DNA from: Pseudovirgaria hyperparasitica
Lineage: Eukaryota > Ascomycota > Dothideomycetes > Acrospermales > Acrospermaceae
Assembly: GCF_010093815.1 (NCBI RefSeq)
Contig: NW_022985549.1
Location: 2,629,494 to 2,693,493, forward strand
Reading direction: 5' to 3'
Length of the DNA stretch: 64,000 bases
Shown here: in pieces, positions 1 to 64,000 of the stretch
Position numbering within the stretch: the first letter of the stretch is position 1
Layout: the number at the start of each line of letters is the position of its first letter
Position numbers and translations under genes: made by a program
Notes under the pieces: model-generated
What the model was told of the DNA's origin: nothing
The model's input: only the letters and a program-made list of their open reading frames with translations
The model's database searches: none

Positions 1-63
1 GGGGCAGTTCTAGGTTTAGTCGCCACATCTGCCTTGGATCAATCACTCGGCCGTGTCCCAGTG

Positions 64-71
64 TATAAATA
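64..71 (+). promoter_or_regulatory. TATA box of the FMN-dehydrogenase gene
   Basis: A TATAAATA octamer lies 50 nt before the proposed start codon at 121, a normal distance in filamentous fungi. The stretch between is CA- and C-rich, like a fungal 5' leader, and the start has A at -3. The frame upstream of 121 stays open to the window edge, so an upstream start cannot be excluded; the TATA box and the signal-peptide-like N-terminus favour 121. Confidence 0.5.
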
Positions 72-120
72 CCTCGATAGGTTCACTTCCCCCATCATAA
101 CCAGCACTCAACTGAACAGG

Positions 121-1545
121 ATGTTCACGCTTATATATATCATTTTTGCTACAGCAGCTCTTGCAGCAAGACTGTTTCTCAATGAACCGGATACAGGGTC
201 AGCTCGTAAAATCTTTCTGAGCTAAATGTACAACCGACTAATAATTTTGAGTTAGATTCGACCCATTCATACCAGGGGGTGGAGGTCTGACGCCGTTAAA
301 CGAGATATTCTCTTTAGCAGACTTCGACGCTTCAGCTCGTAGCTATATGTCTCTTCGAAATTACTCGTACTATCGCAATGGAGCTGCGGGAGAATGGTCT
401 TATAGAAACAACCTCGAGGCTTTTGGGCGCATCCGATTGAGACCTAGATCTCTCGTGGATATAACGCACGTCGAGGAATCTTTACCGTACGTCTGAATCT
501 CGAAGTTTACATCTAGGATATTGACAATAAAGGACCTCCATACTTGGCTACAATTTCTCGGCTCCATTTTTCATAGCCCCTGCAGGTCGCGCAGGATACG
601 GCAATCCCGACGCTGAGAAGGGGCTCCTCCGGGCAGGTGAAGCAGCTAATGTGCTATACATTGTAAGTCCTTAGTCATCTAGGCGCTATTGTGGCAACAT
701 CTCACAATCAAAAGCCATCTTTCGGGGCTACTCTGCCTTTAGAAGACATCGTCGCCTTCAAAAGTCCGGGTAATGAATATACAACATTCCAGCAGGTTGG
801 TAACTTTGTTCACTCAACAGTAGTATACCACTAACCCAAAGCACAAGCTTTATATTGACAATAACGACACGAATGTACAGAGCAGTCTACGAAGGATTGA
901 GAATGCCGGCCAAAAAGCCATCATTCTTACTATCGACTCCCCCGGAGATGGTGCACGTTCTCGTGCTGAGCGATATGGTGTTGGCTCGGCAGATACTGGT
1001 CTCACTCTGCTAACATGGGAGCGGTTTTCCAAGATTCTCAACATGACGTCCCTTCCCATTGTCCTGAAAGGTATTACGACAGTAGAAGATGCGCGTATGG
1101 CCGTCAGCTCAGGCGCTTCTGCCATATATCTGTCCAACCATGGAGGTCGTCAGCTTGACTTCTCTCCATCGGGTTTTGAAGTAGCCCTAGAGATTCACAA
1201 GCAAGCGCCAGAGATCTTCGATCAGATTGACGTATGGGCGGACGGTGGTGTACGCTACGGGACAGACGTCCTAAAACTCCTGGCTCTCGGTGTCAAGGCA
1301 GTTGGGTTGGCTCGGCCTTTCATGTACGCCAACTGTTATGGAGAAGACGGAGTAGCCCGCGCAATCGACCTACTAAGGACTGAACTAATCAACGACTCTG
1401 CAAATCTTGGCCTTGGGGACATTAAATCTATTAATAGTTCATACGTAAGTGGAATTCTCGAGTTGCGCTTCATACATACTTTGACTAAACTTTCGTGCAG
1501 TTAAGTCTCGAATACATGAACTACAACGGTTGGTACACGAGATAG
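121..1545 (+). CDS. FMN-dependent alpha-hydroxy-acid dehydrogenase/oxidase, probably secreted (6 exons)
   Basis: Predicted exons are 121-205, 252-486, 533-662, 715-795, 848-1444 and 1501-1545, giving 390 residues, normal for the glycolate oxidase/lactate monooxygenase/cytochrome b2 core. Introns are 46-56 nt and keep phase throughout; most begin GTAAGT-like, but the fourth begins GTTGGT and is the least certain. Residues 1-16 look like a signal peptide (hydrophobic, then ALAA before RLFLNEPDTG), and no cytochrome b5 domain precedes the barrel, so an oxidase-type secreted or luminal enzyme is likely. By alignment in memory to spinach glycolate oxidase, every active-site residue is present: Tyr67, Tyr179 (QLYID), Asp207 (LTIDSP), Lys251 (VLKGI), His275 and Arg278 (SNHGGRQLD). 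The FMN-phosphate segment DGGVRYGTDV follows. The chemistry is oxidation of an L-2-hydroxy acid to a 2-oxo acid; the substrate cannot be read from sequence. No RIP damage is seen although a RIP-mutated tract begins about 600 bp downstream. Confidence 0.9.
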
Positions 1546-2140
1546 ACATGTCGACGACTCCACATTATTCAATATACAGTGAAACTGGTTAGCATAGGAG
1601 GTATAGGAGAGATCTGTGACGCTGAACTCGCATAGCTTTATTTACGGCTGTAGAGATCTGTTAGCTTTAGTTGTAATCTAGCTACGCGCTGATTCATAGC
1701 ATGAGAAGCGTAACTTCAAATCCGGACGTCATCGAGTGATGTATTGTTCGCTAATCTAGTACACTAAGGACTTCGACGCCCTAGACTGGCTAGTCATCGC
1801 TACTCTCGCAGACCATGTGCCACAAATTCATCATATACTATCATTGTCCTGACAGATTTCAAGCTCTATATGTGCCTTCTCCTCTTTTAACCAACGAGAC
1901 AGTCATGCTATGATGATTCACAAAGCTCCCTGAACTGCTAAAGGTATTGGGCACCACCCTATAAACGGCTGTAGACTAAGGAGGCACCTCCTATACACAC
2001 CTCGAATCGTCGTACAACATGAAAGCATCTCTACTATAGTGCTCTCGTAACTGTCAGGTGGTGGACAGGCCTTAATGGTATGTTAAACTCTCATGTCTAA
2101 GAACTTCGATGTGCCTATCAAAACAGCCTAGCTCATTTCA
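1546..2140. other. Intergenic region, no gene seen
   Basis: Base composition is ordinary and CA/TG dinucleotides are present, unlike the DNA to the right. It should hold the 3' UTR of the dehydrogenase gene. I see no open frame or RNA gene. A short self-complementary stretch, GGAGGCACCTCC, lies near 1980. Confidence 0.6.
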
Positions 2141-3822
2141 AGGTGCTTAAATATAAGATAAGTTAGCTCATATGAAGTAGAACTATTAGAGTATTTATAT
2201 AAGTCGAAGTAGATTTAGATATAGAAATAAAGTAACTATAGATAAATAGTTTAAGGCATGACTTAATAACTTAACTTATCTTACGTCTTTGCTTTATTCA
2301 AGGCCTATACTTAATTATTTGTATTATAATAGTCCAAATGCCAATAAGATTATACATTAAGCTTAAGATTATACATAAACTATACTCGTATCTTAGAGGA
2401 TCTATTACCTAATACTAGGTCTTCTCTCTATTACTACTATTTTAGTTAAGTATCTATAATAATAAAGATATTTCTATTGTAAATAGAACTGAAACTTGGT
2501 CTACGAGAGGTTTCATAGAATGTAAATCAAATTATATTAAATAAAAGAATCTATGGTATATAGAGTTCAATTAGGAACTAATTATCTAGTGATAGTAACT
2601 ATATATAATAAACCTTCCCTAATGAGGATGCGGCTTATCCCTAAAGTAGTCCGTTCCATAGAGTATCCCGGCTTTTCTAAAGGTAAAGATACTTAGAAGG
2701 CTTAGAGGAGTGTAAGTAGGTTCATAGTAAGTATTAATAGGGTATAAATAGTAACTAGCTAGTAGGCGAGTAAAGTAGTAATTATATTAATGTAAGTTTA
2801 AATTAATTACTATAGAACTATCTCTAGAGATTAGGTCTAAAGGGTCTATATAGTTCTACTAAGGTCCTCTAATTAGAATACTCATTCTAAGCGTTTAGTG
2901 CGTTACTTAGAATACTAATATTCTATTTCTAATTACCTAGTAGACTACTTAGAATACCTATTCTAAGTACCTATGATTAGCTCTCCCTATAGGTATCTAT
3001 CTCGGCCTTAGGTTACTATCTAAGGCTACCTATCGTATTATAGGCACCTCTTCTACGTGCTATGCTATTTCTTACGCCACTCGTACTAGAGTCTACGTAT
3101 CCCCCTATGGCTCTAGCTAGTAATTTATTATATAGAGGTTATAAGGTTGTAATAGGCGGGGATTATAAGGTCATGGGATATAGAGCTATAATTATATATC
3201 TCTTCTTATACTCGGAGATAGTTTTTCTATAATATATGGTTTTCTATACTATAGTGCGTACCTAGTTATAGATATAGTATAGCGTCTTTATCTCTATATA
3301 CTCTACTACTCTTTTCTATACTACTAGAAATTTACCCGCTACCTTATTAATAATCTTATATACTCTTTTTACGCTAAGCTTATTCTTAGTTTAACGCCTA
3401 TAGTCTATAAGTAGAGTAGCTATATATACTTCTATATATAGCTACCTTATATATACCTCCATAGCTTTACGCTTTATTTATATATCTAGGTTTAAGATAT
3501 AAAGTAGTACTATAGTAATTACTATGTTTAGATAGTTACTTTATTATAGAATTGAATTTAATATATTAATTATATATAGTTAGCGTGCGTAGTTAATATA
3601 GTATTTATAATTTACGGACTAATTATATAGTATATATATAGTATATTATAAGGCGTAAGGAAGACGGAGGTAGAGGTTAGACGATAGAGATAGAAGCTAG
3701 AATAATAAGGTACCTACTAGATTAAGCTCGTTTATATCCTTATTATTCCTTAAATACGCGTTTGTAATATATACGTAACTTAGCATAGCGTGGCCGGATA
3801 TATAGTTATTTACTTTATATTA
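2141..3822. other. AT-rich RIP-mutated DNA, unidentified repeat relic
   Basis: CA and TG almost vanish and TA dominates from about 2140. Stops are dense in all frames and I recognise no domain. A short inverted motif, CTTAGAATACCTATTCTAAG, lies near 2950. The first chromovirus is inserted at the right end, so this may be one half of an older element that resumes at 16684. Confidence 0.55.
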
Positions 3823-3827
3823 TCTAA

Positions 3828-3965
3828 TGTCACGGAAAGTGACAAGGAGATGGATAACGGCAAGAACCACGGACTAGCAGTCCCATATACATAGCCGTAG
3901 ATTCCATGAAGTAGCTAGTAATCAATTTAATACTTAACCAAGACTTGACATCTCTATCCTTAATA
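3828..3965 (+). repeat. 5' LTR of element 1
   Basis: This 138-bp repeat matches 16541-16678 end to end without gaps. It begins TGTCACGGAAAG and is preceded by the TCTAA target duplication. No primer-binding site complementary to a familiar tRNA 3' end is obvious just after it. Confidence 0.92.
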
Positions 3966-5390
3966 TCTTAGTAGCTAAAAGCATACCACCAGCTAATCAT
4001 TTTCGAAAGAAAGATAGCACTAGTCGAATATAAGACACTAACGCCCTAACGTACTAGTTCTCCGAAGCCGAATCAAAAGATATTAATATCCCGACTTAGC
4101 GAACGAAAGACGCTTCCGTAAAATTTAGTAAAAGAAGTTCATAAGTACGGAGAGACAATCGGTAAGAATAAAAGAACACCAGGCACCAGGTAACGTTCGT
4201 CACCGTTACCATCATTAAGACTCGTAAGAGTATAAAATTATAACCGAAAGTCCTAAGGAAGGAGCCAAGGGAATGGTAAACAAAGGATTTGCCACTAGAG
4301 GAAAACAGGAATAAGTATCCGCATCAAAGGCCTCACCTTATTCCAACCACACCAAATTCCATGAGACTCGTTCCAGAGGATTACCAAAAGGTAGTATAAG
4401 CACTAGTGTTCCTAAACGAGTCGTGCATTAAAAGGATCGAGCTCCCTATAATTCCCTAGTTCCCGTTAAGCAAGGAACACGACACTATACCACGACCGGT
4501 CACACTTAGTGCTAGTCGAACCCTACTTCATAGGAATAGGTTAGTACTAATTAGACGAGACGATCAGCACGCGAAGCCTCGGTTTCCGCGAGCTACTAAG
4601 GTTAGAGTAGGTTCCCACTAAACATTCCCGATTACCTAAGTGTACTAGAGAAGCTCACGTCCGCGCCTCCCGCGGCCGACATTCTCGGCACGCTTAGGAA
4701 CACATAAGACATACTAGCTCCCTCACTGGTATTATAGAAGGAACCGATTCCTAAGCTATTAGAGTAAGTTATTAAAACAGCTCATTAACTCATTCATTAC
4801 TTTAAAGATAGCCCACTACATGAATTAAACCCCTATACCCTTATCTTACTTCGAGGTATTGCCCACGCATACCTAGAAGTCTTAAGAAATCGAAATCATT
4901 TACGGTCTAGGGGTAAACAGCCTTAGAAAGATAGATATCCTCCTAACTAGAACTATCTCGTAAACAAAGATCACGGAATACGTCTAGCGACTACCAAAGC
5001 CACAAAGGTCGAAAGGCTAGCGGCAAATTTCCGTTAATCTGAATATTTTAGTAACTTTAGAAACTTCGTATAGCTAAGAGAAGTAAATTTACCTTCCTCG
5101 TCCCCTCCGTTATTAATTAAAGTTCTAGCCGCGCTAAAGAAAAGGCCCGTAAGACTACAAGACTTCGAGTTTCATAACGAACCCGTGAGACTAGAGAACT
5201 CCAATTCTCGCGAGACGATAATCTCTAATCCTTACGAGGCGATTATAGTACTAGAGAATCCTCACTAGAGAGGAAGCTTAAGCCAAGGCATAGAGAGAAG
5301 CGGAGAGCAAGTCGGAACGCCTCAAAGCCTCGAGCCTCCAATTCCGGCTCCAATTCCAGTTCCCGTTATAGCTCAGCAAGCCTAGCCTAA
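3966..5390 (+). other. Leader region of element 1
   Basis: This stretch lies between the 5' LTR and the recognisable Gag region. It is moderately GC-rich with RIP features and I recognise no protein domain. It may hold the untranslated leader and the N-terminal part of Gag. Confidence 0.4.
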
Positions 5391-5399
5391 TATGCTAAG

Positions 5400-7150
5400 C
5401 GCAGAAATGATCGCGCAAATTACGATAATAGTTTCAGCGGTACTTGACAATCGTGAGAGGGTAAATCCTCTAGCAGAACAAAGCAGAGCCAGCTAAGTCG
5501 CGCCCTCTTAGGAAAGGCCTTAGGGAAGAGATAAAGAAGAACTTTCCAGAGACCGTCCGTCTAGAAACGACTACTATAGGTAAGCTTAGCCTATAGTAAG
5601 AGTTTTAAGGAACGATAATAATCTAAGCAAAGGCTCGGACGACGATCCATAGGGAGACGATAACAGAGCTCGTGGCCACCATCGTAGATCATATATACCC
5701 CCGCATCGTCGCCGGCGAACTACGGAAACTAGAGACTATAAAGATAACGATAGCTTAAATCTAAGAGACACGAAGTTTAGGACGGAGGACATTAGATTCT
5801 TCGATCCGAGCACAGATCCTTCGAGAACGGAAGATGTTTATAATAAGAATAGAAAGGTCTATTATAGATCCGTTCAGCCGTTCATCGACGTAATAAGGAA
5901 CTACTAGTAGACATGCCCTACGAAAATCATTCGTTACAATCTCTATAAGTGTCTTAGAGGCACGGCGCAAATTTGGTATAGCTCTTAATTAAGCGACGCT
6001 ACAAAGTCAAGTCTTACCAGCGGAGATGGACTTAAGTGCTAGGTTAAGAAACTCGAAAAGAGATTCTCTACACCTCCAAGTGCCGCCTTAAAGAGACTCT
6101 AAGGCATATTATATAGCCCCGAGAACTTACATGGAGGCTAGAGCACGACTAACTATGTTATAAAAGTACTTAGGGCTTATAAAGAAGCAAATTTGAAATC
6201 TAAAGCACTTATCATAGCATAGGCCTAGAATAAGCTCGACCTAAGATTCAGGGTGAGTATAGAGGAACCCGGATCTAATACTAATCTAGATACCTTTTAT
6301 GAACAGCTCGAGTAGAAATTACAGACCTAGCGTGAACTCTATAAGTAGAGTAAGTTCGACTATTCCCATTCTAGTAAAGCGTTATAAGGCTAGTATCCGT
6401 CGAACCGCTATCCTCGCAAAGAAAAAGAAGTCGAAAACGACTACTTTCGAGGGAACCGCGGGACACGATATAGTAGTAGCGGCGGACGAGAGGACCGCCC
6501 TAACAAGTTTCAGATAACAAAAGAAAGCGAGAAAACAATCCAAGTTATATCTTCTTAGACAAACGAGCAAAGGTCTAGTAAAGACCGCGGTTAAAACTAG
6601 TATTAAGGCAGAGACCGTCGCCTATATAAAGTAGACCGTCGCCCATATAAAGGGAATGGCAAGTATTAGCTAAAGAGTTTCGAAAAGACCACGACGACTT
6701 CTACACAAGTCGAGAGGCAACCTTATGTGAAGCCGCAACGCGCCTATCATAATATAGTCCTAGTAGAGTTTCTTAATTAAGAAGGATCGTAAAATAAAGA
6801 AGACTCGCCGGACGAAGATTAGGGCGGACAAGCTTAAGAGCAAGCTAAAGAAAGCCAGTCGGACGAGGAACCTCATAAGAAGTTAGCTGGAGTTTTCTTC
6901 GTAAGAACCAAGGAAGTCGAGACTCCACCGGCACTATCGCTCGAGAAACCGTAGAAGAGTAAAAGGACTATAGCGAGGAACTATCGCGTCTATAGACAAA
7001 AGTATCCTTCTAATAATAAGCTACATTAGTATATTACGGAAAAGCATCCGAAGAAACCAGTGGATCACGTATATATGGTAGACGAGTTTCCGTCGCCCCC
7101 ACCAGTACCACGAGTCATTAAGAGCACCATAAAAAGGATAGGAACGAAAG
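5400..7150 (+). pseudogene. Gag region of element 1 (fossil)
   Basis: The plus-strand frame around 5900-6700 has the composition and phrasing of a Ty3/Gypsy capsid region, followed by a basic, Ser/Arg-rich segment near 6400-6600 that would be nucleocapsid-like. It lies directly upstream of the protease region, as expected. The frame is broken many times. Family assignment rests mainly on position and the downstream pol order. Confidence 0.6.
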
Positions 7151-7169
7151 GCCATCGCTTTTATTATTA

Positions 7170-10100
7170 GAACTATATCATAATGAACGTGACATTAAAC
7201 GGGACCATAGAGCCTAAGTAAATAATCGTGGATACCGGAGCAAAGCTAAGTCTCGTGGATAGAAACTGGCTAGCCATAGTCCTACTAGATTATAAAAAGC
7301 ATGTCACGAAACTCATGCACCTAATAGCAGTCATGGGTATTGGTAACAAGGTTTATAATAGCGACAAGTCCGTTAAAATAACACTCACGGTACCTACCAC
7401 CGTAGAAGGAAATGACGTCGCGGTTACCATTAAATGTAAAGCACGCATTATCGAAAACCTAGCACCAAAACTGCTAATAGGCATGGATACCATTGGTCCA
7501 GAAGAAATGGACATCAAAGTTCAAAACCGCACGATTACCTTTCTACACGGCCAAAATGCGGTGGCTCCCATAAGTGTCCGCCCAAGACATAAGAAGCAGT
7601 TGAATATCATAGTAAGAGCGTAGCACTTAGTATCTATCAAGCCTAATTCAAGAGGCGTGGTTCTCGTGGACACACGTAACCTCCTAAATGATCGCGACAT
7701 GCTTTTCGAACCCACGAAAGAGCACCTCTCCGCTACCGGGAAGCGATAAGCCGTAATTTATACGGTAGTTATCGACTCTAGTAGTGGAGGAATCGTAATT
7801 AAGAACGACGGAAACGAGACACTCGTAATTCCGAGAAATACGGTACTCGGTAAAATCCGCGAACTAGACATCGTAGGATGCTACTAGATCTCTAATGCTA
7901 ACGTAGACCTCGCTACCCTTCCTCCCTTAGAAGCCGTGAACATTAACCCTAAGCTCGAGACACGTCTCCTAAACGGAATAATACTCTATGGTAGGGAAGA
8001 GAAGGCTGTAAAATACAAAGAACTCATTAAAGAGTTTATAGAGTTATAGCGAGATAAAAAATCCGTCGTAAACTCTAGGGAAGCAAAGCTTATTCTTATG
8101 GAGGACTAGCGAGAACTAAAGAAGTTATACACTCGAGTATATAACGTCGGCCCTCGGGACCGTGAAGCAATTAATAAAACCTTTGACGGGCTTCATGACG
8201 ACGATAAAATGGGTTAGAGCAAAAAGCCTACCTAATTTGGCTCCCTAGTTTTTGTCGTCTAGAGAGAGGTCTATGATCTAAAGATAAATAGGCTGATATA
8301 GAAACCACGCGTAGTGATTAACATTAGAGGCCTTAATATAATTACCGTCAAAGATTCCTACCCGTTAATAAGAATGGATAACATGCTCTAGGCTAGCCGA
8401 GATTACCACTATATCACAACAATGGACGCCATAAGTATATTCTACTAATGGTTAGTACGAGAAGAAGATCGTGAGCAATTCACGGTAAACACCTATAGGG
8501 GTCAAGAATACCTAAAAGTTCTTGCCATGGGCTACGTTAATTCAGTCTAGCACGTGCAACGGGAACTCGATAATCTCCTACGAGAGTTCCTATGGGCAAA
8601 AGCCTATATAGATAACATAGTAGTTTTCTCTAAGACATTCAAAGAGTATATTCATCATTTACGGCAACTATAGAGCACACTATTAAACTTCAATATGTCT
8701 CTCGCCGCAACCAAGACGTTCGTTAGGTATCCAAGTACTATAATCCTTGGAAAAAGAGTTAACGCCTTCGGACTATCTTCAAAGGCAGAAAGAATTACAG
8801 CTCTAAAAGAAATATAGTTCCTAAAAGATGCTGCAGTACTTGAACGATACCTAGGAATGGCGGGATATCTACGAGGATAGTTACTATACTATATATAGTT
8901 AGTCTCACCGCTACTAAAAGCTAGTACTAAGCTCTTCTACTATACCCCTCGTAAAAAGACTCAGCGAAAAGTATAGGCCTCGAAAAGGCTAGTTCCATAG
9001 ACTAAAGCACTTATCGAATCATTTTAAGCCGTATAAGGGCTATGGGATAACCCGATCTTCTATTATCACCATAAGCCGGTAAGACGTACGTTCCTAGACG
9101 TCGACGCTTTAAAAGAGTATGGCTTTAGAGTCTTCATATACCACGTTCGCGGGGACCTAGATCTAGTAATATCGTTAGTTCCGGTTAACGATCCTATCGA
9201 TCCCGACGAGACTAATCTCAATCTACTCGACCCTCTAAGAATGTCGTGGCTATACCAGGCAGAATTATTCCTAAAGGAAGTAATATAACTAATATTATTT
9301 CTTAGTAAAGCCATCACGGTAACTAAACGAAACTATTGGCCCATAGAACTTGAAATAGCTGGTCTAGTTTAGTTAGTAACTAAACTTCGACACTTCGTTA
9401 AATCATTAGCATAGTTCATTATATTCACGGACCATACCGTAATAACGGCTATTGCATATTAGACGAAGCTCTCCAGCACAGCCACCGACTATAAGAATAT
9501 CCGTCTTATCCGAGTAGCTTAATATCTCTCACAATACAAGCTCGATATCCGATACCGCCCTAGCAGGAACTATATCGTGCTAGACGCTCTCAGTAGGCTT
9601 ATAAGTACGGCGCCAGCCGTAGAAGGTAATATACTAGATAAGATCGCACAGGCTTTTACGATCGGTGGCGATAAAGGGACGATTACTAAACTCACCCACG
9701 TCTATCACGCAGTCTTAATTAAAATGGCAGATGAATTTAAGGATCGCCTATAAAAAGCCTATAAAGACGACGAGGCATGGAACAAAGTACGCGAAGTACT
9801 AATTAAGGAAGATGCTCTCCGACATGGAGACGAGAACGTACCAATGCACGTTAACTTCTCCAAAGGTAAATTACTACTAAAAGGGAAATCATAACCCCTG
9901 AATGGACTGAAATTCTTTATAAAAGATAAGATAATCTATAACATCGATAGAGGCAATGATCGGGAAAGGCTATGCATTCCCCATGCCCTTCTTAGCGAGA
10001 TCTTTAACGCACTTCACGATTATAGTTTCCATTAAGGAGAGAATAGACTCTATGAGAGAGTGTCCGTATCTTTCTACGTACGCCATCTTTCGAAAGAAGT

Positions 10101-11330
10101 CAAGGCCTATATCAAATATTACAAGCAATGTAACGAGGCGAGGACCTCTCGGTAATAGCCATACGGGAGTTTCACGCCCATCGCGACTTAGCACGTACCA
10201 TTTAGAACCATATGCCTCGACCTTATTACCGCCCTGCCTGAAACAGTAACGGGTTACGACGCTCTAGCGCCTATCACCTATAAAGCCACGAAAAGAGTGC
10301 TTCTCGTTCTAGGACGTACTAACTAGGGCGCTAAAGAATAGGCTAGTCTAATTCTACTAAACCTCGTTAAACACGATTAGGGAATTCCGGCTGAAATCAT
10401 TTTAGATAGGGATGCGAGATGGCTTTCAGCCTTCTAGCAAAAGGTCTTTAGCATGCTAGGAGTTAAATTCCTAATGTCCGCCGCATATCGCCTATAAACA
10501 GACGGCTAGGCAGAGAGAATAAACCAATCCGTAGAGATCGGAATTCGTTTCGCGGTTACCGAGAATCCCGACGAAGATTAGGATGCCTACTTACCATTCC
10601 TATAAGGCTTCATGAATAACGCTATAAATGAAACCACTGGCATGTCTCTAAATAAGTAATTATATGGTTTTAAAGTTAAAGATAGCGCGGACGCACTGCA
10701 TGAATTGCCTCCTAAAGATTATGAATCGCTCCGTTTAAAGAATAGAGAAATAGCCGCCGAAGCTACCAGCTTCGTAGCGGTTATAATGAAGTACCGATAT
10801 AATAAGAAGCATAAGCCTCTTCGTCTAAAACCCGGAGCCGAAGTATATCTACGATTATACCACGGTTACCGCGTATACGGGCACGTAAATAGGAAGTTCG
10901 ATATTTAGAGAACCGGTCCGTTTAAAATTTTACGACGCATTAGAAATAACGTGTACGAACTTAACCTTCCAGAGAGCGTGAAAATTCACCTAGTAGTATT
11001 AGTTAGCCAGCTAGTACTATACCTACCCGGCACGGATCCATTCGGACACAACCATAGTACTAACGAACTACCTAGCGTTTTCGCCGAAGACGATCTGGAC
11101 GAATATCCGTCTTATAAAATTGAAAGGTTTCTTAACCGACACTAGAATCAGAATATAAAGAAGAAACAGTACCTAGTTAAATGGAAGGGCTGGGGTCTAA
11201 TTCATAACTAATGGTATAATAAAGAAGATCTTAGAGATGCCCGCGAACTTCGAGAGGAATTCGACACAATATATCTAACCTTAAAAACGGAGATAAGGAA
11301 CCGTAAAAGAGGACCTAGATAAAAGGAATT
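7170..11330 (+). pseudogene. Pol region of element 1: protease, RT, RNase H, integrase, chromodomain (fossil)
   Basis: A retropepsin segment with the active-site block DTGAKLSLVD lies near 7228-7260. Reverse transcriptase spans about 8100-8900, its YxDD-type box reading YIDNIVVFS near 8610. RNase H covers about 9060-9600 and ends in the usual RP...VLDALSRL block near 9570-9600. Integrase covers about 9950-10900, with a zinc-binding YYKQCNEA segment and a DD(E)-type core. A chromodomain (YLVKWKGW near 11170) closes the region at about 11090-11330. The order PR-RT-RH-IN-chromodomain is that of chromoviruses. The region is heavily broken. Confidence 0.88.
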
Positions 11331-11449
11331 CACAGCCTTAAGTACTAAGAGGCGTTTCTTACATAGCGTTAAAATCCCAGCTTAGGTTAGAAACCGAAAG
11401 GTTCCTACCTAAGATGGATACAATTCCGAATTATCATTAATTGTATATA

Positions 11450-14400
11450 TACGTTCCTTTTCGCGTCTACCCTTTAGAAGCACTACCATGCAATAAAAGA
11501 ATTATATTAATAAAAGAATTATATCCAATGTCAAACGTATAATAGTATCAAAGCATTACATCCAATATTAGATACATCCCCAACCTAAAAAACATACTTC
11601 ACCAAAACTACGCCCATGTGTATAACTATTCCTATAATCATATCCCCTAAACATTCGTAATAATAGTAAGTAAAATAGTATAACGGTCTAAGAGGAACAG
11701 AATCCGTGAATAAAAACACAGCGACATTAATTATTACCGCATACCCACGAGCTTAAACGAATTCTTAACGTATTATAACACGAATTCCGTGAGGACGATG
11801 AAGGAGTAATCTCACAGCACTACATCTATATAGATCAACACTAGGATCCGAGAATGCCCTCCTTACCACGCATGTCTCGATCGGCCATTAAGCACACGCT
11901 ATAGACTACCGTTTAGTATCCGTTAGTAGGAATATATTACTACACACGACGACGATGACGAACACGATACTATTTAGTAGTCGATAATATTATCGCTATA
12001 CTTACCGCTATTAGTCCTCTTAACGACGTAAACCTAGCACTAGTAGATATAATCTTAGTAAAAGGAGAATTCACCCTACCGTCGAAGGAAGGTAGTAATA
12101 GTAACGTCACGCTCGCGAATACTCTTACCGCCGAGCTCGATTTACCTTCCACTTACTTATCCTTAACTTAACGCGTAACTTATCTTTCTATCCTCCACCT
12201 TAACCTCGCAGAGACTCTAGCTTAACAAGTTTCATCTATAATCTTAAATAGTTATTAATTCCTCCTTACTCTCACATCTATAGTACATAAAGATAACACG
12301 GAGCAAAGATAATGAAGCTAAAGTCACCTCGGATGAGGAAAACGCCTTAACCCCGCTAAAAACAGTTACTAAGAGAGGTCGTAAGCGAAAGCCGAAAGGG
12401 AATAAAGGTGACGGAGGTTATTTAGCGAGCGAAATTAACGAAGGAAAGGCTATAAAGAGTAAGAAGTTACTAATCAAGAAGCCTACCGCCTTAAAATATA
12501 ACATAGTTCCTATCATGACTCGAGCGGTATATAGAAAGCACCCTCGCGTGAAAGGAACAACAAGCGGTATTATTAGAACTATATAATTAGAAACCTTCCT
12601 ATTCTATAAAGCGCGCATTGGAATCGACGTGGAATAAAAAGGAAGCTTTAATGGAAGATACAACGAACGAAAACCAGTCTATGATTATCCTACCTTAGGA
12701 ATTATGGTTAAGGGCCTCCGATTTACGATGCCAACTCACGGCATCTACCTTTCTAACAAGTGTAAACTCGAGATTTACGTGGCATTGATGTTCCATAGGA
12801 AACTCGATAATATCTTTTACCAGAAGGATATTATAAATAGATTCATAGCGTTATTTTAAGTGTCGAAGACTTAGTCTTTAAAGGAAGTATCGCCTTTCAT
12901 AACGAAGGAAGGCGATAATTTCTACATTCTACCGCGAAAGCTAGACCCTCCCTATAAAGATAGATACTTATACTACGATGATAAAGGAAAGCCGGTGGCG
13001 GTTAATAGAAAGTTCTACTATCTTACTATCGGTTAGTACGTGCTCCATAAGGAGCGACCGATTCTTACCGACACCGACATTAAGAATCCTACCTGGTGGG
13101 ACCCTTCTCTCCTAAAGTACGGGGTTTATCGTTCAAACACAGAGGTGTCGCAAATGGCATTACATAAGCTTCGATGGATCAACCTCCTATATAAGGAAGA
13201 TAAGGGAGTCACGCAGGATCTAAAAGGTCTAACCATACTACTAAATGTCGCCGTACCATATCATGTTATAATCGAGACGAAAAATAAGCTTAAGATCACA
13301 AGGAAGGGCGAATAAAAGGCGCATGATAAGTATAGTACGAGGCACGGCACCATGCGTTATAACATTCTCGACGGTAGCATGATCTCTAACTCTAACTATA
13401 AATACGAGCCGCCCATGATAGAAGAGGAGGAACTAGTCGTTACATGGTAATATTAGTTAGAATTTTCGGACCTAGGAGCAAATCCACACCGCCTCCGCCT
13501 AGGTTTACTCGCTCTAGTGCCTATAGACGAAATTAGGTACATTCTAAAGTAAAAAGAATTCTTTATAAAGATTCCAGCCACGGTTTCTAACGAAGAACTC
13601 GAGGAGAGTATAATATCCGCGGACGAGGAATGGAACTTCACCGTCACACTCCTAAAAGGCACGAGATTCGAGGCAGAGCAATCGTCTAAGAGTAGTATTA
13701 TCGCGCAGCTCTTAAAACCAGGTAATAGATACTCCATAAAGGAAATAGCTCAAGTAGAATATACGTAGATTCCGGCACGATACTTCGTAACGGATACCAC
13801 AGAGGAAATCCGGAGCCACTATAGTCACGCGTGGAATATACTAGTATCTTAGCTATAAGGTTTAAATAGCGAGAATATTCGGCGCTACGCCGTATAGCGA
13901 AGGAGGGACGGATTAGTTCAGGTTACCGTCGTAGCTTAGTAGTAAAGAGACATCGCCTAGGAATGGGTAATAGGACCTCTAGACTTAATCATATAGCAAT
14001 TATAATATGATTAAGAAGCGACGCTCATGGCGCACGAATACTAACAATACATCCTCCATAGACACGTAAGATCCTAGCACGTCGTATAACGTCTTAAAGG
14101 ACTTAACGGCAACCATATAACAGCACTATAATTATCCGGATACCAGTTCTAGTCAATCCACCGTCTAAGTTCCCTAGAAGATAAGGCTAGAATCATAAAA
14201 AACGTCCGTGAAGTGCACTCATAGATACCATTAAATAAGGTTATACTCCAAGACTTGGTTCAAAAATAGGGCCTAATAGAGAGCGTAATAGTAGACTAGC
14301 GTCGAGGAGCAGAAGAAAAGCTACTTAAAGAAGTCCACGCGCTATATGTAGAAGATATAGCGCGTACATGGCTAATCTTAGTAGTCTCTCTTAAAGACCT

Positions 14401-16480
14401 CGCACGGAAATTTGCCACGGCCCATGAAAAAATACCATGGTTCATAGATCCTTTAAATTACGGTGTCACGAACGACTAGGTAACCATGCCGATAATTATT
14501 CGAGACGGTTCCCGCGAAGATCGAATTATATAGGGTAGGAAAATTAATAAACTCCTACCACGACACCTACTTAGTAGATACACTTTAACCCTACCCGAAA
14601 CCTCTACGTAAACTATCTCTACGTAAACTATTACTATAAGCTCGCTACCTAGTTTTAATGAAATAGATAACTTTTTCGTGATCGAAGGATTCACGAATAC
14701 CAACGAGGTATAGCCAATCATTTCAGTAAGAGAGATCGCTAAGGGACCAAAGGCCGGAGTATCTACCTTAAACGTCCCGATAAACCTAACCGAAGGCGTC
14801 ATTAAATTAAGGACACCGGAAGAAACACAGGCTCTAGTCACGAAGGCAATAGAGGTAATCAAGGTCCCACTCCCTATTATAAAACCTATGCCAGCCACCG
14901 CCGCGAAGAAAGCTAAAATAGTAAAGAAGGTAAAGTCAATCACCACCAAAACAATAGCATCCAAGGTAGCTCCTACGTCGTTAGAACTTCCGCCTACCCT
15001 AATAGAGCTAACGGAGCTACGATCTACCTTAATTCCCGCGACCTTACCTACCTTAATTCCCACCGCGTTAACCGCAAACGCTATTAGTTAATAAGAGGCG
15101 GAAATAAACACGCTTATCTTGGCCCACGAGAAAGAGATAGAAGCTTAGATAAAAGACATTATAAGGGAGGCTCTAAAAAGGTTTATAGTAGAAGCATAAA
15201 AGATCGCTACGTAGAAGATAGCTACGATAGTAGAAACAGCTACGCCCGTAGTAACAGCTACGCCCGCGGTAACTACTACGCCCACGGTAGATACTTTATC
15301 TAGGAAAGAATTAATTAGGCAAACACTAAGAATCACCGGCTGGATACGAAGATTCATAGAGATAATTATAAACCTATAACATCCTAACAGCGTGACGAAA
15401 ACCATGGAGCGCGCTATGGAAGTAGGCGCGTAAGATGTCGACGAAGTCATTAGAAGATACTAGTAATATATCTAAGATAGCTTCGAACACCTACTCGCTA
15501 TAAAAGAAGATAAACTACGTATAGCTTCTAACGGAACACCTTTCGAAACGCTCTTCGACGAAGTAGCGGCCGCTAGTACTTATGATTACTATCCTAAACT
15601 CGATAATATTCAGATGGAAATACCGGTTTCTAGAATTCCTACGCCAGAATATCGGTTTAAAGAACTTCTAGAACGAAACGCCTAGGAGCTCTTAGACGAC
15701 AAGGCATCAAGCTTAGAAATTAAGCTACTAGAAGTTAGAGAATTAGACACTAACATAAACGACAACCTAATGGAAGTCGTACACGAAGAAGCCGTCTTAG
15801 ATAAGTTTAAGAAACAAATGTAGTAATTCGTAAAGCTCGCGAATACCGACGACTCGGAGTCGGTAAACGAATTTCATGATATAGAAGACTCCTAAATGGG
15901 AGAAGCCGCCGTAACTAAAACCGTCCTAATCATTGAAACTAAGGAAGTCACCGCCGCTATCAATAATGCTACCACTAAAACCATACTAATAGTAGAGACT
16001 AGTGCCGTAGCCGACGCAAAGATTAACGTTATCGTAAGTACCGTAGCCGACGTAGAGAATGACGTTATCGCAAGTGCCGCTGCGGCTATAAATATAGAAA
16101 CCGTTATCATTCCGCTACCCATAGTTCCTACTCCCGCTGAATCCACTCACTCGAACTAGCCGAGAAAAGACGACGATATGTACGAATGGTCTTAGATCCC
16201 CATAGCTACACCGACGCTACGAATGGATCAAATAAATATAAAAGAAATAAGAGTAACAAGAATAGTACTAAATCGTATATTCGAATACCCTAATAACCAA
16301 TTCGAAGCTTTCCTCGAGGTTCACGATAGGCTTTAGGAAGTTACTATAAATCCAAAGGTAATGGAAGCTATCCTCGCGTAAGAACCGGAGAGACGAAGAG
16401 CTATATTATAATAATACTGTTAATACTTCTACCGACACCTAGGGAGTGATATAGCGTAGTATCTGCACGAGCATCCAACT
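11450..16480 (+). pseudogene. Extra coding-like region of element 1, family unknown (fossil)
   Basis: Between the chromodomain and the 3' LTR lie about 5 kb that read like protein on the plus strand. One well-kept stretch at 13040-13315 contains NPTWWDPSLLKYGVYRS, unlike any Gag or Pol domain I know. Later stretches (14890-15090, 15200-15290, 15896-16159) are low-complexity Ala/Thr/Val/Lys-rich and linker-like. The whole lies inside the LTRs and target duplication, so it belongs to the element or was captured by it. I cannot assign a function; an additional structural protein or captured host gene are both possible. It is broken in many places. Confidence 0.55.
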
Positions 16481-16540
16481 AAAGCAAGCCTACTAGAGTA
16501 AGGACTTTCACATTTGTCGTTTCGAGCTGTTGGGGGCAGC

Positions 16541-16678
16541 TATCACGGAAAGTAATAAGGAGATGGATAACGGCAAGAACCACGGACTAGCAGTCCCATA
16601 TACATAGCCGTAGATTCCATGAAGTAGCTAGTAATCAATTCAATACTTGACCAAGACTTGATATCTCTGTCCTTAACA
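16541..16678 (+). repeat. 3' LTR of element 1
   Basis: This 138-bp copy of 3828-3965 ends TTAACA and is followed directly by the TCTAA target duplication. The G-rich putative polypurine tract ends at 16540. Differences from the 5' copy are all transitions. Confidence 0.92.
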
Positions 16679-16683
16679 TCTAA

Positions 16684-17090
16684 TACCCTTAATAGAATTA
16701 GATAGCTATAATTCTTATCTTATAATATTATATTATAGGCGACTATGTCTAGGACGGTATATAGCTATATATATATAAGATACCGCGTTAGTCTTATCCC
16801 ATTTTATATTTATATACTTATCCCTAGGTACTCTCCGAGTATTATATATCTATATTTTATTATATTTAAGTATTATATTCTTCTATACTTTTAAAGTACG
16901 TAATATTTAGGTTTACTATATTCTATATATATTATAGTTAAAGTCTAAAGGTAGAGGCTTTAATTAGGGCGTATGTTTTTTTATATTTTCTCTTTAGATA
17001 GTAATATCTCCTAATATAAAGGCTAGAAGTAGTTTTAAAAGTATGAAGGGGATAACTAAAGGAAGTCTATATTATTAGGCCGGGGCTCGC
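16684..17090. other. AT-rich RIP-mutated flank
   Basis: Very AT-rich DNA to the right of element 1, with no recognisable domain. By position it continues the older sequence that element 1 split at the TCTAA site. Confidence 0.5.
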
Positions 17091-17438
17091 AGTAGATATA
17101 GAATCGTATATTTATTTCTTAGTTAGTAGGTATTAGTTAACGTGCCTAGTAGCGCCGTATTATCTAATAGCGCGTCTATACTAGAGTAGACGTAATAGAA
17201 ATACCCTTAATAGATCTTTAATAGAGCTAAACTATCTACCTAGTAGAATATTATAACTATATCTAAAATAGATATAGAGGTATACTTACTAAGAAGCTAT
17301 AACTAAGTAGCTCTAATACGTAAGTCTAATTATATACTATTACTAATTAACTTCTATATCTTTATATATTATAATACCGCCGTCTTAGTTAGTATCCTTA
17401 TAGTCTCTATTATTCTAGCCGCTAGTAGTTACTTTATT

Positions 17439-17523
17439 AGTAGTATTAGCTCTAGTAGTATTAGTTCTAGTAGTATTAGTTCTAGTAGTATTAGCTCTAA
17501 TAGTATTAGCTCTAGTAGTATTA
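17439..17523 (+). repeat. 15-bp coding minisatellite (about 5.7 units)
   Basis: The unit AGTAGTATTAGCTCT repeats in tandem with only transition differences. In the register of the surrounding relic it encodes Ser-Ser-Ile-Ser-Ser pentapeptides; the Ile codon could have been Met or Thr before RIP. Confidence 0.85.
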
Positions 17524-20500
17524 ACTAGATTATTACTATTTATATATACTAGTAATTTAGTACGACTAGGATAATAATACTAAGTATAACTAGTAGTCTT
17601 ATAATTATAATAAAATATATCTATAAGCGTCTTAGGTTTAGAGTAAATATTAGCTTTATAGCTAATATTCTAATAGTTATTATATATAAGTATTAACCTT
17701 CTTAGATACTTAATAGACTTATATTCTTTAATATTATATTTATAGTAGACTAGCGGCTTATAGGGCTTAGTACTATCGGTAGTTTATTAATTACTTTATT
17801 CTTCCCTCTCTCTAATACTAAGTATAGAGTAACTATATTAGAGATTAGATATATTAGAGAGTAGAGAGAGGCTATCTAGATTGGGGGTCGTGTACGTATA
17901 TATTATATAAATCTTAGAGTATCTATTCTATATCTTACTAAGTATACTATCTAGGACTTTCTATCTCTTAAGAGATACGAAGTTAGTAATAATAACTATT
18001 ATCTATTTAGCGCACGTAATAGTAATAATATTACGGTTTACTTCTAAGAGAAAGCTAAAGTAATTGGTTTAGACTAGGTTAATAAGAACTATATTATTAT
18101 TATAACCCTAAGAACCGTCCTATAAACGCCATTAGATAAGCTTCTATACCGGCTTAGGTAGGGTATTAAATTAAGCTTTATCCGCTATAGTAAGTATAGT
18201 TAAAAGTAAGTTTCTAACTATCCCTTTAAATAGATTACGTTAGGTAGTATATATAGAAATATAGAGTACGCGATCGAGTATAACGCTATAATAGAAGAGC
18301 TTAGTAATAATCTACTAAGTGAAACGTAATAAGTCTATATTATATATTAAGTTATTTACTATATACGCGTAATCCCTATTAATATTAGTATATATAATAT
18401 ATTAATAGCTACGGATTCTAAATATTTATTAAACGGTCTCTATAAGTGGTATATTAATATTATTTATTATATAGAACGAGGTTATTAGCTTACCCGAGTA
18501 AGTAATTAGTAATATAACGTTTATTATCCTAGGAACTAAGCGTTCTAACTTAGTAAGGTAAGTAGTTAGGAAACTATATTATATCTAGCGCTTTATAAAG
18601 GAGATCCTCTAGTTTACGGCCTATATATTAGTACTATTACGCTAGTAGATGTTAAGCTAGCGTAGGTTGCCAACGTAAATAAATGTTAGTTACTATTCTA
18701 TAGTAGTATAATTAATAATAATTCCAAGTGTATTGCTTTTAAGGATATATATAGCCTCCTCTATTATAACTAAAATTAGATATATATTATAGACTACCTT
18801 AGTAATATTTATAATATATAGGGTCCCTATATAAATCTAGGCGTAGATAGTAACTAGGTCCTAGGTAGTAAGGTATAGCTTATTTATCCTATTATACTTC
18901 TTCTTAGGCATGTCCTTATTATAAGCGTAATATTTATAGATAGTATATAATAGCTAAGCCATTTCTTTCTCGAAATTCTTAGAGATCTATTTATATTAAT
19001 ATTAAGATTTAATAAGTCTAACGACCTTAAGCGTAATATAACTAGTATATAGTTTCTATAGATAAGTATAGGGATCCGTACTATATTCTAATAGTTATTT
19101 ACTATAGTCGGCCTAGGCTTATATAAGGATAGTACTATCTATTATATTATTCTAGGTTAGCCTAATAAGAGGGTCGCCGTAATAAGATAGTCTAGCTATA
19201 GTAAAGAAAACCTCTTAATTAATAGCTTTGGGGCATCTTTAAAGAATAACCGGTATCTTTAGAGACTTATAGTAAGTAAATATATTACTTATATATTTAT
19301 ATACTTTTCTTATAGTATTATTATAGGTTTCGTTAGTTAGACTAATAATAATATATATATATATTCTATATATTTAGGTGGAACCTAGTATAGGGAGGTA
19401 CGCTATTACATTACTAGATAGAATAACTACCTTAGTAGTATAAGTAATAATAGAAGTACTATTTATTTCGTTAATTAGAAGTATAGCTAGTAGTAGATAA
19501 AGCTATAAATAGCTCTTTCTAGCTCCTCTATAGCCATAAAGTAGAAACTAAGCCCTAAGTACGTCTATTATCTATATATAGATATACTATTATTAGGGAG
19601 ATAGTTCTAAACGTATAATATCCTAGAGATTATAGAATCTTTTATAATCTTTAATATAGTGGTTATAGTTAACGGGTTAAAGATTTAGGTAGTTATTACT
19701 AAGTATTAGATTCTATATAGAGGGTAGTAAAGGGAATAGAATACTAGAGTAGACTTTAGATAATATTAGAAGTATATATATATATTAGTAACATAGCTAG
19801 TAATAGAACCTTTATTACTAATAATATTATAACTATATTCTATATTTATGTCCTTATTATTATCTAGAGATATAGATAATTTAGAAAGAGTAATAAGAGT
19901 ATTCTAAGGCTCCGTACTATAATCTAGAATTATATTATTAGAGTTAGAGGATCTATATATTAGAGATATAGATACTAAGTCTATAATAATATTAAGGACT
20001 ATCGTATTAAACGCATTCTAAGTAGCGTGGTCGTCTATACCGCTATCTCTAGAAACTTATATAGTATAGTAGGTTAGTTTCTAGCACGTATTAATATATT
20101 ACTTAGTAAGCTTATTATAGATTTATATACTAACTAAAGCTAGAACGTCCGTAAACTCTATAAGCGTAGTAAGAGATAATCTAATTATACTTAAACTAGT
20201 ATTACTAGTCTAAATAAAATATTTAGGATAAGCTTAAGTTATATTAGTAACTATATCTATTAATATAATTAGTATCTTAGGTACTTTAGAAGGACGCCTA
20301 ACCTTATTAAGGACTTTTAGAGTAAGGCATTTAAATAGAAGAATACCTAGGTAAAATTAAAGGACTTTAAAGCGGTAGACGTTATTATTATAATTCTTTA
20401 AATCTACTTTAAGGTATCTATAACTATCTAGTTCTATATAATAGAATCCTTTTATATTAATAGGATAGATAATAGCTAAGAGTACCTAAGTAATATCTAA

Positions 20501-21525
20501 GAGCTAGATATACCTAATAATAACGTCTTAGAATTAGGATAATAGAAGATCCGTCTATTTATCTTATAAGGTACTTATAGTAATATATATTAGGTAGTTA
20601 AATTTCTTATTAAATGACTCGCGGTAGAGAATAGAGATCTAGGGTTAAGTGTCCGGTCTACTTATTATACTATATTATATATAGGGAGTAGTAACTTCTA
20701 TATACTATAAATTAATCGGATTACTCTCTAGGTTAAGCTTATTATTAAAGCCGGTAAGATCTATAGAGTTATATAGTAGTAGTAAGATACGAACTATAGT
20801 ATAAGTATCTAGATCTTTAAAGAATTACTTTACTTGTTTATATATTATATTAGGTCTAATATATAACGGAATAGTAAAACCTATACTAAGAAGCTTACTA
20901 GCTATAAGTTTAATAATCTAAAAGTCGTAAGGGTCTTTATAGAGGCTAGTATTAGTATATAGTATATTAGCTTTATCCGCTTCGCTTATAATAAGATTAG
21001 AAAGTTTAGAAAAATACTTAATAAAGTTATCTACTTACTTAATCTTAAAGATCTATACTATAGAGTAGTTAGATAATAGAAGGATATTAGTACGATTAAA
21101 GCGGAGTAAGCTTATTAAGGATACTAATTTCTCTTTATTAATCTATTAGAAGCGAGTATATAACTTAATCTAAGAGTAGTACTTAGGGAATTTAAGGAAT
21201 CTATATATATAACTAATCGACTCTTTAAAGCTATAACCTTTACTACGAGCCTTAAATACTACTAGCTTAAGCTTAGCTTAAGTTTTCGCTTATTTCTACT
21301 TAAGTCTATCTATTTCTCTACTAATACTATAGATATTCCTAAAGATTAACTATAGATCGCCCTATATAAGAGAGATCTAATAGATAGCGTAAGTAGAAAC
21401 GGGAGCCTTACTACTTTAGACCTTCTTAAGTTTATACTCGTTATTAGAATAGTAGTTACTAGTAAGTATACTAAAGATAAGTGGTTTATTATTAGTTAAG
21501 ATAGTAGTTATATTATAAGCTTTAA

Positions 21526-21777
21526 CTTAAGTATAAGGCTTAGCTTAAATATAAGGATTAGCTTAAACGTAAGGCTTAGCTTAAACGTAAGGATCGGCTT
21601 AAATATAAGGCTCGGCTTAAACGTAAGAATCGGCTTAAGTATAAGGCTCGGCTTAAGTATAAGGCTTGGCTTAAGTATAAGACTTAGCTTAAGTACAAGG
21701 CTTGGCTTAAATATAAGACTTAACTTAAGTATAAGGCTTAACTTAAACGTAAGACTTAGCTTAAACGTAAGGCTTAA
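21526..21777 (+). repeat. 18-bp coding minisatellite (14 units)
   Basis: Fourteen consecutive 18-bp units of the form CTTAAGTATAAGGCTCGG run without a gap. Variation is almost all C/T or G/A. In the relic's register each unit is a hexapeptide of the type Leu-Ser/Asn-x-Arg-Leu-Ser/Gly. The unit length, a multiple of three, supports origin inside a protein gene. Confidence 0.9.
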
Positions 21778-22673
21778 TTACGTCGAGCGTAGACTAGTTC
21801 TAAATATTACTAAATATAACGAGTTCTTAATCTATATTATAAACTATAAATATAACCTCATTAACTATTATATAGAATAGACCTTAAGGGTTAATAGAGT
21901 CGAGTTTAACATAGCGTTTATATATAGTTATAATTAATATAGAATAAAGTATAGAAGATAAGATTTAGGTTTAAAAACTAAGATAAGTAGAGAAAAGATT
22001 TATAGAAGTTTTCTTTTATAATATAGAGACGACTAAAGGAAGCTAAGATTAACGTAGGCTAAAGTAATAGTAGCTTAAGTAGTATATAAAGTAGGGTAGT
22101 ATACTACTATTATATAAGTCTAGTAGCTTACTAACTAAGTATATAGTATATTATAGAAGACTATCGAATTAGGGCTTAGATAAATATAGGTATAAGTAAA
22201 TAGTATTATATAAAAGTTTAACCGTCCGATATACTAACGCTATAGATACCAAGTCTATCTTCTAAATTCTATGGTAACTATCTCTTCTAGATAGTAAGAT
22301 ATTACTAGCTATACCTTACCTATTATATTTATAGTAGAGATACTATATATCTATTAGTATACTAGCGCACGTGTCTAACTACTACTTAAACATAACTTAC
22401 CTTATACTATAATACGTACTATTAAGCTAATATTATACTAATATTTATAGGTTTATATCTATAAACTCCTTTTCTATAATATTAAAACCGGTAATATTAT
22501 CTAGTAATAGGACTATATAAGAAGGAGGCGGACTTAGTATATCTAGTTATATATAGACTTCTACTATTACCTTAATAACTACTATACTAGTAGACGCTTC
22601 CTCCCTAGCTCTAAATAGTATATAATATTAGACTTTTATACGTTTACTTAAACTCTTAAGTATACTAGTATTA

Positions 22674-22901
22674 TGTTAGGACTTAGCCTTAGGCAGGACC
22701 CGACCTGCACGTACCTTAGCTAACAGGGTTAGGAGGTGACGTGAAGGGCGGTAAACAGTCACGTGCTAGATAGATCGGCGTCCCTTTGTGTATATACTCT
22801 CGGATTCCTACCGAAAGGGTTCGGTAGTAATTCGTTCTATAATAGAATACACCCCATTGTTCTATCTAACTATACTACTATCCAATAACCCTATTCTTAC
22901 A
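22674..22901 (+). repeat. Solo LTR (family B)
   Basis: A 228-bp unit begins TGTTAGGACTTAGCC and ends CTATTCTTACA. It is flanked by a perfect 5-bp duplication TATTA at 22669-22673 and 22902-22906. Another copy of equal length lies at 37143-37370 on the minus strand. A TATA-like TGTATATACTC is near 22788. Matching flanks with no internal region mark it as a solo LTR left by LTR-LTR recombination. It is less mutated than its surroundings. Confidence 0.9.
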
Positions 22902-22906
22902 TATTA

Positions 22907-25260
22907 TATATTAATTTATAAGGCGATTAGATTATAATTACTAGTATATTAACCTTAATAGATAGAGTAGATAGAACGGCGGCGCTTAACTCTTCTAATA
23001 TAACGTTAGCTAGCTAATAATATAATAGATAAATATACTAGTTACGTTATTATTAACGTCTATTATTTAAGTAGGTAAAGTATTAACTACGCCTATATTA
23101 AGTAGACTAGAGTATATCTATATACTATTAATAAAAGACCTAAATCTAGTAAGGTATCCGCTATATATATAACTCTATATATAACTAATAACTAAAAACC
23201 TAAGATATATAAATAGTATTAGGTCTACGGAAGAGTAACGGTATTATACTAGTATATACTAGATATACCGGTATATATTAGTATATACTACTTAGTAGTT
23301 ATAATATATTAATATATACCGATATCTATCGGCGTATATATATCTCGAGCTTATCTACGCGCGCTAGATAGATAAATTCTACTACTATACTTATAGCGTG
23401 ACGTTTCTATATAGTTAGATTATAGTTAATATATTATAGTAGGCTTCTAAATATACTATTTATATTGCCTACGTAGAAAACCACCCGATCTAGTTCTAAG
23501 TCTACTACCTATTTAATAGTCTACTATAATACCTAGTCTAAAGTATCCTTATAAAGGATTATATTACTTAACTTACTTAGTAGAATCGGGTACTTTAGGT
23601 AGACGTAACTATGCCTATAACTATCTACGTCCCCTAGTATATCTATAGATAAGCTAATAAATTCTAATAGTTTATTTATACTAAGACCTACTATATTATA
23701 TATTTTTATACCCTTAATATTTAACGGCGTTATACTATTCTATATAGCTATTATTAATACTAGAGTAACCTAAGTATAATCACGGATAAGAACTATAGAT
23801 ATACATATATAATACAGCAGCACGGCTACCTTAGAAGATATAGATACTAGTAGTCCAACAGTTAAATAACTAGGTTAGCTAGATATATTAGACGGGTTTA
23901 TAGAGTATATATAATATTATAACAGCTCGTCTAGCCTAGGGCATTATTTTAACATATATAATAGTATTTAGCTAACCGCCGCTAGTTATACATAAATACT
24001 AAGAATATAGTATTAAGTTAATATATAGTATCTACCCATAAAATAGTATAACTACTATTAATAAATATATATTTATCCACAACCATCTAGAGGTAACACT
24101 CTTATTTTATATAGTAGTCCTTTACTTCCTTACTATATAGATTTAGTAATAGACTAGTAAATTCCTCCTAAATTAACTCGTCTATATATACCTAAAGTTT
24201 CTATCTATTAGACGCTCTAAATATATAAAGTAGATCGAGACTCGCTTCTACTCGGCTATTTATTTATAGCTAGCCAGATATAGCTATAGATAGATAAAAT
24301 AGAGAATAGAGTATATTACTAGGGTAATAGAGAGACAAGATATATACTCTATATAATAGACATAGATATAACATATACATTACAGCTATATTAACGCAAG
24401 TAGTCCGTATAGTTATTAGTAATAACTCATTAATAAAATAGAGACAGGGAAATATACAACCAGTATCTAATCCCATACTAATATAGGGCACGTAAAATAA
24501 CGACGTTAAATATATAATACTCTATATATAACGTTAAGTATACCGGGTAATAGCCCTACTCTAGTAATACTATCTATATATAATAAAAGAGTAGCATAGT
24601 ATATAGATACAATAGAAGAGTAGACCGTCTTTATAACCACATAGATCTACTACTAAAGAGAAATACTATAAGATCTAGTATATACTATTATAAATATACT
24701 ATTATCTATTATATTTAGGTATACTAACTTAGTATATATAAAATATAGATAACTACTAATCTATCATAGTTCACTATCGTTTAAAGCCTAACGAGTAGAA
24801 CTAAGGAATAAATAGTAGAAATAGTTAGATATAAGAGTTTTTTAGTAATTAGAGAATAGTCTAGATAGCTTAAGGGAAGGATAGAGGACCTCCGCAAAGT
24901 ATATACTTATATAATATTAATATATAAATATTTAAGAGAAGTATATAATACTAACTATTATCTCTATAATAGATTACTATTAATTAGTACTATTATTAAG
25001 AAGAGATAGATAAGTATAATAATAAATAATTATAGTAGCGAACCCTTATATTAAACACGAATAATACAACGTATTAGTATAGTATATTTATCTATCATAA
25101 GAACGTATATCTAGTTACTATAGTTTCTAACGGTCCGTATAAGAACGTATATATTAATAATATAGTAATATAAGTCTAACTATACTTATAAGACTAGAGA
25201 AATAATAAAAAAAGAGAAGAAGAAATATTAGAAGAGAGAGATACTTAAGGAAGACGTTTC
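22907..25260. other. AT-rich RIP-mutated tract without recognised gene
   Basis: Stops are dense in every frame. Patches near 23780-24000 and 24270-24490 keep more CA/TG than the rest and may be younger inserts. The open minus-strand frame at 24270-24491 is hydrophobic and low in complexity and does not look like a real gene. Confidence 0.5.
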
Positions 25261-25272
25261 CCTAGTAAGAGT

Positions 25273-25410
25273 GTTATATACCTAGTATATACTTATTTAT
25301 ACTTATTTATATAGACTCGTTATATACCCGGTATTCGTTTATCAATAGACTCGTTACGTACCTAATACTTACTTAACTATAGACTTATTATATGCCCGGT
25401 ATCTAACGAG
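25273..25410 (+). repeat. 34-bp tandem repeat (about 4 degenerate units)
   Basis: Units resemble GTTATATACCCGGTATTCG followed by an AT-rich half ending in ATAGACTC. The reverse complement of the tandem repeat inside element 2 (41419-41519) has the same CCGGTAT core and a similar AGAAGAAG...GATACTTA flank, so the two loci share ancestry. Confidence 0.6.
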
Positions 25411-25429
25411 ATATAAACGTAAATAATAA

Positions 25430-26850
25430 AAACGTTAGAATTAGGTACGAGCTAGGTCTAGTAGGCCTAGAGATATAATTTGGATTTTAGAGTATTAATA
25501 TATATAATCTATCTATTTTAGATTAATACTATCTAGATCTAGTTCTACCTATAAATAAGAATCCTTTAAGTTCTATATACCCTTTTTAGAGGCGTAGAGC
25601 TTTTATACTAACTAGTAATTATTAGGTAATAAGGAGGTATATCCCTAGATACTCCTTAGCTAAAATTATAGATAGTTATTAAATATAAGCCTTTTATAGA
25701 ACTAATTATAATAAACCACGATCGTTTCTTAGAGATATCCTAGTATAGAATATAACTATTAAGTACTACTATATATAAACTATAACTTCCGCTATATAAT
25801 AGTATATACCGGTATACTATGGTAGACGGCGGTAGATAGTAATAGACTTATAACACGTGCCCGTGTTTTAATACTATAGTTATATTTCGTCTATTTATAG
25901 TCTAGAAGTCTAGATTATATACCTCGTTATAGATCCTCTAATTACTATATATATTTAACTAGAATAAACTATCTATAACTAACTAACGTAATATAATCTA
26001 TATAGAGTATAGAATATACTCTAGCTTATAGATATAGAATCTATCTATTATATAAGTCTTATTATCTAACCTTTAACCTACTATATATAATAGTATAAGG
26101 CTACTAATAGTATTAATATTACCTCTATCTAAGTTATTAAGTAGTTTAACTAACGTACCTAGGAATCGCGCTACTATACTACTAGTTACGTTAATACTCT
26201 CCGTATTATATACCTCTAGAAATATATAGACTTTACTAACCCGCTTTCTATTAAGGTAGTTACTACTCTTATTAAACTCCTATACTAATATATAATCCTC
26301 CCTAGCCTTACTACTCTTTTACTAGTTATAGGTATACCTTATCTAAACCGGGTCAAAGGCCTCTATAGATATATCTCTATCTAGTTATATCGGCACGTAC
26401 ATAGTCTTGTATATATAGATAGGAAGGACCTATGCCTACAAAGGGTCCTTTTTAATATATTTAATATTTACTTCTTTTAATATATTATCTCTAATAAGCT
26501 AATTATAATAGTTATATATAAAGGGGGTAACCGCGTTAAGTAATATAAAACTACTACTATACGCGTTATAGAGGTTACTAATAGTAGTCTAGTAGAACGT
26601 AGATAGTCTATGGCTCTCTAAGACGTAGATTATATATTTACTCTAGTATAGCTCCTTTAAAATACACCGCTAGTCGACTAGCTTACGTATATTATTAAGC
26701 TACTCTAGGCTAGGGGCTACTAATATACTAGTACTAGCCGCTACCTCTATACTACTAGAGATTTTAGTATTAGTTATACGTATATCTACTACTAGCATCT
26801 ACTATAGAAACGTCTCCCTCTTATTTAAACCTTAATATAATTCCTTTACT
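25430..26850 (-). pseudogene. RIP-mutated coding relic of unknown family
   Basis: The minus strand carries a register with comparatively few stops, nearly all TAA/TAG, through much of this interval. Well-kept pieces include the peptide KHGHVL near 25850. I recognise no family. It ends close to the tandem repeat at 25273-25410, which is shared with element 2, so it may be the body of a related but older element. Confidence 0.3.
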
Positions 26851-27126
26851 ATAATATAAGATTACTCTAGTAGCTCCGCTAATATTAGATATAACGAACT
26901 ATAGTACTTAATAGTATTAACTAGGTACGATAATATATAGAACTTCGGAAAGTTAAAATAATTATCCTCTAATTTATCTCTATAATATAGTATAAACTAG
27001 TATTTTAGGTCGTCTAAGCGTAATATAGCCTTTTCTAAGTATACTAGTATCTATATATTATACGTATAGTACGTCGCTAATATATATATATTAATAACCG
27101 CCCGTACTACGCTTAGAAAGTATTAA

Positions 27127-27150
27127 TTATAATAATAATAATAATAATAT
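27127..27150. repeat. ATA trinucleotide microsatellite
   Basis: About seven ATA units sit in AT-rich RIP-mutated DNA just left of the LINE. Confidence 0.8.
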
Positions 27151-27368
27151 TAGTAAACTAGGTAGAGTACCACTCTATAGGCGCATGCCTCCTCTAGTCT
27201 AAGCTACTATATAAGAAGAAACCTACGAATAGGAAAAACTCCCTTATATCTATAACTACGCTCTATCTATCCTCTCATTCTTTATATATATATAGCCCTA
27301 GGGGCTACCCATAGGCCTATAGCCTATATTATAATGGTTTACCCTTAGGTAGCACGTGTAGATACGGA

Positions 27369-27403
27369 GATTATTAGTTAAGGGCTACCCTTAACTAATA
27401 ATC
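27369..27403. repeat. Palindrome copy 1 (LINE 3' region)
   Basis: A perfect inverted repeat with 16-bp arms (core TTAGTTAAGGG / CCCTTAACTAA) around a 3-bp centre CTA. It follows the LINE coding region near the element's 3' end. Both strands carry stops in all three frames within it. Confidence 0.95.
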
Positions 27404-27799
27404 GTGGTTCTCCTAGGGTTCTTCCGACGTATACCGGGGTTCTTCCGGTATATATTAGGCTTCTTCCGGCATATATATACGGGTCTACTAGAACTAGGGG
27501 AGAGGAAGGTATACGAGTATCTATTAGGTAATATCCTTAGAGTACTTATTAAGCTATCGCGTGATATTAGAGGTCCTCGTTATACGGACGAGGGCTTATC
27601 TTAGGGTATAGAGGCTAGAGTACGTCGCGAGGTAGTGGCGTATTATATCTCTCCGGCCGTAGTCCTTATACTAGGGAGATATATCTAGGACGCCTCTCTA
27701 GTAGAGGTAATATAGAAGACCTATAGCGCCTATTTGGGCTTAGAGGAGTATAGATGCTTAGGCCTTTATTAGCCCTTTATATATCTATTTACTTAGTTT

Positions 27800-30700
27800 C
27801 TTCTAAGGCCCTTAGATCTATTCTAGATACCTATCCTATTAGGAGGCCCACTAGGCTTTAAGTACCTCCCTCTATTTATTCTAGATCCACGACTATATAA
27901 CGCGGCTAAGCTCCTTAGGGCTCTATTAGCTTAGGACGGTATCCGGGTTATTTTAAACCTCCTACGCGGTCTGGCTCGAGTCCGCCTCTATATAGTATTT
28001 ATATTATACTCGAGTTTATTCTATAGTAGAGAGGGCCTAGTAATGCGCGCGGATACGTGTACGTAGTATAGCGAAGGTATATACCCTATCTCCTCTACGT
28101 TCTTATATTTATTATTTAGTAAAGTATATAAGTCTCTATATCTAGTAGAAGTCCTATATACTTATTATGTTTATCTCGCGTTAGAGAAGCGTCGTATTAG
28201 TAGCTTTATATATACTAGAGATAAGGCGGAGTATATGGTTTTATATAGACTTAAGCTTTACCCGCCAAGCTTATATAAGGGCCGTGTACTAGTACTCGTA
28301 TCCGTATATAAAGGCTAGGCGTACTAGGGAGACGTATAGCTGTCTCGCCTTATCCCGGGCTATTCCCTATATAGATACCGTAATCTAGCGTATAGCGGTT
28401 TCTATCTAGAGGGCTCTAGAGACGGCGTGTGCTACCTATGGTCCCTATTTTAGCTTATTATCGATTATAACGCCGAGTGCGCGTATGCTCTATGCTAGTA
28501 GTTCTATAAAGGCGTCGATTTAGGGGCGACGTGCCCCCTCCCTAGTAGCCTATCCTCCATAGTAGTTAATAAAGTATATAAGCTAGTATTTTTTAGGTGC
28601 GAATTTTACTCCATAGCGCTTTATCTACTAGATATATTTCTCGTAGTCTTATTCGAGTTATATATATATTCTACTAGTACTACTATCGACCGCGAGGAGG
28701 TATATATCATCCGTGTATCCGACTACCTCTATATATTCTATTCTCTAAAGGAGGTCTACTATAAAGAAGAGAAAGAGGATTAGGGAGATAGTGCTCCCTT
28801 ACGGGATGCCGTATACCGTCTTCTTATATTTGCTTTAGTATCCGGGGATATATATTTAAGTAGTCCTTTACGCGAGGAAGAACTATATAAATTATATAAT
28901 CCACTTAGGTATTCGCCTTATCCGGAGGTTATAGATAAGTCTTATATAGTTTACCTTATTAAACGCCCCTACTATGTCTAGGGAGAGTAGCGTAACGACT
29001 CGTCCTTATTTCTATGTAGTCTAGATAACCTCGAGGATATGTTAAATAGCTATAATTAGGGAGCTTTCTACCTTCGTCTTCTAGTTTACTAGGAGAAGGC
29101 CGTATACCTATACTACTATACTTATCTTCTTAGTAATCGTGGCTTCTAGTACCTTACTAAGGTAGGAGAGGAGGGCGATCGGCCTCTATCCCTTCGGTAT
29201 ATTTAGACTCTTCCCTAGTTTTAGGAGTATAACCGTGTATATAGTTTAGAAGCTCTATGGGTGGTATCCTATACGGGCGTACGCTCGGAATATATAGCCT
29301 ATAATCGGTAAGGTCGCCTATATAGTCCTCTTAAGGCATCGATTTAGAATTCCGTCTAGCCCGGGCGCTTTATTATTCGGGAGTGTCTTAATAGCGCCGA
29401 GTATATTATCGTCCGTGATTTCCCTAGGGATACTCACGGCTTCCGGGTATTCCGTGCCGTTAATATCTAATAGGTCTACGGGTTCTAGAAGAGGGAATAT
29501 AACCTCTTATAGGATCTCTATTTTCTCGAGGCTTATAGAGTATATCTTTTCTTAATATATAAGGGGGGGTATAAGTGGTATAGGTGTCGGGGAGGCGGTG
29601 CTTTTAGCCTATTTTACTATATACCATAGTCTAGTAGTATTACGTGTATATCTATCTATAACTATATACTACTATTTATGTCGCTTATTACGGAGGACCT
29701 TATCTCGTTATTTTCTCGTCTCTCTCCATTTATCCTACGCTTTAGATATACGGTTATAGTATACGCGTATATATAATCTCCGGACTTCTCGCCTATACTC
29801 TCGCACTTAAGGTATACTTTTCGGGTCTAGGGGTCTATATATTTAGTACGGCACGTGTTTATCTCTTACTCTCTAGTACGCCTATAGGAGTGTATTCACG
29901 GCCTGGTTAATGGCCGGGCCATTAGATACGTCGACTATAGACGGGTCTAGGATCATCGATTCTAGGTCCTTTAGGTACTTTTCCTAGTTAGTATCCTTCT
30001 ATAGCTATCGCCCTCGTTAGTCTTAAGGGGTGGATACGTCTATTATGGTCTCTATATATTTATGGTCGGAGTCTATCTATATAAGGCTTAGGCGGTAGTA
30101 TTAAGTCCTATTATAAATATATCTAGTAGCTAGGGTGAGGTCGAGTATAGATCCGCCCTTATCTTATTTATATTTTCGCTAGGTAATCTATTCTACTAGT
30201 ATAAGAAGGTATAGGAAGCCGTAGTATTAGGTATGTAGTTCTCTAGCTCGAAGCTCTTCGCGGGTGACGGTTAGTCTACCCCACTAGCTATAATAGAGGT
30301 TAAAGTCTCCTAGAAGGATGTGTTATCCTAGCTCGGTAGTACCCTTAAGCATGTTATCCGCCTAAAGCGATCGGTTCTAATTATATATATTATATATATA
30401 GAGGGGTCCGATATTCGTCTAGAGGTGTAGTATTATCCGGAGGTTATCCCGTTTAGTATATAACCATAATAAGAGTAGAATAGACTTATAGACATGGAAG
30501 AGGACTCTCCTCTCCGGTCCTAGGGGGTATATTATATAATATTCTAGGTGTATTATTGGTTTATTCGTCTAGTAGTATTTATATAGCTCCTATATAGCGA
30601 GTATTATAGCTCCGGTCTCCTCGAGGAGTATCGCCTAGTTCTTATATTTATACTATACGTTTACCTATATAATTAGGAGTGTGTCTTAGTCTCTTATTAG

Positions 30701-31000
30701 GTGCTAGGGAATATATAGGCCTATATATTTATTCCTCTAAGACGCGACTATTCTCGTGCGGCGGCGGCCTTAGTAATTCCTCGGGGCCGTTCTATTATTA
30801 GCTTTCTTAGGACGGTTTACTATTCCTAACTACTTCCTTATAAGGAGGTAGTCTATAGTAGTAGTATTATAGTAAAGAGAGGAACGGTAGTAGGTCGCAT
30901 CGTTTATAGCTACCTTGCTCCCTTTATCCGGATTAAGTAGATATATTCGGTAATCTATTTACGTTTCGCGTACGTAGCCGACCACGACGGGTACTTGCCG
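27800..31000 (-). pseudogene. LINE ORF2: endonuclease and reverse transcriptase (RIP-mutated)
   Basis: The N-terminal part is an apurinic-type endonuclease that would nick target DNA. The GDFN motif with following Trp-Gly and TREE residues near 30244-30310 is typical of Tad1/I-like LINEs. The reverse transcriptase follows: NNKAPGLDGI, then a PIALLS...SKVLEA block near 29190-29230, then SLDIVGAFNKVN. A C-terminal RNase H is usual in Tad1 elements, but I could not identify it with confidence at 27600-28000. Stops are frequent, so the frame cannot yield a full protein. Confidence 0.8.
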
Positions 31001-31099
31001 TTGTAGTTAGAGCACTTCGCCGTGTCCCTATCCCTCTAGCCCTCTTCTTATATCCCGTGGGGGCACTCCTAGGTACTATATTCTTATCAATACTACCTA

Positions 31100-32157
31100 T
31101 ATCTAGTCTTTTAGAAGCACCGCTATACCGTATATCTATATCCCTAATAGTTAAAGTACTATATTATCGCCTATACTCTATCCCATGGTTCCGCTATAAG
31201 AAGCTCCCCTTCTACTAGGAATCCCTCTTATATAATTTAATACGCGAGCGCGGGGTCCTTAAGCTCTACTATTATAGTAGAGTATGCCTTTAATCTAGTT
31301 TTAATCCCTTATATATTCTTCTACTATGCTCTTACGATCTTAATCCCTAGGTATTTTCGCTTATTTAACTATTCCATCCGCGTAATATCCTCTTCTCTAA
31401 TAACCTATCCGCTTACGGGTATAGAGTATACCTATATCGGGTATATAGCCGCCCTAATAGAGGCGCCTAGAAAGATACTACTAATCGCGTTTAGATTACG
31501 CGAGATGGTCTACTACACAATATTTATTATCGTGGTAAGTACTACTCCTCCTAGCGTGAGTTTGGCGGTAACGATGTTTAACTATATTCCCTTTTATTTA
31601 TTAATCTTACTTACTATGTCCTTTGGGGATACTTACTAGACCTATACTAGGGTGTCCTTATTCTAGATTACGACGCGTATACTATACGCCACGTCGCCGG
31701 TCTAGGGAGCCCGTAGTATAGCCTCTAGTGTTACTACTATTTATACCTATATACTAGGGCGCTTACCTTAAGTGAGTTCCTCCTAGATTCTACGTAGGCT
31801 AGCCTCTATTCGGTCGAGCCTACCCTCCGGTCCTCCTAGTTATATCTTCTTCTCCTTCTCCGTAATTCCCTTTAGATTCTAGATAAGGTCTTAGAATATA
31901 TATAGGAGGGTCTTCTAGCCCTCTCCGGCTTCCTTCTCTATACGTGCTACCTAGTAGTTAATGCGATCTAGGAGGGTTTCCCCTCTTAGGGTCCCCTTTA
32001 TTCCGTCTATCTATAGCGGCGTGCGCCTTTAGGTGTATTCTACGTTTTAGATAGATGTATAGTTACCCTTAGTAATATCGCTATATAGTCTTTTCTATCA
32101 TACCGGTAGGGGTATATCCGGTATATACCGGGGTATATCGGTGCCTAAGGCCGCCAT
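31100..32157 (-). pseudogene. LINE ORF1 (Gag-like, RIP-mutated)
   Basis: The frame begins at 32157 with MAALGTDIPRYIPDIPLPV, one base away from a palindrome that fills its 5' leader. Tad1-type ORF1 proteins bind the element RNA and end in CCHC zinc knuckles; here a zinc-knuckle-like region lies at the junction with ORF2 (near 31000). The middle of the frame carries many TAG/TAA stops, as expected for RIP at Gln and Trp codons. The boundary with ORF2 is approximate. Confidence 0.6.
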
Positions 32158-32158
32158 A

Positions 32159-32191
32159 TTTATTAGTTAAGGGCTACCCTTAACTAATAAA
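32159..32191. repeat. Palindrome copy 2 (LINE 5' leader, next to ORF1 ATG)
   Basis: The same palindrome with 15-bp arms and centre CTA. On the LINE's coding strand it ends one base before the ATG of ORF1 (32157). A stem this long touching the start codon would be expected to affect ribosome loading if it folds in RNA. Confidence 0.95.
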
Positions 32192-32410
32192 AGGGGGTTA
32201 GCGTATTAGCATTCTAGTAGCGTAGTCCGTGCCTCTATCTCCGTAAGGATTTTAAGAGGGTATATATATATCTTTACACGGCGATAACGTCTTGGTTTCG
32301 ACGCTATACGTACGTGCGTGTAGTAGTAGTTAGTATACTCGGTGTACTCTATCGATTAAGGTGTGTATCTCGCTGTATTACCCTAAATGGACCAAGTTAG
32401 CCTCTTAGGG

Positions 32411-35240
32411 ATGTAAAAGAAGTTTTTTAAAGTTATAAGTTATTAATTATAATATAGAAGCGGTTTAAACGCGACTATAAATACTACTAGTATACGCTTA
32501 AACATTGCCCGTATCTATTATATTACTAAAGTTATATATATAAGTAGGTTATAATAACCGAATACCCTAATAGACGTAAATTACTTATTAATTACCTTCT
32601 TTACTCGTTCTATAGAGGGTATACTAGTAAATATATCCTTTAATCTATATTCTATACACTCTTAATTAATAATATATAAGACTATCTAATTAAATATATA
32701 TTCTAATATACCCTTATATAGTTAATATAGAATATCTAGAGCGACCGCGTGGTATATATTAACTCTAGTAAGTAACTAGGTAAAATTATCTAATAGCTCT
32801 ATCTATCTACTAGAATACTAACTCTTAACTAATTAGTAAATATAATAGCCCTATACTACTAGCGCAAAAGACGTTAATAAAAATAATAAGATACTAGGTA
32901 TACTTATTCTATTATCTACCTTACTACTAGTATACTTACTACTATAGCTATTAGTTATTAACTTATAATATATATAGTAAATCTATTCCTATAACGATAA
33001 GTATATACGGAACTTCTATATACTAGTAATAGCTTCTCGTAGATACTATCGTCTGTTACTAGGGACTATATATATTAGACATGTATACTAATGGGATATA
33101 CCCGTGATAAGCACCTACTCCGGAAAATCTATAATATATAAAGCTAAACGCAGATAGTACATACGCAAGCCGCCATCGGCATATAATACTAATACTCTAG
33201 TACTCTATATAGCCTATAATACTATATAATAATTAGTATAGTTAACGACTCTATCATAGGCAGATATACAGACTAGAACTTTACTTATAACCTAATAGAA
33301 CATAAAGCAATTCACTACCATTTCTAGCTTAACTACTAGTAATAGAGTAAGTAGTAGAAATAATAGTAGACTCCTAGATAAGCGGACGTTTAGTAGTAGA
33401 TTATAAATAGATAGGTAGACTAGCTATACTACTCTATTACTACTATACTACTCTATTACTACTATAGTTAGTAAGGTTTATCTTATCTAAAGATAAAATA
33501 ATAGGGACAATAAAGGCACTATCCAGAATAGTAGCATATATATCCTACTAACTATCTACTATATAGGCTTTACTATACACCCGGTTATCTAAACTAGTAA
33601 ATTATTATATTAGCTTAAATATAAGCTTACTAGTAAATAGTTAGTATCTAAGGAGGAATTCTACTAACGTAAGCGGATCTCTATACTAGTATTTAACTAT
33701 AGTAGTACTAAATATATCGTAGCTACGCTACTAACTTTTGTATAGTATCCCTTTAGAGTAGTATATTAACTACTTATATATAATATTAGATTTTAGTATA
33801 AGAAGGTTAGAGGGTATAGTAGAAGTCTATTTAAGGATAGTAGTTAATTTATCGTATACTATATTTGAAATACTAAACTAATTTATCTATATTATAAGGC
33901 GCTCTATAAACTTACTATTAAATTAACCGAATTAGGCCTACTAAATTAGTTACTACTATAATAATAGACTATATATACTTACGCTAGACGGATTATTATA
34001 TCTACTCTAGTCTACTAGAATATATATACTACTCTCTTCTTCGAATATTTTTATTAAATATATAGTACTAGACGCTCTTATTACTATAGTTATAGTATTT
34101 CTACTATATATATTAGACTAATATACTAAATTAGTACTATGGCTACTAGTAACGCCCTCTATAGATTCTAGGTCTAAAATATAATTAGAGAATATAGTAG
34201 TATCTTTATATAGGGCCATATTAGTAGTAGAAGTATCTAATTCTATAGACTTAGACTTCTAATTAATACTCGGTAGCTAAATACTAATAGAGTAAACTAA
34301 AGAGTTCTATTAACTAATATAACTACGAGTACTAAAGCCGCGCTATAACCCGGTTAATAGTAGTAGCTATAGGCCTAATAGTTATAATAATAATAGTAAT
34401 ATAGTAAGCTATGCTTATCTATATAGTTCCAAGTTATAGTACCTACGGATTATATAGTATATACTACTAATCTTTCTACTATAGTATTAGTAGGAGACTA
34501 TAGTCTATAGTATCTTAAGGTATAGTTACTATAAAGAAAAAATACTATAGTATAATCATTAGTAGATAGTAATAATATAGTATATGGTAGATATTCTAGG
34601 CGTATACTAAAAGAAGTTAGGTGTAAGCCCGTTAAAAGCCCGATATATACCTACTAGCCTCTAACTTCTACCCGGCTCTTAGCCCCTTAATTCCTATACA
34701 CGCTTATATAAAATTATTAATAATAACGCGTAAGTATTACGCGTCTATATAAAATACTATATTAGTTTACGCCTAAACCTTTATCATATCTACTAGCTAG
34801 TTATTATTCTACTATCTAATATTATTACCTAGTAGATTACTAATCTATAGCTAATAAAATAATCTACTAATCTCTTATATATCTTCTCTATAGAATCTCT
34901 AATATAGAAGATAGTTAAGAAACTATCTAGCTACTATAGCGGTAATACTAATAGAAGATAATCTAGTAACTATAGTAAACTAAATAGAATAGGTAAACGA
35001 AGATATAATATAATATAGATATATATTAGTATTAATAATAGGGACTTATATAATAGCTATCAATATAAAATATATATATATATATATACCTAGCTTATCT
35101 CGACGTGTTTATTTATCTACTAATAAACTAGTAGTCTAGGTATACCGGTAGTAAATATAGTAGTAACGCTCTATATAGCTTAGACGTTATAGTAACATTC
35201 TACTATAATAGTAACTAGGGATATAATAGCCTTACGTCCT
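32411..35240. other. AT-rich RIP-mutated tract without recognised gene
   Basis: Dense stops in all frames and almost no CA/TG, except a patch near 33050-33320 that keeps more of them. Two 19-bp units, CTACTCTATTACTACTATA, stand in tandem near 33430-33470. An AT-dinucleotide run lies at 35070-35089. I recognise no domain. Confidence 0.5.
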
Positions 35241-35249
35241 CTTCTCTAC

Positions 35250-36960
35250 TATATTAGCTATCTAGCTTAATAGAAGAAGGTAGAGAAATAGTAGTAGAGA
35301 GGGAACTAACTATCTATAAAAAGAGACGGTTCTATAGAGATAGTCTCTAGCCTTATAAATGAGACTAGTACCTTATAATAATAGAGATTGTAATTACTAT
35401 AACGTTTTTAGACCGGTTACTACTAGTATTTAATTACCTTAATATATAGCTAGATAGTAGCCTAGATAGTTTTAGAATACTAGTATAATTAGCCTAGATA
35501 GCCGCTAGAGATATTAATCTTAGTAGCTACTATCTTAATTATAATTTATAAAATACACCTTCTATCTATATTATTACGCTAGTAAAGGAAGATATAATAG
35601 ACTTCTATTACTAACTCCTCTCTAGAGTTAGATAGATAGTATCTAAATACTAGAACTAGAAGATAGCTAAGAAGAGAAAAGCTAATATAAGTAACCTAAT
35701 ATATAATAACGCGTATATAGAAGTAAAAGTATATTACTTACATCATATTAGACGTATTACTAATTATTAGTATAATACTAGTATAACTTAGAAAATATTT
35801 ATAGGGCTAGTAGTAATTAAGACTCTAAAGTTAGTTCTACTATAGTCCCTAAGATTCCTTAGATTAAAGAAGTACTATAGTAGTATATTCTAACCGATTC
35901 TACTATCTATAATTACTATTATATATATTATAATAAGGCATGCCCTTAATAAATATAGTAGTAGGTAGGTACTAAACTTATTCTTTAGTTACTATAGATT
36001 TGCACGCTCTCTACTAATACTAGGTATATATATATATCTTTATCTAATTACGTACTAAATTATATAGAGGAATAGTAAGCGCTAAGCCTAATATAGTCGA
36101 ACTAGACGCCCTACCATATTAACTATATTTAAAAATCGCTAATAGTATTAGTATTTATAGTACTAATACTAATTAACCTAGATACTATATATATAAACCT
36201 ATATAAAGATAACCTAGATAACTTCTCTAAAGTAGATATAGATAACTTAGATAAGAGCAAGGAGTCTAAGCTATTAGGTAATATAAGTATATACTAAAGT
36301 TATAGAAGCTATATAGATACTAACTACTATAAAAAGGATAAGTTGGATACTCTAAACTAGTTAGATAAGTGCCTTAAATTATCTTATACGCCATTAGATA
36401 TGGGTAAGAGTTCTATACTACTAGTAGTAGCTACGGATAAGATTATACCATCTTAGGTATTAAGTATAGACCCGCTCTAAGTAACCGCGGGAACGGTAAA
36501 TAATAGTATATATACGTGTAGTATGAATAAGTCTATTACTAACTTATTATCCCTAGTTATAGCTACCTTAACTAGTAGTCTATCTACCCCGACTAATACT
36601 TAAATTAAAATAAAGTTAGATGGTGGCGGACGTTCAAGTCGGGTCTTTAACCTATATATAAAGAGTATATACTTTTAAGAGAAGTCGGATATTAGTATAT
36701 AACTAGAGAACTATATAGACTACTATAAGGCTAAATAGATAATATAAGGAGAGAATCAAAATAGTAACTAGAAATATAGAGGGAAGTATCTAGTAGAAAA
36801 AAAGGTTATTAAAGGTAGTTCTAGATAAGAATACCTTTTAATAGATAAAGGATACCGCCTAAAGGTAGAAGAAAGGAAGGTCTACTATATTTTATTATAT
36901 ATATATAGTCGGAGAGAGCTTAGAATAGTACTATTTAATTTAAGTTCCTAGTCTAATTAA
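35250..36960 (+). pseudogene. RIP-mutated coding relic of unknown family
   Basis: A plus-strand register with fewer stops than its neighbours can be followed in pieces, for example a Lys/Arg-rich stretch near 35660-35720 and an Asp/Lys-rich, low-complexity stretch near 36170-36420. No catalytic or binding motif survives that I can name. It lies left of LTR family B and may be part of an older element. Confidence 0.3.
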
Positions 36961-37142
36961 TTTTAAACCTCTACTCTCTATTATATATTATCTTTCTAGT
37001 ATTAAATTTAAAGACTATAATTAAATATACTAAAGATATAATTTAGAATAATAAGATATATAGAGTTATAGAGATACTTTAGATAAAGATATTACTTTAG
37101 AAAAGAGACTTCTATTAAAATAGATAGAGTATATAGAGTAGA

Positions 37143-37370
37143 TATAAGAATAGAGTAATTGGATAGTAGTATAGCTAGATAGAATAATAGGGTGTATTCT
37201 ATTATAGAACGAATTACTACTAAACCCTTTTAGTAGAAATCTAAGAGTATATATATAAAGGGACGCCAATCTATTTAGCACGTAACCATTTACCACCTAT
37301 TACGCCACCGTCTAACTAAGTTAGCTAAGGTATATATAGATCGAGTTATACCTAGAGCTAAGTCCTAATA
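37143..37370 (-). repeat. LTR, family B, second copy
   Basis: This 228-bp unit is the same length as the solo LTR at 22674-22901 and aligns to it along its whole length, mostly with transition differences. The 5-bp flanks do not match, so it is not a simple solo LTR. On the minus strand it is directly preceded by a purine-rich tract (AAAGAAAGAAGATAAT, 37371-37386), as a 3' LTR would be. Its body would then lie to the right, interrupted by element 2. Confidence 0.8.
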
Positions 37371-37692
37371 ATTATCTTCTTTCTTTAGAAAGCTACCCTT
37401 AGCAATCTAGATTATTATCTATCTCTATATTTCTATTCTAAGCCTTATAAGACCTTAGTCGTTCTCTATACTTTATCTTAGATATATATAGATACTAGCT
37501 AATCTAAGAATTATATAAGCGTTTTTCTAATAAACTAGATTTTATCTATTCTAAATCCTTATATAGATGGAATTACCTAATTAGGCCTAGCGTATTACGT
37601 AATATAATTAGATAAGCCTAGGTAGTATCTATATTAAAATCTTTTCTTAGAAATATTCCTTTCCTTAAAAAACTTCATAACTTATTATAGAG
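37371..37692. other. Stretch between LTR B and element 2
   Basis: AT-rich RIP-mutated DNA. It begins with the purine-rich tract next to LTR B and ends at the AGAG target duplication of element 2. It may be the 3' end of a minus-strand element that resumes at 49136. Confidence 0.4.
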
Positions 37693-38064
37693 TGTGGTGA
37701 GCTATCGCTACGTGTGTCCCTTTTGTAAATGGCTATGTTCCTAGTATAGTAGTCGCGACGAACTCACAAGTATCTCTCCTAGGTATTATGAGTTCTCTTT
37801 GAACGTACGACTTCTTATTAGTTCTCTTTTATAATAGGACGGGTCTATATAATACTCTTAATTAATTCTTTAATAGCTAAGCCTAATAATTAATATCTAT
37901 AGAGGCCCATGAACGTAAGAAAAGGTCGAATAGTCGAATATTAGTAATGGGGAAAGCGCGCCGAGCAGAATGACCAAGGAAAACGCCCTCCTTAAATATA
38001 TAATGAAGCTATATAATCGAGCTAGGGATATATATATATAGGGCTATAGGAGCGGCCTTCTATA
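37693..38064 (-). repeat. 3' LTR of element 2
   Basis: A 372-bp copy matching 48760-49131 without gaps. On the plus strand it starts TGTGGTGAGC, preceded by AGAG. The short open frame seen in the other copy (48950-49132) lies inside the LTR and is not a gene. Confidence 0.92.
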
Positions 38065-38210
38065 TATACCTCCCCGGCCTATAGAACTACTACTCTTAGT
38101 AGTATAGTAACCGTGTAAGAAACCGTGTAAAGAACGCCTAAAAGAAAGACCTTAATACGAATAAAATGCGCCCCTAGTAAACCTCTCGGTGCGGGTAAAC
38201 CTTAGCCCGG
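38065..38210 (-). other. 3' untranslated segment of element 2
   Basis: It lies between the extra frame's palindrome and the 3' LTR. On the coding strand it ends in a GGGGAGG-type polypurine tract next to the LTR, the usual primer site for plus-strand DNA synthesis in LTR elements. Confidence 0.6.
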
Positions 38211-38243
38211 ATTATTAGTTAAGGGTAGCCCTTAACTAATAAT
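38211..38243. repeat. Palindrome copy 3 (after the extra frame of element 2)
   Basis: A perfect inverted repeat with 15-bp arms and centre TAG, the same sequence as copies 1 and 2 but in the other orientation. It follows the end of the dioxygenase-like frame. Confidence 0.95.
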
Positions 38244-38249
38244 TAGGTA

Positions 38250-41200
38250 GGTTTCTAGGCGTCTAATCTTAGTACTCGAGATCACGAGCCAGCTTCTAAA
38301 GAATTATATCGCTTATCTTAGAGAGGTTAGATTCCTCCTCGTCGGATAGTTCGTTAGGCCTCTTCTATCTATAGAAGTTCTCTTTAACGTTATTTAGGCC
38401 CGCGTTAGACTCGAATTTCTTAAAATTAATTAGCCGCTTAGCGGCCCGCGCCTCGTTAAATTCCTTCTAGAACGACCTATCCCTATAGACTAGCCTTTCC
38501 TACCTTACTATTTTCTTAAAGGTCTCTATAAATACTCTTAAGCCCTCCTTAAACTAGGCGTCTACCTTAGCTTTAAGTTATTAAGGACTTACGTTAAGCC
38601 ACGTAGCTACCTCTTCTTTTACCTTCTAGCTATTCTATCTTTTACGGCTGACTAATACGTTACTAACGGCGTTAAAACTCGGGAGTTAAACTACGGCTAG
38701 GAAGGTAAAAGGAATTGCGCTATATTTATTAGAAAATCCTAACGGAGACGTAGGCCCCGGAGTTAAATTCCTATAAGCTACTACGAGTTATTCCTATGTG
38801 CCCATTTTAGGCACTTCCATTATCATGTGATTAGGGCCAATCGCGACATACCATAGAAGTATCGTACGTCTTCCACCCTTTATAGGACTCTAGGCGCCGT
38901 ATATTATTAGTAGGCTAGAGATACGCACTTTAAGGGACTAGTAGGGGACCGGGACGAAGGGACTAAATCGTTTCTTATCGTCCGTATTATAGATCTTATC
39001 GTTAATAGCTATAATTATACCGTTTCGATTAACCCCCTCGCGGAGCTTGGCCTTTAACCACCATTTATTTAAGAACTTATAGGAGCGGGGAATGATTATA
39101 GTATAGTTATTACTTCGTTCGTCGTCGAGACTAATACTCCCCTAGATTATATTAAACCCGTGTCTATTACTAGGATTAAGGATTCGATTAATAGCGTTAT
39201 CAAGATGCTTAAAACCCGTCTTATCGCCCCTATCCTAGGACTTCGCATAGTACGGGTACGAGATTAGATAGTAGTTAAGATCGGGCCGAAGAGCGATATA
39301 GGTGAGCTAGTAAAGTAGGTATTACCTAATAAACTATTAGATATAGGAGTGGTATATAGTTCGTAGCTAGCCGTAGTTCGATTTCTTATTAAACATGCGC
39401 TAGTAGTACTTATATATATTAAATTCATCCCTCGCGAGTTCTAGAATACTCTTATTAAGTATGGAGATCGTCTTTTTAAGTGGCTCGAAGAGCCCTTTAA
39501 TGTTAATACTTCCGGTACGTTCCCACTTATTAAAGAGTTACCTACCTATTCTACTATCCTCCTTCTAAATCATAAATATAATACTAGTAAGGATGGTTTT
39601 AATATTAATAACTTACTTTGGGGTCTCTAGGGCCTAGTAACAATAGACACCTAATACCTCTATCGGATAAGGTAACCGCACGTACTTCGCGAACTAGATA
39701 TAGCAGTCCTTATAAACTTTAAGGGCCCCCACATTATCTCTAAACTTATATACTATTTTAAGTCTCACTACTAGGTTTAAGTAGAACACGCTAACGAGTA
39801 TATTATTCTTTCTAGCCACGTCTTAGTAATGCTTATAGTAGACTTTATACGGAATAGCCATGTTACCTATCTACGCTTTCTAGCGTACTAGTAGGGCCAT
39901 TCCCTTAATGCTCGTGAAATTCTTCTTTAATAATATAGCTACCTTAAAAGTCTTCGTCACTAAAGGCGCGTATTAATACTTCTTAGGCTTATCCTCTTCC
40001 TCGACTAATGCTATTATCTTAGGGTATAAACTAAGAATAACCGGGGATTATCGTGTAGACGCCCCTAGTAATTACTAAGGGCCGGTAGATAAGGCATGTC
40101 CACGAGTAGGTTTTATCGGCATGGCCGTAATAGATACTAAAGAGGTTCTCGTATAGCCCGGTAAGGGACGTATACTAGTAGTAGTAGGAGGAATACTTAC
40201 TTTAAATAGACGACTAGCTTCGAAGAGACGACGTGCTACTAAACTAGAAGGCGTGCTTTATGGAGGGGACTTTACCATAGGCGTTATCTATACTAGTTTT
40301 AGCGATGGTAAGGTCTAAGGCGGAGGCAATATACTTATCTCTTTAATTTATAGGTAGTATTCAACGGGCCTATAAACTATTCTACTTATCCGTAACTATT
40401 AACTAGCGGGGATAATAAGTCCCGTCTTATTATAGAACGTTAGTTTATTTTATCGGCTAGGGTAGTTCGAGAGTTACTAGAGAGATAGACTATCCTTATT
40501 ACTATCGCTAGCTAGGGCGGTATCGATATTAGAGCTCTAAAGATATACCTTAATTCCCCTTCCCTTCTATCCCTGGCCGATTCGGGACCATAGGGATACG
40601 TTTAACTAGTTCCTTACTCTTACCCATATCCATATTCGTAAGAGCGCTACTAGCTTTTCTATAAAGTTCTATGTTTACTAGAGCTATCCGAGGGCGGATT
40701 AGAGTAACTAGCTATTATTATTAGGGAGGTCTTTTCGCTAGTTTTATAGGATTATATTTTTGGCTTTTAGGATGCGGGAGTTAGTATCTCTTCCACGATA
40801 AATTATCTCATAGACTTCTTTCGGAATAGAGGAGTTAATCTTTACCTTACTATACCCTATTACGGCTCCTACTTCCTAGAAGAGGTTAACTATACTACTT
40901 AAGAGCTATTCTATAAGACTAGTAATATAAAGGAGATTATTAAACGTATCTAGAATATAGTCCTATCACTCTTACGGGTCCTAGATAGTAATAATTCGGT
41001 TAATAGTAGACTTATTTACTTCTATAGCTTCTATAGCCTATCCGTGCGGAGTAGTAGATGGCCTTAATACCACGATAGCTATCGATAGCCCTACTTTAGC
41101 ACTTACGACTCTTAACTAGGACCGCGTCTATCTTATTAGTACTTAACGATCTTATAACTTTTCACGGGTAGGTGTTTTCTTTTTCAGCGGGGCTATTATT

Positions 41201-41290
41201 ATTATTGGTTCTATCGGCGAGTTACGTTCTAAGGAGAGGTAGTTAAGCGAGGCGGAAGTAGAGAAGGAGGTTTTATTAATTAAGGAGGTA
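38250..41290 (-). pseudogene. Extra frame of element 2, 2OG/Fe(II) dioxygenase-like (fossil)
   Basis: A minus-strand frame of about 3 kb lies between integrase and the 3' LTR. Its central part has the layout of the 2-oxoglutarate/Fe(II) double-stranded beta-helix fold: an HxD block (KHLDNAIN, HLD at 39199-39207), then a segment with SISLDDERSN near 39120, then about 100 codons after HxD a segment (38866-38901) with the spacing of the distal His-x10-Arg pair seen in phytanoyl-CoA-type enzymes, followed by an LLWYVA strand. The N-terminal third is Ser/Thr- and Lys-rich and linker-like; the C-terminal part is charged. No known Gag, Pol or envelope motif occurs. A captured oxygenase acting on nucleic acid or protein is possible, but the substrate is unknown. 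The frame is broken. Confidence 0.5.
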
Positions 41291-41418
41291 TAGAGAGGTA
41301 TAAGAGGGAAGAGTTATATACTATCTTAAGTTCTCTTTTTATGCCTCCTCGAATACCGGGTATATAGTAATTTTTATAAATGATCCTTACTAACGGCCGT
41401 AGGCCCGTATACGTGTCG

Positions 41419-41519
41419 AATCTATGAATGAATATATACTAGGTATATAGGAAATCTATGAATGAATGTATCTACCGGGTATATGGCGGAATCTATAAAT
41501 AAATAGATACCGGGTATAT
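41419..41519 (-). repeat. Tandem repeat, about 34-37 bp, three units, inside element 2
   Basis: Three units start AATCTATGAATGAAT and contain the core ACCGGGTATAT. They lie in the spacer between integrase and the extra frame. The reverse complement resembles the tandem repeat at 25273-25410. Confidence 0.75.
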
Positions 41520-41899
41520 TCTTATCCTTATAAGACTTCCTATAAGTATCTTTTTCTCCTATACCTCCTTCTTCTTTTCTTCCTTATTAGTTTCTAACGG
41601 GGCCCGTTCTATAGTAACGAAATAGGCCTTCGATAGGTAGGCTTCGATTACACGACTAGTTTTAATATATAGTAGATAGAATTCGCGTAAACGCCATTAT
41701 GTCTTCTTTCGAGCATTGCTTACTTTAATAATAAGTTTTATTATTTTATAGTAATAATAGAGTTTATTATCCTCTTTCGATAATAGAGTTTATCGTCCTT
41801 TTTCGATAATAGAGTTCATCGTTATAAGACTACTTTTATAAGTATCTCTTCCCTTCTTAAAAAAACTTCTATCCCCTAGAAGGAGATGTCGATTCTAGG

Positions 41900-44800
41900 G
41901 AAACGTAAATATTCTTCTCTATTAAAGTCTTACGAAGTAGGAATTACCACTTCTACCCGGGTTCGTGTAGCGTCGTCGAGGTATTCCGTAAGTTATTTAT
42001 AATAGTTTTCCTTATCGCTACTCTCCTTATATTCCTTAGTAATTCTTCTAATTAGTAGTTATAAGGGCTCGTCGTGACTCTCGTTACTTATATTTCTCAT
42101 GAAATATTTCTTTAACCTATGGCTAGGAAACGTCCCTCTAAGCATAGCTCTATTAAGCTCCGCGAGCTTATAAGTATAATTAAACACGGACTAGATTCTA
42201 TATAGCCCCCTCTAATACTACCTTAGCTTCCGCTCTATATTCTTCTATCGCTATAAGTTATATAGGAGGATAATCGTATCGACTAGTAATGACTCTTAAC
42301 GAAGGTAATAGTCGTTATTCCATGCCTCTCTCGATTCCTTACGCGTTCGTATCGCGTGGGCATGGGCCTCCTTAAGATTCTTAGATCTTCTCTTAAGTTA
42401 TCTAGCTCGAAGAGTAAGTAAGTCGGACGTTAATTACACCTCGTCCTAAGGGAGTATTTAGAGCGACTCGAATTCGACTTTAATAGGTATAATTAGTTTA
42501 TGGCCGAGCACGAGATATACGGTACTATACCCTATACTAGCACGTGTCGTTATTCTATCTACCTAGACGACTATATAGAGGTGGCCGGGCTAGTTCTTGA
42601 ATCCGCTATTAGTTATCTTCGCGAGAGTATTAGCGAGTAGTATAAAACTTCTCTCGATAATTCTATTTACTCGGGGATTATATATAGACGTAACCTTCTA
42701 ATAAATTCTATAGAGTCGGAGGAGCTCCTCTATGGCACCCATATTTTCTCTACTACCGTTATAGGTGATTTTAGAAATAATTCCGTATCTATAGATCACG
42801 TTCTTAAAGAGGAACTTTACGATAACTATAGACGTGGCCGCCGTACATGCCTCCGCCTTAGTCTATCCGCTTAGCTATTCTCGTATAGATACTACTTTAC
42901 TATACCCTATAGAAGGTAGTAGCGTCGTTACGTCTAAGTATATTCTTTACTAAAGAATAGGCGTTATAACGTGGTGGAGCCCTTTATTAAGACCTCTAAG
43001 GAGTTTACTTCGTCGTTAATATTCGTTATAGGTTTTCACGTACTATCGCACGTCTCTACGTATACCTATCTACTAATACTTATCCTTAATCCTTCCGAGG
43101 GTCCCTTCGCTACCTCTATAATCTATCTTATCGTGAGTGGTAGTAATTATACGCGCCCTAGTATTCGGATCCTTAATTACTCGTGTGTATTAGCGATACT
43201 TATCTCCTCTCCGCTAGAGTATTTAGTTATATATAAGGAACTTTAGATAGTTAGTTATAAAGGCCTTATACGCTCGGTTAGTTAGGTCGGTTAGCCTCTC
43301 GAGTATAGTAAGGTACTTCGTAATCCTCTACTATTTATCGCTATATTCATCTATTAAGGGAGACTTAATGGCGGTATAGTCGAGTATCTCTATTATATAA
43401 TCTCTCCCGCTAACGGGCTTAATTAACGACGTCTCTAGTACGTCTATATATAGAGCCATATCCACGAACTCGTCTAGGTTAAAGGTAGAGACGTCTAGTG
43501 GTTCTTCTCCTTTATATATCCGTGAGATACCGTTGGCGACTACGTTACGCTTCCTAGGTACGTACCTAACTATAAAGTTCTATAGCTAAATCCACGCGAG
43601 CCACCTAGTAATAAGCGCCCCTAGTAAGTTAGTTACGGTATAGTTAATTTAAGCGACTAGAGTATTCGCGTCTATTTCTATAATAAAGTACGTGCTATAG
43701 AGGTATTACCGGAACTTCTATAACGCGTAGAGGAGGGCTCGGTACTCTAGCTTCACGGTGTCGTAGTTTCTCTTAGCTTTTAACTATATTCCTCTATTAT
43801 ACCGCGATAGCTAATATTTACGATTCTCGTTCTCCTATATTAACGTAGCTCCCTACCTAACGTTACTAGAGTCTACTACTAGAATTATATCTCCCGTACC
43901 TACCCCGTACCGTAACGTTATTAGTATAGGAGTAGTAGTTAGAGCTATCTTTAGCGCGTCTATCGAGGTCTACTCCTTAGCTATCTACTACTAGGCCGAT
44001 TTATTCTTTAATAGTATAAATAGTAGCGATATAATAATAGCGTACCCAGGGATCTATATCCGGAAATATATATAAACGCTAAGGAAGGCTCGTATATTTA
44101 TCGTGTTTTTATAGGGTTTCTAGTCCCTAATAGTAGTAACCTTTTTATTACTCGGTCGCCTCCCTTTAATATCGTAGACGTATCCTATAACGTTAGCGGC
44201 TTTAATATACTACTAAGTCTTCTTACTACTTAGGGCGTATCCGGCGCGCTCTATATCCGCGAGAACCTTATCTACGTTAATTAAATGTTCTAGGATATAC
44301 CTATAAATTCTAGGTAGGGCCTCCTTAGAGTTATATTTCGTCATAGGTCCTTTAATGCCTAAGTTATCTAGGAATAGTAGAGCCCTCTCCGGGATGTATT
44401 CTTCTATAATAGTTAATATAATTCTAACGAACTAAGCTACTAAATTAGTGGCCCCTTAAGGTAATATTATCCCGTATAGTAATTCTAGGGGTATTATAAA
44501 CCCCGTTAAGTCTCGGTAATGCTCTACTAATAGAATCTAATCGTATCCTAAGAAGAAGTCGGTAAACGTTAAGACGGCCATCTCTATAAAGTACTCTAAG
44601 AACTCTTTATATAAGGGCGGCGTGGCCGTATTATAAATGGTAACTCGGTTAATTTCTATCGCCGAATTAATTAACCTATAATCTCGTTCCTTATTAGCTT
44701 CCTTCTTCTTTTCTATAAGAAAATAGGCGTTTTAATAAGGACTACTATAGGGCTCGAGCCTTCCGCTATTAAGACGCTCTTTTAGGATCGTAAGTACCTT

Positions 44801-45470
44801 TCTATAAAGGGCTCTAGAAATATTAAAGTTCTTAGCCTACTATACCTTATATTCTACCGTTCGGATCTCCTGCGGAGGTACTATCTCTTTATTAAATTTA
44901 CTAAGGTATGAGAATTCCTATACTAGTACTTCCTCGCGATATAATAAGATTATATATAGTAACTTAAGTTCTACGGGACGTAGCTCTATTCTAATCTTTA
45001 GCTAACTTATATATAGAGGCGTTAGACGTGTTCCTAGCGGGATAGTTACCCTTTAAGGCTCTATTAGCCTATTAAACGCGTTAAGGCCTAGGTGGACGGC
45101 TAGAAGAAGTGCCTACTATGCGATTACTCGTTTACGCTAGTCTAGATACTCTAATAGATTCCTAGGAACCTTTCGGTAGGCTTCGGAGTCATCCATAGAG
45201 TATACTTTAACTCCCTTTCTTTTATATATGGTAGCTATACTAAATCCCTTTAATACCCCGGATGAATACCGTCTTTAGAGGCCGGTGGAGCCTACTATAA
45301 GCTATTCTATTATTATGCCTTATTTATATATAAAGGTAGTATACCTTACCGCCGTAACTAGGGCGGCTAAGTCATCTTTTCTTAATAACCGAGTAATATT
45401 TTTAGGCCGGATTTTCTCGGAAAGTAACTCTATATAACTTATTTCTATATCTATATAAAAATATAGTCTA
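41900..45470 (-). pseudogene. Pol region of element 2: RT, RNase H, integrase (fossil)
   Basis: Reverse transcriptase spans about 45300-44300 on the minus strand and includes the FLDNLGIKGP block near 44370, the position of the catalytic YxDD-type box. The connection and RNase H region follows to about 43500. Integrase spans about 43400-41900, with core segments near 42700-42960 and the NPRVNRIIERSF-type block near 42640-42680 that follows the catalytic glutamate region. I see no chromodomain. The small plus-strand open frame at 42971-43246 is antisense shadow. The region is broken many times. Confidence 0.85.
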
Positions 45471-45510
45471 TCCCCTTTATTAGTGGGTTTACCGGACCCT
45501 ATTTAGTGCG

Positions 45511-45545
45511 GATTATTAGTTAAGGGTAGCCCTTAACTAATAATC
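45511..45545. repeat. Palindrome copy 4 (between protease and RT of element 2)
   Basis: A perfect inverted repeat with 16-bp arms and centre TAG. It separates the Gag-protease part from the RT part, where LTR elements usually have a continuous frame or a short overlap. Confidence 0.95.
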
Positions 45546-45559
45546 TAGCTTAACTCCGG

Positions 45560-48220
45560 CTTCTGGTAACATGCTCCGCTATATAGTTAGTCTCTAGCTA
45601 TGGAGTTACCCTCCTTCTCTAAGACTAGAATATACTCGTCTAGACTAGTTTTAAAGGTTATACGTTCTTATCTATATACGGAGTAGACTATTAAGAGTAC
45701 TTACCTAGAGGCTAACCTCTATACCGTAAGTAAGGCCTATCTAGTATATAGCTCCCCTAGAATAAGGTTATAATTAAGTTCGCTATATATAAATATCGAA
45801 GTAGCTATAACGATCCGACCTATACGGATAGGGTATTACTATACTATTCCTATGAATAGAGTACTATACTAAGTAGCGCTAACTAAACTCGAGTTCTTTA
45901 TATATAGTAGAAGCGAAGATATCGCTAGCCTAAGACGCCTCGTAGTATCTAGTCGAATGCTATTTACCTATGCGCTACTATTAAATAGTACTATACTAGT
46001 CGCCCTTTTAGGACTAACTTCCACAGGGTACCTCGGATACTCGGCTACTAGCCTTACTATCCCTTCCTTAAGCTAATTAATATCTCGTTATATAATAGCT
46101 ATCTCTATAGTATAGAGGGATACTAATATATTAAGTTTATTTATCTCGGGAGCCATAGTATAGTCGTTTCTTCCTTTCTTCTTAGCTCTCTCTTCTCGAG
46201 CCTCGTGGACCTCCCTAGCTATAAAGTCGGGGGCGCCCTTCTTAAATACCGCACGACGTAAGTCGCTATTAAGGCTTAATAGTTTACTAATAGTAATGTT
46301 TATAGTTGTCCCTAGAACGCGCACCAGCCATGCTTCGCTAGCTTCTATGCTTAGCCGCTATCCTTCGCGTAGATAGTTATTAAGCTTAACACCTCGGATA
46401 CGTGCCTTTTAACTAGGATTTAGGCTATCCCCTTTATCTATCTTATCCTCCGGCGCCGTTAGCTCTTATTTAGACGTTCCCTAGTTACTACTCTTCTCGC
46501 CGTCCTCCTATTCCTTAATAATCCTTATATACTACCCTTTATACATTCCGCGGAGACGGGCGATCTTTCTTTTCTTAGTATAATTAGGTATACTCTTCGT
46601 GATCCCCCTTCTAGATATTACGAGTATAGCGGGCTCTTCTAGGGCTATCTCCTTATGGATATATCTATTACTAGCCACGTTAAAGCGTTCGTGGAATTCT
46701 ATATATCTATCTTTCTTACTCTCGGGCGACGTAACTTCTTCTTCTAAATTACTATCCGCTAAGGCCTAGTAGGGACCCTTCGTAGGTTTTATACTAATAC
46801 TATATACCGGTACTCCCTATAAAGCGTTAATATTTACTATAGACGTAGAAACCTTTACTCCTCCTCCGTACTAGCTTAGGCCGTTTTAAACCGTTACTAT
46901 ATAGTTCCGGATAGCTTATAGAGTAGCTTATAGCCCTACCGAGGAGGGTAGTAATAGAATTTCTTCTCCGTTCGCCCTAAAACGCCCTTGGAATACTCGT
47001 ACCCCGTTAATATTTAGTAATCCGTCTCTAATATATCCTACTATCTCCGGATATCTATATATTAGGTAATCCTCTCTATATATAATGTATATAATTAGTC
47101 TTCGAGGCCTATCCTAGGCTATAACGCCTTCTTAGAAGTCTCAGGTAGAGATATATTCTCTATTCTATATATAATTCTATGGATAAACTTACGTTAGTTC
47201 TATAGGCATGCCTTATACTTAGAGATATACTAAAAGATTTAGCCTTCGCGCCTACTAGTTAATAATAGCCGAAAGTAGCTTAGGTTCGTACTTCTTAAGG
47301 GATGGGAATAAGGGATTAGAGGTAAAGTAGGACTTTATCTTAATTAACGTGAGGTCTAGTTTACTAAATCTCTCTACTATCTCGTTAAACTTATCCGATT
47401 CTAGCGCGATATATACTATAACTAGAGAGGGGTAGTTAAATTTATTAGTTCTTCTTTCTTTATATAACTACTCTTCTAAGCCGGTCTTCTTACTCTCTAT
47501 CTTTAATTTATGGTATATGGCTATAGCTAGCTCTTATGCGGCTGAGTACTTATTAATATAAGCTAGTTCCTTAAGTGCTCTGGCCTTTCGTGATACGAAG
47601 CCATAGATAATTACCTAGTCATAACTATGTGCTTCTATCATGAGTTAACATTTCTCTATAGCCCGAGTCTTAAGACTATTAGGCAGCCCTTCTAGGAAGA
47701 GCTCTATTCGCGAATATAAGCTTAGACTTCCTTTAGCTATAAGTTTCTCCGTGATAATATAATACCGGGAGTAGTATATAGAGAGAGAGTAGGATGGGTC
47801 TACTTTAACTATTTCCACGTATTTTCGGATAAAGTAGATGGTGCCTTCCTCGAGAGTAGAGTTAAATAGAGAGAATTCCTTTAATAATTCTTTACGTAGT
47901 ATAGCCTACTACTATTTCTAAAACCTACTTATTCCTTTAATGGTAAGACGGAGATAGTCCTCGTAGTATAATGGTAGGGAGGTTATCTTCTTATTAGGCG
48001 GAACTTTATAGTTTATATATATGTCCTTATACTTCCGAAGGAAGGCTGTAATATTTATTCCTTTAAAGCGCTCAGGGGCTAGAATAGATAGAGATACTAT
48101 CCTTCCTTATCGCGCAAATGCTACGAAGAAGTTAAGCATCTCTCTACGAGTTACTAGGTCGTTATTTTAAGCTTCTATCGCACTATTACTAGTAGTAGGT
48201 GTGCTAGTAGAGACGCTAGG
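45560..48220 (-). pseudogene. Gag and protease region of element 2 (fossil)
   Basis: The capsid-like part covers about 48150-46400, with RREMLNFFVAFAR near 48130 and a body typical of Ty3/Gypsy Gag. The stretch 46324-46088 stays open for 78 codons and includes REVHEAREERAKKKGRND, a basic linker. A retropepsin-like region follows at about 46080-45650. The assignment rests on order and general resemblance to fungal Gypsy Gag. It is broken in many places. Confidence 0.65.
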
Positions 48221-48227
48221 GGTAAGG

Positions 48228-48257
48228 TTATTAGTTAAGGGATTACCTTGACTAAAG
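48228..48257. repeat. Imperfect palindrome copy 5 (before Gag of element 2)
   Basis: TTAGTTAAGG and CCTTGACTAA face each other across a short centre, with one mismatch of the RIP type. It resembles the other four palindromes but is shorter and could be independent. Confidence 0.5.
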
Positions 48258-48759
48258 GTTAGCCTAATGCGTCTACCTATAACACCTATTATCCCTTCTC
48301 TATATTAACTAATCCCTTTATAAGGTAAACTATTACTATCGTCTTTATCGATATAAGGTTCACGGTATCCTACTTATATTATTATCTTCGTGTGAGGCGT
48401 TCCTAAAGTAGTATACTCGTGTAGCCGTGTTTATGAATAACAGCTATAGTAGTACTAAATAGGTTATATTTATCGTTTTTGAACTCTTCTTTACTACTTT
48501 ATCTAGCTCTATTTTATATTCTATTCCCCTAAGACATTTTCGAGTCGTGCTATCACCCGTGTTAGCATACGTATGCTTTTTATAGCTACTTTTAAGAGGC
48601 TAGCCCCTAGCGACTCCGGACTCCCTGTTTTCTAGACTCGTGGCTTCGATCTAGTAAGTCTAGACTACCTTATTAGGCACGCCATATACTTCCCCTAAGC
48701 TAGTTTCGGAGTTCTAATCTCCCCCTATAAGTTCGTAGTCTGGGTACGACCTCTAAAAT

Positions 48760-49131
48760 TATAGTAAGCTATCGCCACGTGTGTCCCTTTTATAAATAGC
48801 TATATTCCTAGTATAGTAGTCGCGACGAACTCATAAGTATCTCTTCTAGGTATTATGAGTTCTCTTTAAACGCACGACTTCTTATTAGTTCTCTTTTACG
48901 ATAGAACGGGTCTATATAATACTCTTAATTAATTCTTCAATAGCTAAGCCTAATAATTAATACCTATAGAGGCCCATGAACGTAAGGAAAGGTCGAATAG
49001 TCGAATATTAGTGATAGGGAAAGCGCGCCGAGTAGAATGACCAAGGAAAACGCCCTTCTTAAATATATAATGAAGCCATGTAATCGAGCTAGGGATATAT
49101 ACATGTAGGGCTATAGGAGCGGCCTTCCACA
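48760..49131 (-). repeat. 5' LTR of element 2
   Basis: A 372-bp copy matching 37693-38064. Its coding-strand start is TGTGGAAGGCCGC, and AGAG follows on the plus strand at 49132. By position, the primer-binding site would lie just left of 48760; I could not match it to a tRNA. Confidence 0.92.
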
Positions 49132-49135
49132 AGAG

Positions 49136-50250
49136 TTTTTTAGATTATTAGGTATATTATCTAATTCTTATAGATATAGATTTATATAGATTTACTATAA
49201 TTCGCTATAATTTTATATAGTTTACTAATTTTCGTGGTATATATAGCTAATAATAATAATAATCTACTAAAATCCGTATAAATTAATAATAATTATAATA
49301 TAGTTTCTTAAAATCTTAACGCTTAGAAGTAATTAGCGCGGAAATAGACGCCTTTAAATAATCCTTATCTTATATACGTTACTAATATATCGAAAGCCGT
49401 TAATCTACCCTAATCTAGGCCGGGCTCTAATAATCTAGCTATATATTACTATAGCTACTACTTCCTAGTATATAGCGCTTATAGTAGTACTAATTCTATA
49501 ACTTACGGTACTTATATAACTAAGAAGCGTTATTATTTATAGGTATTTTAAATAAGTTTAAAGAACTTTATACTAATTTACTTATATCTATATAGATTAC
49601 TACTAGGCCTCTAGTAACCCCTACTAATAAGAAGTATAGTACTACTAATTATAACGCCTTAGAAAAGGCTTTCTATAATTTATATATCTATGGTAAGGAG
49701 TATATCTAGAAGTATAATTCTAATATAATCCGCGTAGATTTATTAGAATCTACTATAGCTATTATTACCGTAATTACTAGATAATATCGTTTTTCTTAAA
49801 TCGTTATAGATTCTTACTAATATATATTAATCTCTATAATACTACTAAGATATCTACTACTTTAGACTTCTTTCTATATACTAGTAATATTAAAATTCCT
49901 AGAAAAGACTCTAGTAAAAAGACTAAGATTCTAAACTTATATATACTAAAGAGCCGTAAAGTTAAGGAGAATAGCTCTAATATAGAAGTTTCTATACTAA
50001 AGATATATAGTTCTATACCGATCGTTAAGTCTTTTTACTAATTTATATAATTTCTAGCGTGCCTATACCGGTCTATCTCTCTCCGTCCTAGTCCCCGCCG
50101 CTCTATAGGTTTCTTTAGAGGAATTTATAGCTATAAAGCGCGTTATATAGAATTTATAGCGTCGGAATAAAAGGCTAGAGACTTTTATTATAAAGCTCTA
50201 TACTATACTAACTAGGAATTAGTAGAAGGACTTAGATATAATTATAGTAT
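49136..50250. other. AT-rich RIP-mutated tract right of element 2
   Basis: No identifiable gene. By target duplication this continues the sequence at 37692, so element 2 sits inside an older repeat. It probably holds the 3' part of element 3, whose chromodomain begins at about 50780. Confidence 0.45.
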
Positions 50251-52217
50251 TAATTAGTTCTTCTACTTCTACTTTAACTTAATTAGTTTAGATCTATACT
50301 AATTAGTATTAATATATTTCTTTTATCTAGCGTTTTTAATTTTTAATTTTAACTTTAAAGTAATCTTACTTCTTCTAGATAGATTAGTATAGATTTATAT
50401 AGATCTATATAGATCTTTATATCTTCTTTTAGTTTTCTTAATTTTATCTTTCTTTAATAATAACTTCTTTAATCTTCTTAGTAATCTATACTAATCTATA
50501 CTAATCGGTACTAACTTTTAATATCTATTTCTCTTAGTAAATTATTTTTCTAAATCTCTTTTTTAGTTAAATTCTTTAAAGTTCTAAGTTTAAACTTTCT
50601 AAGGAAGTTCCTTAATTCCTTAGAATATTTTTAAGATCTATATCTTATTTACTTTCTTTCTTTTAGGCGGCTATTCTTAGCGCTAAACTATACTAAAAAA
50701 CGTTAAATTACCGTACTTTAGTATAATTCTTTATAATTCTACGGCTTCCTTTACTAATCGCTACTTATATACTAATATTTACTATAGATTCCTAAGTATC
50801 TTTATTAGGATTATATCCTTTCTAATCAATTTTATATAGCTATATACTATCTTTAGCGTATTATTAGCTAAGTATCTACTTAACTTTATAGATATCTATA
50901 TCTTCTTATATAACTACTTTATATAGCGTCTATTTAGAATAATCCGTTAATAATAAGGTATAAAATAGCTCGAGAAGTATAATATAGAATATATTATATA
51001 TCTTTAATATAGGAGAGAGTTTTAACTTATACGCCTAGTTATTAATTACACGAGTAATCTTATATAGATCTATTATTATATAGTTAAGCTTCTTCTTCGG
51101 CCTAATACTACGAATATTCTTACTATTTAGTAAAACTTTATCTCTAATATTAAAGATTATGGGTTTTCTACCCTTATTATAGTGCGATTTACTATAATCT
51201 ATAGTATCTTATAGTAACTTTATAACGCTTCTTTATATTTAGAATAGTTCTATAGTAATTTCTATTACTTTAATATTAGGTTATTCTACTTTAAACTATA
51301 TTTCTAAAAACTATATATTATAGTTCTAACTAAAGTTTACTTTAAACGGACTTACGTAGGTTAATATATATTAGCTATTATTATATATGAATTCCGTAAT
51401 ATAGACTAACCTTACCTAGTTATTCTACTTATAGTTATAATATACGCGTAAATACGCCTTAACTATCTAATTCTACCGCTCTATCTATCTATCTATTTAT
51501 AGATAGAATATAGTACTAAGTTTCCGCTTAATTCCTAGTATATAGTAGAAATCCTTCTAAAATTTAGATATTATCTACGGACCTCTATCTAGAACTATAC
51601 TATTTAGTATACTATAGAGTTAAACTATATTATAAAGTAGTATATCTATAAGATCTAGTACTTAGATTATCTTCCTTATAGAGATATAGTATAATATCTT
51701 TATAAATCTATCTAGAACTACGAGTAAACTATTATAAATATACCTAAGATACTTACTTAGAGGTAGATCTATAATAAAATCTATTAATAATTCCTTCTAT
51801 GCCTCCTTTAGTATAGGTAATAGCCTTAATTTACTATATAGTAAGTGCCTATATACTTTTATATACTAGTAAACGTTATATGTTTTTATATAGTTCTTTA
51901 TATATTTATAAAGACCTAGCTAGTTATACGTTCTTTAGATTAAATCGACTATCCTTATAATACTAAAGTATTCTACTAACACGTAATTATACTATTCCCT
52001 TAAAATATTTATTTATAAGCCGCCTTCTAGCACGTAGAGTCGGCCTTAGAAGTAGATTATATCTAATTATTATTTCTACCTTAATAACTATAGCGGATCT
52101 ATAGCGCTTCCTTTTATATTTATAACTTTCTTTACTAATATATTAGAATTCTAGGTAGATTTAATTAAGTCTTTAAGGGTTTTCTTAGTTTCTTAGACGT
52201 TTATTTAGATTACTTAA

Positions 52218-52792
52218 TGTTAGGCACGTACCTACTAGTTGATTATACATGTGTATAGTAGTTATATATAAGTAGTATGCTCCACCCTTAAAGTAGTAGT
52301 TTAAGATTTAGTCCTTTTAGTATAGTTAGTTAGTGCGTAGAGCCCGTCTCCTTATATAATCTTAAAGCTACTACGGGGTCACGGGTTTAACTCTCGGTCT
52401 AGTTAACTATTATTAAATTTCGTACGATTCCGTTTAGCTTACCACGTTATATATACTTTATATACGTGACGGATAATATAGTAGTAACGTTACTATAGTA
52501 AGTTAGCGTGTCTAGTGCTAGAGGCGGTATTACGAATATTAATTATATGCACATGGTTTATACTAGGCCTAGTATAGCTAGTTTAGTTCATCTTTTATAA
52601 GGTAGATACCCACGACGCGTAAGGGCACGCGCCTTTAAAAAAGGGGAGATATTATTAGGCACGTGCCTGCTAGTTGATTATATATGTGTGTAGCAGTCGT
52701 ATATAAGTAGTGTGCTCTACCCTTGAAGTAGTAGCTTCAAGATTCGGTCCTTTTGGTGTAGTTGGTTAGTGCGTGGAGCCCGCCTCCTTACA
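52218..52792 (+). mobile_element. TRIM-like miniature LTR element, copy A
   Basis: A 575-bp unit has LTRs at 52218-52356 and 52653-52792 (139 and 140 bp, TG...CA type) and a 296-bp interior without coding capacity. A perfect CTTAA duplication flanks it (52213-52217 and 52793-52797). A polypurine tract, AAAAAAGGGGAGAT, directly precedes the 3' LTR. The size and lack of coding match terminal-repeat retrotransposons in miniature, which depend on proteins from other elements. A tRNA-like A box in the LTR and a B box in the interior suggest polymerase III transcription. Confidence 0.9.
52318..52395 (+). promoter_or_regulatory. tRNA-like A box and B box across the 5' LTR/interior junction
   Basis: The better-kept LTR copy reads TGGTGTAGTTGG at 52754-52765, close to the tRNA A-box consensus; its mutated twin is at 52318-52329. 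About 55 bp further, GGTTTAACTCT at 52384-52394 fits the B box GGTTCRANYCY apart from one C-to-T change. Spacing is that of a tRNA gene. Acceptor-stem ends do not pair convincingly, so this is a tRNA-derived promoter and not a tRNA gene. Confidence 0.55.
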
Positions 52793-52797
52793 CTTAA

Positions 52798-53040
52798 TAC
52801 CCGCTCTAATTTCTATAGAGAATTACTAAAAGTATCCTAGCTTCTAGTATTCTATTAGATAACTAGTCTTATAGTATCTATAGTATAGTATAGTCTAAAT
52901 TATACTAACTATCTACGTTATTCTATAACGATTTCTTATAATCTTTACGCTATAATAGAGAATTAGCTTTATTCTCTCTTCTAGCTTTATATAAGATTTT
53001 AAAGTTAAATATTAATATCTACTTAGTCTAATATACTTAT
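52798..53040. other. Element 3 sequence between the two TRIM-like copies
   Basis: AT-rich RIP-mutated DNA of element 3's pol region left between the two insertions, short enough that the inverted TRIM copies could fold together. Confidence 0.5.
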
Positions 53041-53044
53041 TAGC

Positions 53045-53645
53045 TGTAAGAAGGCGGGCTCTATATACTAACCAACTATACTAAAAGGACCGAATCTTAA
53101 AGCTACTACTTTAAGGGTGGAGCATACTACTTATATACGACTACTATATACATGTATAATTAACTAGTAGGCTACGTGCTCCTCACGTGCCTAATATTAT
53201 CCCCCTTTTTAAAGGCGCGTGTCCTTACGCGTCGTGGGTATACTACCTTACGAAAGATAAACTAAACTAGCCGTAACGGGCCTAGTATAAACCATGTACA
53301 CATATAACGAATATTCATAATATCGCCTCTAGTACTAGATATACTAACTTACCGTAGTAACGTTACTACTATATTATCCGTTATATATATAAAGTACACG
53401 TAACGTGGTAAGCTAAACGGAATTATACGAAATTTAATAATGGTTAACTAGACCGAGAGTTAAACCCGTAACCCCGTAGTAGCTTTAAGATTATATAAGG
53501 AGGCGGGCTCTATATACTAACTAACTATACTAAAAGGACCGAATCTTAAAGCTACTGCTTTAAGGGTGGAGCACACTACTTATATATGACTACTATATAC
53601 ATGTATAATTAACTAGTAGGCCACGTGCTCCTTACGTGCCTGACA
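53045..53645 (-). mobile_element. TRIM-like miniature LTR element, copy B
   Basis: A 601-bp unit has two 152-bp LTRs at 53045-53196 and 53494-53645 and a 297-bp interior. The flanks TTAGC (53040-53044) and TTAGT (53646-53650) match except for one transition, consistent with a 5-bp duplication. Its polypurine tract lies at 53199-53215 on the minus strand. It aligns to copy A in inverted orientation; its LTRs are about 12 bp longer. The same A-box and B-box-like sequences are present. Confidence 0.88.
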
Positions 53646-56497
53646 TTAGTAATTAAGGACCTTAGTTAATATAAAGTAACGTAGATTTATATAATCTAAT
53701 AATAATTTAATCTAATATATAGAACCTTCTAAATAATATTACTATTACTTAAAACTCTTAATAATTATAAGTAGTTTCTAGTCGTGCGTATTATAACACG
53801 TCTCTATATCTACTATTTTATAGAAAAAGAAGGTAATTAGGTACTATTATACCTTATTATTTATATTTTTATATAGTTAACTAATAATTCTAGTAATTAT
53901 AAATCCTAACGTATTAGTTTTAACCTAAATATACTTCTTAGAATTAAAATACCTAAGAATTAGTATAGTTATAAAGTAATTCTTTAATAATCGAAACGTA
54001 TCTTACGCTTCCGGTATTAACTATATCTTAACCGACTTAGCTTTACGCTATATCCGCCTATCTATAGAGATTTTTCTACTATTCTTAGTAAGTTTATTAA
54101 GCGGTACTATAATTTATAAGAAGTCTATAATAAATTTATAATAATAGTTTATAAAACCTATAAACGTCCTAATTTAACATACGGTAGTAGGTTCTAGCTA
54201 TTCTATAATAGTCTTTATATGCTCTAGCTCTATTTTTAGACCGCTATATATTATAATAAAGCTAAGAAACCTAACTTCTTATTAGTAAAACTTATATTTA
54301 GATAATTTTACGTAGAGCTTATACTATCTTAGGTAATTTAGTACTAATTTCACGTATTCTTTTTAATCCTATATACTATTAGAGTAAATTAGTATATTAT
54401 TAAGATAAACTATATAGATTACGTTAAGTAATTCTATAAGTATAGTATTAATATATTCTTAAAACGCTTCTAGTATATTTATTAGTTCAAACGGTATAAT
54501 AGTATACTTAAAATAACTATATCTAGTCTAAAATATAGTTTTCTACTTATCTCCGTAATAAATTTAAAGTCGGTAATATATATCTTATAAATCTAGCTTT
54601 ATAAAGTACTTTACCTTTATTAATTAGTCTAGAGATTTACTAACTAATAGTAATAGATAACGATTCTTCTTTATTACCGTATTTAGTACTTAATAGTTAA
54701 TATATAGACGTAAACTTCTATCTTTCTTCTTTATAAAGAGAATAGATATACTAGCTAATAATATACTATAACGTATCTAGTCTCTTCTAAGGTATTCTTT
54801 AATATATTTATAAAGAACTTTAAGTTCTAGTCTTAAAAATAGATAAAGTAGGCTATAAGAGACGTCTACTCCCTCTTTAAGCTTAATCTTTAGCTTATAT
54901 AGCCCGTGATCGGGGAGAAGTAAAGTATCTTCTACTAAAAATATATCCGTATACTATAAATATACGTTAGATAGCGTGTCTTTACTCTAATTATTACTAT
55001 TATTCTCGTCTTTATTAATAATTAATAAGAATATAAGATAGATTAATAACGATTAGGTCCGTATAGTAAGGTTCTATATCTCTTTACTAATAGTTACGAT
55101 CTATTAGTATAGTTTACTATAATATTAATAGAATATTAATATCTTCTTCTAAAAATTAAGAATAGGGTTTAGGCGTTTAAGCTAAGGTATCCCTAGAATT
55201 ATATTCTATTAGCTAATATTAGCTACGATAAATTTATTAGACATCTACTATTTTATTATCTTTAAGTTATAAACTTTATAACTTATTATAGCTTTACCTA
55301 GAGTTCTAACTTTATATCTATTAACTATAATAGTTTAGCTAACTTTACTAAGATCGTATAATAATCCGCACTCCTTTATAAGAATTAATAAAATATAGTT
55401 ATCTTCTATACTAGTATCTATAAGAGCCTATATAGTTTTATTACTATTTACTATAGATAATAATACTTTTAGTAATATTAGGTCTTTACTTACTAGAAGA
55501 CGCTACGGCTCCTTCTAAGTATATATAATTTAGCTAAGAATATAGTTAGATCTTACGTACTAGCCTATTCTTTTTTTAGATTCTTATAGTTAGGTAAAAT
55601 ATATTCTATTTCTCTATACTTATAGTAATAAAGTACGCTATAATCCTACTATTTTATAATAGATATTATATTTAAGTCTATACCTTATTCTTTTCCGTAT
55701 TAAGAACTACTACTCTAATTATTTTAGTATTCTCTTAATGCGTTTTTACCCTAATTTACGCTTTTCTAGTACTAATTATAGTAAGATTACTCTTAATTAA
55801 ACGTATTTAATTAACCTCGTTTCTAACCCGTATTAGATTTATTAGTTTTATCTAGAGAGCCGCGTTCCTTAAGAATATAATAGTATTTATTAGCTTTCTC
55901 CTCTAATTTATATAGATAGTTAAAACTTAATAATACTATTTCTAGTCTTTTACGGATTAACGGAAGTAGTACTTTATAAAACTAGAATATATAAATATTT
56001 TTCTATAGTATAGGGATATTATTCTATAGGTTTTATAGATATTATAGTAGTTAAGTAGATGTCTAGTTTAGTCGTTATACCACGCTTCTTAACTTAGATA
56101 GTGCCTTTCTTTTATATTCTCCGTCTGTTCTAAGGGTATTTAGTATAAATATAGCTAAATATTCCTAGGTTATTATAGATAGTAGCTATACTTCCTTCTA
56201 TCTATCCTATTAATTATAGGATTATAAGTCTAGGTATCGTTCTTTAAACGAAATATATTATACTTTAGTAGAAAAGAGTAGAGGGTTATTAAGGAAGTAC
56301 TTTTCGTAGTCTCTCTTCTAATCTTTCTACTTCTTTTAGTTCTTCTCTATAAATATAGTTAGATCTTAAGATTTTAGTATATCTAAGAACGGAATAGAAT
56401 AAATTAGTAATAAAGTAGCTAGAATTATAGTAGATTATTATAATTCTAGTAGAGGATAAACTACTTCCGCCTAAATTAGTATAGAAAGTTATCTATC

Positions 56498-56760
56498 TAT
56501 TAGGACGGGAACCATAATGGACCTATATAGACTATTCTAATCCATGTAGCCACGTAGTGGCCAGAGCTAGGTTGAGTTAGCTAAGTTAAGCGAGGTTACT
56601 ATATAAGTAGACCGCATAAACCGATTCCTACTCATTAGGAATTAACCTCGTATAAGAGTAAGATTACTCTATAAATACATTCCTATATCTCTCTATGAAC
56701 TATTAGACTACTATCCCACGTCTTTACTCTTTATATTTTAATTCCTCTCTATATAGTACG
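56498..56760 (+). repeat. Probable 5' LTR of element 4
   Basis: It sits directly upstream of Gag-like sequence and has LTR-like composition: GC-richer than its surroundings, a TATA-like box near 56600 and a run of CTCT-rich sequence towards its end. No full second copy is present in the window, so this is a positional call. Confidence 0.45.
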
Positions 56761-56789
56761 ACGGTAGCTTATAGAGATAGCTCCTACTA

Positions 56790-58170
56790 CGCGCTATAAT
56801 ACCCGTGGCACTACCTTATACGAGAGACTCTCTCTAAATCTAAACGAAGAGAATAGTCTCCCTATAACCACCTCTACTAATAAGTATACCCTATAGGCTA
56901 TTATACTAATAACTAGTACGGTATTCTATATAACTATAGAAGATTACCTAGATAATAAGGAAGGAGTCTATTATACTCCATCGCGGTCTAGTTTATACTA
57001 TACTAGATCTATCCTTACTATAAGACTAGACCCTATTAACGTTAACGAATTAATTCGTTAGAACTAACTAACGTTAACCACGCCTTATAATAATATATAT
57101 ACTAAGCTACACGCGGAGAGGTAGCGTTAGGCTTAGCTCGAGTAGTAACTTTATAAACTCGACAAAGCGCGAGGATAAACTACTAGACTCGAAGCCGTAC
57201 TACGCGCTTTAGTACTAGTAGTAACTAACCTATACTAATATAGACTAACTTAAGCCGAAATAGTCTAACTAAGTCTATTACTATCCTAGTTACCTCGGCC
57301 TAAGAAACCACCTTACTTTGACGGTAAAACCAGGAGGAGCTTTCACGAATAGGCTTACTAGTATAGCCGATTCTTCCACCTATTCACGAACGATAGTAAT
57401 AAGATTAGGTTCGCATAGAACTACCTAGACCTAACGCTATCTAAATATTAGATAGTATATCGAATTAAACACCCTAAGGATATATATAACTAGGATACGT
57501 TTACTAAATTCCTTCTTTAATACTTCGGTAATAGAGCCGAGCGACGCGAATAGACTTAGAGCCATATCTTTAAGACTTAATAGCGAGAGAGATAATCCCT
57601 ATTATAACTCCTTAAATACCTCCGACCTCTTTAGAGAGAAGCTAAGGAAGATTATATAGTTCGATAATACGATAACTTTAAAAGGTCCCTTAACCCGAGC
57701 GTAAAGGAACGCATTAACCTTATAACGTCTATCTCTACTAACCTTTAGGTACTCGCGAATCTCGTAGAACGACATTAGCGTATAATAAATAACTAACGTC
57801 GTATAGACGCACGACTATCCCTATTAATCTAATCTAATATAAAATCGTCTAAAGAGGACCGGTTTAGTAATAGATCACGCGGAATACCTTATAGGCGCTA
57901 CTACTCTATAAACTTAAGAAGACGAGGCCTATACCGTAGATCTTTCTACTAGTCGATATATCGAGACGCGAGAAACGACTCGTATAAATAACCTAAAGTT
58001 ACCTACTACACCTATGGTAGGATAGACTATATAGTACCCGAGTGCCGCTTAGGGAAACTACCGAATACTAATATAGATACTAAGTTAGTTATATACTATA
58101 AGTGCTAGTAGCTAGAACATATCGCGCCTAACTACCCGGTATATAATATAAAAAACTAACTACCTACGAG
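56790..58170 (+). pseudogene. Gag region of element 4 (fossil)
   Basis: The frame has a capsid-like body at about 57100-57900 and ends in a zinc-knuckle-like segment (YYKC, then LEHIAPNYP) near 58090-58140, the RNA-packaging module of retroelement nucleocapsids. It precedes the protease region, as expected. It is broken many times. Confidence 0.7.
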
Positions 58171-58249
58171 GAACCCTCGCGACTTATAGACGTAACTAAA
58201 ATAGAGGGATAACCAGCTAATTAGTATATTAAACTATAGGCTAGGCCTA

Positions 58250-61200
58250 TTAAGGTCCCTCGTGGATAATATTAGACCGTAATACTTAATAGCGGTTTAG
58301 CCACTAACGTTATATTAACTTAATAAGCACGAGAACTTAACGTCGATATTTAAGTACTAATAGATGCTACCTTCCATAGTATTAATGGTCCTATTAAATT
58401 ATAGGGTACCTATACTATTAAATACGATATCTAGGATAGCGGGGGGAAGTGGAAACCCTACTACTTAACCTTTATCGTGGTAGATAGTCCCTTTAATATG
58501 ATCCTCGGTATACCGTAGCTCGAAAAATATAACCCGAAACTAGACTTTATCTAGAAAACAGCTAGCTGGCGCATGTACCTACTATAATAGAATCTAGTAT
58601 AGCTAGTCGACGACGAATAATTCTAGAAGAACTACAAAAAGGCAATCTCCGCTATCTACGTCCTCTTACTTACTTAAAATAGAGAGCTTAGTATTAAAGT
58701 AGACGAAAACCTACTATATTAGTATAAAATATACTAATATATCGCGTTAGCGATTAACTCGTCCGAATTACCTTAATACTAATCTAACGACCTTACTATT
58801 AACCTCGAAGACGGTTAATAACCCCCATACGGACCCATCTACCCTCTATTAGAACCCGAGCTATAGGTCCTCCGAGAATACATTAAAAAGAACCTTACGC
58901 GAGGATGGATTAGGCCTAGTATATCCCTAGCTAGAGCTCTAATCCTCTTTATAAAGAAGAAGGATAGGAGTCTCTATCTATATATCGACTACCGTAGCCT
59001 AAATAATATCATACGAAAGAATTATTACCTACTACCTCTTATCTCTAAGTCTATTAATAGACTAGGGCGCGCGAAGATCTTTACTAAGCTTAATCTACGC
59101 GACGCCTACTACCGTCTACGTATTAAGAAGGGCGATAAGTAGAAAACGGCGTTTAGGACCCGTTATAGATACTTTAAGTATATAGTAGTCCCTTTTAGAC
59201 TAACTAACGCGCTAGGAACCTTCTAAGCGTACATTAATAACGCGCTAGTAGGCCTACTTAACACGACGTACATTATATACCTTAATAACATCCTTATCTT
59301 CTCTAATAACGAAGAAGAACACATCTAGTACGTACGCGTAGTCCTAGATAGGCTAGAAAAATATAAGCTATATATTAAGCTATCTAAATATAAGTTCCAC
59401 TAGGACCACGTTAACTTCCTTAGCTTCGTTATTACTAATTAAGGTATAACCATAGAAAGGGATAGGGTCGCTACTATCGTGGACTAGCCTAAACTAAAAT
59501 CGGTTCGAGATATACGTGTCTTCATTAGATTCGCTAATTACTACTAAAAATTCGTTAAGTATTTCTCCCGGCTAGTAGTACCGCTTAACGCGCGTACTAC
59601 TACTATAGATTCGTCTATTACGGTCCGCGGTAGATAGAAATAGCGTAATATTAAATTATAGCCTATAGAATTATCGGAAGGCGAAAGGGCCTCCTTCGAG
59701 AAAATCAAAGAGGCATTTATAACTACCCTATTACTAGTGTACTTTAACCTAACTAAACCTATCCACGTCGAAACCGACGCGTTAGGATTTATAATCTTAG
59801 ATATTCTCTCCTAGCCTAGACTAACTAAGTCTAAAAAGGTCTAATAGCATCTAGTTACGTTCTTCTTACGTAAAATAGTTAATATTAAGACTAGATATAC
59901 TATCTATAACTAAGAGCTACTAGTAATAGTAGAGTCGTTTAAATAGTAGCGATATTATCTTAAAGGTACTATATATAACGTCGAGTTACTAACTAATTAC
60001 TATAACTTAAAGGGGTTTATAAGTATAACAGTTTTAAACTATTAATAGGTCTAATAGGCTAAGTAGCTTACGAACTTTCACTTTATAATCTACTATTAAC
60101 CTAGAAGTATAAACCTAGCTAATAGAATATTAAGAAGACCTAACTATAAAGAAGGCGCCTAGGATTATAGTGGCTATAGGGTCCTAGAGTAGCTATAGGC
60201 CTAACTCTTAAGGACGAGGTTAGATTTTAAGTTATTAGGTAATTAGCGAGATGCTAACGTCGATACCGGTAATTAAATCTCTAAGACCGAAGCCGGTAAC
60301 TAAAGACACGGTACTAAAGTCCCTAGTAGGCCGTTTATTAGCGCTATCGGGAAGGGCGATAATACCCGGCGTGAATATCTAATTAATCTTACCTAGTTAA
60401 TTATGGATCTATAGAAGACAGACCCGATAGTTTTAAAGTTACGTAAAATATAGTAAGATAGGTTATTACGGACTAAAGTAGACTATAAGTAGACCTTTGT
60501 GGACGGCTTACTTTACTATAATAGAAAGTACTATATACCGACGGGCAACGCGCGATTTAATATAGTTAGCCGATACTATAACGCTAACCTAGTAGAATAC
60601 TTTAGGTATATATATACCCTAAGCTTAATTCGTTAGTACTATTTTTAGGAAGATATACCTAAGTATATTAAAGAATAGATAGCTACTTATCCGATTTATT
60701 AAAGAACGAAGGCCCCTAGGCATAAGCTATATAGGAATTTATAGCCTCTTTTAGCCCCCCTCTTTATATAGGAAGACGTTACTATAGACTTTATAGTTAA
60801 CTTATCTCTAAGCGAGATGCTTAGGATGAGTTATAATTCTATTCTTATTATTATAGATAGACTTATAAAGATATCTAGGTATATCCCGGTATAGAAGACG
60901 ATTACATCCAAAGAACTAGCGTAGGTATTCTAGAACGAGATTATTAAGGTCTATAGTATACTAAAAAGGATCGTTACGGACCGAGGAAGTACCTTCACGT
61001 CTAAATTCTAGACGTTATTCTACGAAATAGTAAGCATGAATAGAAATATATCTATAGTATTTCATCCTTAGACGGATGGCTAGATAGAGCGATAGAACTA
61101 GACGCTCGAGGCCTATCTACGTATATTCTATAATTTTAAGTAGGATGACTAGGCCTCCCTACTAAGTATAGTAGAGTTCGTATATAATAATAGTCGTTAT

Positions 61201-61800
61201 AGTATAATAGGTATTATACCTTTCTAGGCGAACCTCGGACGTAGTCTAAGGATAGGTTTTTAGCCTTAGACGGTCTAATTTAATTAAATAATAGACGTGA
61301 ACGTCCACGCTTAGGAATTAGCGATTAAAATCTTCGAAACCGTATATAACTATCGCGCTATAATCTAATAAGTAAATGACTCATATACGAAGTACTATAA
61401 TAGATTAGCTAAGGATTAGACGTACGAGGAGGGCGACGAGGTCCTTCTTAACATCTATAATATATAAATGTCGCGAGTAAATAAGAAGCTCGATTATAAA
61501 ATAGCTGGTCCCTTCTAAATCAAACGTCGTATCGGTATAAGAGCCTACGAGCTCGACTTAGGAAGTAATATAAGAATCTATAATGTGTTCCACGTCTTAC
61601 TACTCGAAAGATTTCGACCTAACGTGTATAGCCGTACGAACGTATAGTTACACTCTATTATACTCTAAGATGGACTAGACGTGTTCGAAGTGGACCATAT
61701 TATCGAATATAGGATTAATAAAGACGGTATTTAGAAATATAGAATCCGTTAGAAGGACTACACTAAGGATAAGGACACCTAGGAACCAGCGGTATATATC
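58250..61800 (+). pseudogene. Pol region of element 4: protease, RT, RNase H, integrase, chromodomain (fossil)
   Basis: The protease region (58270-58620) includes FNMILGIP near 58495. RT covers about 58850-59480, with KLNLRDAYYRLRIKKGDK near 59090, VVPFRLTNA near 59190 and the YxDD-type box YLNNILIFS near 59280. RNase H covers about 59700-60110. Integrase covers about 60400-61350 with the HH/CC and catalytic core layout. A chromodomain (EVDHIIEYRINKDG) lies at 61688-61800. The order marks a chromovirus. RT resembles that of element 3, so the two may be related families. It is broken many times. Confidence 0.85.
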
Positions 61801-62095
61801 TTAAGTTCTATAATAGCTATATATAAGTAAAAGATATAGAATAGCGTATTATTAATGTAAGTATAGCGATATCGCGGTCGTTATAAAAAGAAGAAGGATG
61901 CCGTAGAGAACGAAGTGCTAAACTAGGAAATCTAGACGCGCACTAGGAAAACTCTATATAGCAGCCCTATAATTCAAGCGTTACACGGTTACTAGACGCG
62001 AAGAAAGCGTAAATAACTATTTTAGAAACGCGACGCGATATACCATAATAGAATAATATAGAGGAGTCTAGAATGGACTAATATAGACCATTATA

Positions 62096-62460
62096 CATGA
62101 GAAAAACATAGGACTAAGAACCTAAAAAAAGGTACCCTACTATAGAATTAAACTCTTAATACGAAATATAAAAGGTTAGAGTACCTAAACTAATAACTAC
62201 TAGGCTACTAGTTCGGGTACTCTAATAGAATTTATAGAGATAAACTAATTTATATACGGTGCCTATACTTAGGTAACTTAAGGAAAATTAGAATGTAGAA
62301 TCTAATAGTTATAAGCTAAGCGAGCGCATATATAATATCGTTAAGTTAAGAATTAAATTACTAGAAACTAGCCGACGGGTATCTAAATGGTCTAAAAAGG
62401 ACTAAAACGGATAAAAGCTAGGTAAATAGAGCCGGCGTGCACCACCTATAGTAGATCTAG
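62096..62460. other. Region right of element 4, no gene seen
   Basis: RIP-mutated DNA without recognised coding. It contains an inverted motif, TTAGAGTACC near 62173 and GGGTACTCTAA near 62215, that could form a stem. Confidence 0.4.
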
Positions 62461-62577
62461 AATATATAGAGCCAGGTATAGAGCTAATATATAGAGCTAG
62501 GCATAGAGCTAATATATAGAGCTAGACTATAGAGCTAATATATAGAGCCAAACCCATAGAGCTAGAACCATAGAGCT
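62461..62577 (-). repeat. 25-bp tandem repeat (about 4.5 units)
   Basis: Units of 25-27 bp such as AATATATAGAGCTAGG...ATAGAGCT repeat from 62461. Reversed, each contains two AGCTCTAT motifs. It lies at the 3' end of the minus-strand reading frame to the right and may encode its C-terminal tail. Confidence 0.85.
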
Positions 62578-62579
62578 AC

Positions 62580-64000
62580 TCCTCTATCTTATTATCCGTC
62601 CTAACCTCTAGTATAGTCCTCTCTAACCGCATGATATAGCGGCGAAGAACGACGACCTTAGCCTCTAGAGTAATAACCCGATCTATTAGAGTCTAGAGGG
62701 AAGAGCCTTAAGCGCTAGAGCGTAGCGACTAGGTCTAAAGTTAGCTAATATAATCTAGAATAATCTAGAAGAGAATATATACCCTCTTATAAGGCGACTT
62801 AGAGGGAGAAATAGTAGACCTCTTATAAGATCTATTAGTAGCGCGAGATAGACGGAGGGGATAGAGCGAATCCTCTCTACGGCCTCTATAGCTAGGATAG
62901 ACTCCCTAGAATAGGTAGCCTAGGCGCTAGGGATCTTGCGGCGGCTAGAAAAATTAATAGGTGTTAAAAATAATTAACGTGCTCGTAACTTATACTTTAA
63001 TAACCTCTAGGAAGAGCTTATAGCGCTCCCTAAACTCCCTCTATATAGTAGGTAGGCGGCTATAAGGACCCCTAAGGGTCTCGCGGACGCGAAGGTCGTT
63101 ATATATATCTTATATATACATAGGAACCTAAGAATGTATTAGCGCGGACTACTTTAGATTATACTAGATTAAGATAGCCCATTATACTTACCTATAGATA
63201 AGTCTTACTAGTCACGGTATAGCGGCGGTAGCGGGTAGATAGAGTAAAGATAGGGTATATAGGCCCGTCGCGGTTAGTAGAGTAGTAGCTAATGCTAGAG
63301 TTAGAGCGAAAGAGATATTTAGAGCCGGCTATATGGCCCTTAATATACTTATAGTATATTAAACCGTAGTTCGCCGTTTTCCTATGGCGTAAACCGCGAC
63401 TACGTTTAGTATCCTTAGCGACCTAGGCCTTATTATTAGTAGGCTAGGGTTTAGAGCGAATATTAAGATTCTAAAAGGACCTAGAGCGACTAAATCGGTC
63501 TATATTAGACCGGAAGGAAGAGCGGCAAGGTAGCGGCGTAGGTAAGCGCGAGGGCTCGCGATTATCGTCTATAATAAGATCTTCTTTATTCTCTAGAGGA
63601 GGTAGAGTAGGCGGCGTGCGCTTTAGAGCGAGAGGAGAACCTACGACTACTTTATCTATAAGTTTAGTACTAGGATTACCTAGATTAGAGCGACTAGTAG
63701 CTATATTAGTAGTAGAGGTAGTAGTAGTAGTAGCCCTAGCTACTCTCTTCTCCGACTTAGAGCGCGCCTTTATACTACCGCGATAGATAGGCTTCTTAGC
63801 CAGCGTGGCCGGGGAGGAGGCGATGCCTTTAGAGCGAGTCTTACGAGAGAAGGAGGTAGGCTTAGAGATAGGACTAGTATTAGATATCTATATATATACG
63901 TTAGCTAGAGATCTAAGGAAGGAATATTCGTCTACCCTTAACGGCGATTAACGAAGCTAAATTAGTAACCATAATAACGCGAATAGGTTACATAGGACCG
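62580..64000 (-). pseudogene. RS-rich minus-strand coding relic, runs off the window
   Basis: On the minus strand the sequence reads like a basic, low-complexity protein. From about 63960 down to 63000 the motif CGCTCTAA or close variants recurs about ten times at irregular spacing, encoding Arg-Ser-Lys/Asn. Thr- and Pro-rich runs lie near 63700-63780. Near 62620-62680 a heptad-like segment, LEAKVVVLRRYIMRLERTI, could be a short coiled coil. RIP-type stops are present but rarer than to the left. I do not recognise the family; a Gag-like or ORF1 protein of another element, or a repeated host gene, would all fit. The N-terminus is outside the window. Confidence 0.4.

What the first reader, a model, noticed from the sequence alone, without database searches (positions are those of the whole stretch)
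27369..48257. A bidirectional all-frame-stop palindrome shared by a LINE and an unrelated LTR element, at reading-frame boundaries
Four perfect 33-35 bp palindromes (27369-27403, 32159-32191, 38211-38243, 45511-45545), and one imperfect relative (48228-48257), share the arms TTAGTTAAGGG / CCCTTAACTAA around a 3-bp centre. In the LINE they sit one base before the ORF1 start and after ORF2. In Gypsy element 2 they sit before Gag (imperfect copy), between protease and RT, and after the extra frame. Every strand and frame meets a stop inside the unit. The arms stayed perfect although neighbouring DNA is saturated with RIP transitions. Two unrelated retroelement classes sharing the module at the same kind of place suggests either a tiny mobile palindrome tolerated only in spacers, or a functional hairpin (translation reset, transcript end, or target site). 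I know of no named fungal module like it.
Basis: partly seen in the sequence, partly recalled or inferred. Interest (0 to 1): 0.78.

Follow-up and report, generated by a model that had tools for sequence, protein, structure and literature searches.

The report
Retroelement hairpin palindrome sharpened by RIP
A 29-35 base palindrome is built into two unrelated families of fungal jumping genes and appears to be copied with them rather than to move alone; part of its odd look (stop codons in every frame) probably comes from the fungus's own mutation defence, and what the hairpin does is still unknown.

Summary
The palindromes are real and far above chance: 5 matches in the window, 0 expected; 576 places in the 35 Mb assembly, control 0. 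They do not appear to move alone: the 100 listed of 418 exact copies with centre CTR all fit a LINE group (before ORF1, end of ORF2) or one Gypsy family (P2, P3), 88 by sequence context or P2-P3 pairing and 12 by element spacing only. A decayed third Gypsy copy lies near the gag start. The arms lack CpA, TpG and CpG, so RIP cannot change them now. Five of 39 LINE 3' sites carry C or G in the middle of one arm where most have T/A, most simply read as incomplete RIP; so the 'all-frame stop' look is partly a RIP product. Gypsy P2 is not a demonstrated frame boundary: one frame is least interrupted on both sides. Between one LINE A and one LINE B copy the arms do not differ while surroundings show 7-13% transversions, but both copies were picked for intact arms. 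Best reading: an inherited hairpin of LINE RNA at coding borders, copied into a Gypsy element, then RIP-polished. Function is inferred, not shown.

The parts
27128..32427 (-). LINE (non-LTR retrotransposon), here called subfamily B; RIP-decayed; ends in an (ATT)n tail
   Evidence: Homology to LINE copies L061/L062 spans about 27128-32427; RVT_1 match of the related copy L062, 1.3e-10; tail
32159..32191 (-). LINE 5' palindrome, 33 bp, one base before the ATG of ORF1 at 32157 (ORF1 start inferred)
   Evidence: 23 of 23 ORF1-start blocks on contigs C1 to C7:879k have an exact copy at the same offset of 30 nt
27369..27403 (-). LINE 3' palindrome, 35 bp, at the inferred end of ORF2
   Evidence: of 39 LINE 3'UTR blocks on C1 to C7:879k, 30 have it exactly, 5 with 1-3 changes, 4 lack the left arm by deletion
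37697..49127 (-). Gypsy element 2 with LTRs 37697-38060 and 48764-49127 (93.7% identical)
48228..48257 (-). imperfect copy G1, near the start of gag
   Evidence: weak fold; same context in L051 and L060
45511..45545 (-). Gypsy palindrome P2, 35 bp, between gag/protease-like and RT-like coding regions
   Evidence: 18 of 18 Gypsy hits on C1 to C7:879k (40 scored in all) have an exact copy
38211..38243 (-). Gypsy palindrome P3, 33 bp, about 150 bp before the 3' LTR
   Evidence: 14 of those 18 P2 copies have a listed exact partner 7.25-7.32 kb away

Best explanation
The palindrome is a fixed, inherited inverted repeat of a LINE group that also sits in one Gypsy family. It is copied with the elements and does not move alone (shown for the copies listed). 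In RNA it folds into a 15-16 bp stem with a 3-nt loop (predicted). In the LINE it lies against the ORF1 start and at the ORF2 end, and it is found at both ends of diverged LINE copies, so it most likely acts as an RNA stem-loop of the LINE transcript at the two borders of the coding region, affecting translation or RNA recognition (inferred). The Gypsy copies most likely arose by copying from LINE RNA or cDNA into an ancestral Gypsy, for example by a template jump, followed by duplication inside that element (inferred; the direction is not shown). RIP then turned remaining CG/CA/TG sites in the arms into TA, giving the sharp, A+T-rich, stop-filled form seen now (supported by a few variant copies).
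For: 576 places against control 0. All 100 listed of 418 exact CTR-centre copies fit LINE or Gypsy sites: 71 by flanking blocks, 14 by P3 spacing from an assigned P2, 3 by sequence (L091-L093), 12 by element spacing read from the and 71 lists. No exact copy with a base other than A before TTAG or without TATTAG. Copies with unusual preceding bases, 10 of 10, are LINEs; half-arm copies, 10 of 18 fetched, are LINEs. Constant offsets: 30 nt to the ORF1 block in 23 of 23; 67-68 nt to the 3'UTR block in the 30 of 39 that have it. Eight diverged 5' sites chosen by their ORF1 block: 6 exact. One LINE A against one LINE B copy: transversions 32/239 in 5'UTR, 349/4743 in coding region, 27/251 in 3'UTR, no difference in the 56 arm positions. 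Hairpin energies -21.3 to -22.3 kcal/mol, z -4.5 to -6.7, for the four perfect copies. Variant arms L097-L100 and L102.
Against: The two LINE copies were picked from exact-palindrome places, so their intact arms are partly a result of that choice. No covariation exists to test pairing. Four of 39 LINE 3' sites have lost the left arm by one identical deletion, so the 3' hairpin may be dispensable. The imperfect G1 copy folds weakly (z -0.6). P2 lies inside a continuous frame, which does not fit a pure coding-border role. A hairpin this close to a start codon would normally hinder scanning (general knowledge). Which state of the variant arms is ancestral is inferred, and three of the five variants still stop in all forward frames.
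Confidence: 0.4

Rival explanations
1. Neutral hitch-hiker: an inverted repeat that arose once in one family, was copied into the other by chance and is carried along without function; youth and lack of RIP targets keep it perfect.
For: Gypsy copies show 0 transversions in P2 flanks and 0.0013 per site in P3 flanks among 7 copies each, so they look young; arms lack RIP targets; an identical 3' deletion in 4 of 39 LINE sites.
Against: Arms exact at 23 of 23 ORF1 blocks and at 6 of 8 diverged 5' sites, at constant spacing, and identical between a LINE A and a LINE B copy whose surroundings show 7-13% transversions (copies picked for intact arms).
Confidence: 0.28
2. DNA-level host binding site: the dyad is bound as DNA by a host protein (transcription factor, remodeller or insulator), and both families carry it because it helps or protects their expression.
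For: Near-perfect dyad symmetry of about three helix turns; the centre occurs either way round at one LINE site; two unrelated classes share it, which suits a host factor. Palindromic motifs linked to transposable elements have been reported for Isw2 in Magnaporthe (PMC11481914, passages seen).
Against: No exact copy was found outside the two element groups among those examined, so no host-gene sites support it. The Isw2 motif letters were not seen, so no match can be claimed.
Confidence: 0.2
3. Translation stop-restart signal that resets ribosomes between reading frames.
For: An ATG one to a few bases after the LINE 5' copy; one of 7 Gypsy copies has ATG 13 nt after the P2 core, the other six ATA. 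Stop-start coupling with nearby RNA sequence or structure is known in SART1 and victoriviruses (PMC5972666, PMC5902531, passages).
Against: No copy within 3 mismatches lies between LINE ORF1 and ORF2, where coupling would be needed; the 3' copies have no known frame after them; gag and pol share a least-stopped frame across P2; part of the stops are probably RIP products.
Confidence: 0.08
4. Independently mobile mini-palindrome, like mobile palindromic repeats of fungal mitochondrial genomes.
For: Very short, perfect, high copy number, found in two unrelated element classes.
Against: The 100 listed exact copies fit fixed places in two element groups; no free copy was found.
Confidence: 0.04

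Closest known systems
Stop-start translation signals (non-LTR element SART1; victoriviruses) - PMC5972666, PMC5902531, passages seen
   Same: An RNA signal near a start or stop codon in a retroelement or a fungal RNA genome
   Different: Those lie between two cistrons with overlapping or adjacent stop-start codons; here copies flank the LINE coding block, none lies between ORF1 and ORF2, and P2 is within one least-stopped frame
3' stem-loops of LINEs recognised by their reverse transcriptase - PMC5135761, search listing and abstract start only
   Same: A stem-loop in the 3' part of a LINE transcript
   Different: Here it lies about 240 nt from the 3' end, is repeated before ORF1, and is shared with an LTR element
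Mobile palindromic repeats of fungal mitochondrial genomes - PMC7218506, search listing and abstract start only
   Same: Short repeated palindromes
   Different: Nuclear, at fixed places inside two retroelement groups, no sign of independent movement
Chimeric LINE retrogenes from template jumps in Magnaporthe - PMC2104539, search listing and abstract start only
   Same: A way in which a fungal LINE reverse transcriptase can join unrelated RNAs
   Different: No chimera junction was identified here; invoked only as a possible route of transfer

Membership tests
Independently mobile mini-palindrome | copies at independent positions outside any one host element | tested here: not met
   100 of 100 listed exact copies (of 418 with centre CTR) fit LINE or Gypsy sites, 12 of them by spacing only; 0 exact copies with other immediate flanks
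Independently mobile mini-palindrome | target-site duplication and empty orthologous sites | not testable with these tools
   no related genome held
Stop-start reinitiation signal | lies between two successive cistrons | tested here: not met
   no copy between LINE ORF1 and ORF2 within 3 mismatches; P2 within one least-stopped frame
Stop-start reinitiation signal | supports translation of the downstream frame | not testable with these tools
   needs a reporter assay
LINE 3' recognition stem-loop | stem-loop close to the 3' end, needed for reverse transcription | tested here: inconclusive
   about 240 nt from the (ATT)n tail; 4 of 39 sites lack one arm; need not tested
LINE (element that carries two of the copies) | reverse transcriptase domain, simple-repeat tail | tested here: met
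   RVT_1 1.3e-10 in the related copy L062, frame read with X at stops; tail
LTR retrotransposon, Gypsy type (element that carries the other three) | paired LTRs and Gypsy-type pol order | tested here: inconclusive
RIP-mutated DNA | loss of CpA/TpG, gain of TpA | tested here: met
   observed/expected CA 0.32, TG 0.25, TA 1.64 in the window

The most novel reading that the evidence does not exclude
A cis-acting hairpin module shared across retroelement classes: the same 29-35 bp palindrome has been taken up by LINE and LTR elements because one host or element factor recognises it at coding-region borders, so that unrelated retroelements exchange one regulatory part.
Probability: 0.22. Interest if true: 0.7.

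Novelty: new variant of a known kind. Interest (0 to 1): 0.42.

Why it matters
If functional, it would be a clear case of one small cis-element shared by LINE and LTR retroelements, and a testable handle on how such parts pass between classes. It also warns that RIP can help turn a palindrome into an apparently designed all-frame-stop unit, so stop content in RIP-mutated DNA should not be read as function.

Tried and rejected
Mobile palindrome: rejected on the confinement of the listed copies. One nested insertion explaining the sharing: rejected, each family has its own palindromes in many copies. Wider LINE-Gypsy homology: besides the palindromes blastn gave one 28-bp match at 2.3e-5 (window 30377-30404 against 47071-47098), which is an AT-rich near-repeat, and only matches of E 0.05 or worse beyond that. 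Known RNA family: none at gathering threshold in 26800-49400. Same palindrome in viral or prokaryote contigs: 0 exact matches in each. Published arm sequence: 5 papers hold the 11 letters, unrelated by title (listing only); paper searches on palindromes in retroelements or fungi listed nothing that I recognised as this palindrome, and one search returned no paper. Pfam on stop-to-stop pieces of LINE and Gypsy: two sub-threshold matches to unrelated families, taken as chance. LINE reading frames by stop counts: too decayed to fix ORF limits. The host species was not identified.
Full report
Observation. The window holds four exact copies and one 2-mismatch copy of TTAGTTAAGGGNNNCCCTTAACTAA; 100 shuffles give none. 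The perfect lengths are 33-35 bp as reported. In the 35.0 Mb assembly there are 576 places with up to 2 mismatches and none for the reversed control; 418 places have exact arms and a centre that reads CTG or CTA on one strand (225 + 193).

Which elements carry it. The element at about 27128-32427 is a LINE read on the minus strand: a related copy, L062, gives a reverse transcriptase match (RVT_1, 1.3e-10), and copies end in an (ATT)n tail. The element at 37697-49127 has LTRs that are 93.7% identical and reads on the minus strand; its protein pieces look like a Gypsy pol by eye, but gave no Pfam match to RT, RNase H or integrase. Apart from the palindromes, blastn gives one 28-bp AT-rich match between the two elements at 2.3e-5 and nothing else better than 0.049. 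Another stretch of the window with paired 139-bp direct repeats, 3830-16681, perhaps a second LTR element, has no match within 3 mismatches.

Distribution. I compared the 100 exact copies listed (C1 to C7:879k) with blocks searched for without the palindrome, though the block patterns were drawn from copies that carry it. 23 of 23 LINE ORF1-start blocks in that stretch have an exact palindrome at the same offset of 30 nt; 30 of 39 LINE 3'UTR blocks have it at 67-68 nt; 18 of 18 Gypsy pol-start hits have it at 40-41 nt. The searches found 185 ORF1 blocks and 198 3'UTR blocks, of which 100 each were listed, all without mismatch, and 40 of 64 Gypsy candidates were scored; places on further contigs were not compared. 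These three sets explain 71 of the 100 exact copies, P3 spacing from an assigned P2 explains 14, and three were fetched and are Gypsy P3 (L091-L093). The other 12 I assign by spacing only, from the lists: three pairs 7,300-7,302 apart (Gypsy), five 4,789-4,817 from a LINE site, and one at LINE distance from a 3'UTR block. No exact copy has a base other than A before TTAG or lacks TATTAG. Copies with unusual bases before TTATTAG, 10 of 10, are LINEs, several of them more diverged. Of 18 half-arm places, 10 were fetched and are LINEs. Of 33 copies preceded by AG, 21 sit beside listed LINE ORF1 blocks and one lies in L078, a LINE; I did not fetch the other 11. So the palindrome travels with two element groups; copies elsewhere among the unlisted places are not excluded.

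RIP. The window is strongly RIP-mutated (CA 0.32, TG 0.25, TA 1.64 of expectation). The arms contain no CpA, TpG or CpG. Among 7 copies each, Gypsy flanks differ almost only by transitions (transversions 0 at P2, 0.0013 at P3), and RIP-poor flank columns differ by about 2%. Those copies were found by their intact arms, so the arms could not differ in that set. LINE flanks in the same call show more transversions (0.03-0.16), partly because the flanks run past the element ends. Perfect arms are therefore not surprising in the Gypsy. Of the 9 of 39 LINE 3' sites without an exact palindrome, four have lost the left arm and five (L097-L100, L102) have 1-3 changed bases, each with C or G in the middle of one arm where most copies have T or A; L099 has a transversion beside it. 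The same kind of CG/TA difference is visible in the flanks, so incomplete RIP is the simplest reading, though the ancestral state is inferred. As sequenced, all five stop in two of three reverse frames; forward, L099 and L100 stop in two and L097, L098 and L102 still in three. The window's imperfect Gypsy copy keeps a C that is T in L051 and L060 and stops in two of three forward and three of three reverse frames.

Reading frames. In the LINE, an ATG (ATA in many copies) follows the 5' palindrome at fixed distance, and the frame that holds the reverse transcriptase can be followed by eye to the 3' palindrome in L062; stop counts alone cannot fix the ORF limits. For Gypsy P2 the same frame is least interrupted on both sides within 1200 nt: stops shared by all 7 copies are 11 against 27 and 27 upstream, and 11 against 43 and 38 downstream. 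A frame boundary at P2 is not shown. P3 lies about 150 bp before the 3' LTR. There is no copy within 3 mismatches between LINE ORF1 and ORF2.

Conservation and structure. Between one LINE A copy (L062) and the window's LINE B copy transversions are 32/239 in the 5'UTR, 349/4743 in the coding region and 27/251 in the 3'UTR, and the two palindromes differ only at the centre. Both copies were picked for exact palindromes, so this comparison is biased. Less biased are the 23 of 23 above and eight further diverged 5' sites chosen by their ORF1 block: 6 exact, one with one change and one with two. This suggests constraint but does not prove it. The four perfect copies fold strongly as RNA (z -4.5 to -6.7); the imperfect one does not (z -0.6). 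With arms so uniform there is no covariation test. Against need for the hairpin, four of 39 LINE 3' sites share one deletion of the left arm.

Interpretation. The account that I prefer is an inherited hairpin of a LINE group, copied into a Gypsy element, and polished by RIP. Its role as an RNA element at the coding borders, and the direction of transfer, are my inference. The main rivals are a neutral hitch-hiker and a host DNA-binding site. Stop-restart signals (PMC5972666 and PMC5902531, passages seen) resemble it only loosely. Template jumps by a fungal LINE are reported (PMC2104539, search listing and abstract start only). I saw no description of this palindrome in the listings of the searches made; the library is partial.

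Noticed in passing
L094, L095, L096, L101 (LINE 3' sites): Four LINE copies share one identical deletion removing the left arm and centre of the 3' palindrome between CCC repeats; either a sub-lineage or a recurrent event.
   Followed up: partly
window 38244-42060, minus strand: About 3.8 kb lies between the last long pol-frame piece of Gypsy element 2 and palindrome P3, with pieces of a further frame; one 67-aa piece tested had no Pfam match.
   Followed up: no
window 3830-16681: Paired 139-bp direct repeats 12.7 kb apart, perhaps LTRs of a second, less decayed element, without the palindrome.
   Followed up: no
window 51797-55688: A repeat whose relatives flank the LINE copy L062 on both sides; the two flanks meet and overlap by about 5 bases at window 54382-54386, as if the window held the empty site of such a LINE insertion.
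   Followed up: no
LINE 3' sites L002, L004, L006, L008, L025: The central base of the palindrome is T in one copy (L004) and A in the other four at the same site, as if the short hairpin could invert.
   Followed up: no
window 824-1504: Open frame that looks by eye like an FMN-dependent dehydrogenase, probably a host gene at the edge of the repeat island.
   Followed up: no
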